From contig SFZH01000008.1 of NCBI GenBank assembly GCA_021234535.1, positions 186,001-250,000 on the forward strand: DNA of 64,000 bases. Direction: 5' to 3'. Source of the DNA: Stichopus chloronotus (Eukaryota; Echinodermata; Holothuroidea; Aspidochirotida; Stichopodidae). The notes under the pieces were generated by a model. The model was not told where the DNA came from and searched no databases. It was given only the letters and a program-made list of their open reading frames with translations. The first letter of the stretch is position 1; every line of letters starts with the position of its first letter. Below, in pieces: positions 1-64,000 of the stretch. Both the position numbers and the translations under genes were made by a program.

Positions 1-489
1 AGACAGGAGACGTTAGCGAAATCCAACTTCCGGCTCCAGCCATATAACCGAGGTCGAGGCAAAGGAGGGGGAAGCAAAGCTCCCAGGTCAAAAAGAGGTG
101 GCCAAAGGAATCAATTGAGAGGGGGGAAGCAGAGGCCGAGGCAAGAGCAGAGGCTACAACTCTAGAACTTGGCAAGGCTCGGCCAACAAGGGCCGTGGAT
201 CCGCGACCTTGAACAGGACTGACAGCGGCCAACCCACCAGTGGATGGATGCCCGCTGCCCAGCCCTAGGGGTGCCCACCTCATCTCGGTTCCACCCGAGG
301 TGGGGGGAGACTCATGATCTTTGCTTAGCAGTGGGCAGCTATAGCGGCGGCCCCCTGTTTAGTCCGAACAATCACGGACGGCTACCAGATCGAGCTCTCC
401 TCGTGCCCGCCTGCTGGGGGCGGAGGGAAGCTGACGGCCGTCCCCAAGGACGACCGACAAAAAGAGGCCTTAGAATCAGAGATATGTGG

Positions 490-1270
490 CTCTCTTGGCC
501 AAGAGAGTAGTTGTACCGGTGTCGGGAGAGGAGGGACCCCTCTTCCGTTCGTCTTTCTTCCTAACGACCAAAAAAGACAGGTCCTGGCGGCCCATTCTAA
601 ATCTGAAGCCTCTAAACTAAAAGTATGTCCGCCCCAAACACTTTCGCATGGAAACCTTGGCGATGATTCTGCCAACTCTAAAGAAAGGGGCCTGGGTGTC
701 GAGCATCGATCTCAAAGACGCCTACCTAGATGTACCAATACACCCCACGCACTTTAGGTTCCTGGCGTTCGGGTGCAAGGGAACAGGCTATGTGTTCAGA
801 GCGCTGTCTTTCGGCCTATCGACATCACCGAGAGTCTTCACGAGGGTAGCTGGAGCCACGGTGGCATTTCTCCGGACCCAAGGGGTCCCCCTATTCGCTT
901 ACCTGGACGATTGGCTGATCCTGGGAGACTCGGAGGCAGAGACCAAAAGAAACGTTCAACTTACCCTAGACACCCTGGACCGACTCAGGTAGTCCACCTC
1001 ACAAAGTCAAACCTAACTCCATCACAGGTCGTTCTGTTCCTAGGAGTGATCCTCAACTTCCGATGGGGGATGGCCCTCCCCTCACTGACCAGGATCGAGG
1101 CAGTGACCGAAGTGGTGGCGTCCATACTAGGAGAGAGTCACTCAAAGGCCGTTGTCTGGCTAAGGGCCCTAGGTTTGATGGCCCGTCTTGTAGAGGTTGT
1201 AGAGTTCTGTCGTCTCCGGATGAGACCTCTACAGATCCACCTCCCTACGCTTTTACAACCCGGAGAGGGG
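490..1270 (+). pseudogene. DIRS-A reverse transcriptase, frameshifted
   Basis: The best stretch is 648-992, with the palm motif DLKDAYLDVPIHP and the catalytic motif YLDDWLIL. After a frameshift near 990 the thumb-like part continues to about 1270 (FLGVILNF, EFCRLRMRPLQIH), which is typical of DIRS pol. The fingers region before 648 is in yet another frame and contains stops. In an intact element this polymerase copies element RNA to DNA. Here at least two frame changes prevent a full product. Family assignment rests on the linkage to RNase H and a tyrosine recombinase downstream. Confidence 0.85.
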
Positions 1271-1274
1271 AGAC

Positions 1275-2177
1275 ATGAAAATCCAGATTCCGCTGGAGGA
1301 GAACATGTCGGAGCACCTCAACTGGTGGCTGCGGACCGATGTCTGGGCGGAAGGGCGCTACTTCAACCTGAAGTGCCCACTGACATCCATGACCACTGAT
1401 GCCTCAACCATGGGCTGGGGGGCCCACTGGCAGGACAGGACAGTGGCAGGGCAGTGGCTTCAGAAGGAGAAACCCCTCCACATCAATCTGTTAGAGTTTA
1501 AAGTGGCGGAGAAGGAGTTAAAAGCCTTCCAGGACTCTCTGCGCAACCATCAGGTGACAATCTTTTCCGACAACTACACGACGGTGGCCTACGTGAACAA
1601 ATGGGGGAACACACTCTCCCTCCCTCAACAAGGCGGTCTCATATCTTCTCCTGTGGGCGGAGTCCAAGAATATAAGAGTCAGAGCCTCACACGTAGCAGA
1701 AGAAGACAACGTCCTAGCGGATGCTCTTTCCAGGGGAGTATCCAATCCGAACGAGTGGTCTCTATCCCAGGGGACGTGCGACATCCCCTTTCGAAGGTGG
1801 GGACCTCCTCACATCGATCTGTTTGCGAGAAAAGAGAACGCAAAGCTGAGCTCATTTTGCACAAGGATCTTCCACCCGGAGGCTGCGGTTACAGACGCCC
1901 TATGTTTCTCGTGGGACGGGATAGATGCATACGTGTTCCCCCCTCTGTGCCTGATTCACAAAGCCCTGACCAAGATCGCCCAGTCGAATTGCAGAGTCAC
2001 TCTCATAGCACCGTTCTGGCCCAGATGCCCGTGGTTTCAGGAGCTCCTTTGACTTCTAACAGAAATTCCAGTACTGCTCCGGGACAAATCAAACAGAGCG
2101 GAGTGGGGACAGGACCCCAAGCAAATCAAAGGCCTCCAACTTCTTGCCTGGAGATTAGTGGGGGATCCCTCAGATAG
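1275..2177 (+). pseudogene. DIRS-A RNase H and linker, frame lost after about 1615
   Basis: The first ~110 codons carry an RNase H fold seen in DIRS pol: TTDASTMGWGAHW (first Asp), INLLEFK (Glu) and FSDNYTTVAYVN (second Asp). From about 1615 the frame shifts: the expected conserved part after the tryptophan-glycine motif continues in other frames, and the rest of the open stretch to 2177 is a shadow reading. The domain would remove RNA from the RNA-DNA hybrid. It is non-functional as it stands. Confidence 0.78.
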
Positions 2178-2195
2178 GCAGGCTTTTCAGAAGAC

Positions 2196-3249
2196 GTGGC
2201 AGTCTTGGCCGCAAAGTCAAGGAGAACCTCAACCCTTCACACATATGATTCCAGATTGCAAAGGTTCCAGGACTGGGCCCAAGAGTGGGGCTCCTCTTGT
2301 ACCGAGGCCCCTGTGATGGAGGTTTGCACCTTTCCCTGGACACTGTTTGACGAGGGCAAGCAAGTTTCCACAATACGGAACTACAGATCCGCGCTCACCG
2401 CGGTCCACAAGGGTTTTGAAGATGGCTCCACTGTGGGTAATAACAGGGTGATCACCCAACTCCTTAGGGGCATGGCTAACGTTCGATCAACGGCGAGATG
2501 CTTGGCCCCCTGCTGGGGGCTGTCGGAAGTCTTACATTCGTTAGCTCAACTGACCCTTCGAGCCCATCCATAAGGCCACCCTTCCCCTTCTCACGAAGAA
2601 GACGTTGTTCCTGGTGGCGGCGGCTTCTGCTCACCGTAGAAGCTGCCTACAAGCTCTAACGATCAACCCAAACCACTGCCGATTTGAGAACCACGGAGTG
2701 CGTTTAATTCCGGACCCCTCCTTTGTTCCAAAGAACCAGACACTGGACTTCATACCGAGGGACGTCTTTATCCCGGAGTTGAAGATGAGCTCTTCCGTCC
2801 CAGAGGACAAGTTCTGGTGTCCTGTACGAGCCTTGAAGTGGTACCTGAAGAGAACTGAAGCCCTGAGAAAGTCTCAGAGACCCTTCATCCTCCCAAAGGA
2901 GCCGTACACGCCGGCATCGAAGGACACGATCTCGAGGTGGCTGGTGGAGGTCATCACCCCCCACATTACCAGGGGGAAAGCCAGAGCCCACGACATTAGA
3001 GGTCAGGCAACCTCTTCAACCTTGTTCACGGGTATACCCATACAAGCTATCATGAAGGCAGGGGCATGGAAGACCCCTACGACATTTGTGAAATGCCACT
3101 TGACAGACACTCTGGCGACTGAGTCGGCATTCGGACGTGTGGTGTTGGGAGTTCCAGGGGGTAGGTCCCGCCCCTTGGGCCCCCACCATTGTAACAGTGC
3201 TACTCAGTGCAGTTGTTGTGTTGAGACAGGTAAGTCAGGAGTGAAGTAA
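2196..3249 (+). pseudogene. DIRS-A tyrosine recombinase, active-site Tyr replaced by His
   Basis: The N-terminal core-binding part (IRNYRSALTAVHKGF) is open from 2196 to 2573. A frameshift near 2570 precedes the catalytic part, 2605-3249. There I see the AAASAHRRSCLQAL block with the first catalytic Arg, the H-x-x-R motif as HDIRG near 2990, and the AGAWKTPTTF block. The codon where the nucleophilic Tyr should be reads CAC (His) at 3097-3099; the sister copy B has TAT at the matching place (39686). With the frameshift, this makes the integrase function dead. Such enzymes join a circular DNA intermediate to the target. Confidence 0.85.
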
Positions 3250-3305
3250 ATATCCCAAAACTCTTCTGGTTTGGTTATTTACGAGCGACCTCACTTACCT
3301 GTCTC
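3223..3305. repeat. DIRS-A internal complementary region
   Basis: An imperfect palindrome: it starts GAGACAGGTAAGT and ends with the inverted ACTTACCTGTCTC, with related AAATATCCCAAAACT and TTTGG blocks between. Its reverse complement matches the terminal repeat at 3888-3945. In DIRS elements this region carries complements of both ends and templates circularisation. Confidence 0.85.
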
Positions 3306-3887
3306 GCTTCCCTTCTCCCTCCCCTGGGGGGCGGGACACGACATGACGGGGGATTGGTCGCCAGACTTAGGTGACAGTGTCTCATCCTCTCCGTTGCCGA
3401 CACCGACCCTGCGGCCGTCCTTTGTTACGGTGAGTTGGTCTAACGGCACTCTTTTAGTATTTACTGCTACTAGTCTTAACAATGTTACATATTGCGATGT
3501 TAGTCGTTTATGCCGTAACATATGCTTTTTATGCCGTATGTTATGCCGTATGTTTAACATATGCTTTTTATACTGTAACATATGTTTATGTTTTTGTTCA
3601 GGTTCATGTTCATACCCTAGAACTAACTAAATGGGGTGTGCGCTCTCTCAAGGGCTCACGCTGTCATATAGGGTTGTAACGGCGAACGTTTGTGGCACGG
3701 GGGTGCCAGCAGGAGTTGGGGGCTTCAGCCCCCCTCTCCCACACGTGGGTAGGTCTAGCACATCAGGATTGACCATAGCTTCATGGGAAGGAGGCGCTAG
3801 TCCGGTGTAAGACCGGAGGGTGCCAAGGGTGGTGTTAAAGGTTACCATTACTCTTAGCACGGTAGATGGGAGTGCAGTTGATGTGTT
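3306..3887 (+). other. DIRS-A 3' non-coding segment
   Basis: No gene. It holds an AT-rich tandem stretch around 3480-3595 with repeated ACATATGCTTTTTAT, and a GC-rich hairpin near 3715-3745 (GGGGGCTTCAGCCCCCC). Short blocks such as GCTAGTCC and AGCACGGTAGA recur at the equivalent place in copy B (40390-40470), so this is a conserved untranslated part of the element. Confidence 0.6.
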
Positions 3888-3945
3888 GAGACAGGTAAGT
3901 GAGGTCGTTTGTAAATAATCAAACCAGATGAGTTTTGGGATTTAC
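3888..3945. repeat. DIRS-A right terminal repeat
   Basis: It starts GAGACAGGTAAGTGAGGTCG and runs through AAACCAGATGAGTTTTGGGAT. It is the inverted counterpart of 3223-3305 and marks the right end of the element. The sequence CAG-GTAAGT inside it is a full-consensus splice donor. Confidence 0.82.
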
Positions 3946-4478
3946 CAGACATACAGTACCAGGGATTACTTTATTTGTTACTAAACAAATTTCTATTGCT
4001 GAGATTGAATAAGTTGAAACAAGCAGTGCTGTACATTGTCATTAATTGAAGATTTTCCAAGCAAAAAGAACAGGGTTCGCATATCAATTCCTGCAAAAGC
4101 AGGATAAAGTGAAAGTCAGGAAAAATGATCCTTTATTCTAAAAGTCTTGGAAAATCAGAGAATGTTTTTTTGGCCCTGTTTCTGTTCCTAGAAATCAAAA
4201 TGAGGAAAATCATCACAAAACTTAACAAACATTTTGTTGCATGAATTTGCAGCATTCACCTTCCAAAATAGCTGACTGCCTCAGGGTAAAATCAGTATAG
4301 TGTACAGTACTGCAATATTGACATTTTCCAAAAATAGAAAATAGAATAGGAGGACTACTGTAGTTGAGGTCTATGAAAGTCATGGAAAGTTAGGGAATTA
4401 GAAAGTTTTTAAACCAATAAGACAAGAGAAAAAAAAGGAAGCTAACTAATAGTTTTTCTATTTCCTTCCTATCCAAAG
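3946..4478 (+). other. Intron sequence, no feature seen
   Basis: AT-rich unique-looking DNA between the DIRS-A end and the first visible exon. It ends in TTTTTCTATTTCCTTCCTATCCAAAG, shown here only as the pyrimidine tract of the splice acceptor. I see no coding or repeat structure. Confidence 0.5.
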
Positions 4479-4537
4479 CTCGTCAAGTCATGCCGAGAGA
4501 TGACTGATGCTGGAAAAGTTTACAACACAAATTTTGG
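4479..4537 (+). CDS. ACAP: ACAP-family ArfGAP, BAR-domain exon 1 of the window
   Basis: Translated from 4479 the exon reads LVKSCREMTDAGKVYNTNF, which resembles the first long BAR helix of ACAP/centaurin-beta proteins (the part just after the N-terminal helix). The acceptor is a pyrimidine-rich tract ending in AAAG; the donor is GTGAGT at 4538. The exon ends after two bases of a codon (phase 2). The next exon at 29120 starts with one base, completing glycine. ACAP proteins bind curved membranes through the BAR domain and switch off Arf GTPases on endosomes. The initiating exon must lie before the window. Too short to be convincing alone, but the phase-matched series of six is. Confidence 0.8.
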
Positions 4538-4771
4538 GTGAGTCTGGAAGAATTATTAACATTTTAAAATTCTTTGCAGAACTGCAGAATACAACTTCTA
4601 AACTAGTTACAGATATTGCAGTGTACATTAGACTTGCCCCAAGTCTCTCTCATTCGTCTACTACTCACGAAGTTTTTTGCCTACACTCAAGATTTCATCC
4701 AAGTATACCACTATTCTTACAGTTCCTGCTACAGCTACCAACAGTAGCACTTGTTTCTAATGGTCCTTGCC

Positions 4772-4791
4772 ACACACACACACACACACCC
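4772..4791. repeat. (AC)n microsatellite
   Basis: A short run of AC dinucleotides in the intron, about ten units. An open frame crossing it (4507-4893) is not a gene; it only extends the exon past its donor. Confidence 0.8.
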
Positions 4792-4963
4792 ACTGTAATG
4801 GACTGCTCAATGAAGCCACGCGTGAGAGCTGTTTCTTTTGCTTCTGTTGACATCATCTATTACTTGTTTGTTGTTTCATTCATCCCAAATTGAGGATGAA
4901 TATATTTTAAGATAACCAGCTGTTATCATCCAATCAGCATTGAATATTGTATACAGTACAGGT

Positions 4964-7900
4964 CAGAATAAAATGGACATTAGTAGCGTTAAGCGTTAGA
5001 AAATACAATGCCTAGCGATTTGAGTCTAACGTTAGTAATGATCACGATAGTTTTGTTACTATCGTTAGAGGGTTGCTCTACTGCTAGTAACGCTAGGATC
5101 GTTAATTGCAGTAAACTTCTGCGCTTACTAACGCTGCGTGTGTTATCTGCGTTAAACCGACTTAAATTTTGTAACGTCGACGTGAGTTTTGGTTTGTACA
5201 CCTTGACAGCACCTGCAGTAACCATCGGGCCACGCCGAAGCTCGCGTTCTACGATGTGGTGGTTTACGGCCATCATTTGCATGCAGGTGTCTAAAAGTGT
5301 AACAGGTGAAAATCTTTCTTAATCAATCGGCCAGTAGTAAGTAGTAAACGTCTTTTCACAGAAGCTGCCTGTTGTCACTGAATTAGTGCATAGTGCCCTA
5401 ATACAAATTTAATCAAATCCTATCATGGGGAAAAATTTTGGAATACCGACGTAATTCTGCATGCGGCATGTGCTAGTTTAACAGAAATGGATGTTTAAAA
5501 CTTCCTGATTGGATCGATGTTAAGCAGCCAATCAGAACTCGCTACACGCTCAATGCAACCTTTGTGTGTGGTCAATGGACTTCCCCCATTGAGTTTGTGT
5601 TATGATCATGCAAGTGTTGTTGAACGTTCGTACGGTAGCGAAGCAACGATGTTTGGATGCAGATATTTTATACTACAGATTTTTTAAAATAAAGTTTAAG
5701 TTAATGGACCCGTGTGTTTTGTCTTCCTTTAAATAAAATTCTTTGCAGGTCTCTATAGGAGTGTCATGAAAATGTATCATGTGAGCCTCTTTACTTTCTT
5801 TCCACTGGCTCTGAGGTCAAATGCTACTGTATACTGAGTGTTCTTTTACTACTGTTTAGACAATCTGGCAAGAAGCATTTAATGAACTGATGAAAAGGTA
5901 GGTTTACCAGGGATGGGAAGGGTAAAGGTGAGGAGAAAATTCACAAAAACAAACAAGAAAAAAATCCCCCTTAAAAGTAGGAATACTGTACCAGATATTG
6001 CACCAATTTGCATTCAACCCCCTTGAAAGGAGCAAAAAATTCTCCACAAGGGGAGGGGTCCCTCTTAAACCCTTTCCCAGGACAGTGTTTTAAGAGAGTA
6101 AGAGAGATAGTATGGTTCTACTCCATACCAGTGTTCACTGTGGTGCAGGAATGCGTGACTCCTGCAGCTGTTTTCAAAATCCCCAAAAACAAAATGCGAG
6201 GGGAATCCCCCTTTCTATTTTTCAATGAAACAATTAAATATTATAAAATTCCCCCTCCCCCCTTCATACTGTACTGCAATTCCCCAAAAATTTATGGAAA
6301 AGGTCATCTACCCCAGATTTAAAGTTGGTGCTAACACTGCTCCATACCACTCTGAAAGATACCAAATGGCTTAACAACACACTGTAGGTGTGTGTGAAAT
6401 ATAAACCCATCGACTAGAAGGATCAAAATTAGTTTGATGGCTTTGACAATTGATCAAGATTAGCTTGATGGATTTGACAACTAAATAGCAGTCATACTTA
6501 AAACAAAAATGCAGTATAAAGCATAATTTTGGTTACCGTCATCGACCATCTTATCCTTCTAGTTTCGGCATTATTTAGTGGTTATGGTGCCGCAGCTCAT
6601 GACCTCGCCTGCTATGTTAGAATAAACATAGCAGCCATTATTGGCTCATCAGGATGGGTTTGCCATGGCTCATTGCATGAATAGTGAGTTTGAACAAAGC
6701 AACACAATGGATTAGAATGAGATGTTAGAGATAACAAGTGGGCCCATGAATATGAATTGCCAACTGGAATGTCCCTTTTTAACTTTCAAGTGAGACTTTT
6801 AAAGCATGCAAACTGAACCTCCAAGAACTGGCTTGAGGCTTGAACAGGCAATGATTGTGAACTGAAAAAAGGTAATGAATGCAAAGTGCAGAGTGGGTGC
6901 AAGGGGAATTGTAGGAATACACGGCATGATTCCCAGCTCCTCTGGCCTGCAACTATTGCTATGTAAGCAGAATGCTGCCAAGTGCTGTATGTTCCTGGAC
7001 CTCAATTTCACAGAAAGGGCATCAGTGTTCCAAACATATTTTGTTTTAATAACCTCCCCCATTATTAACTTTATAACATAAGTAAATTTTCCATAGTGAA
7101 CTAGGAAAATGGACTGTTATTGTCACTGCAGCATTTTTCTTGTTTACAGACTAGGCTAGTGCTCTAAAACAAGGGGTGGGGGACATCTGCAATGAAAAAA
7201 AAAAATGTCTGTATTTAATACGTCCATGTGGGCTACATGGGTATTCCATTTTCTGCAAAAAAGGGTGGTCATTTAAAAGTCCTGCCCATTGTAGACTACA
7301 TCAATATAGCCTACATCATTTAATGACATACAATTACGAACTGTTGTTCAAGCAAATCCAATGTCTAATATGGATGAATGTTTTTAGTCAAGAGACTGTT
7401 CAGGCTTGGATAGGCCTAGGCCCGACATAGTCATAACAAAAAGTCATATGCTTATAATAGGCTAGCCAGAATTTTTAAAATTTTCAAATCGAAAAGGAAA
7501 GTTATTTCGTAAAAAAATAAGACTGCATGTTACGTATTTTAAACCATGCGTAAGTAAGCACGCAGCACCTTGTGATACTGTAATTTGGTTCATTTATTGC
7601 AATCTATTCTGCCCTTGAAGTTAACCTATCACTTGTTTCCTGTTCTTGGCCCAAAACAGGAGATTAAATAGCCTATCTACCCAAGTTTGTAGCAGTAGCC
7701 TCACTCAACACTCTACTGCACAAACTGGTTCTTACATAACTGTCAATATACCTTCCAAGAGTAGTGGACTATACAACAGTTCACAATAGCACACATTATG
7801 CACTAGGCTATAAACAGCTGATACAGTTGTTCATTATTAACTATTATTGTGTCTAATAGCCTAGGTTACTTTTGTACAGTGGCTGGGTCAAGCTACGAAG

Positions 7901-8861
7901 CTGGCCTAACTCACAGGCAATTTCATGTCTAATGATGACTAACGTTCATGTTATTTGGTGGATAGGTAGCCGGCTGGACTTACTAACGTATGCACCAATT
8001 AACGTTAAAACTGCCTAGACCTGGCCTGTTGCCTAACTTACAACACAAAGAAACTTGCTAGGCATGGCTTTGTACATTTCTTGTTTTGATTCTAGGTAAA
8101 CAATACGCATACCTCACTTTATCTGAGTAAAATACTTCGTAACACTGGCAAAACCTACTGTAAGAGCCTAGGCTACACAGTGTCTCCATAGCCTGCATAC
8201 ACTAAATTTGGGCTAACGTTAAAGAAAACGTTAAAGAAAGAACTCCCTGGTTAGAGTTAGACCGAGCAATCTTTTTTCACTGGGTGCAGGCTAGGCCGAG
8301 GCATCGTATTGTCAATATGAATGGGTGTGTGCTAACTTTAACCTACTCAGAGTCTAGGCTAAATAATGTTAGCCACGACGGCCACCGAGTTTTACGATGG
8401 GCTTTCTACACTGCCTAAAATTAAACTGATTCTGCAGAAAATACAATCCGATAACCTACTACTTCTATATTACTACTGGCTATACTGTATACTGTACGAA
8501 AAATCTGCTTGATGAGTGCTTCTGCTGCATACTATCTCGTAGGCCGCACAGCCATACGAACTTACTAACGCAGCTAATGGAAGTAGCGTTGACAAAGTTG
8601 CTGTGTACCGTTTTCGGTATATGTCAAAAAGCTGATGCAGTTGTTGACCATGTTTTCTCCTAACGCAAGTAACGATGGAATCGTTACTTGAAGTGAAGAT
8701 TGCAGGCGGGGAGAGGCCTAACGATGGTAACGATTCTCGTTGGTAAGGAAAGTATCGATAATTGCGTTACCATAGGTTCAATGGTAACGAAGCTATCGTT
8801 AGCAAGCGGAATTTTCTAACGCTTAACGCGACTAATGTCCGTTTTAATCTGAGCTGTACTG
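4964..8861. mobile_element. Large TA-flanked inverted-repeat element, copy 1
   Basis: Both ends start CAGTACAG(G/C)TCAGA and continue as inverted repeats for about 50 bp (ATTAGTAGCGTTAAGCG at the left, with its complement at 8815-8861). Each end is bordered by TA (4962-4963 and 8862-8863), as for Tc1/mariner-type insertions. The first and last ~250 bp are crowded with CGTTA/TAACG motifs, possibly transposase-binding subterminal repeats. No transposase frame is present in 3.9 kb, so it is non-autonomous. A second copy at 52790-60291 shares about 4964-6085, 6090-6750 and 7745-8861; the stretch ~6790-7740 is absent there. Confidence 0.85.
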
Positions 8862-10865
8862 TAACTCTTGCTGTATATTTATAAAGACAAATATGCTATG
8901 AAATTGAATGCTACAGTGGTATACTCATTTCACACATTACTGCAGTACAAGTACAGCATGGCTACTTGAGCTGTAACGTTAGTGGCTATCGTGGTGAAGT
9001 TTTCCTTTCTTTGAAGTGCCTGATTTATTTGGTTCAATCAGTGACGTGGTGTGACAATCAGAAGTACAGTAATTTGGCTCAAATATGAACACTACTGCGT
9101 TTAGCTAGCACTGTATAAAACATTATTAGACTGTCAGTTGACAAATTAAAAGCTTTTCATTAGCTGCAACAAATAGGTGAATATTTATATTGAATACAGC
9201 TGACCCAAAATATGGCGTCACCAATTGCAAAAGATACAAGTCCCTCGTGGGCAGCCCGCTGCAGTGTTACGAAATAACAATAACTTGGAGTAGAAAGCTG
9301 GGTGTGTGTACCTGCAAAGGGGCATCTATGAAAGGAGGAGAGAAGCACAGAGATCGTGTTAGCTGCCATAGCTGGGAGAGGACATATCTTGAGAGAATTG
9401 GGGCAAGTTTAAGTGTACATCAGTAGGGAGGGGGGAATGACCAAGGACTGGAGGGGAATGCAACACAAACTACTTCGGTTAACAATGTTAATGAACAAGA
9501 CAAAAGGAAATCCTCACATTCCTAACCTCCAGATTCCGCCCATCGATTTTTGGTTTTGATTATAATTGTAACCTTTGTAATCATACTTGGCATGTGAATG
9601 CATTTGTGTGTGTGCATGCATGTATGTACATGTATGTTTGTGATGCCTACAGTACCTTGTAAATTGTACAGTATCTCAAGAATGGAAGCTTGGACCTGGC
9701 ATATTTGCATTATATATTTCTTTAATTATAAAAATTATAAAATATTGTTAATAAAGATTTTGTATTGCTTACATTTCTTTTGTCAAATTATCCTCAATGC
9801 CGTGGAATGTCATTTGTGTACAAGTGTGCTCCATGTGGCTCAAAATTGGTATACATGGACGGTATGTATAATGACTTCTAATTCGATTGCCCTTTATGTT
9901 ATGTGTAATAGTGCATACTTACAACACACTGTTAAAATTTAGGCAACAGTACTACTCAAACCTGGAGCTGATTTTAAATGAAATCAAGGTCCCTCTGATG
10001 CTGTATGTGAATGTTTAATAACCTGAACGCATGGCCTACTTTTAGTGTCTAAAAGAGTCTAGCACCACTTCCCCTGAAGTCCCTAGACTTTAACACTCAC
10101 CTCTGCAAGACGTATCAGACAGGTATATGTACCATCTCTTTTTAATCATTCCAGCTGTGGTTTCTGTGAATTACTTGGCTCCGTAAAGGGTCATAACAAT
10201 GAGATACTGTATTGCCATAATATTTGCACACCATGATTGAATTTCCACATTGAGCTTTGGTCATGTCAGTGAGGGCTGGTTTAATAGTAGCACCCTATTT
10301 ATACGTAAAATGTTAGTATTGTAGCATGTTGCCACATTGCTTTAATAAACATGGGCTGGGCACCCTTCATGGGCTGATCAACATGGTATTGGGTCCTTGA
10401 TGAGTCCATATGGACTTTCCAATCCTTTCAAATTCATGTGGCTAAATCTAAACTTGATTAGGTAAATTTATAATTGATGTCATTTAGTTACAGTACTACT
10501 TGCTCTCTACGTTTGATATGAAGTTAAAGGCCACCTGACTGCATAGGTTCGGTGAAGTTTCTTCAGATTTGCTTAGTGGCACCACTATGTAGATTGAGCA
10601 TGGGAGAGGGCACGTACCCCTAGACATATTTTGACCCAAAACTACTACTTGAAAAGATATTTAAGCTCCATTTATAGGTAGGGGATGGGGCATAAATAAG
10701 CAGACAAAATGGGTTTGGAAATATCATTTCTGGTGATGGCTGCAGGTCTACAGTATCTGTTCACATATTGTTCAAAATGCTTCTTCTCTGTCACTGATGG
10801 GCCATTGAAGGTGTTCGAAAAGGTTTTTCATCCAAGGTCCTATGTTGGTCTCATGCCTGGTCGGG
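8862..10865. other. Intron sequence, nothing recognised
   Basis: About 2 kb of AT-rich intron. Short open frames at 9160-9430 and 9598-9942 have no recognisable domain; the second covers a TGCATGTA-type simple repeat at 9594-9635. No splice-flanked exon candidate fits the ACAP series. Confidence 0.45.
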
Positions 10866-10970
10866 AGATTTTTGACAGATGAGCAATGGTTGCCCGTCTT
10901 GACCATCTTCTTAAAAATCTGAGACGGGCAATTCATTGCCCATCTGAAAATTGAGATGGGCTGTATTGCA
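10866..10970. repeat. Short foldback repeat, copy 1
   Basis: It contains GCAATGGTTGCCCGTCTT and, 40 bp on, GAGACGGGCAATTCATTGCC, so it can fold on itself. A direct copy lies at 13730-13832, on the other side of the pogo-like element. Confidence 0.65.
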
Positions 10971-11932
10971 TAATTTGCATCCTTCTACATACTGCTAATT
11001 TTGCTTGTATGAAAGGTCTTGACAAGTTTTCGGAAGGGCAAGCAACTGCCTCCCCTCTAAATTGAGATGTCAGGCTCCAAGGTGAGCAATAAAATGCCCA
11101 CGCAATTGCGAGGGCAGTTGGTACGTACGTTAAAGTTTTCTGAACTAAAAGCGTAAACACTAAATGAGACTAAAGCTTTGAAACATTTCTGGGAGAGTGG
11201 GTGAGTCTTGACAGGAAAGGACAGCTGTAGAAAGTTTTTTTGTAACAGTGGCTGTGAAATTTTCACCTATCCGCTATGGCTACATGGGCAAATAAATGAT
11301 AGGCCTATAGGTTGGTGTCAACTCCATTGGATTGAGTTCGTGTTAGTTCCACATACTGTACACTATGTGGTAAAATACTTTTCAAATTTTCATAAATTTC
11401 ATGAATAACATTGTGATAAAAAGAAGCCATCATGTTCATGATGACTCTTTCAAGGTTGTACATCGCACAACATATACAAAATTTATTAGCACTTTGGATT
11501 AAAAATTGTTTGAAAAACTTATTTCAAGCCAGTGACATGTATAGGCTAGACTGTTAGTGTGTAGTATGTATGTTAGGCTACAGCAAAAGTCCCAAGTCAT
11601 TATCAAGAAAATATCAAGGAGGAGAAAACCTTCCATTGAGAGTTTGTGAGTATATTGTGTATTGTTTGTCTAGGGTCATGGTCACATGCCACATAAATGT
11701 TTTTGGCATTTCTGATAGACTGGGGTATTTTGTGTTACTTTTCATGAACAATCTTGCTCAGTCCCTGCTGAATAGGAGTTCCTACATACAGTGTAAAGAG
11801 TATATGCAACACAACTTGCGAGATAGTACGATGTTTAAGGGACTAAAATTCCTCACTTTTGGGAGTCCAAAAGTTTGCGTACATCCACACAAACTAAAAA
11901 AAAAACTCAAACCAAAATAATTTCAGTAAGTA

Positions 11933-13635
11933 CAGTAGGGGAAAGTGGGGTAAGACGGAACCCTTAACTTTAACTTACAAAAATGTGTGATTACAATGCA
12001 TTAAAACTGACTCTCTTTTTGCAGTCTGATCATTCACGTGTCCTGAATTTTGCAATTTTAAAGTTGGTTTTAGGATTATGAGCTTGTAACTGGAGATGTT
12101 ACCAAAAAATTGAAAAGACCTCCTGTGACCGTCTTGCCCTATGGGGTGGGTAAGACAAACACTAAGTGCGGGGGAAGACGGCCCCGGGGTCCATTCTACC
12201 CCAGAAAAAGACAACATCACATATTATTACTATCAAGTTATTACTTGTTTTTAAACTACCGAAATTGTGTTTCAGAATACAACAAAGGAAAATAAAATGA
12301 ACTTGCAAATAATAAAAAAAAACTATTTGACAGATGTAGATTACACAGTTTGAAACTTTGAAAACTTCATAATCATCATTTACATCAAAATGCACACACT
12401 ATATTTGGACGGAATGCACTAATTCAAGGCATCGGCCAGGGTACAAAGCTGTTTATTTCGGCCCCATCCTCTGTTGGCTTCCACTAGAAGTCACACAACC
12501 TCCCCCCCCCCACACACACTGCGGAAACAACATGTTGAAAAAGTCATTCAGAAAAAAAAAAAACAACAAACATATGATAAACTGTAGAACAGCTACCTCA
12601 ACGAAAAACCGAAATTTAGCCATACTCTTGAAACCCAGAGATGTTCATACTTGTGTCACTGTGACTTGCAGATGTCACATTCGGATACATCCTCATCAGT
12701 ATCAACCCCAATACACTCACCATGTGCCCATTCTTTGCACGTAATGCACTCTACCCAGCCATCGTCCGGTGTATCACTGTACAGTTTGACGCAATAAATG
12801 CAAGACCAATCAGTAGGGATCGGCTGGCTTTGCATAGGGGGAGTTGTTACGTTCGCGTTTTCCTTCGGTTTAGATTGGGATTTTGCCTTCAGTGTGAAAA
12901 GCCCGAGAGTTTTGTCATTTCCCTTTGCATGTTTGTCTAAAGGCAACACTCTGCGTCGAATAGTTGTCCTCGGTATACCGAAAAGTTTGCCTGCTCTTTT
13001 GAACCCCATTTCTCCACTTGACACAGCAGCGATTGCATTTTCCATACTCTTGCTATCACAAGCATTCCGAGTTGATCTTCTCTTCTGTTCTCGAGGCATT
13101 GCTTACGGAAATACAAGTTTTTTTTTTAGAGTGAAATTCAATAACACACCTAGTTCATATTGATCACATACGTACAGATCATAATTGGGGTATAACGGTA
13201 TACCTTGTGGGGTAAAATGGCATACGGGTCTGGTGTGACCCATTACAAGTATGCCGTCTTGACCCACTTGGTTGTCTGTAGGAGAGAGAGTATCTAGGTC
13301 AGTGTAAGGTCGCTATTATCATCACGTTGCCTGTATGAGTAGCATATGTGTGTAATGTTAACAGACTCCCAAACGATCATTTTATGTCAAATTTCATTAT
13401 AGATAAAAAATCGAAAAAGAGACATGCCGACCTTAGATCAGACAGTCAAAATTTCTTCAATCGTGGATGTGGACCTTAATATTTCGACAGATTCTCTCAG
13501 AATTTTGCGAGTACTTTGTGAAGGTGTTGTTGTGAGAATCTCATTGTCAAAAAAGTTGGGCGCACTTTCGTTTTCGAGATTAGCGCAGGTGTCCGTCTTA
13601 CCCGGTGGGCCGTCTTACCCCACTTTCCCCTACTG
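11933..13635. mobile_element. pogo/Tigger-like DNA transposon, internally deleted
   Basis: The left end starts CAGTAGGGGAAAGTGGGGTA followed by AGACGG; the right end is its exact inverse, finishing CCCCACTTTCCCCTACTG at 13635. TA stands on both sides (11931-11932 and 13636-13637), the expected target duplication of the Tc1/mariner superfamily. GGGGTA and AGACGG blocks recur inside near 12145-12190 and 13187-13265 as subterminal repeats. The element is 1.7 kb with one - strand gene that has a pogo-type DNA-binding domain but no DDE catalytic domain, so it would depend on a transposase made elsewhere. Confidence 0.9.
12656..13099 (-). CDS. HTH-psq plus PHD-like zinc finger protein inside the pogo-like element
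   Basis: The 147-residue frame opens with MPREQKRRSTR and a helix-turn-helix of the psq/CENP-B type (about residues 15-50: AIAAVSSGEMGFKRAGKLFG, then IPRTTIRRRV). After a basic linker, residues ~98-146 form a C4HC3-like PHD finger: CIYC, then C-x2-C, H-x2-C and a last CDIC. In full-length relatives the DDE transposase domain lies between these two parts; here it is gone and the frame is kept. The product could still bind the transposon ends. The start is the first Met, just inside the right part of the element. It may be a repressor-like relic or simply a decaying fragment; I cannot tell. Confidence 0.8.
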   Translation of the reverse strand: MPREQKRRSTRNACDSKSMENAIAAVSSGEMGFKRAGKLFGIPRTTIRRRVLPLDKHAKGNDKTLGLFTLKAKSQSKPKENANVTTPPMQSQPIPTDWSCIYCVKLYSDTPDDGWVECITCKEWAHGECIGVDTDEDVSECDICKSQ

Positions 13636-14794
13636 TAGCTCATTTTTATGCAATTTAAAATTGACACAATAAAAGTACAGTATTTACGGTCGGCTGTGTT
13701 CGCTGCCTACAGTAGCAGGCATGGTCGGTAGTTTTTTGGCAGATGAGCAATGGTTGCCCGTCTAAATCATCTTCTAAAAGTCTGAGAGGGGCTGTTCATT
13801 GCCCTCCTGAAAATTGAGATGGGCTATTGCAAAATGTGCTTTTTTTCAGGCGTTGCTAATTTTCCTTTTACTGTATGAAATGTACGATTTTTAATGATTA
13901 CTGTACCTTGAATGGGATACACAAATGATTGAGCATGCTTCTGTTAAGATAATGACAAAAAACTCTCCACTAGTTCAATAGTAGGAGGGTAACAAAATAA
14001 AAATTTATTTGCAAGCAATGTAGTTTCATAAACAATGATGAAAACAATGGTCTCTTATAAGTCACTGTATTTATTAACGTATAGGACATGCAAATGTGTT
14101 AAGTGCAATTTCCTATTCCAAATATACTCTGAATAAGATCATTTTGACAGGTAGAACAAGACAAGAATATTAAGTTATTCATGGCCTGAGCATAGTGCCA
14201 CAAATTGCCATAGATCAAGTGGCTTAACCAATAGCCAAAGGCTAACCTGAATAAAAACATTCACAGCTGCTAATTCAAACTTCTACATAATGAAATTGAG
14301 TTTTATAGACCAGTGTGTGTGTTTGGGTGAGTTGTTAAACTAGAAATAAAAATTCCAGAACAGCTTTTTTAGGAGCCAGGCACACGATGTTTTAATAAAG
14401 ATAAGAATGATAAATGATTTTTTTTACTGAGATAGAAAAAAGGATGGTACAACAGGGATGGAAGGGATGGAAGATTAAATTGAAAGGTTGAAATACATCA
14501 AAGATTAAAATGAAGCTTTTAAAACTAGTGTGCATACATGTGTGGGCGATCGAGTTGTTAACCAGAAATTGAAAAACTGTATCCTAGCAACAAAATTTTA
14601 TAAATTTTTTTTTTTTGCCCATTTTCTTCCTTTGAGACATATGGCAACATACTGTATCAATTTCAGGCAAATCTGAGAGGGTCGCCATGGAATCGTCCCA
14701 AAAATCTGTTGATTTGGCATGGATTGACCCACCTATTACCTTCACTACAAGGGAAGATTGCTTGAAGTCATGAATACTTCTTCAGTATTCAAAT
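13636..14794. other. Intron sequence with one short foldback repeat
   Basis: The second copy of the foldback repeat is at 13730-13832 (GCAATGGTTGCCCGTCT and related blocks). The remainder is AT-rich, with an A/T run near 14605, and shows no coding signal. Confidence 0.5.
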
Positions 14795-16010
14795 CTACTT
14801 GAAGTCTTCGCTCACACTCTCACTGTCGCTACCTTCCCCAGAGCTATAAGATGGAATCTCATCACATTCATCTGACGTATCATCATCACTGTTAGATGTA
14901 GGATCATCTGATTCAGGCTCTTCATCATCACTGACAGTGGCAGTTGCTTTGCCTACAGTTTTGGCCCTCTTCCAAGGCAGTAGGGTATCAACTGGAACCA
15001 ACTGCTTCTTTCGCCTCTTTTCCAGATACAGTATTTGTCCACTGCTCTGTCCAGAATTTCATTTTTTTCTTCCTGTGACCAAAGAGTGATTGTTCAAGTT
15101 CACCATGAGCACATTCCCCAGTGGCTCATGGCCCAAACTGTGCCGCTTTGGGCTGGTCATTGACGTGAGTGTTGAAAATGTATGTTCAACCTTGGAACGT
15201 TGTTGTTGGAACCTGATATCGATATGATGATCTTGATAATCATGCACACATTTGGGAACATTTTCCGGTTGTTGGAAAAGGTGTTCTCCCATAACTTTCG
15301 AGGCAGGGACAGATTATTTTTCTGCATGCGCCTAGTATACATCTTCAAATGCTTCCTCTCTTGAAAGAGGCATGGGATGTTGTTTTTAAATCCTGCATGG
15401 ATGAGAGGATCACTGAAAGCTTGCACAAGAATCTCCAGATGCTTCCTGTCTGAACTGTCAATGCCATTATCCCAATACTTGGAAATTTATAGTAAGTGAT
15501 CTCAAGCTCATTACATGTTTCCTTAAGTTGACTCTTGAGCTTGCCTTTGAAGTTCCTCCTGATGAGCTTGTAGACAGAATCAACCTGCTGGAAGTAGCCC
15601 ACTTCCTTGAAGGCATCCTTCAAAACCAACTCCACTCGATGATTTGCACAGTGTATACCAACCAGCCATGATTTCTCTTCACATAACTGTGTAATACCAC
15701 CCGCGTGATGGCCAAAATTGACACTGGCTCCATCGGAAGTCGCTCCAATCACAGAATGTACGAAATCCTCCTCCATCTTGAAACGAGCATTATCTCCCAA
15801 GAGTAAGGATTTCAATGCAGCCACTATAGAATCAGCATCTTGCCCACCATAGTCATTCATGTTAAGAAGCCCAAGGAAAACATACTCAGATTTTCCACAT
15901 ATTTTGAACCGCAGCATCACAACTCCTTCTCCTTACCTGTGTTCCTAGCTTGGGAACCATCTATCAACACAGTTATGAAGTTAGTCTTCAATATGAGCTT
16001 GTGGACCTCT
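14795..16010 (-). pseudogene. hAT-like transposase relic (ZNF862-type)
   Basis: Reading on the - strand from about 16010 down, the pieces are: VLIDGSQARNTG (a first catalytic-Asp-like block); then 15920-15345 with SDGASVNFG and LVGIHCANHRVELVLKD, the hAT signature around the second Asp and the C-x2-H motif; then other frames through 15059 ending in FSTLTSMTSPKRHSLGHEPL and LMVNLNNHS, a hAT C-terminal dimerisation block; and finally a strongly acidic Ser/Asp tail (15001-14795). There are at least three frame changes, so it is dead. Terminal repeats were not found. It could be a transposon or an old domesticated ZNF862-like gene; its position beside other mobile elements favours the former. Confidence 0.75.
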
Positions 16011-16261
16011 TGTTAAACTACAGAAGTAAGGGTGCCAATATAATGTATTTGTGATGTCCTTTCAACACCTTTCCCCCTCAATAGTTTGAAAGAATTTTCA
16101 CAAATTTCTCAAAACAGAGGTATAGATGAACACTTCAGAAGAACATGTGGTTTTTCAACTAGCATCAGACATTTACTTCAATAATGGCTTTCTAAATCTT
16201 CAACAAATAAAAGAAATCAAAGGTATACATATAATTCAATGATTACAAAGCATGCACTTAT

Positions 16262-16576
16262 TTACAAGTCCAACTTCACAACAGGACGTTTGATTCTACC
16301 CGATCTTCTGAGTACCAATGGACTTTCGACATTCAATAGGACCTTCTTTGGACTTTCTAGTTCATTTGGGTTCCTATCACCTTGTGACACATCAGAAATC
16401 ACATTAGCAGGAGTGTGCTGGGGCGTTGACCAATCACGCAGCACTTCATCAGCTACAATATCTTGATGAGTAATTTCAATTTCAGGTCTGACATCTCTAT
16501 CTGCCATTTTAGTGTGTGAAATATCCTTCAGCTGATCGATGTGACGTTTCCAACACACATCATCCACTTGCACCAA
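16262..16576 (-). pseudogene. Ty3/gypsy pol C-terminal tail
   Basis: An acidic linker followed by the block PLVLRRSGRIKRPVVKLDL, a basic end typical of the last residues of Ty3/gypsy pol. It is separated from the integrase body (16637 upward) by a stop and frame change. Confidence 0.72.
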
Positions 16577-16636
16577 ATAAGTAACAGGACCAAGTTTTTT
16601 GACTACTACCCCCTTCGTCCTTGTCTCTGTTGACTT

Positions 16637-17645
16637 TCAATAATCTCTTACATGAACCACATCACCAACATTCAAATCTCTGTTTGTGCCGGACTTGGAT
16701 ACCTTTTTCATTATTGATTGTTTTAGATCAGGCTTTAAAACTGTTAGTCTAGTTCTTAACTCTTTCCCTAAAAATATTTTATCTGGAGTCTCCTTTGTAG
16801 TACTGTGGGGTGTACTTCGATATGACATAAGAAATCTGGCTACTTTTGTCTGAGTTGTGCCTGACTCATTTCTCATTTGTTTCAGTGCAAGTTTGAATGT
16901 TTTTACAGCATGTTCAGCTTCACCATTTGAGGCTGGATGATGGGGTGAACTTTTGATATGCTGAATAGCATTTTTTGACATGAACTCAGCAAATTATGCA
17001 GACACAAACTGAGGTCCATTGTCTGTCACCAACTTCTCTGGCAAACCCCATGATGAAAATAACTTCCTAAGAACACTGATTGTCATTTCACTGGTCGTGC
17101 TTTTCATGGGTATAACCTCCATCCATTTGGAGCATGCATCTATGACAACAAGAAACATATCATTGTGAATTGGACCAGCAAAATCAACGTGAATCCTCTG
17201 GCCTGGCTTTGATGGCCATACCCATGGATTTACTGTCCCCTTACATGGATCAGACATTTGAGCACATGTGTTACAATTTCTTACGACCTGCTCAATATCT
17301 TCATCAATTCCTGGCCAATGAACATGACGTCTGGCCAGAGCTTTCGTTCTTACTATTCCAGGATGTTGCACATGTAATTCATTGAGGATTTCTGATCTAT
17401 ACTTCTGAGGTATTATTACTCTGATTCCCCAAAGTAAGCATCCTTCTTCAATTGTAATCTCATTTTTTCTTCTCACATATGCTGTGTACTCACTACTCAA
17501 GGTCTCTTGAGGCCACCCTTCCCTTGTGAACTCCATTACTCTAGACAAAATGACATCACTTCCAGTAGCTTTTCTTACTTTGTCTTTACCGATAGGTACG
17601 TTGTCAATCTGAGCTTTGTTGAACTGGGTACCTTCCTCAGTCCAA
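16637..17645 (-). pseudogene. Ty3/gypsy integrase
   Basis: The HHCC zinc-binding part (LHVQHPGIVRTKALARR, then CNTCAQM) is followed by the catalytic core: VDFAGPIHNDMFLVVIDACS (first Asp), TDNGPQF (second Asp) and SSPHHPASNGEAEHAVK (Glu). All three acidic residues are visible. A stop near 16990 splits the core between the second Asp and the Glu. The enzyme would insert the cDNA into chromosomes. Confidence 0.88.
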
Positions 17646-18180
17646 AAAGTAGTAAACTCATCCACACATTCATTTAGATCATTTGAGACAGGCAATCTGG
17701 AAAGAAGATGTGCATTTGAATTACTGTTTGACGATCTATAGTTAATATCAAACGAATAGCAACTTAAGATCACTGCCCATCTCTGAAAACGTGATGCAGC
17801 CAACACAGGAATGTTTTTCTTAGGTCCCAAAATCATTGACAATGGCTTGTTATCTGTCAGAAGCTTGAAATGTTGACCATACAAGTACTGTATGTGTTAA
17901 ATTTCTTTACCCCGAAGATGATTGCTAGAGCTTCACGCTCAATTTGTGAATAATTTTTCTCTGCCTTGGATAGCGTTCGTGAGGCAAATGCAATCGGTTT
18001 CTCTGTTTTACCATCAGTGTGTGATATGACAGCACCAACTCCATAGGGTGATGCATCAACCGCTAGTACTACAGGTTTTTTTTTTTATCAAAGTGAACAA
18101 GAACATCCTTTGAACTCAAAATTTCTTTCACTTTACCAAATGCTTCATCACACTCTGAGGTTCATTTGAACTCCTTAGAC
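17646..18180 (-). pseudogene. Ty3/gypsy RNase H
   Basis: The 3' part is open from 17884 ([30 protein letters not shown], then HLLSRLP); TDNKPL carries a catalytic Asp. The 5' part up to about 18180 is frameshifted but still readable as [15 protein letters not shown] text on the - strand (18060-18015). It joins RT above and integrase below. Confidence 0.78.
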
Positions 18181-18244
18181 CCTTTTAGAGCATTAAGAGG
18201 AGCCATAATCATGGATAGATTCGGTATGAATGACCGGTAGTAAC

Positions 18245-19255
18245 TCACAAGACCACACAATGAGTGTACTGTACTTCTTGCTTATCTCGTGGTGCAGGAG
18301 CTTTCAATAGGTCCTCAACTTTGTCATCTGTGAGCTTGATACCCTCTGAAGTTAACACAAATCCCAGATACACTACAGAATCTTTCATGAAAGTACACTT
18401 AGACTTTCTCAAGCAGATTCCCCAGTCAGCTAACCTCTGTAACACTTTATACAGATTCTCTTTATGTTCCTCATCTGATCTCCCTGTAACTATGATATCA
18501 TCAACATAGTACACAACACCTTCCAATCCAACAAGTATCTTTCCATGATTTCTTGGAAAATAGCTGTTGCCGACCATACACCAAAAGGCAGGCGTGTATA
18601 CCTGTACAACCCTAGATGAGTGTTGATACACACTAATTGTCTTGAAGCTTCATCTAGAACTACTTGCTGATATACATTTGACATGTCAAGTTTGGTATAC
18701 TTCTGTCCCCCATTGAGCTTCACAAATAATTCCTGTGGGGTTGGAAGTGGATGTTCCTTGGTTTTCAACACACTATTTATTGTGACTTTATAATCACCAC
18801 AGATTCTATAGCTGCCATCAGGCTTATCAACAGGCACAATTGGTGCAGCCCACTCTGTATAATCAACTTTCTCAAGAATCCCTAAATCCACCATGCGTTT
18901 GATTTCTTCTGCCACTTTATCTTTGATTGCAAAGGGCATTGAGTGAGGTTTGAAAAACATGGGTTTTGCATCATCACTAACCTCTAGTTTGACTTTGAAA
19001 TTCTTTATGCAGCCCATCTGATCACTACAAACTTCATGTTTACTGAGTGATTCCACTGACTCGTTGTGCACATAGTTCAAGCGACTCCAGTTTAGTTTTA
19101 ATTTTCTCAACCACTCACGTCCTAACAGACTAGGTCCATCTCCCTCTATGACATATAATGGTAATTTTCTTTTATGATCTTCATTCTGAACATCAACCAT
19201 CAATCTGCCATACACTTTGATTGGTTCTCCTGTTAGGGTTTTGAGCCTTATTTTT
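18245..19255 (-). pseudogene. Ty3/gypsy protease end and reverse transcriptase, frameshifted
   Basis: From 19255 down there is a protease-to-RT linker (LLGREWLRKLKLNW), then RT with FFKPHSMPFAIKDKV, ILEKVDYTEWAAPIVPVDKP, TKLDMSNVYQQVVLDE and RLPFGVWSATAIFQ. A frameshift near 18500-18630 separates these from the catalytic VVYYVDDIIVTGR and GFVLTSEGIKLTDDKVEDLL blocks. YVDD is the polymerase active site. The first ~40 codons of the open frame on this strand above 19255 belong to the inserted element, not to pol. Confidence 0.88.
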
Positions 19256-19316
19256 GATTCCTTGCCGTAGGCAGGGGAATCTATGCAGTCCTGATGTCGT
19301 GTGGGTGTATGGGTGT

Positions 19317-19347
<31 letters not shown>

Positions 19348-20769
19348 AAGGGTAACTCTGAGTAATTTCATTTTTGGCATGTAGGTTGCCCATATTGAGT
19401 AGATGATGCCTATTGTTTTTGGTGTCCAAATCTTGCATATTAATGAGGTTATGGGGTAAAACATAAAAAATGTTAAAACTGCCATAGTTCCTTATCCGTG
19501 GGTCAGATTTGTTTTAAACTTCTTAAGGTTGTCTGTTATTAACAGGTTCACGACCCTGTGAAATTTAATGCTTATCAATAGAGAGGAAGGGATAATTTTT
19601 CACTCTAAAACAATAATAATAGCCTAAACACCATTATTGTGGTTATTATAAACAACCGTACAAATGCATATGGGGCTACATTGTGCAATTTCAGTTTTTG
19701 ATTCTGTCGCACACAGTTAATACAATGGGATTGCTCCCTACAGTACTGCATTTGTAACTTAGTGAGTAACTTCTAGTGTGAGGGGTCTAGAGAGATAGTC
19801 TTGGTATGGGGGGTCATGGGGTCAGATAGACAAGGTGGCATTCATGCATTGGAATGTTAATGGGTTTGTAGAAAAAATGAAGAAAATAAAAAAAAACATC
19901 TGTTCTGTCATTTATTTGGATAATATCAATATCCAGAGGAACAGCTGGTAGCAGAACAAGGTTTCTTAACAATCAAATTGGAGTGCTTTCAATCATATTT
20001 CACAATGTCGGAAAGGATGGAGGAAGCAAAAATATTGAGGAGGAATCATAACTTAGGGTCAACTTACAAGGACTTTGAGTGTGTTAAAAGCTACTTGTAA
20101 CAAGGAAGAAATTATCGCAGAGTCGATAAATGAAAATTTGCAAAAGGCAGAGCACCAATTTGAGGCAATGGAAGAGGTTCATGCTGATCTGGCTGGGCTG
20201 TTGTCTGATGAAGCATTTGAGCAAGCAGAAAGCTGGATGTTGGAATGCCAAAAGTATTATACTGACGAGAGGGAGGAAGCACTGAAAAAGTTGAAGGAGG
20301 AAATTGAGTTTCAAATTAGCGTTGGAATTACCTACGGCAGAAATTCCACCATACGATGGAGACCCAAGAACATTCTGGTCGTTTATGAAGAATTTTGAGG
20401 TAAATATGGCAGACAAGCTGAGTTCAGATGAGGTAAGGTTGAGTTATTTGATTCAACTAACAACAGGCAAGACTAGAAGCAGCATTGATTACTGTGTGTT
20501 TCTTGGAGCTCAGAGATAATGTTGACTGATCTCATACTGTACTTGATGTGTGGGTTGTATGGCCTGGGTAGGTGATCCCTATTGCTTTTGGTGGACGTCA
20601 AATGTCACATTCATTTTAGGTCACCAAAATAAAGGTCATTTTGGGTTAAAGGCTTGTGGTGTATCAAGAAAAATAACTGCAGTTGATCTTATACTTGTCA
20701 TGTGAATAATTCATGTTTGTTGTAATATAACCATGTAGCAAGGAATCACAAAGCCTTTTGGCTTTCTGG
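19256..20769 (+). mobile_element. Hairpin-ended tandem-repeat element (family A), copy A1, with BEL/Pao cargo
   Basis: It sits inside the gypsy protease-RT region. The left end is GATTCCTTGCCGTAGGCAGG, a hairpin, followed by a GT microsatellite (19316-19348) and part of one repeat unit. The right end carries the family's usual last unit, then a 3' hairpin CAAAGCCTTTTGGCTTT and CTGG. Between lies about 0.8 kb of unrelated cargo that reads as BEL/Pao gag. Five T residues precede and TT follows the insert. When the insert is skipped the gypsy frame on both sides is in phase if one TT is counted as duplicated. This architecture fits Helentron-like non-autonomous elements; that assignment is inference. 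Confidence 0.75.
20005..20517 (+). pseudogene. Captured BEL/Pao gag fragment in copy A1
   Basis: The likely start ATG is at 20005 (MSERMEEAKILRRNHN), with a frameshift near 20075, then SVLKATCNKEEIIAESINE and a helical stretch to about 20330. A second frameshift follows, then LPTAEIPPYDGDPRTFWSFM and KLSSDEVRLSYLIQL, a block typical of the BEL/Pao gag domain (DUF1759 type). Some 50 bp upstream, at about 19951, CTGGTAGCAGAACAAGG resembles a BEL primer-binding region. Both frameshifts also occur in the copy at 22860-23366, so they predate the duplication. Confidence 0.72.
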
Positions 20770-21034
20770 TTCCCTCACACGGTGGTTGATCACAGAAGTT
20801 CTCTTTATACTCACTGTAGGACATCAACGTCTTTGCAGACCCTGTATCTACTTGCATACAAATGGGCCTACCAAACACATTTACAGACACTTCAAATGGA
20901 TTGTCTTTTTCATTACTCACTGACTTCACTGTAAATACTGACCACTCATTATCTGCAGGTTCCTTACTCGACTCGTGTTTACTCTCTACATCACTTATTT
21001 CACTATCACTACTAGATCCCTCAGCATATCTCAC
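20770..21034 (-). pseudogene. Ty3/gypsy protease, N-terminal part
   Basis: The block NVFGRPICMQVDTGSAKTLM carries the aspartic protease motif D-T-G. It ends where copy A1 was inserted (20769); the rest of the protease continues at 19255 and below. The residues just after the junction in the - strand reading (KPKGFVIPCYM) come from the inserted element's 3' end. Upstream is a Ser/Asp-rich linker. Confidence 0.82.
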
Positions 21035-21094
21035 GTTTGAAGATTTCTTTTTACTCTTATGATAGCCTTTTCTGAATGTAGATACTTGATTTCT

Positions 21095-21896
21095 TCAGCT
21101 CTCATACTTATCATTTGAGATACCCTTGGATTTAGCTTTAGATGAACTAAATTTTCCAGACCCAGATCTGCACTCAGATCTTAGATGACCTTTCTTACCA
21201 GACTTCTGACAGTCTTGGTTACGATGTTTACAGTCTCGTTTCATATGTCCCAACTGTCCACAACAATAACAATTTGGTTGGTTCACGATTCCTACCCTGA
21301 TAGAACTTTCATTTGCTTTCTCTCTGACCATCGCTGTTTGCTTGGAAGCCGTCTCCATACTCAGTGCCACTAAAACTGCCTTCTCCAACGTTAACTTCTC
21401 ATCCTCAGCGAAGAGCTTTCTTTGTATGAATTCTTCCTTCAGACCACACACAAAAATATCTCACAGGGCTTCACTCAGGAATGCTCCAAACTTGCATGTC
21501 CTAGCCATTTTCTTTAATGCTGCCAGGTATTCAGATATGCTCTCTGAGCTCATGTTGTTTTCTTGCATAGAACTCGTACCTTTCTGCCATCACTGGTGCT
21601 TCTGGGTTGAAATGTACTTTCAACTTGGCTGTAAGTTCATCATATTTTAATTCAGCCAGTACTTTAGGAGAAACGATATCTTTCAACAGACCATATGTTT
21701 TAGGGCCTATAACACTCACCAACATTGCCACTTTCTTTTTGTCTGTTTCAATGTCATTTACAATAAAATGCTGTTCAAGTCTCTCTGGATACAAATCCCA
21801 CTTCTCATCAGACTGACTAAAGTGATCAATTCTTGTTAGGCCTGTCGCCATCGTGAACCGATAATTATACACCACAGTCTCCTGATATTTGTTCAC
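21095..21896 (-). pseudogene. Ty3/gypsy gag with zinc knuckle
   Basis: The first part (start Met at about 21852: MATGLTRIDHFSQSDEKWDL) contains a capsid-like block (FIVNDIETDKKKVAMLVSVI) to 21531. After a frameshift or short break, 21451-21095 continues with LKEEFIQRKLFAEDEKLTLE and a Cys-rich nucleic-acid-binding end: CYCCGQLGHMKRDC is a complete C-x2-C-x4-H-x4-C knuckle, followed by a second, degenerate one (CQKSGKKGHLRSEC) that lacks one Cys. Gag packages the element RNA. Confidence 0.85.
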
Positions 21897-22540
21897 ACAG
21901 TCACACGATTATTGTTTGCCCAAGATCACAAATAGGCCAACAGTTCAGTCTTGTCGACTTAAGTCACCCCACACACGGTAGACTAGATGTAACGCTGGGC
22001 AATATCACCACAACCTATCGTTAACCTCGGCCGTCGGTGCCACCACGATATTGCACACTACTGACGTTAGGCATGCACTGCATCTAAACAGTCACTCACC
22101 ATGTTGAAAGATGTGACTGGGCAATGTTCGTCGGCACTTGCACACCTCTTTACTAACATACCGCACTTACACTTATGATAGATGTAGGCCTCCACAGTCT
22201 TGAGTTTAACCACGGAAAATGTTATCATAAATTCACTGCACCTACTCGATGATTTTTACCGCATTAATGCAAAAACATTTTCGTTAACACTTTGCAACTT
22301 TGTTGGACCCAATTTTATCTTCGTTGCCATCTGTAATGTCCTTTCAACGCACGCTTTGGAGGCACGAGTCAAGAGAAGCGGTCACTACACATGAGGTGCC
22401 ATAAAGAAGAGGTTCTTAATTTATTCAATCATGTGACACAATACATCACAGTATTCCTCACAGCACTTGTTGGAATCTTTCTTGTCGATCATCTTGGCAC
22501 CATGCTTACGAAGACTGCCAATTATAACCTAAAGATTAAT
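21897..22540. other. Probable 5' leader/LTR region of the gypsy element
   Basis: No gene. From its place just upstream of gag (on the - strand) it should hold the leader and perhaps the 5' LTR. I could not find a matching second LTR or a certain primer-binding site. Confidence 0.35.
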
Positions 22541-23618
22541 TTCAGTTTTTGATTCTGTTGCACACAGTTAACTCAATGGGATTGCTCCCTACAGTACTGC
22601 ATTTGTAACTTAGTGAGTAACTTCTAGTGTGAGGTGTCAAGAGAGATAGTCTTGGTATGGGGGGTCATGGGGTCAGATAGACAAGGTGCATTATTTCATG
22701 CACTGGAACGTTAATGGGTTTATAAAAAAAATGAGGAAAATAAAATACCATCTGTTCTGTCATTTATTTGGATAATATCAATATCCAGAGGAACAGCTGG
22801 TAGCAGAACAAGGTTTCTTAATCAAATTGGAGTGCTTTCAATCATATTTCACAATGTCGGAAAGGATGGAGGAAGCAAAAATATTGAGGAGGAATCATAA
22901 CTTAGGGTCAACTTACAAGGACTTTGAGTGTGTTAAAAGCTACTTGTAACAAGGAAGAAATTATCGCAGAGTCGATAAATGAAAATTTGCAAAAGGCAGA
23001 GCACCAATTTGAGGCAATGGAAGAGGTTCATGCTGATCTGGCTCGGCTGTTGTCTGATGAAGCATTTGAGCAAGCAGAAAGCTGGATGTTGGAATGCCAA
23101 AAGCATTATACTGAGGAGAGGGAGGAAGCACTGAAAAAGTTGAAGGAGGAAATTGAGTTTCAAATTAGCGTTGGAATTACCTACGGCAGAAATTCCACCA
23201 TACGATGGAGACCTTAGAACATTCTGGGCGTTTATGAAGAATTTTGAGGTAAATATGGCAGACAAGCTGAGTTCAGATGAGGTAGGGTTGAGTTATTTGA
23301 TTCAACTAACAACAGGCAAGACTAGAAGCAGCATTGATTACTGTGTGTTTCTTGGAGCTCAGAGATAATGTTGACTGATCTCATACTGTACTTGATGTGT
23401 GGGTTGTATGGCCTGGGTAGGTGATCCCTATTGCTTTTGGTGGACGTCAAATGTCACATTCATTTTAGGTCACCAAAATAAAGGTCATTTTGGGTTAAAA
23501 GCTAGTGGTGTATCAAGAAAAATAACTGCAGTTGATCTTATACTTGTCATGTGAATAATTCATGTTTGTCGTAATATAACCATGTAGCAAGGAATCACAA
23601 AGCCTTTTGGCTTTCTGG
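22541..23618 (+). mobile_element. Family A copy A2: second copy of BEL cargo plus 3' end
   Basis: It is nearly identical to 19687-20769 over about 1.08 kb: the same ATTTCAGTTTTTGATTCTG start, the BEL-like leader with CTGGTAGCAGAACAAGG, the same broken gag (22863-23366) and the same 3' tail ending GGCTTTCTGG. The 5' hairpin and GT tract present in A1 are missing, so this copy is 5'-truncated or was cut by the neighbouring gypsy element. A few point differences (for example an in-frame TAG near 23215) show that the two have drifted. Confidence 0.8.
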
Positions 23619-24654
23619 TGTTATTTCTTGAATTACCTTTAGCGTCTTCTTTCACCATGCCAAGGTGTCGCATCAAATTGTATTTCTTAACAACTGGTGT
23701 CCCAGGAGTGTAATTGTCGATCAACTTCTTGGCTTTGCCCTTGAACATGGGCAATTGAAGGAGAGCATCTCTATGCTTGGCTCAGATTTTGCACCAAACC
23801 CAAACAACGTATGTCCAGCAGTTCTTTACTTGTGTCTTTATCCCGAAGTTGTCTGCAAATTCATAGGCCTGGAATGTATGCAACTCTATGTGACTAGGTT
23901 TTTATTTTTTTGTGCTAAGGCCATCCACCAACTCCATCTGTGGATAAATTTAAGAAACCAACATGAAAGTAGCCTATGGCAATTGCACACCCGAAATGTT
24001 CGCAATTGCAGACTGACCAGCTACAACATTCGAGTTGGTATCAACAACCCTGATGTAAGTGAAAAAAAGAGTAAAAAAAAAATTGTAAAAAATCGTATCG
24101 GCAACCCCGGCGAAAACCCGGACCACAAATGGTATGAAGCAAAATTTCATGTTGGTAGGCCTAAGCACACCCCTTGAATAGCATCACATCTTTAACAGCT
24201 TTAAGTGTTGAGCAAAAATATAGTCGCCCACAAACCTGCCCTCAAAAAAGCTCGCAATTTTGATGTACTGTATATACCCTAACCCCGTATGTAAACCTGC
24301 AAGGACCCATCAAGCTTGCAGATACATGAAAAATGCTTACCTTTAGCACCGGGCTTGAGCATTGAATCCAGGAACTTTTCGTACACAGCTGGTGGCTGGT
24401 ACCATAGTGGTAACGTTACTGTTTCTTATTCATATACTGTGTGGAATAGACACTGAAGTAAAGCACGTGCGAACAGTATGGAACCATGCTGCTCTGAGCG
24501 CTGTACGAGATGACATAAACACACACCCCGTCGTGTTCAGTTGGCACACGTATGTGATTAGGATGGGGTGTACTCCTAATTGACAATTTCACTACACCCT
24601 CCCGAGAAAAAGTCATGAGCGGGAAGTCCCAGATGTAAACTTCATTCATACACA
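23619..24654 (+). other. Intron sequence, nothing recognised
   Basis: An open stretch at 23665-24177 has no domain I know and crosses A-runs at 24060-24095; it starts in the family A tail. I see no splice-framed exon that would fit ACAP. Confidence 0.4.
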
Positions 24655-26000
24655 CTTTAGCCAATCAGTGAGCAAGATTCTTAGTGACGGCAGCTCGTTC
24701 GACGTTCAGCAAGCATCGAGGCAGCTGCATAAGAATTTTCAACGGACTAGCAAATGTGACCATGTACGCATGTGCTGTGAAAGTTGATGTCCATGGTACA
24801 ACATGATCGAAACTTTTTTGAAACTTTTTTCAATTCATCATTAAAAGATACTCACACATGACACAAAGACGTGAATAATATGGTTAGAAAGCTGAACTTC
24901 TCTCCAGAAAAATGTTCTTTTTGAGTAAGATGTGGTCTCTAGAGTATTTTCATCACGATTCAAAAAACATCGCAAAATCTGTACGGATTGAGAAGTAGTG
25001 AAGTGACAATTGCAGTGACTGTTTGAATTGAACTATTATGGTGAAGTGCACTGTGTAGTGCATGTGTAATAGAACATGAAACGCTCATATTAATGCCTCT
25101 GTGCTTCGGTAAATTTTTTTTCCATTTGAATTGTATGGCTGGAAATAGTTTGTGGGATCTTAAAAATGATAGACCTGAATCCCACTTTTAGGCCTAAAAT
25201 TACGCGACTCTCATGCCGATCCAATTTGATCTACAATCACTTTCAAGAAAGAGTTTGTAGGTATTTCTATTCTGTCATATTTCGAGATGATAAAAGTATT
25301 TACTGCCCGGGCAGCTATTATTCAGATGGGCGGAACATTGCACTACACAAAATCAAGACGGGTGAATTGTAGCCCATCTAAGATGACTGTTTTGCTTCCA
25401 AGACAGGCGTTTAGCCGGGCACGGGCGATCGCCCTCGTTATAATGCCAGCCCTGTACAGTAGGTTGCCAAATATTTATGGCAGAAAAAAAAATCTTTTTT
25501 GGTTCTTTTCAATGTACTTACAGTATCTTCATTCACTCTGATGTTTTTAATAGCATTTTATTTTCACATAGGCAATCATTGGTTGGACTGCCGGAGGCCC
25601 CTTTCTGTAAACTCTTAGCTAATTCATAAACACTTTTAGGCAATCAATGAGCACGATTCTTACTGATGGAGGATTATTTGACGTTTAGCGTCTTCGAGGC
25701 AAAGAACTTTTTTGAGACTTTTTCCAGTTTATGATTAAAACCTACTCACATGTGCTACATAGATGTGAATAATATGCTTAGAAAGCTGAACTTTTCTCTT
25801 CAGAAAAATTTTATTTCAGTAAGGTGCAGCCTCTAGAGTGCTTTTACCATGATTCAAATTCAATGCAAAATCTTTTACAGATTGAGAAGTAGTAACTATT
25901 ACGGTGAAGTGCACTGTAGCATGTGAGCTATAGCAGGACATGAAACTCTCATATGAACGCCTCTGCTTCATTAAGATTTTTTTTTATGCCAATAGCATTG
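24655..26000. repeat. Direct duplication of an unknown ~0.4-0.5 kb repeat
   Basis: The segments 24655-25130 and 25622-26000 match over long blocks (CAATCA(G/A)TGAGCA(A/C)GATTCTTA, GTGAATAATATG(G/C)TTAGAAAGCTGAACTT, GATTGAGAAGTAGT) with many point differences. Between them lies about 0.5 kb including AGATGGGCGG and CAAGACGGGT blocks that resemble the foldback repeat at 10866. No ends or genes were found. Confidence 0.65.
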
Positions 26001-26773
26001 TATGAAATCATGGTATTATGATTAATTTGCCTCCATCACCTGTATCAGAATCTCATCTGTATGATGAAACCATCAGTTTTTGAATGGATGAGTATTCATT
26101 TTCATTTGCTTGTTTTTGTGAATGCCTTTTTCACATGTGTGTGTTTGGTTTGGACTAGTTCTACCCCAATCTCTGGAGCATTGTATGTTATGTAGCATAG
26201 GTTCGTTGTTATTCATGTAACATTATTTAGGCTCCAATGCTAGTCTCCCTCCTGTGTGTACAGTATCTTTCAGCATTTTTGCTTGCCTTTGAATCCTGTG
26301 ATTGGGGTGTCTTTCCTCTCTCGGGGTGCTTGGACCTTCGTTTTTCAGAGTTCTTACGGTCAGGAAACGAAGTGTTGGGATTCGTTTTCCTTTGTGCTGG
26401 TTCCAATCTGGGCCAACATTAGTACTTGTATATATGTTCTTTGTTTCCTTAGCCTCTCCTTCAGATATGGAGAGATCTCAGAACGTTTTTTCTTCATGCA
26501 AGAGGTTCCAACCCTTTAGCGCATGGTACAGCCTTCACCAATGTTCCAGCAACTGACCTTGTGAAGAAAGCCATCCGTGCCCCTCTGCTGTTCCTGGTCC
26601 CCTGAATGTTGGACCTCTACATTGGACTGGCTCCGCAAAACAAGGACAGTGTAATAAGGCTGCCCCTATAGCGAAAAAGAAGAAAGCTGAGGCTTCTGTC
26701 CAACCTAGAGTCGATGGTCTCCCTTTTTCCGAAGCAGTACTCAGGATTTGAGCCCTGCCCAAGTGCCACTCAG
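26001..26773 (+). other. Intron sequence; possible TE fragment
   Basis: Moderately GC-richer than its surroundings from 26260 to 26760, with overlapping short open frames but no recognisable domain. The right border is set by the MITE at 26774, which may have cut an older element. Confidence 0.35.
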
Positions 26774-27127
26774 TTAAAGGGAAATAGGGCGTTTAGAATA
26801 CACCAACATGACATACAAAAGAACATAGATTTAATCATTGTTAAACTATCCAGTCTCATCAATAAACACGTGCCAAAGCTTCATCTCCTCAAAACATTAT
26901 GCATGTGATGAGTAACAGCAGATGCATCATTTGAATTTTGAAAAGTTTGGGTGAACAAATTAGTGTTGAGCAACAAATAACTGAATTTCTATCTGTGAGA
27001 AGCTTATTTCTTGAAAAGAAAGCTACTGTCCTTCCTTATTTTGAATAATCTATCATTCTATGTCCTCAAACATTGGTTTTAAAAACATGGATGTTTTCTC
27101 TAAAACAAACGCCCTATTTCCCTTTAA
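26774..27127. mobile_element. MITE with AGGGAAATAGGGCGTTT terminal inverted repeats, copy 1
   Basis: The left end is TTAAAGGGAAATAGGGCG and the right end is its inverse, CGCCCTATTTCCCTTTAA. TTAA stands at both borders, which would suit a piggyBac-type insertion, but a TA duplication with AAGGG ends also fits. It is about 354 bp with no coding capacity. A second copy in the opposite orientation is at 57714-58063. Confidence 0.82.
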
Positions 27128-29119
27128 TGTTAGGAAAAAAAAGCGCAAAATCACTCATAACTCAAATCAGACAGAGATATGGTTTTTTTCCTTTTGTTGA
27201 GGGAATTTCTACATCCATTTTGAGTACGACCTTCCCATCTTTGCAATTTCTAAGTTTGTTGGAGTTAATTGGACAAAGTTACAATGACATGTACCAGTTC
27301 CACAAAACACTTTCACAGTACATTTTCTATGCAATATATTTGCTTTCGACTTTTCTAAATATTCCATATCCAGTGGGTACTATGATAAATTTTGTAATAA
27401 CGAATGGCATAGGTGACAAGGGTGTACCAGCGGGAGTTCAGCTGCTACAGGAAGTAGGACTATGGTCATTCATTTGCAGCATGCCAATAATAAAACACCA
27501 CCAAATAACAGTAAAATATTGCCAAAAAACGAATTAAAAGCAAAAATGTGATAGAAAAGAACTACAAACAAAAATCTATAGCATTTTAAAACGAGGAATG
27601 TAAAAAAAAAGTAAGCACATGGACATCAGCAACAGTTAACTATGTTCCAACCATTTTGACCCCATATGCTCAACCGTCGTATCTTTCTATCAGGTTCAGC
27701 ATCCTCAAGGTATTCACATGTTACATACGAAGGCTACTCCACTTTCTTAGCAGGATGTACATGCATTTTCAGAATTCAAAGCCTTGGCAAAACAGGGGAA
27801 AATGCAGAGATTGACTATTTGAAAAATGCAATGCTTGTTTGAGGAAAGTAGCTCAAGTAGTTCAATCCCTCAGGAAAGCACCTGTTTGGGAAGAAGTTGT
27901 CATGTGATACATTGAACTCCAGACTCTCACCAATGAAGGCCAGTTCTACGCACCCTTTAGCAAAGCTTCAACCTCATAAAGAAAGCCACATCTGCAGCTG
28001 CAAACTCTCTTGGCCGCCAGCCAGGCAAAAATGTTTGTTTCATGCAGGGTATGTTCCGAGATGAACTTAGTGATATATTCTAAAGAAAAACGATACCATC
28101 TCCTTTGTGGGAATCTCTTATATGCTAAGCACCCTCTTTAGTATAATTGAAGCAACCTATTTTGCATAATGAAGTGAAGGCTTATTTTGTCACGTCTATT
28201 ATGGCATTTTAAATAGAAAATCTTCAAATACTGGCACTTTCACCACAGTGTGTAATAATCTATATAGGTGACAATTTTCAACCCCTTTAATTTAAGATTT
28301 ATAGTATGTTGTTAAGATGAAAGATATGATGAAAACTGCACACCCTATTAGCAAGTTGTCAAACATTTACAGTATAAATGCCTTAACTATTTACAATCTC
28401 ATTGGGTTGAAAGGAGAATGTGATTGACACACATTGTTAGTGGGGAATATTTCTTCACTTACAAGTGGAAAGTTTAAAAAGCATGTTATTACCGATCCTT
28501 ACCTTGTAAAGGAAATTACTCCAAAGGAGAAAAAAAAATTAGCCCAATACGTAGAAGAAATAACAAAACAAAAGGAAAATACGAAAATGCCTCTTAACTT
28601 TATGTTAATCTCTGTGGTATGAAAACCTAAAATTTCAAATGTCCCAAAAGAACAACTTATCAAATGTGGAATAGTAACAATGAACAGCTGTTCAAAGTCT
28701 ATTCCTTTGGTTATCTACAGTACATACCACTTGTTATCAAACTATGGTTCATCGATTTACTCCATTGAAAATTTCTTCAACAAACTGCATTGAAAGTGCA
28801 ACAAAATCAGTTTTGCTGAATATGTAATGTTGATTTGATAAAAAATCGATAAATTTAGGTAACTTTCATTAAAGTTTGCATTGATTTTGTTAAATTTTAG
28901 GTCAAAGAGCCTTATCAGGAGTTAAGTGAAATTTCTATGTGTGTCTTATAGTGTATGCTCATCAGGATATTCCTCAGCAGTGAAATAAAGGTGTGTCTCC
29001 ACACAGCAAGAAGATGTAAAAACACAAGTTGGGAAAATGGAACTGTCCTATGGAGATGAGTAACTGTGCATAATTCTCAAGTTTATCCTTCTTCTTCTTT
29101 TGTGTTTTCCATTTTGCAG
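27128..29119 (+). other. Intron sequence before exon 2
   Basis: AT-rich. The open frame 27073-27537 starts inside the MITE and shows no domain. A short frame at 28434-28622 is lysine-rich and unrecognised. The stretch ends in a long pyrimidine tract (CCTTCTTCTTCTTTTGTG) before the exon 2 acceptor. Confidence 0.5.
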
Positions 29120-29180
29120 ACATTTCATCACCAGTGTCAAGGATTTGACTGTTTACTTTAATGAAGACACTTTTGTTTCG
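29120..29180 (+). CDS. ACAP: ACAP-family ArfGAP, BAR-domain exon 2
   Basis: The exon opens with one base that completes the Gly codon from 4536-4537, then reads HFITSVKDLTVYFNEDTFVS. ACAP proteins have at this place an F-x-x-G-I-R-D-L block followed by an acidic, variable turn and V-x-x-S, so the match is good though Gly is not conserved here. The acceptor is a long pyrimidine tract with GCAG; the donor is GTAGGA at 29181. Length is 61 nt and it ends in phase 0. There is no usable Met open frame, so a simple ORF scan misses it. Confidence 0.8.
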
Positions 29181-30284
29181 GTAGGATGTCTTTGTTTGTG
29201 TAAATATCTGCATATATAGTATAAGTATAACTTACAAACAGCATTCAGACATTGCCGGTGTTCACATTTTATGTAATCCCATGAATCACCAGCATCAATC
29301 AATTTCATCAGAAAATTTGTTTTTGAAGGCAATACAGTGTGTAGATTTTGGTTTCAAGACCTGTTCCAATTATACTGTTATTTTTTTGTTTTTTAAACCA
29401 TCTCAGTCACAATCAAAGTTGTTTGATGCACATGCCAATAGTGAGTGCCTAAGTATACTGTAAGTGAAGTGAATGTCATAATTATACTTTTGATGATTTT
29501 TCCTTATCACATTCGGGCTAACTTATTAGTTAAACTGGTTGCTTGTGTTGTCCAGTGACATAACCATTGGGGGGGGGGGGGAACAATTGGAGACCACCTG
29601 TCAAATGTCTTGCCCTCTGCTTACCCTCCAAAATGAAATTTGAAGTTAAAAAGAAACAATTGAGGGCAAACTTGGCACGAGGCAAAAACTTCCCAAACAG
29701 TCATTGAAGAACATATTTTTGGCTTTGCATGGAAAAAGTCTAATGACAACAGAGGAGTATCTATTTTAAACAACAAAATGCATGCATACTGTATGCATGC
29801 AGCATGAATGATGACTACATAAATAATGACTATATGTTGATATCCATCAGAAAATTATAAACCTTTGAAATTACTTTATCATTCCCCTCCACCATTTGTA
29901 GTGGACAAGTAAATTTCCAAACCTGTGTTACAATAAAGGAAGAAAATGTTAGATGAACTTCACACACCAGAGAGATAGGGAAGTGCCATTTTCTGAAATC
30001 TGAGAGGCATTTTTATCTAAAAACTTTCTTTGCATGCTACTGTATATGCAAACTGATGGTGGCTCCTCACTTACATATTGTCATTACTGCTTGCTCCTCC
30101 CACTTCAAGTTTTTGCCCCACCTCAGCCCCGCTAGATGAAGAAGTCTGGTTACACCTCTGGTGTTATCCCTTAATGTGCCACATATTGAAACATTGTCAC
30201 CTTTTATCATAAGGTCAGCAGAGGACATAGTTTGTAAACGGCGTAAACATGATATGTCAAGAAGGGAACGGTACTTAAACTTCA
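29181..30284 (+). other. Intron 2, first part; poly-G run
   Basis: No gene. A run of about 13 G lies at 29570-29582. Open frames at 29281-29463 and 30067-30285 (-) show nothing recognisable. Confidence 0.5.
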
Positions 30285-31300
30285 AAGTTGGTGTGTTGGT
30301 AGATGATCCCTATTGTTTTTCATGAAGGTCAAAGGTTATTTGAGATCATCAGACCTTAAAGTGTGGAAACCTATTAAGGGAGATATCTCAGCAACTGAAT
30401 CTTTCTGCCACTTCAAACTCTACCATTGGCAGCATGTGGTGAGTAGATAATGTGTGTCATTTTCTATGGAGGTCAAAGGTCATGTGAGGTCTGTAGAAGA
30501 CATAGTGTGAAAACCCTGTAAACCTGTATCTCAAGAACAGAAATGTGCATGAATTTCAAAGTTGGTGTTTTGGTAGTCCATTGTGAGTGGATGATCTCTG
30601 TCGTTTTTCATGAAGGTTAAAGGTCATAAGAGTCACCAGATTTTAAAGTGTTGTATGAACATTTACTAAAGAGATATCTCAGCAACCAAATCTTGCTAGA
30701 ACTTCAAACTGTTACCATTGATAGCCCTTGATGAGTTTAATGTCTGTCATTTTTTTTTTTTTTGTGGAGGTCAAAGTCATGTGAGATGAATAGAGGACAT
30801 AGTTTGATAACCTCACAAACATGGTATCTCAGGAAGGGAAAAGTGCTTGAATTTCAAAATTCACAGGGCGAACTTGCGTACTTCTTCACCTCATATAACA
30901 TATGCATTACGCTATTGATTATGGTCTAGCATCTGGCAATTGTGTGTGTGTATTCGGTCTCCATCCTTCTGTAATTGCCAGCCTTTTGGTTTAGCAGTGA
31001 AGAAAGACGGAAAGACGATGAAGGGACACACACACACACACACAAAATTGCCGGATGTTAGACCATAGTCAATACAGTAATGCAGATTATATGAGGTGAG
31101 TATGTCGCTATAGTTAATTCCCAAACCAAGAAGTTTTGGGGAGTTGTTGTGTTTGTAGTTCATTGTGTGAAGATGATCCCAATTGTTTTTTTGTGGACGT
31201 CAAAGGAAATTTGAGTGGTCAGAGGAAAAGCTATTTTGGAGGATATCTCTGCAACTGAATGTTGAGAGAACTTTACACTGGTAATATTAAAGTGATAACA
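30285..31300. repeat. Degenerate AGGTCA-type tandem units with an embedded inverted repeat
   Basis: The units at 30285-30870 share GATGATC(C/T)CTATTGTTTTT, AAGGTCA and ATATCTCA blocks with families A and B, but lack clear ends. At 30877-30953 and 31026-31109 there is an inverted repeat (CATTACGCTATTGATTATGG against its complement, with GT/AC runs at the inner ends). Its right arm plus CCCAAACCAAGAAGTTTTGG (to 31142) matches the end of DIRS copy C at 47850-47975, so this is probably a DIRS internal or terminal remnant. Confidence 0.6.
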
Positions 31301-32292
31301 AGCATAGACAAAAAGTAATAACATTGAAATTTCATCTCCAAAAGTTTGGTAAGGCTTTTAATTACACCATTCAGACAATCTGGGAAGATTAATAGGTTTC
31401 AGTTGGTAAATTCTGCCATATGATTTCAAATTCTTCTAACATAACAAAAAAGTTGTAGAATACGATAATGTAGTGGTTGACAGTTTTCATTCAAATCATC
31501 AGTGTGCTTCTTTGAACAAGCCAATGGGAAGTATACTAGTATTGAATATTCAGTTAGTCAAAACAACTCAGGATCACTGATGCGGCAGTGTTGTGTTCAG
31601 TTCATAGGTTACTTGTAAATACAGTGCTTCCTTTCACCAAATAGTACGATACCGATCAAATAGCGACGACTTGAATAGTATATGTTTTTGATACACTAGT
31701 GAGACTTGTACTGTTGCATATTCATTATGTAGGCGCTTATAATGTAGTAAGAACTGTTAATTTTCAAATATGATTTCTGTTTTTTACTGTTTTTATGCCA
31801 ATTCTGTTGCTTTTTGAAGTAATTACTGCCATTTTCATTCATTGAAAGACATAGTCCGTTCATATACAACAGCGCGTGTACATTTAAAAATAAAGAAAAT
31901 GTTGAGATCAAAGGTAATCTTATCTTTTTGGTTTTTCAGTACACACACAATCACTTTAATAGCACTTAATGAAAAGATCTCTGTCATTTTTATGGCAGAC
32001 ACAGTGTCTCAAGAAGGGTACTGTATTTGAACCTTAAGTTTATTATGCAGTGTCCTTTTATTTCATGTCTTTTGGCAAGGAATCACAGTTGTACTGTGTT
32101 TATAATGAGGGCATTTTCCTTTTTAGCTTTTGCAATACTGTGCTTAAGCATTTGTCAAGTTTGATGTCTATGTGAAAAGGTACGTTGCAATCTGAAACAA
32201 GTTTTGTGACAGGATTCGTTATGTGTTACATAAATTGCAGGATGACCAGATGTAATAGGTTACTGTGTGTTTATTTTCTTTTTACTTCTCAG

Positions 32293-32346
32293 AGTAATAT
32301 TATGAAATTTGTTCAAGTCTTGAGTGACCTGAAGAGCTATCATGTT
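32293..32346 (+). CDS. ACAP: ACAP-family ArfGAP, BAR-domain exon 3
   Basis: The exon reads SNIMKFVQVLSDLKSYHV, 18 codons, phase 0 on both sides. It corresponds to the ACAP segment with S-L-x-K-F, L-x-E-M and (F/Y)H that precedes the second long BAR helix. The acceptor is TTTTACTTCTCAG and the donor is GTAAGT at 32347, both strong. It joins exon 2 and exon 4 without a frame change. The open frame 32185-32382 crosses it in the same phase but is not the real extent. Confidence 0.85.
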
Positions 32347-32627
32347 GTAAGTATTAAAATGAAAACAACCATTTCCCATTAATCTTTATTTGTAAAGTAT
32401 AGCAGTATACAATGACAGGATCCTTCAAAATATATATTTCATTTCAATTAGAATGTGCAGCATTTGTAGCCTTCTGGTGCTTGACTGGATTTTAATCTCA
32501 CTCACATGTGACCATTGTTTAACATTATAATTTTTTAATGGCTTTATTCTGCTGGGATACCTCCCGTGATTTTTAGCTCACCAAAATGAGCCATTGTCAT
32601 TGCAAGGCATCTGGCTGTCTCTCTCTC

Positions 32628-34169
32628 TTCTGCCGAAGGCAGAAGGAACCTATGCGATGGTGATGTCGTGTGTGTGTGTATATGCGTGTGTGACGCCTGC
32701 TTGTAAACACGATATCTCAAGAAGCGTAACTCTGAGTGATCTCATACTTGGCATGTAGATTGCCCATATTGAGTAGATGATCCCTATTGTTTTTGGTGGA
32801 GGTCAAAGGTCATTTGGTGTCACCAGAGGTCAAAAGGTAAATACCTTGAAAATTGCTTGTAAACACGATATCTCCAGAAGCGTAACTCTGAGTGATCTCA
32901 TACTTGGCATGTAGATTGCTCTTATAGAGTAGATGATCCCTATTGTTTTTGGTGAAGGACAAAGGTCATTTGGTGTCACCAGAGGTCAAAAGGTAAATAC
33001 CTTGAAAATAGCTTGTAAACACGATATCTCCAGAACGATAAATGTGAGAGATCTCATAGTTAGCATGTGGATTGCCCATATCGAGTAGATGATCCCTATT
33101 TTTATTTGGCAGAGGTGAAAGGTCATTTGGGGTCATGGGAGGTCAAAATGTGAAAAACTGGAATATACAATATTTCAAGAACAGTCCTTCCAGTGAATTT
33201 TATACTTGTAAAGTGGAATCCTCTCGTTGATTTGATGGTTCCTATGCATTTTTGTAGAGATGAAAGTTTAGGGTTATTTGACATCAAATTGTTAAAAATG
33301 AAAGTAGGTAATGTTGACATAATTAGGGATCGCTTGGCCTACAGTTCTTATCGGTTTTTAATAGTGGGCCAAATAGTTTTGGCTGTAACATATTGTCATT
33401 TAGCTTGTAGCACTTGAAGTTGGCCGCACTGTTTAGTCTAGAAATACTGTAATACCAGGGTAGGGAGTTGCCTGGTAATAACAGGGAGGTGCCCTGCTTT
33501 TTGGGCTTCTGGCATATATTAATGGAAATGAAAATGCATGTTCACGTTTCAGAATATATTGTGAAAACCACAAAAAATATAACTAGTATCGTTTCCTGTT
33601 GTTTTGATGCACAAGAGCTTCTTTTAGGACATACCAACATCGTCTCTTAGATAACCATAAAGAAAACATAAAGACAACATTAAAGTTGGTATCAAAGATA
33701 TTATTGGGCAAACCTTATGCCACTGTCCTCATAAGGACATGTTAGCATGCTTGAATTGTAAATTGGTATTGATTAATTAAATATACCACGGGTTATTAGT
33801 TTTATAAAAAGAACTAAATTACTGATCATTTGGATCAAATACCCTTGAGCGTGCATGAACTGTGATTGCTTAATTGAATGAATCAAATTGTAACTGACCC
33901 ACCTCTGTTCAAATTGGTCACTGTTATCTGACATAATTTATCACAGTTGACTGCCTGTAGAAACTGCAGTGTCCAGAATAAATCAGACAGTCTGTTGAGC
34001 CAGGTGCTCAATGCACTTAACCATTTACTGTATAAACAGTGTCTCTGTTTAGCCCTCTGAGATGGTATCTCAGGTAGGACTGTGTGGGATCTTATGCTTG
34101 TCATGTGGGCGATTTATGTTTTGTTACAATATATGAGGTAAGGAATCACTAAGCCTTTTGGCTTTCTAG
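32628..34169 (+). mobile_element. Hairpin-ended tandem-repeat element (family A), copy A3
   Basis: The 5' hairpin is TTCTGCCGAAGGCAGAA, followed by a GT tract and ACGCCTGCTTGTAAACACGATATC. About three tandem units of ~130 bp follow (TGGCATGTAGATTGCCCATA, then GAGTAGATGATCCCTATTG, then AGGTCAAAGGTCA). From 33240 to 34100 there is non-repetitive filler that is also present in copy A7 (57240-57713). It ends with the 3' hairpin AAGCCTTTTGGCTT and CTAG, then TT. No protein gene. A perfect AGGTCAAAGGTCA site is at 32800. Confidence 0.78.
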
Positions 34170-35305
34170 TTCCTTGACTACCTTAGACGCCTCTGAACCA
34201 TGAATCGTTGATAAGTATTTTTTTATTTATCAGGTTTTAGTGGGTCTTTTGCCTTCGTGGGCCTTTTGTTTTGTTGACGCCAACAATTTTGTATTGGTAG
34301 TAGTTGCACGAAACTGCGATTAGGCCCTTCCTCCATTCCCTTCGCCTCTAGTGTTCCATTTAAACACGGAGGATCCCTCCCTTGCTCTCCTTTCATCTTC
34401 ATTTGCCGTAAATTTTGTATATTCCCATCATTCCAGCTACCTTTTCGCGATTTCCCTAGGATTCCCGAACCGGAATTCATTAGTTATTAGGTTATTCGGT
34501 TAGTCCTAAGTTGTTACTACTCCATAGTACCCCTCCCCTCCTAGGGGTTCTCTCCCACTAATTTGGGATTTTCTTCTTAGCTTCACTGTTTTTACCCACA
34601 TTCTCGTATTCCTAAGAAGGTGTTTTAGGAAGAGGTATTCCTTCTTGGGATTTACTTGTTTCACTTGCAGTGTTTTATATGTTACGCAATTCCTTGTGTT
34701 GCTACGTATTCAAATTATTATATCACGTAAACATTGTTCGTTCGTATATCATTGCCTTCCTTAACGGTAAGTTTCAGATATGGCAGTGAAACAGCAATGG
34801 CTTCCAATGAAGTGGGGAAATTGCTCCCTGTTCCGCCCAGGACGACATTGGGATTTCCATGAACTCTACCCCAAATGCCGGCCATGCAGTAGGAAAGAAC
34901 CCTGCCTATAGTTTGCATCGAGTTCACACAGGAGCAATGGGGAGAAATCAATGGATGGTTACAAGGTTGCCGTCAGAAACTCCAGTCAAGATTGGACCAG
35001 ATCCCTCAAACTTCTAACCGACAACAGAAGGCACCTCCAATCGTCCCCGTACCCCCGGTTGAGTCCGGGGCACGGGATTCTCCAACCTCGGTTCCGGCGT
35101 GGCCAGAGCGGTTTCAGAACCGAGGTCACGTTCAAAAGGGAAACAACCGGCAAAGGCATCGGCTGGGGTGCAGTCTATTGAATCAGATGCCACCCAACTA
35201 CTGAACCAGGATCCAGACCTCAACTGATCCCAACCTGACCAGGATGGGGCAGCAGACCCCGAGCCGGAGACTCCCTAGTCCTCACAGGAGGACCCAGCAC
35301 CGACG

Positions 35306-36625
35306 TTGGTACTGAGGAACACTGAGACCCGGAACCGTTCCCAGGACCGACAGGCCATTGGCAGAAGGTCAGACCGAGAACGACACAGGAGCCATTCAAA
35401 TTCCCAGTCCACACACCCTGGATCATGGGGAGCGCTCTCTCCACCTTCAGACATCCCCTCCAAGGATTCGGACCAGGGTTATAGAAAAGAGCCTAGGAGG
35501 CAACGCTCTCCCTGGAGGGACGCAGATCGACAGGACCCCAGTTGGTTTATGGAGCACCTGTCGAACCTTTTGAGGCCACTCTTGGAGAAGGCAACCGGCT
35601 CGCAGGCTCTCCCTCGAAGCACACAACCCCGAAGGGAACCTCCACAGCCGAGACACCAACTGGAGCCAAACCCAGATACACTCGAGTGCCGGGCATCTGA
35701 CGAGTTCTCGGATCTGGAGAGCCACACATCCAGATTTAGAGAAGAAGGACACCAGGAGTCAATCACCGATTTCTTTGAGGACTCCCGTACCAAGGAAGGC
35801 GACCCTGTTACAAGAGGTGCAACCCTCCCACCGGAGCTGGTGGCATCCGCGATCCAAGTGATCAACACCCACCTTGGATTCCAAGATCGCTCCCAGGAGA
35901 CTCCGGCCCCTGAGAGGACCTCGAGACTCACCCGGACCAACCCATCGTCCTCCTCTCCAACACCGATTATGCCTGTGGACGTAGCCTGCTTCGAGAGGTT
36001 CGAAGCCATGGCCACCAGAAAAAGATGGTCTTCGTTCCCAGCCAAGCAGGAGAAGTTGGTCCGGGTGGCAGATGGCGACTGGAAGGCCCTCTTTAAGGCC
36101 CCCATGCTGCCTGACGATGTGAAAGAGAGGCTGAGGGTAGAACAGGGCTCTACCTGGAGCATCTTCAAAGATTGGAACCAGAGGGAACTGGAAGACACTC
36201 TCTTCGACATTGACATGGCCACTAGATCGGGCCTTAAATTCTCTTCGGTGTTCATCCTGATCGCCGAATGCCTGATGAAGTTTCATCAACAACTCCCCAA
36301 AGACGAACTTCAGATGTCACGACGGGAAGTGGGCCAACTCCTACTCCTCCTAGGCCCCTTAGCGAGACTGGTGTTCGACCAAATCTTAAAGGTCGCTATC
36401 CGCCCGATCATTGCTAGAAGAAACAACATTCTTTCTTCCATCCACTGGCCCTCCACAGCAACCAGAGACCGTATGCAGAGATTACCCATGACTGGAGACG
36501 ATTTCTTTGGAGGCCAGTTCACAGTGAAGCTGCAGGAGGAGGTCTCGAGAAGGGAAACATTAGTCAAGTCGACCTTCAAACGTGCCCATCCAAGGACAAC
36601 AGACCCAAAGGTAGCTACCAGTTGA
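35306..36625 (+). CDS. DIRS-B gag-like protein
   Basis: The 439-codon frame is the longest in the window. The N-terminal ~200 residues are Arg/Ser/Pro-rich and low in complexity. The C-terminal half is more ordered (VDVACFERFEAMATRKRWSS, LKFSSVFILIAECLMKFHQQ, VGQLLLLLGPLARLVFDQIL) and is matched by the gag piece of copy C (47220-47670). Such proteins are thought to bind element RNA; no zinc knuckle is seen. The true start may be upstream in the same frame. Downstream to 36950 there is a Gly/Arg/Asn-rich tail in broken frames. Confidence 0.75.
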   Translation: MVLRNTETRNRSQDRQAIGRRSDRERHRSHSNSQSTHPGSWGALSPPSDIPSKDSDQGYRKEPRRQRSPWRDADRQDPSWFMEHLSNLLRPLLEKATGSQALPRSTQPRREPPQPRHQLEPNPDTLECRASDEFSDLESHTSRFREEGHQESITDFFEDSRTKEGDPVTRGATLPPELVASAIQVINTHLGFQDRSQETPAPERTSRLTRTNPSSSSPTPIMPVDVACFERFEAMATRKRWSSFPAKQEKLVRVADGDWKALFKAPMLPDDVKERLRVEQGSTWSIFKDWNQRELEDTLFDIDMATRSGLKFSSVFILIAECLMKFHQQLPKDELQMSRREVGQLLLLLGPLARLVFDQILKVAIRPIIARRNNILSSIHWPSTATRDRMQRLPMTGDDFFGGQFTVKLQEEVSRRETLVKSTFKRAHPRTTDPKVATS

Positions 36626-36954
36626 GCAACAACAATAGCAGCCCCTCGAGGAACTACAAGGGCAAGAACACCTACAACAGACACTCCAACTGTTCTGGCT
36701 GCTCCAAGGGTCGGTGTTTGAAAAAACTCTAGGAACTGGTCGAACTGGCGGGGGTACGATAAGGCAGGGGGAAACTCTGGAGGTGGACACTCAAACGACT
36801 GCTCTGGATTGCGGAACAGAACTCCTACGATAACGGTAACAACCTAGACCGTGGCAACCAGCCCCAGTCAACCTTCCAAGCCCGGCCCTAGGGATGCCCA
36901 CCCCATCCTGGGTTACCCGGAGTTGGGGGGAGATTAAGATCTTTTGCGGCTTAA

Positions 36955-37830
36955 TTGGCCCTTATCAACCCGGATCGGTGGGTGCTGGATGTCGCCTCCA
37001 AATGTTACCGCATTGAATTCACCTCCGCTCCCCCATCCTGGGGAGGGGGAAAGAAAACTCCAACACATTCCGATCCGGTTCAGCGCTCGGCCCTCGAGGA
37101 CAAGATCCGGGCATTGATCCAAAAAGGTGCGGTGACAGAAATGACCGGAGAGGAGGGGCCACTCTTTCGGTCAATCTTCTTCCTCACAAAGAAAAAAGAT
37201 GGATCGTGGCGCCCGATCTTAAATCTAAAACCACTGAACAAAAACTTTGTCCACCCAAAACATTTTCGCTTGGAGACGCTGAACCTAACATACCGACTCT
37301 AGCAAAGGGCCAGTGGGTGGGGAGCGTCGACTTAAAGGACGCCTGCCTACACATCCCTATGAACACAAGTTCCCAACGCTACTTGGCCTTCAACTAACAA
37401 GGTACGGACTTCAAGTTCACAGCTCTCCCCTTCGGACTATCCACGTCCCCAAGGGTGTTCTCCAGGGTCACAGGGGTGGTAGTTGCCGAACTAAGGAAGA
37501 GAGGGGTCAAACTGTTCACCTACCTAGACGACTGGCTCATCCTCTGAGAGTCCCGGTCAGTAGCCGAGGAAAACGTAAAGCTAACGACTCATCTACTAGA
37601 GTCCTTAGGCTGGGTCATCAACCGCACCAAGTCAAATCTGATCCTGTCCCAAACGGTCCACTTTCTAGGCGTTGGAGACCAGAGTTCAGGATCTCCGGCA
37701 GGCGGTCACGACACTCTGGTCGCGACAAAACCTCGTCGCGGACGACCGGCTGAGGGCCTTGAGAGCTCATGGCAAGCACAGTGGATGTCACAGACTATTG
37801 CAGACTTCGAATGCGACCCATCCAGGTTCA
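36955..37830 (+). pseudogene. DIRS-B reverse transcriptase, frameshifted
   Basis: 36955-37302 holds the fingers (LIQKGAVTEMTGEEGPLFRS, FFLTKKKDGSWRPILNLKPL). A frameshift near 37290 leads to WVGSVDLKDACLHIP; then a stop near 37397 and another change give LPFGLSTSPRVFSRV and YLDDWLIL at about 37515, followed by a stop. The text GWVINRTKSN continues to about 37670. Nothing could be made in one piece, but every expected block is present in order. Confidence 0.85.
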
Positions 37831-37869
37831 TCTCCTACAAAGATACAAACCAATGATACACAAACTCAG

Positions 37870-38576
37870 CACCCCGGTTCCCATGAACCAGGGGGACACG
37901 ACCACACATCGCGTGGTGGCTCCAGAACAACTCCTGGACGGAAGGGGTCCCTTTCACAACTCACCGTCACTCCACGTCCATCACGACCGACGCATCTCTA
38001 ACAGGCTGGGGAGCACGTTGGAGGGATCGAGTGACCTCAGGGAGGTGGTCTACTCAGGATTCGAATCTACAGATCAACCTCCTCCAGATGGAGGCTGTGT
38101 CAAGAGGCCTCAAAGCATTCGCAGAAGACCTCAGGGGTACTACAACTACCGTCTTCTCCGACAATACCACAACCGTTGCTGATATCAACAGACAAGGGGG
38201 AAGTCATTCACTCCCCCTGTGTCACGCAACTTGGGACCTTCTCCACTGGTGCCGGGAAAACGATATCGTCCTCCGATCCTCGCTTATAGCTGGGAAGGAG
38301 AACTGTCTGGCAGACGCCCTATCGAGGGGCGAACCAAATCCCAACGAGTGGGCCCTTCCGAACGAGCTATGCAATCGGTTCTTCCAAGTCTTTGGTCGCC
38401 CACACATAGACCTTTTTGCATCCCCAGAGAACGCGAAACTACCAACGTTTTGCACAAGATTCTTCCACCATCAGGCCCTGGTGACGGATGCCCTGTTGTT
38501 CCCCTGGGACAACTTGGAGGCTTACGCCTTTCCCCTGTTCTGCCTGATACGGTCGGTCCTAAACAAAGTCAAATGA
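37870..38576 (+). pseudogene. DIRS-B RNase H and linker
   Basis: The open part 38031-38576 carries INLLQMEAVSRGLKAF (Glu), VFSDNTTTVADINRQGG (Asp), then AGKENCLADALSRG (last Asp) and the DIRS-typical linker HIDLFASPENAKLPTF and DALLFPWDNLEAYAFP. The first Asp block before 38031 is frameshifted. A stop at 38574 separates it from the recombinase. Confidence 0.82.
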
Positions 38577-38784
38577 TCGAATAGTCCTAATAGCGCCGTG
38601 GTGGCCCATGCGTCCTTGGTTCCCGGACCTAGTGGCTCTTCTCATGGACCGCCCGATCATGCTCCCGGAGCGGTGGAAGTTACTTACCCAGAGGAAGGGG
38701 ACCATCCATCATCCCAACATGGCGAGCTTAAACTTGACTGTGTGGAAGTTGTCCGGTCTCGCCTAGGATGGTGAGGCCTTTCGA

Positions 38785-39784
38785 TGGCAGTTGCCAACAT
38801 GGTATCAAAGTCACACAGATCTTCCACTGTCAGGACTTATAATTCGAGACTGTCCCGATACACGCACTGGTGCCGTGACAAGTTGATCCAACCACAGCCC
38901 CTTTAGCTATGGTCTGCGACTTCCTCAATGGTCTGTTTCAGGAGGGGAAACAGGTTTCCACAGTGAAGAACTACAGATCGGCGATTGCAGCTGTCCACCT
39001 CCCATTCCCGGACATCACCGTCGCAGGGAGCAACGTCATTATTGCAAAACTAATCAGGGGAATGTTCAATACTCGACCTGCTCTGGTGAGACTGCCGCTG
39101 CAGTGGGACATCAATGCGGTCCTTAGGAAATTGGCGGGGCCACCGTTCGAACCTATGCATGAAGCTACTCTTCCGGACCTGACATCCAAGACGCTATTCC
39201 TCACCGCAGCCGCCTTGGCCAGACGCTGTAGTTGCCTGCATGCCCTCACAGTCAAACCCGGGCATTGTCGTTTCGAAAACCATGGAGTCAGAATGGTCCC
39301 GGACATAAACTTCCTGGCTAAGAACCAAACCTGACAGTTCGTCCCAGGGACATCTTATTACCTGAACTGTCTACAGCTTCCTCAGTCCCACAAGACTATA
39401 TGGTGCCCTGTACGGGCCTTGAAATGGTACCTCAAAAGGACCAAGGGGATTAGGAACTCCACCTCGCTGTTCATCTTACCTAGACCACCTCACACTCCCG
39501 CTTCCTGGGACACGATTTCGAGATGCATCAAGGACCTCATTCGTCCCCACATTCTTAAGGGGAGCAGGGTGGGGGCCCACGACATTCGAGGAGTAGCGGC
39601 CTCTTCTGCCCTCTTCGCCGGGGTAGCCATAGAAGATATCATTAAAGCAGCAGCGTGGAAGACTCCTTCAACCTTCGTTGCCTGCTATCTTTCCGACACT
39701 CTGGCCATGGACTCTGACTTCGGCCGTGCAGTGCTGAGAGGTCCGACGGGCAGGCCCAGCCCGTCATGCCCCCCACCATCATAG
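38785..39784 (+). pseudogene. DIRS-B tyrosine recombinase, nonsense-broken but with intact catalytic blocks
   Basis: The N-terminal core-binding part begins near 38785 (SHRSSTVRTYNSRL) and is stopped at about 38905. It reopens at 38909 (QVSTVKNYRSAIAAVH) and reaches the first catalytic Arg block, TAAALARRCSCLHALT, before a stop at 39332. The last part 39419-39784 has HDIRGVAASSALFAGV, AAAWKTPSTFVACYLSDTLA with Tyr at 39686-39688. Compared with copy A, the nucleophile is retained. At least two nonsense or frame changes remain. Confidence 0.85.
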
Positions 39785-39822
39785 CGTTGTCACTCTCTGC
39801 ATTAGTTAGATGGAGACAGGTA

Positions 39823-39895
39823 AGTTCGGAATGATGTAAATATCGCAAAACTCACCTGGTTTGGATATTTACGAATGACGAACTTACCTCTCTCC
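39823..39895. repeat. DIRS-B internal complementary region
   Basis: It starts GAGACAGGTAAGTTCGGAAT and ends with the inverse, ACTTACCTCTCTCC. Its reverse complement matches the right terminal repeat 40488-40545 (GTAAATATCCAAA(C/T)CAGGTGAGTTTT). Confidence 0.85.
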
Positions 39896-40487
39896 ATTCC
39901 CGCCACCCACCCCACTGACGACGGCGGGGACCTCCAACGACCTGACGCACGGGCTGGTTGCCATCACCTCAGACATGCTGGACCAACCACGTCCACCAGT
40001 CTTCCGTCAGCTTCTCTCGACACCTCACCAAACGTCTTAGGTCCATTCTACCAGAAGCACAACGGGGGTCGCTTTCTTTACGGTGAGATACTGTTCCTTT
40101 AGTACTCTACTATTGTTTTCTCCATGTTTGTATGTACCGCACCAAGTCTCATGTTAACATCATTCTCTCAACAGGACCTGTGCCTATGTGGGCCTCTAGT
40201 CCTTGGTGCCCTCTCCCCCCCCCCCTCGGCTGAGCCTACTCAGCTGCCCTGGGTCCTGCGGACGGAATGCTTTAAGGCTTCCAACGCCATGGCTCCCCCC
40301 ATCTACTAGGGGATCGAGCCTTCCTGGCTCGGAACTCTATGGTGACCACGGTGGTCGCACTTTTGGGGGCAATGGCACTTAGGGAAGGAGGAGCTAGTCC
40401 ATTGCGGGTTAGGGTGAAGGTAAAGGCGGGGTCAAAAGTTACCAGTAGTAATGCTAGCACGGTAGAGGGACGTGCATTAGTTAGATG

Positions 40488-40545
40488 GAGACAGGTAAGT
40501 TCATCATTCGTAAATATCCAAATCAGGTGAGTTTTGGGATATTCG
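40488..40545. repeat. DIRS-B right terminal repeat
   Basis: GAGACAGGTAAGTTCATCAT followed by CGTAAATATCC and GAGTTTTGGGAT; the inverted partner of 39823-39895. The segment 39896-40487 between the two is the element's non-coding 3' part, with AGCACGGTAGAGG shared with copy A. Confidence 0.82.
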
Positions 40546-41572
40546 TCACCTCGGACAGAACATCATCCACCGCAAAACAGATTGGATTTGTGATAGCGGC
40601 AGTGATTTTGTTTAGATCTACTGTACAATCAATAAGGAAGTTGATATGTGATACTGTATGTGAGGGCTGAATAAACTAGACGCATGAGTGAATTTCCTTC
40701 TTAAAACCAGATGGTGTTATGGAGTAGTCCTCAGTGTAAACATAAATGAACATTCCCTGCATCCTTATGCTAACCTAACATTGGAAATTAAGAGTGAAAT
40801 TTCAGCGTATATCAATTTTTTTTCGTCCTGAACATGTTAACATTAGGAGTTAGTATTCTTGATTGGCAAACTACCTGTAAGAGTGGCAGTGCCCTGTGAC
40901 TTTTTTTAATGTTTAATTGTTCAAAAACAGCCAATTTTATAACCACATTCGTTTGCTGTAATTTACAAGGAATTTGTGAAAAAGATCTGTGGAAATTGCA
41001 ATTTTGATGTAAGCCTACCCTCATGGTAATCCCAAAACCTAATTTATTCCACAGCTAGTAATTAGAAAAACTCACCAAGGCAGGTAATGCCTGAATATGT
41101 AGTAGTGTAAAACAAATCTATTTCAATTACTCAACAAAGCTGAACTTGGTCCAATTTGGCAAACCTTGCTAAATTTCCTGTGAGCACTGATTGGACAATT
41201 GAAAGTCTTCAGACTTCCTGCTGGCGTTTGTGTATCTATCAGGCACATGAAACATGCGAACAAATTAGAGTGGGGACCTGGCTCAATAGGAGCATGATGG
41301 GTTGGACCCCTAGTAGGTGTCTGGGGGGAGAAGTCCCTGAAATATTTTAGGTTACTTGCATATCAAAATCGCGAAATACTGAGGTACAGTTGCATAGGTA
41401 CAATCATGATGAGTCTAACCCTAACAAACTAGTCCTCCATTTGCTTTCGTCACAAAAATGGAAAATATTCTAATTTGGCACATATTGTCCTCTACTCATA
41501 AACCGGAACCTCCCTCCTCTATAATGCTGATTATAACCATGGCTATATATGCAGAAACAACAGCTAGGCCCA
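40546..41572 (+). other. Intron sequence, nothing recognised
   Basis: AT-rich, no coding or splice-framed exon seen. Confidence 0.45.
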
Positions 41573-42285
41573 CAATCATGGACAAAATACCTTGGGACAC
41601 CGTGCTACCCTTTCAATGTTGGTTATAGGACTACTGTTCAAAGAGTACATTCACTCCTATAGCGCAACATTGGAAAAGGGCGGGGGTTTCATGTTATCCT
41701 CTGATCTTAACTTAAGTATTATATTTGCAATCTACGACAAAGTGTCCCAACAATTTTGTCCAAGATCATCTGAGAAATTCAGAAGGATGTGCGTGGACCA
41801 GGAAAAAGGGACAATTTGAAATAAGTTAATCTGCTAAATGGTGGTGATATTCCTTGCAACAAGAAACACTAGCAGTGCATGCTGGGCATGTGTGGGGCCT
41901 ATATTGAAGGTAGTTTTCCGTAATAATGTTATTGTGTGAATGCTGGCAATGTTATTAGGGACTAAAGGGATGACTCAGTCAGTCAAATCCATGTAGAGCT
42001 TCGCACCATGAAATCCAGTCATTGAGGAGGTAACATCCTAAGTCCAATGAGTCTCATTGACAAGGAAACTACTTAAGACATTCTGAATGATACAAATGAC
42101 ATACTTTGGCTCAAACTCTGATATTGAAACAGGTATCAAGGGACCAAAACCAAAAGAAAACACTAAACGTTGGTAGTCAGTTTAAGAAGACCGATGTATG
42201 TGTGTTATTTATTTATTTAAATTGTTCACAGTGATAACGTGGTGTCTGGTATTCAAGTACTGTAACTACACATATGACTATTAGG
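41573..42285 (-). mobile_element. Fragment of the MITE-bordered composite element, reverse orientation
   Basis: 41573-41767 is a diverged ~195 bp terminal module (CAATCATGGACAAAATACC at one end, TTTTGTCCAAGATCA at the other). The following sequence to about 42285 (GGGACAATTTGAAATAAG, TTCCTTGCAACAAGAAACA, TAATGTTATTGTGTGAATG, AAATTGTTCACAGTG) matches the reverse complement of 54180-54716. This shows that the interior of the composite at 52947-54915 travels with its terminal module. Confidence 0.75.
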
Positions 42286-42559
42286 GAATCCTCACATCGA
42301 CTCGTTTCGATGGTAGTGGGTTGATTGTTGCAATTAAGAAAAAAAAGGCTCAATTGAACTTAAATTTTGACGCCCCTTATCCTAGGACTTCGGGCCTAAG
42401 GTCTATATCTTAGATCAATTAGTCTGGGTGCCCGTATGGTGTAATCATGTTAGGCAGAAGATAAACATGCTGATAAATTTCAAATCCTGAAAACACCTCT
42501 TAGGTTTTGGAAGAGCACCAATTACGCTCCATTTTACAGTACATGGCTACTGTTTGAAA

Positions 42560-42830
42560 ACTTGCCGCCACAGTAACATTGCAAATCACACCGCAACTAC
42601 CTCAGATCAGGCTACCATTTGGAATTACATCACTGCTTCTACTTCATTTTACATCACTACAATTTCAGTTTACATCGCTATTACAGTACTTCATTTAACA
42701 TTGCTACTACTTTATTTTACATGGCCACTGAATCATCTTACATGGCTTCTGTGTCATTTCACATTACTACTACTTCATTGTGTGCCATTACCACTTAAAA
42801 CCACATTGCTACCGATTTGTTTTACCCTTT
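42560..42830. repeat. Degenerate ~24 bp tandem repeat
   Basis: Repeated versions of TTTTACAT(T/C)(G/A)CTACTACTTCA. The 97-codon open frame crossing it is the by-product of this repeat, not a gene. Confidence 0.65.
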
Positions 42831-43196
42831 TGGCATTCCATAGGTGAAGGCAATCTGTGAATTTGTAACAAATGGATATCGATCACCATTGTATTTAATG
42901 CAAAGTAGTTTTCTTTACACTCCTGTCTTGTTTCCTTGATGAAAACCAGATATCAGAAAGTCTTCTTTGAAAACATATCCTAGGCTTCTTTTTTTTTTGT
43001 TACTTTAATAAATTGAGTCTTAGTTTGTTTTCAGTCAGGTTCAGTTTATCAGCAGATTCAAACACAGTTGGAAAAAATGTCTTGAGAAGTGCACTTGTCA
43101 TTTAGGGCAACTGAATGTTTTTTAAAGTACCATCCTACTCAAACTGACTACATGTTATCATAATCATCTTTACACTTCTTTTTTTTTTTTTTGCAG

Positions 43197-43255
43197 ATGC
43201 TGGAAGATCAAATTGGGAGAGCTGTCTCAACGGTGCTAAACAGTTTTGTCAAAAA
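43197..43255 (+). CDS. ACAP: ACAP-family ArfGAP, BAR-domain exon 4
   Basis: The exon reads MLEDQIGRAVSTVLNSFVK and ends with two bases of the next codon (phase 2). ACAP proteins have here a block L-x-D-Q-x-x-R-x-(I/V)-x-x-x-L-x-x-F-V-K; the agreement is clear. The acceptor follows a run of 14 T plus GCAG; the donor is GTAAGT at 43256. The leading ATG is internal and not a start. The next exon, at 45635, supplies one G to complete Lys. Confidence 0.88.
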
Positions 43256-44060
43256 GTAAGTATGATACTCCAGATCACTTCTACCTCATTATTCTAGGTC
43301 TTCCTGGAAGTGTGTGATAATCACGCATCCTCCAGAGATCAGCAAACTGATTACAGGTTTCTACTGGTCCTATTATTCCTATAATATCCTAAATTTTTGA
43401 GGGTCTCCATATAAATCCCAATTTTTTGTCAGATTTGCCCAACAAGCCCTTTATTTCGGTTTCCTTCTTCCCTGGTATGTCCTTGAATGATGTGATCCAT
43501 GTTGTTGGCATGCAAGTTATGCTTCACAGTCATTTGATGAGAAGTTCCTCCTTACAATTATCTCTGTAATAGGTGCATCATTTGCGTTACTCACCTCTCA
43601 TGTTGCTGCTCATCCAGGTAATATTGTCAAGTCAAGGGGGGTGAACATGTCGGGTGTTGTTGTCAAAGAAGTGGACACCTGGAAATGACTGTTACAGTTT
43701 ATTAAAGGGTGAGGATCTAAAGGGAGAGTTTTTCCTGGGCTTAGCCTCCCCCTTTCCACCTCCTTTGCCTGGTATGTCACATCAACATAAGGTAATATGT
43801 GAAAATAAGCATATTGTAAGTGACTTTTCCAGACTCTCCTTTCTTTCCTTACAATACGAATATGTGAATCTTTATTGCACTTTTACATTTTTGAGGGGAG
43901 TGAGCTGGTATTTCCAACCAGCTATGGTGTCAGCTTAAAACTATACTGCTGTCTTGTCACAAATTTTGGTCCATAGTCTCAGCATGTAAATTTTCCTTCC
44001 AGAGAGACATTTTCAATTGGGTCAGCTGCCCTTTCCCACCCACCAAAATTTCTGCTTTTT
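43256..44060 (+). other. Intron 4, first part
   Basis: No feature seen. The open frame 43654-43938 has no domain and no splice-phase fit. Confidence 0.45.
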
Positions 44061-45483
44061 GATTCCTTGCAGCAGAGGTCAAATTGTGAAAACCTTTTAA
44101 ACACAGTATCTCCAGAAGGGTAACTGTGACTTATGTCATATTTAGTGTGTGGATTGTATATAGTTAAGAGAATACTCCATTTGATTTTGGTGGAAGTTTA
44201 GGTCATGTGAGGTCACCAAAGATCAAGCTGTGAAAACCTTGTAAACACATTATCTCCAAGAGGGTAACTGTGACTGATGTCATACTTAGTGTGTTGCTTG
44301 GTCATACTAATTAGATGATTCCTATCATCTTTGGTTAGGGGCAAAGGTCATTTGAGGTCACCAGAGGTCAAACTGTAAAAACACAATATCTCCAGAAGAG
44401 TGACCATGACTGATGTAACACCTGGTGTGTGGGTTGGCAGTAATGAGCAGAAGATCTCTATTGTTTTGATTGAGGTCAAGGGTCATTTGAAGTCACCAGA
44501 GGCCAAACTGTAAAAATGTGTAAACGCAATACCTCCAGGAGTCTAACCTTCACTGATGTCTTACTTGATGTGTAGATTGTATATACTAAGCAGAAGACTT
44601 CTTTTGTTTGTGGTGGAGGTCAAAGGTCGTTTGAGGTCATCCGAGGTCAAACGTTGCTAGCACATTCACTCCAGAAGGGTAACTGTGACTTATGTCATAC
44701 TTAGTGTGTGGATTGCATATAGTCAAGAGAATACTCCATTTGATTTTGGTGGAAGTTTAGATCATGTGAGGTCACCAAAGGTCAAGCTGTGAAAACCTTG
44801 TAAACACATTATCTCCAAGAGGGTAACTGTGACTGATGTCATACTTAGTGTGTTGCTTGGTCATACTAATTAGTTGATTCCTATCATCTTTGGTGAGGGG
44901 CAAAGGTCATTTGAGGTCACCAGAGGTCAAACTGTAAAAACACTATCTCCAGAAGAGTAACCATGACTGATGTAACACCTGGTGTGTGGGTTGGTAATAA
45001 TGAGCAGAAGATCTCTATTGTTTTGATCGAGGTCAAGGGTCATTTGAGGTCACCAGAGGCCAAACTGTAAAAATGTGTAAACACAATATCTCCAGGAGTC
45101 TAACCTTGCTGATGTCTTACTTGATGTGTAGGTTGTATATACTAAGTAGAAGACTTCTTTTGTTTGTGGTGGAGGTCAAAGGTCGTTTGAGGTCACCCGA
45201 GGTCAAACGTTGCTAGCACATTAACTCCAGAAGGGTAATGATGACTGATGTCATACTTGATGTGTGGGTTGGCCATACTGGGTGGGTGATCCCTATTGCT
45301 TTTGGTGAACGTCAAATGTCACGGTCATTTCAGGTCACCAAAGTGAAGGTCATTTTGGGTTAAAGGCTCGTGGTGTATCATGAAAAATAAATGCAGTTGG
45401 TCTTACACTTGTCATGTGGATAATTCATGTTTGTTATAATATAGCCATGTAGCAAGGAATCACAAAGACTTTTGGCTTTCTGG
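44061..45483 (+). mobile_element. Hairpin-ended tandem-repeat element (family A), copy A4
   Basis: It starts GATTCCTTGCAGCAGAGG, with the 5' hairpin and GT tract collapsed. It then has about eight tandem units of ~135-150 bp. The block 44100-44660 is repeated nearly verbatim at 44680-45220, a higher-order duplication of about 570 bp. Units contain AGGTCATTTGAGGTCACC plus AGAGGTCA (44345 and 44904 onward). The last unit and tail are those of A1/A2, ending CAAAGACTTTTGGCTTTCTGG. No coding capacity. It occupies most of the 2.4 kb intron before exon 5. Confidence 0.8.
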
Positions 45484-45634
45484 TTGCTACTATTAATCAA
45501 TGTTATCTATAAATCGGTGTGAGCAAAAATCAATAGCAATATTATCGATATGAAGTGCAATACTTTATGTATATTGATATATATTGACTGACCTTAGCTT
45601 CAGTGTTACATTATTACTTTGATGTTGTTACTAG

Positions 45635-45818
45635 GGACATCAAGAGAGTGAAGGACACGAAAAAGTACTTCGATCGAATCACGGAGGAGCTGGATGGAGC
45701 CTTAAACAAGAACTGTCAGATCATTAAAGGGAAACCTCAAGAGGCAGAAGAGTGCCGGAAGTTGGTTTTAGCAACGAGATCAGCATTTGGTCACACAGCA
45801 TTTGACTACTCACTGCAG
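45635..45818 (+). CDS. ACAP: ACAP-family ArfGAP, BAR-domain exon 5
   Basis: This is the largest exon here (184 nt). After one base completing the Lys codon it reads DIKRVKDTKKYFDRITEELD, then ALNKNCQIIKG, then LATRSAFGHTAFDYSLQ. It covers the middle and late BAR helices of ACAP proteins, where the pattern (F)K(D)xKKxF, L-x-K-N-A/C-Q and T-R-x-x-F-x-H-x-A-x-D-Y-x-L-Q is characteristic. The related ASAP and GRAF/oligophrenin BAR domains differ in the last block. The acceptor is GTTACTAG, the donor CAG-GTAATA at 45819; it ends in phase 0. The anchor exon for the gene call. Confidence 0.93.
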
Positions 45819-46152
45819 GTAATATTTGTGTTATATTTATTAAATATGTAATATTCCTTCTTTCATTGTATCTCATTTTAATAAATTGTAACCTGTTGTA
45901 ACCATTCTCCTTTCCATGGACGAATCTCTCCATGTACCACTTTCCGCCATTCGCGTTGATCCACACTTTCCTCCGCCGGCTCCAGAGCACCCCAGCGGAC
46001 CTCCTCCTCGTCGCGCTGTGCTGGCCGAACCAGCCATGGTTCCTGCGACTCCTGTGTGATCTCCCGTTCCTCTTCCCGCCGGTACCAGACCTGCTAACCC
46101 AGCGGAGTGAGGCGCTACGTCACCCGGACTCGACAATGCTCTGGCTGGCTGC

Positions 46153-46998
46153 GTGGCCTCTGTCAGGTTGTCCCTCCAAGCAGCAGGCTTTTCAGCGAAG
46201 GCTGCAAACATTGCCGCGGCAGCCAGACGTCCCGCGATGATTCGCACTTATGATTCGCATTTGGAACGCTACTACAAATGGGCGGCTGAGCATTCTCTCA
46301 ATCCCATGGAGATGTCCGCCCCAGATCTGGCCAGCTTCTTCTACGCCCTCTTCGGAGAGGGACAGCAGGTCAGTACGATCAGGAACTACCGGTCGGCTGT
46401 GACGGCGGTCCACCGAGGGTTCCCAGACGGGTCCACGATAGGTACCAGCGTGGTGCTGCGCTAACTCCTGCGGGGCATGTTCCACCGACCCCCCCCTTCG
46501 CGACGTTTGCCACCGTCCTGGTCTATCAACGCGGTTCTTGATAAACTTGCCAGGCCTCCGTTCAATCCGCTCCGCAATGCACCGCTGGACCTCTTGACTC
46601 TTAAGACTCTGTTTCTCATGGCCGCAGCCTCGCCCCGGCGCTGAACCTCGCTCCACGCACTCACGCCTCAAACAGGTTTTATTCGCTTCGACCCTGCTGG
46701 GGTCCGCCTTCCAGACCCGCGGTTCCTGGCTAAGAATCAGTCGCTTTCCTTTACCGCGCGGGAGATCAAGCTACCGAAGCTTAGCGCTACCTCTTCGGTC
46801 GCGAAGGATAGATTGCGCTGCCAGGTCCGTACCCTCAAATGGTACATTGAGTGCACTAAGAACATTCGCACGTCGGACAGGCTATGCATACTCCCGCGGT
46901 GCCCATTCACGCCGGCCTCCAAAGAGACCCTCTCCCGCTGGATCGTTCCTTGATCCAGCCTCACGCCATCACATCGGAGCGCATCGGGGCACACGACC
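46153..46998 (+). pseudogene. DIRS-C tyrosine recombinase, C-terminally truncated
   Basis: 46153-46464 is open with the core-binding part (TYDSHLERYYKWAAEHSLNP, QQVSTIRNYRSAVTAVHRGF) and stops at 46462. The next part (SINAVLDKLARPPFNPLRNA, TLKTLFLMAAASPRR) reaches the first Arg block before a TGA. Then come AKNQSLSFTAREIKLP, RTLKWYIECTKNIRTSDRL and FTPASKETLSRWI, and after a frame change GAHDLR. The Trp and Tyr blocks that should follow are absent. Confidence 0.82.
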
Positions 46999-46999
46999 T

Positions 47000-47671
47000 A
47001 CGCTGACAACCGTTTCACCCCCACGTGACCGCGGCGAACCCCCCTCTGAAGGGGAAAATGACGAGCCTCTCCGGGGTACGGATATCTCCACGGATGCCTT
47101 CAAAAGTGCGGCTACCGTCCTTAGACGAACGTTGGGGTACGCGCCGGATCCGGCCGCGGCAGAGGCCTCGGCGTCTCGGCTAACGTTAAACGCGGCATCC
47201 GCCGCCCTGCGCGCGTCCATCCCGGTGGACGCGGAATGCGCCCAGCGTTTTCAGTCCCTTGCCTCGGCTCGGCAATGGTAGGCTTTTCAACAGGACGTCG
47301 CTCACGAGTGCTTTCCACGTCGAAGTGGCAGACTGGGTAAACCTCTTCTTCGCGCTGCACATCCCCGCACGGGGTCGGGAGCGACTGCACACGGCCGGAA
47401 CTCTCGATGCGTGCGACAGGTTTCGCGATAGAATTCATGCCGCCTCGAGACTAGTATGTACGACGTTGATAGGGCTTCACGGGCCAGGATGAAGTACGCT
47501 TCGGCCCTCCTGCTCTTCGCGGAGCTCCTTAATCGCTCCTTCACGCAAGCCCAGACAGCGGGCATCTCCCAGGCAGGTACCGGCGCGGTGATCGCGTTAT
47601 TGGGTCCGGTAGCCTGTAGCGTACTCGACCAGTTCGCCCGTATTTTGCCTCCTCGCTTCAGGTCTTGGTAG
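47000..47671 (+). pseudogene. DIRS-C gag piece
   Basis: The first part has DISTDAFKSAATVLRRTLG and IPVDAECAQRFQSLASARQW, stopped at 47281. After a frame change comes YDVDRASRARMKYASALLLF and GAVIALLGPVACSVLDQFAR, similar to the end of the DIRS-B gag (36200-36400). In a normal DIRS gag is the first gene, so its place after the recombinase is anomalous. Confidence 0.75.
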
Positions 47672-48154
47672 TCTGTGGCCCATCTTCGGGGAACATAGCC
47701 TGTTCCAACGCCGATGGTCGGTCTTCGTCTACTTGGAGTTAGGTAAGCACTGCTGGGGGGTTCATTCCTTCCCTCTCCACTACCGACCGGCACTTCACTG
47801 TCATCCCAGGCTCTGTTGGCCTGGGAATTCTGGAAGGGCGGTGGCCAGATACACACATGCACACACACACAAAATTGCCAGATGCTAGACCATGGTCAAT
47901 ACAGTAACGCATAGGTTATATGAGGTGAGTACGTCACTAGCGAATTCCCAAACCAGTAAGTTTTGGGGATTCCTTGGAAGTTCGCTCTGTAATGTAGAGC
48001 AAGCTCTGCGTAACATGAAACATCAACTGAAGCCTGCCGCTCGTGTTGTACCGTACATCTACCTGTGCACGACCTGCAGCCCGCCAAATGGTTCCAATAA
48101 ATGAAACAGCACTTCTGATTTCATTGGCTCAAGTACTTATGATGTCATAAAAAG

Positions 48155-48400
48155 TAAACAACGCCATCGAAAAGAAGACAACAAACTCAAAATAGGCAAC
48201 AGCATCAAAGGAAGCAACAGCATCGAAGAACACATTAACTCAAAGTAGACAACGGCATCAGAGGAAACAACGGCAGAAGTGAAGACTACAAACTCAAAGG
48301 AGACAACAGCATCGAAGGAAACAACGGTATTAAAGTAAACAATGGCATTAAAGTAAACAACATCACATAAAGGAAGCAACATCAAAGTAAACAACGGAAT
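48155..48400. repeat. ~18 bp degenerate minisatellite (AAACAACGGCATCAAAG)
   Basis: Successive variants such as GGAAACAACGG(C/T)AT(C/T)AAAG and AGACAACAGCATCGAAGG run for about 245 bp. The - strand open frame over it is a by-product. Confidence 0.75.
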
Positions 48401-48640
48401 GTATTGCCCGTTTGGCATTTCATACCTGGCAGTCATTTGGCATGTATGCCATACCATACACAGATGGTGGCTCATATGCCACTGATATATGCCAGTGGTT
48501 TTTGCATGCCACATGCATGCATGATGTGTGCCAGATGAGCATCAATGAGTGCAGCATGCATGCCTGATGTGAGCCAATGCTCTGGCAGTCAATTGGAATG
48601 CATGTTGCATGTTTCCTGCACACAAGCATTTCTATAAGGG
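48401..48640. repeat. TGCCA/GCATG-rich palindromic simple sequence
   Basis: Many overlapping GCATGC, TGGCAT and ATGCCA words (CCACATGCATGCATGATG, CAGCATGCATGCCTGATG). No coding meaning is seen. Confidence 0.5.
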
Positions 48641-48871
48641 ATACACTTCATTGTTCTACCATGAGGCTGCCCTTGAAAGGGACTTTGCAAAACCCTCATA
48701 GACAGGTTTTGTTACCTTAGATCAGTATGCTACAGCATTTTATACCAATCAGTTCTTTTTTTATGGAATTGAAAAGGAATTATTGGGAATATGAAGTTGA
48801 AAACAGAATTTCTTCCTTTCAGAAAATCAACAATCCCAGCATCAATTAAAAGAGCTGATGGTGCCTTTTTT

Positions 48872-50266
48872 GTTCCTTGCGTCAGCGAGGAAACCTATGC
48901 AGTCAGGTTGTCGTGTGTGTGTGTGTGTATGTGAGTGTGTGTGTGTGCATCTGTGACACTTGCATAGGTACACTCTAACTCAATAGGGGAAAGTCAGATG
49001 AAAGACTTGGTAAAACTTGGTATGTAGGTTTGCCATATTGAGAAGGTGTGCCCTATTGTTTTGGGGGGTCAAAGGTCATCTGGGGGAACTGGGGGCAAAA
49101 GTCTGTTTTGCTTGGGTATGCTGTAACTCAATAGGGGAATGTCAGATGAAAGTCAAACTTGGTATATAGGTTTGCCATATTGAGAAGGTGTGACCTATTG
49201 TTTTGGGGGGTCAAAGGTCATCTGGGGGAACTGGGGGCAAAAGTCTGTTTTGCTTGGGTATGCTGTAACTCAATAGGAGAATGTCAGATGAAAGTCAAAC
49301 TTGGTATGTAGGTTTGCCATATTGAGAAGGTGTGCCCTATTGTTTGTGGTGGAAGGTCAAAGGTCATCTGGGGGAACTGGGGGCAAAAGTCTGAAACCTT
49401 GTTATGCTATGGATGCTCATATGTTCCATCTGTCCCCCTCCAGTGCATCATAGAAGTACTGCTTGAGTCTGCAGTTTCTTGATCAAATGTAAAAGCAGCA
49501 GTGCTAGCTGTTTGCAGTAGTGTAGGTGGTCACACCAGACAAGTTTTGGCTGGATCAGTTTACCTCCTTGTGCCTGAGTGCTAATGTGTGCATTCATGTG
49601 TCTTTTCAATTAGTTAAGTGGGCAGGTTACAATGAAAGAAAGTAAGTCAGTTGGTGTTCTTACCAGTTTAAACTAGACCCTGGGAGTTCCCTCCAGGGTA
49701 TGCTATCAGTTTGGTGTACTTTCAAGGGGCATAGATGTGATAAGTCTTATTGCAATTTGCAGAGCCCCTACTTGAAATGAGAGATTCACAGCTGTTTGTG
49801 TTTTGTAAAATGAATGGGATATTGCTGTATATTGCAGAAATCAACATCTTCAATTCATTGCATTAATTGAAATGGCCTTTTTTGATATTTATGAACTCCG
49901 GCATATCGTTTTACAGTATGTATATTTCAAGTACAAGGAACCATAGTGCCCATAGGCTTTTGCGAAATCATGCAAAATACTTCTTCTCTTACAGATTGTA
50001 TGTAACACTGTTGATGATTGGTCACGTTAGTGCTATGGAAGTGGTTCCATATTGGTGCATGTTTATCATGTTTGGGGTCCAATGTCTGAAATGGGCCATT
50101 TTATAAAAGCATGAAATGTTTCTGTCTCTACAGATTTTATGTTACAGTGAGGGTTCATGGTCAGAAATGGGCCATATGTGCTGTTGTACAAAATTATGCA
50201 ATATGGTCCCGTTTACTTCATAATACTCTCCATCCTTGCAAGGAACCACAGTGTCCTTGGGCTCTT
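48872..50266 (+). mobile_element. Hairpin-ended tandem-repeat element, family B, copy B1
   Basis: The 5' end is GTTCCTTGCGTCAGCGAGGA, then a GT tract (48912-48950), then three units of ~125 bp (TTGCCATATTGAGAAGGTGT, GGTCAAAGGTCATCTGGGGG, AACTGGGGGCAAAAGTCTG). About 850 bp of unique-looking filler follows, including GCACTGCTTGAGTCTGCAG-like text. It ends GCAAGGAACCACAGTGTCCT followed by TGGGCTCTT. Copy B2 has the same start, filler and end. No gene. A diverged sister of family A: same plan and similar 5' hairpin, different 3' end. Confidence 0.78.
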
Positions 50267-50269
50267 GTT

Positions 50270-51792
50270 GATTCCTTTGCTGAAGGCAGGCAAGGAATCC
50301 ATGGGATGGTGATGTCGTGTGTGTGTGTGCGTATGTGCGTGTGTATGTGACGCCTTGTTTGTAAACACGGTATCTCAAGAAGTGTAACCATGACTGATCT
50401 CATACTTGGTGTGTGGGTTGGCCATACTGAGTAGATGATCCCTATTGTTTTTGGTGGAGGTCAAACATCATTTGAGGTCACCAGAGGTCAAAATGCGAAA
50501 ACGTTGTAAACATGATATTTCAAGAATGATAACTGTGACTGATGTCATACTTAGTGTATGGGTTGGTCATATTAAGTAGATGATCCTTATTGTTTTTGGT
50601 GTAGGTCGAAGGTCATTTGAGGTCACCAGAGATGAAACTGTGAAAACATTGTAAACACGATATCTCCAGAAGAGTAACTGTGACTGATGTCATACTTGGT
50701 GTGTGGGTTGGTCACACTGAGTAGATGATCCTTATTGTTTTTGGTTGAGGTCAAATGTCATTTGAGGTCACCAGAGGTCAAAATGCAAAAACCTTGTAAA
50801 CACGATACCTCAAGAACGGTAACTGTGACTGATGTCATACGTGGTGTATGGGTTGGACATATTAAGAAGATGCTTGTCGTTAAGAAGATCCCTATCGTTT
50901 TTGGTCGAGGTAAGAGGTCATTTGAGGTCACCAGAGATGAAACTGAAAACCTTGTAAACACGGTATCTCAAAAACGGTAACTGTGACTGATGTCATATGT
51001 AGTGTGTGGGTTGGTCATATTGAGTAGATGATCTCTATTGTGTTTGGTCATGGTCAAATGTCATTTGAGGTTACCAGAGGTCAAACTGTAAAATCCTTGT
51101 AAACACAGTATCTCCAGAAGGGTAACTGTGACTGATGTCATACTTAATGTGTGGGTTGGTCATATTGAGTAGATGATTCCTATTGTTTTTTATTGAGGTC
51201 AAAGGTCATTGGAGGTCACCCGATGTTTAACTGTTAAAACCTTGTAAAGACAATATCTCCAGAAGGGTAACTGTGACTGATGTCATACTTGGTGTGCAGG
51301 TTGTTCATATGGAGTAGATGATCTCTATTGTTTTTGGTTGAGGTCAAAGGTCACTTGAGGTCACCAGAGATCAAACTGTAAACACAATATCTCTAGGAAT
51401 TTACCCTTGACTGATGTCATACTTGATGTATGGATTGTATATACTGAGTAGAAGAATCCTTTTGTTTTTGGTGAAGGTCAAAGGTCATTTGAGGTCACCT
51501 GAGGTCAAACTGAAAACCTTGTAAACACATTGTCTCCAGAAGGGTGATGATGACTGATGTCATACTTGATATGTGGGTTGGCCATACTGGGTAGGTGATC
51601 CCTATTGCTTTTGGTGAAAGTCAAATGTTATTTGAGGACACCAAAAATAGTTCATTTGGGGTTAAAAGGCTCATTAATGTGGTGTTTCAAGCGCAATAAT
51701 TGTAGTTGATCTCATACTTGTCATGTGGGTAGTTCATGTTTGATATAATATAACCATGTTGCAAGGAATCACAAAGCCTTTTGGCTTTCTGG
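50270..51792 (+). mobile_element. Hairpin-ended tandem-repeat element (family A), copy A5
   Basis: It begins GATTCCTTTGCTGAAGGCAG only three bases after the end of B1. A GT tract follows (50318-50346), then about nine units of ~130 bp, each with TAACTGTGACTGATGTCATA, TAGATGATCC and AGGTCA clusters. At 51475-51507 four AGGTCA half-sites lie in a row spaced 1, 4 and 4 bases. It ends CAAAGCCTTTTGGCTTTCTGG. This is the fullest copy of family A in the window. Confidence 0.85.
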
Positions 51793-51794
51793 TT

Positions 51795-52413
51795 AATTCC
51801 TTGCCAAAGGCAGACAAGGAATCTATGCGGTCATGATGGTGTGTGTGTACGTGATGCCTTGTCCTATAAACATGGTATCGACGGGAAAGGTACTGGAATT
51901 TCAAAGTTGATTTGGTTGTTGTCCATTTTAAGTAAATGATGCTGTTGTTTTTCATGGAGGTCAAGGGTCATTTAAGGTCAACTGAAGTTATCATCTGAAA
52001 ATCTATGAAGGAAGATATCTCAGCAACTGAATATTGTTGGAGCTTTAAATGGTTAACATACTAGGTAACTCTTAAGGATCTTTGCCATTTTTTTATGGTG
52101 ATCGAAGGTCATGTGTGGTACATGGAGGTCATAGTTTGAAAACCTTTCAGACAGGGTATCTCAGTAAGGGAATTGAATGTTGCTGAATCTTCAAGCTGTT
52201 AATATTGGTAGACCTTGATGAGCAGATGAGCCAGTGCCATTTCTTATGGACCAAGATTGAAGGTCATTTTGAAGTCAGTCAAGATTATAGTTTATAAACT
52301 TGTAGACATGGTATCCCACAAAAAGTAAGGTGTTTGAACTTCAAAACTGGTATGTATTGTCCTTTGTTTCCTATGAATATTGGCAAGGAATCTCAAAATC
52401 ATTCGACTACTGG
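51795..52413 (+). mobile_element. Hairpin-ended tandem-repeat element (family A-like), copy A6
   Basis: The 5' hairpin AATTCCTTGCCAAAGGCAGA starts two bases after the CTGG of A5. A short GT tract and diverged units (AAAGTTGATTTGGTTGT, GGAGGTCAAGGGTCATTTAA) follow. The 3' end GGCAAGGAATCTCAAAATCA, then TTCGACTACTGG before TT, is a mutated form of the family A terminus. Units resemble those at 30285-30870. Confidence 0.68.
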
Positions 52414-52946
52414 TTTATTTACATGGATTACATCAAGGCAATCAAGGCAATAATTATGTGGTAGGCTGCATCGCCTAAATGTAAGAACAAGCATGCCACC
52501 ACGCTTTTTGGTTCCTTGCGTCAGCAAAGGAACCTATGCAGTCAGGTTGGCGTGTGTGTGTGCGTGCGTGTGTGTGCATCTGTGACACTTGCTTAGGTAC
52601 GCTCTTACTCAATAGGGGAAAATCAGATGAAAGTCAAACTTGGTATGTAGGTTTGCCATATTGAGAAGGTGTCCCCTATTGTTTTGGTGGAGGTCAAAGG
52701 TCATGTGGGGGAACTGGGGGCCAAAGTCTGTTTTGCTTGGGTACGCTGTATCTCAATAGGGGAAAGTCAGATGAAAGTCAAACTTGGTACAGTACAGCTC
52801 AGAATAAAACGGACGTTAGTAGCGTTAAACGTTAGAAATTTTGCGTTAGAAAATAAAATTCCTTCTGATACGAGTCTAACGTTAGTAACGATCACGATAG
52901 TTTCGTTACTATCGTTAGAGGGTTGCTCTACTGCTAGTAACTGCTA

Positions 52947-54915
52947 CAATCTTGGACAAAATTGTTGGGACACTTTGTCGTATGTTGCAAATATAATACT
53001 GAATTTTAGGTGACAGGATAACATGAAACCCCGCGCCCCTTTCCAATGTTGCGCTATAGAAGTGAATGTACCCTTTGAACAGCAATCCTACAGCCAACAT
53101 TGAACGGGGGCGCGGGGTGTCCCAAGGTTTTTTGTCCAAGATTGTCTGAGTTTTTTGGGAGCAATTTTGGAGCGAAATTTCGAAAGAAAATTGAACATTT
53201 TTGGACAAGGTGCATTATAAAAAAATAGTCATCGGGGCCTATGGGTCTTGGGATTTTCACATGAAAGTATTCTGAATTTCGACTATGAACGAAACAAGTT
53301 TAATCTTAATTTGGGGTTTATTTGTACATATTTTTGTTGAAAAGTAGTGATCATAAATGAACAGATTGTTTCATGGTATTGTATATGCGGACAGAATTAG
53401 TTGCGATTAGAAATAACATTTATGGGGAGCTGTTGCATTGCGTTGCAACAGGAATGTTACTGCAATTGTCGAATGCTGGTAGGAATCCCAGTTATAATGT
53501 ATTCTGAAGTAGCCCCACGTTCTACCAAAATGCGTTAAAGTCAGAAGTGTAGATTCAGCTTAATATTAAAATAATGGTAGAACGTTAGTAAAGGCTGGTT
53601 TTTTTACATTTTGGGCCGCTAAATCAAGAGTTGTGACTGCAATTTTTACATTGCATGCAGCTGGTAACGTAAGTAATTTCCAGACTTGTAATCTACGCAA
53701 TTTTCCCACGGGTTGCTTAAATTTTCCTGTCAAAACATTTGGTAGAACGTGGGTTTCCTGAACCTATACTGTCGGACTCTGTTGTTAGGAATAAGTCAGC
53801 TTGGATGGGGAGGCCGGGGTTCGATTCACGGTATGACCATAGTGTTTTTCACTGCTCAACTATCCACTTATAAAATAAAATCTCTGTCAACTTCTCATTT
53901 TTCATTCATTCATATATACGTAAGATAATATATATATGCATATTGATATAATGATACAGCTCTAACAACAAATATGTACTATGAAGTACGTTGAAACTTC
54001 TTAAAATGACTTACATATTACAGTGCACCATGTATGGTACAATGGAATGGGTGCCACAATGTCACTGTTAGGTGAATATGAGCAAACGTCACATTTATTA
54101 AATTTGCATTTTAGGGGTTTATTTTGTATAATGATAGTACACTTTTTTACCCAGATTAACCTCCAAGTCAGTCCTTATAATCATTAAGCGTAGTTACTTT
54201 AATACCAGACACTGTGAACAATTTGAATAAATAACACATTTACATCGATCTTCTTCAACGGACCACTAACATGTTAGTTTTTTGGGTGGGGTTTGTTTTT
54301 GTTTTTGTTTTTGTTTGTTTTTTCTCTTCGGTACCTGTCTCATTATCAGAAGTTTGAGCCGAAAGTACGTCATTTGTATCATACAAAATGTTTTAAAGTA
54401 GTTTCCTGGTCGACAAGATGCATTGGAGTTATGATGGTACCTCCCAAATGACTGCATTTTATTTAGCGCATTAAGAGCAAATACATGGATTTGACTGACT
54501 TATTTCTTCCTTTCCTCCGTAATAACATTGACAACATTCACACAATAATATTATTACAGTAAACCAACTTCACTATAGGCCCCAAACATGCCGAACATGC
54601 ACTCCTGATGTTTCTTGTTGCAAGGAATATTACCCCCCATTTTACCTTTTAACTTGTTTCAAATTGATGATTTTTCCTGTGCCCCGCGCATGCTTCTAAC
54701 CCCTCGAAATTCTCAGACAATCTTGGACAAAATTGTTGGGACACTTTGTCGTATGTTGCAAATATAATACTGAATTTTAGGTGACAGGATAACATGAAAC
54801 CCCGCGCCCCTTTCCAATGTTGCGCTATAGAAGTGAATGTACCCTTTGAACAGCAATCCTACAGCCAACATTGAACCGGGGCGCGGGGTGTCCAAAGGTT
54901 TTTTGTCCAAGATTG
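52947..54915. mobile_element. Composite element bordered by two direct ~198 bp inverted-repeat modules
   Basis: 52947-53144 and 54717-54915 are nearly identical, in the same orientation, and each has its own terminal inverted repeat (CAATCTTGGACAAAA and TTTTGTCCAAGATTG). The whole 1.97 kb is flanked by TA (52945-52946 and 54916-54917); copy 1 of the host element shows the empty site GCTAGGATCG at 5091. So the two modules and the 1.57 kb between moved as one unit. The interior (53145-54716) has no coding capacity and recurs in reverse at 41768-42285. Confidence 0.85.
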
Positions 54916-56404
54916 TAGGATCGTTAATTGCAGTAAACTTCTGCTCTTCCTAACGCTGGTAGCGTTAACTGCGTTACACCGACTTAAATTTTGTAACGTC
55001 GACGTAAGCTTTGGTTTGTACACTTGATAGCGCCTGCAGTGTCTTCGTGCCGAGAGCTTGCATTCTACGATGTGATGGTTTACGGCCATCATTTTGCACG
55101 CACGTGTCCAAAGGTGTAACAGGTGAAAATCTTTCTTTTTCAATTGGTCAGCGGTCAGTAAACGTCTTTCTACAGAAGCTGCCCGTTGTCACTGAATTAG
55201 TGCATAGTGTAAAACCTAATACAAATTTAATCAAATCCTCTCATATTGAAGAATTTTGAAATACCAACGTAATTTTGCGTACTAGGGATGGGCTATTTAA
55301 CAGAAATAGATGTTAAAAATTTCGTGATTGGATCGACGTTAACCAGCCAATCAGAGCTCGCGACACGCTCAATGCAATTTTTGTGTGTAGAAATTCTCAC
55401 ACACACTTAAGTCAATGGACTTCCCCCATTGAGTTTGTGTTATGATCACGCAAGTATCAGTTGAACGTTGGTACGGCAGCGAAGCAACGATGTTTGGATG
55501 AAAATATTTTATACTACAGATTTTTTAAATAAAGTTGATGGCCCGTGTATTTTGTCTTCCTATGAATAAGGTTCTTTGCAGGTCTACATAAGAGTGTCAT
55601 GAAAATATATCATGTGAGCCTCTTTGTTTTCACTGGCTCTGAGGTCAAATACCGTACTAGTGTTCTGTTACTACTGTAGTTCATGTTAAAATTAAGACAA
55701 TCTGGCAAATACAAGGAGCATTTTTTGAACTGATGAAAAGGGAGGTGTACAAGAGTTGGGGGAAGGTAGAGGTGAGAAGATTCACCGAAATAAACAAGAA
55801 AAATATACCCTTTAAAAGTAGGAATATTTGGTAATATAGTCAATCCAGCTATGGCACCAAATATTGCACCAATTTGCATCCAACCCCTCCCCCTGGCATG
55901 ATCAAAATTTTCCGAAGGGGAGGGGTACCACTTAGACCCTCCACCAGGTCGTCGATTTGTCTACCAGCTAAGAGACAAGTACCCGGACAAAATTTCGACC
56001 TGCTGAGAACGCTGCTTTATCCTTGCTGAATTTTTCAGTGTCTCTGTTTATCAAGGAATGCTTTAATAATTAAACTTGTCATGCCATTGAAATTATCTGT
56101 CAGCCTCTATCGTGCCATTTAGTGATTAAAACTTTGAAAATTCAAGGGAAAAATGAGAATTGGTGGGGTGGTAGTGAACATCTTTTTTATTTATGTATTG
56201 TAGAAAATCACATAACTGTCATCATTATATTTAGGTATTTTATTGATTGTGTTTCTTCCTCTATTTAATCATCAATGTAGATAAAGCTGGTATACCCACC
56301 TTGCATTACTTCCGTTAACAATGTTTTGGTTTTGTCTTCTTTGAATTATCGAAGAACCATTTTACCATATATCTCCTTCCACATCAAGAAATCAGTGAGT
56401 TTTT

Positions 56405-58741
56405 GATTCCTTGCCGAAGGCAGAGGAATCTATGCGATGGTGATGTCCTGTGTGTGTGTGTATGTATGTACATGTGTGTGTGTGACGCCTGCTTGTAAAC
56501 ACAATATCTAAAGAAGCGTAACTCTGAGTGATCTCATACTTGGCATGTAGATTGCCCATATTGAGTAGATGATCCCTATTGTTTTTGGTGGAGGTCAAAG
56601 GTCATTTGTGGTCACTAGAGGTCAAAAGGTAAATACCTTGAAAATTGCTTGTAAACATGATATCTCCAGAATCGTAACTCTGAGTGATCTCATACTTGGC
56701 ATGAAGGTTGCCCTTATTGAGTAGATGATTCCTATTGTTTTTGGTGGAGGTCAAAGGTCATTTGGGGTCAACAGGGGTCAAATTGTGAAAACCTTGTAAA
56801 CACGATATCTCAAGAAAGAAAGCTTGTAGAAATCTCATGTTTAGTATGTAGTTGCACCATGTTGAGTAAAGGAACCCTATCGTTTTCAGTGGAGATTAAA
56901 GGTCATTTGGGGTCAACAGGGGTCAAATTGTGAAAACCATGTAAACACGATATCTCAAGAAGAGAAGCTTGAGCAGATGTCATATGAAGTGAGTAGGTGT
57001 ATCTTATTGAGTACAAGGGTCACCAGAGGTCAAAAGGTAAATACCTTGAAAATTGCTTGTAAACACGATATCCCCAGAACGGTAAATGTGAGAGATCTCA
57101 TAGTTAGCGTGTGGATTGCCCATATCGAGTAGATGATCCATATTTTTTTTGGCAGAGGTGAAAGGTCATTTGGGGTCATGGGAGGTCAAAATGTGAAAAA
57201 CTTGAATCTACAATATTTAAAGAACGGTCCTTCTAGTGAATTTTATACTTGTAATGTAGAATCCTCTTGTTGATTTGAGAACTTCTTTTAGGACATACCA
57301 ACGTAGTCTCTTCAATAACCATAAAGAAAAGATGAAGCCAACATTAAATTTGGTATCAAAGATTATTATTTGGCAAACCTGCCACTGTCCTCATAAGGAC
57401 ATGTGAGCATTCATGAATTGTAAATTGGAATTGATTAAATATACCACGGGTTATTAGCTTTATAAAAAGAACTAAATTACTGATCATTTGGATCAAATAC
57501 CCTTGAGCGTGCATGAACTGTGATTGCTTAATTGAATGAATCAAATTGTAACTGACCCCCCTCTGTTCAAATTGGTCACTGTTATCTGACATAATTTATC
57601 ACAGTTGACTGCCAGTAGAAACCACAATGTCCAGAATAAATCATACAGTCTGTTGAGCCAGGTGCTCAATGGACTTAACCATTTACTGTATAAACAGTGT
57701 CTCTGTTTAGCCCTTAAAGGGAAAGAGGGCGTTTGTTTTACAGAAAACAACCATATTTTTAAAACCATTATTTGTGGACATAGAATGATAGATTATTCAA
57801 AATAACGAATTACAGTAGCCTTATTTTCAAGGAATAAGATTCTCACAGATCAGAAATTTAGCTATTTGTTGCTCAACAATAATTTGTTCACCCAAACTTT
57901 TTAAAATTCAAATGATGCATCCGTTACTCATCACATGCATAATGTTTTGAGGAGATGAAGCTTTGACAGATATATATTGATGAGATTGAATGGTTTAACA
58001 ATGGTTAAGGCGAATTTCTTTGTATGCCATGTTGGTGTATTCTAAACGCCCTATTTCACTTTACAGTAGTTCAGCTAAGCTTTAAACAAATGACTACTGT
58101 GTATCAAACCAGGGAAACTTGTACTGTGTGTTGTGTCTTTAAGTAGACTAAAGGCAAAATTGCAAGTCATGCTAGATTCTTGTGTAATAGGAATATCAGT
58201 GTTTGCTAATTTTCAAGGACCTCATAGCCATTGGGAAGGGCATCATGCCAAAAAATCAAATATGAAAGAGCTGCCACCAATAGCTGTAACTCGACAAAAT
58301 AAAGTGCTATAATTTTGATTAAATAAACATGTTTACCTTTTTATCAAGTTATTAGACACGACAAAATATAATTTGTTCCCCTGCAGCATCATATCCGTTT
58401 GGGAGTTTTCTCATGTTTGTGTAGGTCAAAGGTTATTTGGGGTGACAAAAGGTCAAAACCTTGTATGCATGATATTTTAAGGGTGATAAATAAGAGGGAT
58501 CTTATACTTAGTTTGTGAATTGTTCATATTTAGCATGTTGATGGCCATATAGGGTAGGTGATCCCTATTGTTTTAAGTGGAGGTGAAAGGTCATTTTAGG
58601 TCACGAGATTTCAAAAGGTTTTGACCTTACTAAGATGGTATCTCAAGTAGGATAACTGTGTGGGATCTCATGCTTGTCATGTGGGCGATTCATGTTTGTT
58701 ACAATATATATCATGAGGCAAGGAATCACTAAGCTTTCTAG
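56405..58741 (+). mobile_element. Hairpin-ended tandem-repeat element (family A), copy A7
   Basis: It starts GATTCCTTGCCGAAGGCAGA, with a GT tract and five or so units holding AGGTCAAAGGTCA at 56592 and 56748. From 57240 it has the same filler as copy A3 (ACCACGGGTTATTAG, GATCATTTGGATCAAATACC), now cut by the MITE at 57714-58063. It ends AAGGAATCACTAAGCTTTCTAG, a shortened 3' hairpin. It lies inside copy 2 of the large inverted-repeat element; the ~450 bp before it (55950-56404) is also absent from copy 1 and is unidentified. Confidence 0.78.
57714..58063. mobile_element. MITE with AGGGAAA-GGGCGTTT ends, copy 2 (inverted)
   Basis: Ends TTAAAGGGAAAGAGGGCG and CGCCCTATTTCACTTTA; about 350 bp. 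Reverse complement matches the MITE at 26774-27127 along its length (CATGTTGGTGTATTCTAAAC against its inverse). Copy A3 has the uninterrupted neighbourhood (CTCTGTTTAGCCCTCTGAGA at 34050), confirming insertion. Confidence 0.82.
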
Positions 58742-60757
58742 TTAGAGAGTAAGATAGAGACAGTATGGTTCTACTCCATACCAGTGTTCGCATTAAGGTA
58801 CAGAAATGCGTGACTGCTGTCGCTGTTCTCAAAATATCTCCCAAAATAATATGCAAGGGGGAATCCCTCTATTTTTTTAATGAAACAATTAAATATTATA
58901 AAATTCCCTTCTTCATCCTGCAAATTCCCAAAAAAATTATGGAAAGGGGCATCTTCCCCACACTTAAATTCTTGGTGCTAACACTGCTCCATATCACTCT
59001 GAAAGATAATAAAAGGCTGAACAACACACAAGATATGTGTTTGAAATATAAACCCATCGACTAGAAGGATCAAAATTAGTTTGATGGCTTTGACAATTGA
59101 TCAAACTGGGTTGATGGCTGAATGGCAGTCATATTTAAACCAAAATGCAATGTAAAGGATAATTTTGGAGCCTGTTACCAACAATCTGATCCTTCTAGTT
59201 TCGGCATTATTTAGTAGTTATGCATGGTGTAGCAGCTCATGACCTCGCCTGCCATGTTAGAATAAACATAGCAGCCATTATTGGCTCATCAGGATGGGTT
59301 CGCCATGGCTCATTGCACGAACAGTGAATTTGAACAAAGCAACACAATGGATTAGAATGAGATGTTAGAGATAACAAGTAGGCCCATGAAAATGAATTGC
59401 AAACTGGAATGTCCCTTGTTTCCTTCCAAGTGAAACTTTACACCTTCCAAGAGTAGTAGACTATATATACAACATTTCACCATAGCACACATCATGCACT
59501 AGGCCATAAATAGCTGATACAGTTGTTCAGTTTTAACTATTACTGTGTCTACAGCCTAGGCTACTTTTTATACAGTGGCTGGGTTAAACTACGAAGCTGG
59601 CCTAACTCACGGGCATTTTCATATCTAATGATTACGAACGTTCATGTTATTTGGTGCATACATAACCGGCTAGACTTACAGCCGTACGCACTAATTATCG
59701 TTAAAACTGCCTAGGCCTAGCCTATGGCCTAGCCTGATTACTACTTGATTCTAAATAATGTTACTGCAGCAATCACTAAACCATCTCGGAGTTTTACGAT
59801 GGGCTTTCCACACTGCCTGAAATTAAATTGATTCTGTAGAAAATACAGTACGAAAACCTTACTACTTCTGCTACTATACTGTACGGAAAATCTGCACAAT
59901 TCCCATGTGGTGAACTGAGCGAGTGATGTATAGCAGGCTTGCTGCTGCATATGCTGGCTCTATACACTGGACACGCAGTATAGTACACCGCACAATAACG
60001 CTGCTATCGCAAGTAACGTTAACAAAGTTTCTATGTACTGTTTTCTGTATATGTCAAAAAGCCGATGCAGTTGTTGACCATTTTTTCTTCTAACACAAGT
60101 AACGATGGAATCGTTACTTGAAGTGAAGATTGCAGGTGCGGAGAGGCCTAACGCTGGTAACGATACTCGTTGGTAACGAAAGTATTGATAATTGCGTTAC
60201 CATAGGTTCAATGGTAACGAAGCTATCGTTAGCAAGCAGAATTTTCTAACGCTTAACGCTACTAACGTCCGTTTTATTCTGAGCTGTACTGTATGTAGGT
60301 TTTCCATATTGAGAAGGTGTGCCCTATTGTTTTTGGTGGAGGTCAAAGGTCATCTGGAGGAACTGGGGGCAAAAGTCTGTTTTGCTTCGGTACACTGTAT
60401 CTCAATAGGGGAAAGTCAGATAAAAGTCAAACTTGGTGTGTAGGTTTGCCATATTGAGAAGGTGTGCCCTATCGTTTTTGGTGGAGGTCAAAGGTCATCT
60501 GGGAGAACTGGGGGCAAAAGTCTGAAAACCTTGTTATGCTATAGATGCTCATATATTCCATCAGTCCCCCTCCAGTGCATCATGGAAGCACTGCTTGAGT
60601 CTGCAGTTTCTTGATCAAATGAAAAAGCTGCAGTGCTGTTTGCAGTACTGTAGGTTTTGACAAGTTTTGGCTGGATCAGTTTACCTCTTCGTGCCTGAGT
60701 GTTAATGTGTTCATTCATGTAAATGTCTTTTCAATTAGTGAGGTTGGCAGGTACCAA

Positions 60758-61884
60758 TAGCCGTGTTCCCATTTGAGTGAGCGCAGTGGATCAAGATCTA
60801 CCGCGCTAGATCAAACTCTAATGGGAACGCGGATCAACAACGCTCACTCAAGATCAAGATCCACCGATTTTGATGCACCCATCGGGGTAGATCAGATCGA
60901 CCGCTCTGGATCAAAGTTCGTAATGGGAACACATCGGTAGATCAAGTGACCCTGGATCTCCGGTTTATTCCTTCCCGGCATGCATTTGCTTTCCGGTGGC
61001 AAACGTGGGTAATTAGTTCTAACTTAAGCCTCGCTGGGCACGTCGCTAGTAGGGCAAGTGTATACACCATAGTGCAGTAGTGTAGTGTACATGTACAGCG
61101 CACATTTTCTGCCTGTATTTCGCTACTGATTGACCGAGAAGGGGCTAAGTTACTGCAATTCTGGTAATGGTACTAATTTAGAATCGGTAGCAATTGGACA
61201 AGGTATCAGGTATAATTAAAAGAACTAGCGAGCACGTTCATATGGTACAGATTTTAAAGTTGCGCCCTGATAATTTATAAGAAATTTGGTCTGTTCGTTG
61301 ACTTATTTTTGGTATGTTGCTTTTTTAAACAATTTCTTCTTACATCTGCTCTGTTATCGATAAATTGAACCCCTGATATAAAGTGTATATAAACTGCCGA
61401 ATGGCATTTTAGTGCAACAAGAGCAACATTCGTCAAGTGGTCAACTGCCTTCGATGTAATAAACTCTTAACTGAGATAGAAGCACTAGCAAACTTGCCAA
61501 ACCAGCAATGTTTACCTCCATATTAAAAAACAAATGACGTTCTTGACATGTGTTAATACCTCACGCTCCTCAGTACGTAGTGGAAGTGGGAACAAAGTTA
61601 GTGCAAAGCTGCAAAATTATGATATGACCAATACTATGCTGCTGTTGTAGTGTGCATGCAGTTAGCAACACGCGCACATGTACATTTTTGTGATACAGTG
61701 CTAGTGTGCGATATCCGACTTGTAAACGTTGGTGACCTTTTCGTGCTTACGCAATGTGTTCATATAACATGTTGATCTACCGCGCTCACTCAAATGGGAA
61801 CGCGGTTCTGGATCAAGTTATTCGACACCACTCGATGCAATAAAACCATGATCCACCGCGCTCACTCAAATGGGAACACGGCTA
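60758..61884. mobile_element. 1.1 kb inverted-repeat element (TAGCCGTGTTCCCATTTGAG ends)
   Basis: Ends TAGCCGTGTTCCCATTTGAG and the inverse CTCAAATGGGAACACGGCTA, with homology running on (TGAGCGC, GGATCA). Inner copies of AATGGGAAC, GATCTACCGCGCTCACTC and GGATCAA repeat near both ends as subterminal motifs. Compared with B1 at 49620-49640 (AGGTTACAATGAAAG), the insertion is between AGGTACCAA and ATGAAAG; the duplication is 1-2 bases and ambiguous. No protein gene. Confidence 0.82.
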
Positions 61885-62521
61885 ATGAAAGAAAATAAGT
61901 CATTTGGTGTTCTTATCAGTTTAAACTAGACCCCAGAGTTCCCTCCAGGGTATGCTATCAGTTTGGTGGACTTTCAAGGGGCATAGATGAGATAAGCCTT
62001 ATTGCAATTTGCAGAGCCCCTACCTTAAATGAGAGATTCACAGCTGTTTGTGTTTTGTAAAATGAATGGGATATTGCTGTATATTGCAGAAATCAACATC
62101 CACAATTCATTGCATGAATTGAAATGGCCTTTTTTGATATTTATGAACTCAGGCATATCGTTTTACAGTATGTATATTTCAAGCACAAGGAACCATAGTG
62201 CTCATATATGCTGTTGTGAAATCATGCAAAACACTTCTTCTCTTACAGATTGTATGTAACACTGTTGATGGTTGGTCACATTAGTGCTATGGAAGTGGTT
62301 CCATGTTTATCATGTTTGGGGTCCAGTGTCTGAAATGGGCCATTTTATAAAAGCATGAAATATGTGTCTGTCTCTATAGATTTTATGTTACAGTGAGGGT
62401 TCATGGTCAGAAATGGGCCATATGGGCTATTGTACAAAATAATGCCATATGCTCCCTTTTACTTCAGAATTTACATTATACACTCCATATGTGCAAGGAA
62501 CCACAGTGTCCTTGGGCTCTT

Positions 62522-62775
62522 CTTTGTGTAGGGGATTTACAAGGGTAATGCGTTGATAACGCAGGAAAAACCACAATTCATTCATGCCTTTACGCAGTTA
62601 AAAGGTGACAGATAACATTTGAAAGTCTAACATTGAGGTAAAAAAAATTGAAATGCTTTGAGTCAAGTAGTGCAGGAAATCTGTGTAAACAATCAGTAGA
62701 ATTTTGCTCTGATTTAACAGACAGCTGTTCATTTAAATGTTTAAACGCATAAATGTGACTGTACGGTAGTAATGA
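62522..62775 (+). other. Intron sequence, nothing recognised
   Basis: AT-rich spacer between the end of B2 and the minisatellite. Confidence 0.45.
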
Positions 62776-62936
62776 TTATTCATCCTTTCATCCAAGTAAT
62801 CAGTGATGTTGATTCATTCTAGTAACCTTTGATGATGGTTCACCCTCATAACCAGTGGTAATGATTCACCTTAGTAACTAGCGATAATGATACCTTGTGG
62901 TAACCAGCAATGACGATTCATCCTAGTAATGCTCCA
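62776..62936. repeat. ~30 bp minisatellite (GATTCATCCTAGTAACCAGT)
   Basis: Five or so variants of GATTCA(C/T)C(C/T)TAGTAACCAG(T/C)(A/G)ATGAT in a row. Confidence 0.7.
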
Positions 62937-63640
62937 GTCACACTATAGCAAATCGCGTACTGCGACTGCTTGCAACTGGGTCATTTTGAAAGTGTTTGCT
63001 ACATCTCCGCACGGACTGCGTCGAGTTGCATTGAGTTTGCAAGTTTCTTCATGTGCTCTGGTGCACACCGGAGCACATGAAGCAACTGCTTACAACAAGA
63101 AATACCTTGCAACTGGTTGCAGTCTATTCGCCGATGTGCTGCAAACAATGCTGTGATCTACTGTGCTTATCACGGAACATTCCCAACACGACCTGCGTCT
63201 AAACTAGCAACTATACAACAGACTTCAACAATCTCATACTGTACGGCGCCATGCTGCGTCATACGCTGCTGTACTGCGAACTTTCGCCCACAAGCACAGT
63301 ACAGAGAACATCTTTTACCTCCCTAAAAACTGGTCCAAACGCCGCTTGCGTGTGAATGTGATGCAAACGTACTGCGAACATGAGCAACACGACACAGCAG
63401 CTACAGTACTGCAAACTAGTGGTCGCCCGATCCCCCCAACGTATTCTCTACCACGCCTGATTGAAACCATCTGCAAACAATTAAGTCTCAACACGTTTGC
63501 AGCACGATGCAGCACTGTGACTGCACACACAGATTTCAACTATTCATACAACAGCCACCACACGTCACGTTTTTACACACTTATGGATATGTCTGACTGC
63601 AAACATGCGCCGATAGTAGCCTAGAAACCTTTGTTCTCTC
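62937..63640. repeat. Foldback-like segment with 36 bp near-perfect palindrome
   Basis: At 63047-63082, CTTCATGTGCTCTGGTG faces CACCGGAGCACATGAAG around a two-base loop with one mismatch. GCAACTGG/TTGCAAG words occur on both sides. The segment is CTGCAAAC/TACTGCG-rich and less AT-rich than its surroundings. It may be a foldback transposon; I could not define its ends. Confidence 0.5.
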
Positions 63641-63820
63641 TGCTAGGGCACTTTCTGACAGAATTCACCATTGGCAGATTATATATTGTACAATCAATCT
63701 GTTAATGAGGTATCCATGCTTACACCATTGTGGCATCTGATACAGTGTAAGGTATTGTCACCCTGTCATCTGGTGCAGTGTAACATATTGTCACCATGTT
63801 ATCTTTTTTCTTTGTTTCAG

Positions 63821-63865
63821 ATTAATGAGCTCCAGTCCAAGGAGAGACAAGATGTACTAAATTCT
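63821..63865 (+). CDS. ACAP: ACAP-family ArfGAP, BAR-domain exon 6 of the window
   Basis: The exon reads INELQSKERQDVLNS, 15 codons, phase 0 both sides, after acceptor TTTCTTTGTTTCAG and before donor GTGAGT at 63866. ACAP proteins have I-N-x-L-Q-x-(K)-x-x-x-x-(I/V)-L-x-S directly after the Y-x-L-Q that ends the preceding exon, so the match is close and in register. It is 18 kb from exon 5, across the whole nested transposon stack. The remaining BAR helix, PH, ArfGAP and ankyrin exons must lie beyond 64000. Confidence 0.88.
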
Positions 63866-64000
63866 GTGAGTACAGTGTCAAAAATTGAGTTTCTTTTATA
63901 TATGTATTCAGGAAATAGGTACTGTATTCCTACGTAGCCACAGACTGAGATTATTATTCTATCCAAGTTGTAATATTGGCCCTTCCAGGGTTTGTTTACT

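Follow-up and report, generated by a model that had tools for sequence, protein, structure and literature searches.

The question raised by this locus is how a 64-kb stretch of DNA (the window, meaning the whole of the stretch analysed) came to hold 100 copies of the half-site AGGTCA on its plus strand and 10 on its minus strand, and whether the sites that they form serve a receptor, a mobile element or neither. The exact DR1 AGGTCAAAGGTCA occurs 11 times in the window, always on the plus strand. The original prediction had counted at least eleven, and all were found at the coordinates it gave; the DR4 pairs that it placed at 44345, 44904 and 51482 are present, as are four half-sites in DR1-DR4-DR4 order at 51475-51507. 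The 11 sites are not independent and fall in six elements or arrays:

30470, plus strand: one exact DR1
32800, plus strand: one exact DR1
49354, plus strand: one exact DR1
51196, 51341 and 51475, plus strand: three exact DR1 sites
52691, 60340 and 60485, plus strand: three exact DR1 sites
56592 and 56748, plus strand: two exact DR1 sites

Counting pairs of exact AGGTCA on the same strand with starts at most 40 bp apart, the plus strand holds 11 DR1, 17 DR4, 3 DR9, 9 DR11, 9 DR14 and 8 DR21 pairs and no other spacing, and no such pair is found on the minus strand of the 64-kb window. When the half-site is relaxed to RGKTCA, direct repeats within the spacing of 1-5 that is the consensus of receptor response elements are present on the plus strand (16 DR1, 2 DR2 and 28 DR4 pairs), and the minus strand of the window has no RGKTCA pair. 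Most of these spacings have a common source in a repeat unit of about 145 bp, matched 49 times in the window by a profile grown from one unit, whose consensus holds the box AGGTCA-A-AGGTCA-TTTG-AGGTCA-CCAG-AGGTCA with half-sites starting at 0, +7, +17 and +27. The exact spacings 1, 4, 11, 14 and 21 all derive from this DR1-DR4-DR4 box and, given that 86 of the 100 AGGTCA copies lie within or adjoin the units, the DR11, DR14 and DR21 pairs indicate that one ancestral box was copied and that the sites do not represent many separate gains. The one box that remains whole can be read in the same way:

51475-51507, plus strand: intact DR1-DR4-DR4 box with four AGGTCA, identical to the family consensus box

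Given this identity, the site is simply a unit whose box is undamaged. A comparison of all exact DR1 sites with 100 dinucleotide shuffles of the window (mean 0.01, with no shuffle reaching 11) makes the sites look more surprising than they are, the copies being related by descent. Comparison with shuffled units, proposed with the original prediction, bears out the enrichment: when the 141-column consensus unit was dinucleotide-shuffled 20,000 times, no shuffle had a DR1, none had four AGGTCA and 56 had two or more. The half-sites of the single ancestral unit are non-random and well above chance. The unit also carries TGTAAACA, with 19 of its 21 plus-strand copies in or near units, and TATTGTT, with 19 of 25 copies so placed, which we take to be forkhead-like and SOX-like motifs respectively, matches of a kind that is common by chance.

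The units lie within elements that have recognisable ends, in agreement with the claim that the half-sites are transposon-borne in fixed spacing, the box being part of the repeat unit of mobile elements. The copies and their parts are as follows:

19256-20770, plus strand: HINE copy in a gypsy gene, without target duplication, its flanks joining into one frame
30243-30807, plus strand: array of diverged group C units; DR1 at 30470
32630-33295, plus strand: HINE copy 5, with left hairpin remnant, TG tract and A3 units; DR1 at 32800
44061-45484, plus strand: HINE copy 1, with left-end motif GATTCCTTGC, second hairpin arm missing, nine central units, 3' subTIR GCAAGGAATC, near-palindrome and end CTGGT
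50270-51793, plus strand: HINE copy 2, with hairpin GATTCC..GGAATC, TG microsatellite, nine units and a partial one, 3' subTIR, palindrome AAAGCCTTTTGGCTTT and end CTGGT; DR1 at 51196, 51341 and 51475
51795-52414, plus strand: HINE copy 3, head-to-tail after copy 2 with one T between, with diverged group C units
56405-58742, plus strand: HINE copy 4, with hairpin, TG tract, A3 units, 3' subTIR and end CTAGT; DR1 at 56592 and 56748
20739, 23588, 45453, 50239, 51762, 52384 and 58719, plus strand: seven matches to CAAGGAA[TC]C taken as right ends

The array that opens the predicted interval, HINE copy 1, supports that prediction in part: its DR4 pairs are present and an exact DR1 is not (none of the eight units of group A1 has one), with RGKTCA-type DR1 at two positions, 44473 and 45030. 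Within this A1 array, 44102-44715 and 44661-45271 are 95% identical and form a higher-order repeat, so the array seems to have grown by duplication of a block of about four units. The right end of copy 5 (32630-33295) and both ends of the array at 30243-30807 were looked for and not found.

The order of parts is a T run, GATTCCTTGCC with its complement as a hairpin, a short link, a TG tract, the central units and the right end, the elements thus being bounded by GATTCCTTGCC and GGCAAGGAATC..CTRGT. Folding of five left ends is better than that of shuffles (z from -2.6 to -5.0), TG-rich tracts stand behind the left ends at 19256, 32630, 48872, 50270, 52510 and 56405 and are absent behind that of copy 1, and TT precedes all six left ends listed, in two of these as the end of the neighbouring element. 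The central repeats keep a constant orientation to the ends, with 49 of 49 units and the left hairpins on the plus strand. At the right end, GCAAGGAATCAC is followed in the best copies by AAAGCCTTTTGGCTTT, and then by CTGGT and T. The 3' subTIR is complementary to the 5' one, and CAAGGAA[TC]C matches 13 times on the plus strand; besides the seven right ends listed, these matches comprise the family B right end at 62494, two in left hairpins and three others (32076, 49934 and 62186). Six of the seven right ends have CT[AG]GT and one has CTTGT, with T following in six, figures that reflect a choice of seven among 13 subTIR matches in a search of which the end letters were part. The palindrome AAAGCCTTTTGGCTTT is perfect in three copies (20739, 23588 and 51762), has one mismatch in a fourth (45453) and was not recognised in the remaining copies of the window; its folding is weakly better than that of shuffles (z of -1.77 for the perfect form and -0.21 for copy 1). 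No Rep/helicase partner was seen in the window. The strength of the 3' stem and the unseen autonomous partner are exceptions to the agreement with the HINE description. Nevertheless, given that the anatomy, the insertion between T and T and the lack of a target duplication match what is described in the relevant parts of PMC7492417 and PMC4067079, the elements are filed as HINEs, and the arrays would be the central tandem repeats of these non-autonomous Helentrons.

Two further copies belong to family B, the second of them in three parts:

48872-50268, plus strand: family B copy 1, with hairpin, TG tract, three units and a tail of about 870 bp, DR1 at 49354, and right end CAAGGAACC..CTTGT followed by one T before HINE copy 2
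52510-52789, plus strand: family B copy 2, left part; DR1 at 52691
52790-60291, no strand assigned: 7.5-kb transposon, inverted ends 52/60 identical, start CAGTACAGCTCAGAATAAAACGG, TA duplication
60292-60758, plus strand: central portion of family B copy 2, beyond the first insertion; DR1 at 60340 and 60485
about 60760-61883, no strand assigned: second insertion in family B copy 2, about 1.1 kb, inverted ends given as AGCCGTGTTCCC and as AGCCGTGTTCCCATTTGAGTGAGCGC, AAT on both sides
61884-62524, plus strand: family B copy 2, right part, after the second insertion; right-end motif CAAGGAACC at 62494

The left edge of copy 1 was set by eye and its extent was taken from a repeat, 49162-50269, that matches 60291-60758 together with 61884-62524. 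By this match, copy 2 extends from 52510 to about 62524 and was interrupted by two insertions, and the sites at 52691, 60340 and 60485 therefore belong to one element. In this family the left GGTTCCTTG pairs with the right-end CAAGGAACC. The 7.5-kb transposon sits in a unit of copy 2 and itself carries HINE copy 4 (56405-58742). A shorter relative of it lies near 4952-8863, and it contains 200-bp direct repeats (52946-53145 and 54717-54916, 99% identical, about 1.8 kb from start to start) that are perhaps a nested insertion with terminal repeats. Three elements, at 48872-50268, 50270-51793 and 51795-52414, stand end to end with one T between them; tandem arrays of Helitrons are ascribed in a passage of PMC4067079 to bypass of the stop signal, and repeated insertion at the terminal TT would give the same end-to-end look.

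The manner of insertion is best seen at 19256-20770, where the HINE lies in a gypsy retrotransposon of the opposite strand. The right flank encodes gag zinc knuckles and a protease motif (translation by eye), and an ORF of the left flank matches Pfam RVT_1. Joined within the T run, with one T fewer than in the first join, the two flanks make one open frame, and this restored gypsy frame indicates insertion of the HINE in a T run without target duplication. A second, weaker sign of an empty site comes from the relative at 4952-8863, which realigns to the 7.5-kb transposon from 58744, two bases past the HINE end at 58742. The stretches 19687-20770 and 22538-23619 form a 1.08-kb duplication of 97% identity that ends at a HINE right end.

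It is suggested that these HINEs spread by the rolling-circle route, using proteins from outside the element, and that transposition, together with duplication within the arrays, would have copied along the DR1-DR4-DR4 box held by an ancestral monomer of about 145 bp. Most copies of the box would then be carried along passively, and receptors would occupy only a small number of them, in open chromatin. A probability of roughly 0.8 is given to this reading as a whole, that is, that HINE central repeats copy an ancestral four-half-site box, that binding by NR2-type receptors can be inferred and that most copies are passive. As DR1 is their textbook site, it is plausible that NR2-type receptors (HNF4, RXR, COUP-TF, TR2/TR4) would bind it in vitro, judging from the sequence. 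An NR5/ERR reading was rejected, since TCAAGGTCA, presumably the motif of those receptors, occurs 0 times in the window. PMC3252374 gives the DR1 of HNF4 as AGGTCAxAGGTCA, with a CAAAG core that counted in binding arrays, and states that all animals examined have HNF4; DR4 is of thyroid-receptor type (PMC1785376). These facts make the predicted binding in vitro likely. The title of a 2026 paper (PMC13187458) names TRIM28 as recruited by orphan receptors for telomeric H3K9me3, so arrays of receptor sites can attract silencing and repression is as possible as activation.

As to the surroundings of the sites, the window holds one exon beside an array:

45635-45818, plus strand: host-gene exon encoding a portion of a BAR domain (Pfam BAR_3, E 5.4e-15; edges by eye, AG/GT)

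HINE copy 1 (44061-45484) ends about 150 bp before this exon and is therefore probably intronic, and the predicted spread of receptor sites through introns would be borne out for this one copy. All 49 unit matches, the nested ones included, share the strand of the BAR exon; for HINEs of the oyster both orientations are reported.

That DR1 is the least variable part between five subfamily consensi is unexpected from passive passage alone. When 43 of the 49 unit matches were placed in groups A1, A2, A3, B and C, drawn by hand from position and likeness, none of the 13 DR1 columns varied, against 57 of the 119 others (Fisher 6e-4, with columns treated as independent though they are not), and DR1 was the single least variable 13-column window. 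The longest invariant run, 17 columns holding DR1, was reached by 15 of 10,000 column shuffles; family B has lost its DR4 half-sites and kept DR1; and mismatches within groups amount to 44/511 in DR1 against 698/4643 elsewhere, cells again being treated as independent. These figures hint at constraint on DR1 in the propagating masters, and raise the possibility of selection at the level of the element, whereby receptor binding in the germ line or early embryo would open chromatin or aid transcription, so that masters keeping DR1 would spread best. However, this is unlikely, given that cells and columns are not independent, that the groups are hand-drawn and that DR1 itself helps to anchor the alignment. 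Six unit matches were left out of the five-group test; four of these, the terminal units of certain arrays, form a group E. Two of the four stem from one 97% duplication, and the consensus of the group has one base changed in each DR1 half-site, so that the exact DR1 is lost. With these six groups the contrast in columns persists (2 of 13 against 65 of 119, Fisher 0.008) and DR1 is tied as the least variable window, but the longest invariant run falls to 6, which is ordinary (6239 of 10,000 shuffles). Furthermore, group A1, with 0 exact DR1, has a mismatch rate no lower in DR1 (15/102) than elsewhere (144/947), and in the younger groups DR1 is not exceptional and other blocks are equally kept. 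Among 120 windows DR1 ranks 10th over the five groups and 20th without group C (63rd in A1, 29th in A2, 9th in A3, tied first in B and 2nd in C) and, in the conservation test on 40 long units of the 49 matches, 5 of 140 circular shifts were as conserved as DR1, or 14 of 140 by parsimony. The resident copies thus give no clear sign of constraint on DR1. The fuller proposal, that an NR2-type DR1 is retained by this Helentron family as the core of its central repeats on which selection acts, and that germ-line or embryonic binding favours the spread of the element and disperses arrayed receptor platforms, is more doubtful still. If it were true, each insertion would bring several DR1/DR4 boxes, plus the forkhead-like TGTAAACA, dispersed genome-wide as ready-made receptor platforms. 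Whole-genome data would test whether a transposon can owe its success to the site of a factor, a matter that bears on the spread of receptor sites in an invertebrate-like genome.

Conservation of DR1 between propagating groups would also fit a box that serves the machinery of transposition or replication, through iteron-like binding of Helentron Rep or recombination between units, and the direct repeats at 7 and 10 bp are iteron-like in form. This is the least probable of the explanations weighed, given that the box lies in the central repeats, where related oyster HINEs carry unrelated versions (PMC7492417), and that nothing in this analysis ties it to Rep. Co-option of the repeats as enhancers of host genes, as the original prediction implied, has precedents in DINE-1-like elements and in the PHERES1 Helitrons, and one copy adjoins the BAR exon; this is nevertheless very unlikely, as individual copies show no visible constraint and the exact DR1 is absent from 32 of the 43 units with a readable box. 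Passive copying of an ancestral box by HINEs is retained as the main reading.

The spread of binding sites by Helitron-type elements and the presence of receptor sites in Alu are already known. In Cg_HINE (Crassostrea gigas) and Pearl, the structural account in PMC7492417 gives the same 5' subTIR with IR, microsatellite, 3' subTIR and palindrome (perfect in three of the copies here), the same fixed-orientation central repeats (mostly 140-180 bp there), a T-rich target and no TSD; the microsatellite is TG here and mostly a 4-base one in Cg_HINE, and the likeness is one of anatomy. DINE-1 and HINE-Mo share the 5' palindromic subTIR, the 3' stem-loop (weakly folding here), the TT target and variable terminal Ts (PMC4067079), and are likened by anatomy, the AGGTCA box being present here and unmentioned in the relevant part of that source. 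In D. miranda the male-specific lethal complex has sites that DINE-1-like elements provided (PMC4067079; see also PMC4384637, on ISX). The Arabidopsis RC/Helitrons of the PHERES1 system likewise hold a factor's motif in their family consensi and were spread as rolling-circle elements (PMC6914339, in part), but that system concerns a plant, a MADS-box factor and binding seen by ChIP-seq, whereas the present sites are predicted from sequence. The Alu comparison drawn in the original prediction is apt, since published DR2/DR4 and HNF4-alpha sites in Alu (PMC1785376 and PMC3252374, each in part) are also nuclear-receptor direct repeats multiplied by a transposon; the DR2 of the consensus Alu is there traced mostly to CpG deamination of a non-consensus motif, whereas here the consensus of the monomer has a perfect DR1-DR4-DR4, repeated along the arrays. 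Accounts of Helentron central repeats, PMC7492417 among them, usually treat these as satellite-like DNA; the present monomer includes a textbook receptor site, which one insertion carries several times over. Searches of the open-licence literature gave no case of a DR1-DR4-DR4 box in a Helentron central repeat.

Searches elsewhere added little to this. A scan of IMG/VR for the A-type box gave 0 matches, and a looser three-half-site pattern gave at least 116 GTDB stretches and 13 IMG/VR stretches; the unit profile matched none of the 129 loci from that pattern, so those loci are uninformative on the element. Within the window, Rfam at gathering scores and a tRNA scan had no hits, and an ORF spanning the array, used as a protein query, returned no candidate. 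The longest stop-to-stop ORF in the two array regions listed is at most 86 aa, and a coding role of the arrays is thus unlikely; a guessed upstream exon at 32292-32348 had no Pfam match and was dropped. Two retroelement regions, 750-3300 and 35279-39900, both on the plus strand, are in our estimation DIRS-like in look; four of their ORFs had no Pfam match, and for the ORF at 37887-38573 there are 20 protein relatives with E no higher than 0.001, identity reaching 50-55% in the best of them. Named relatives of the DIRS-like and gypsy proteins are 37-56% identical and come from molluscs, echinoderms, a tunicate, fishes and reptiles, with one fragment labelled Salmonella. An inverted stretch at 30880-31100, with TG/CA tracts between matching arms (CTCATATAA..), is perhaps another foldback element.
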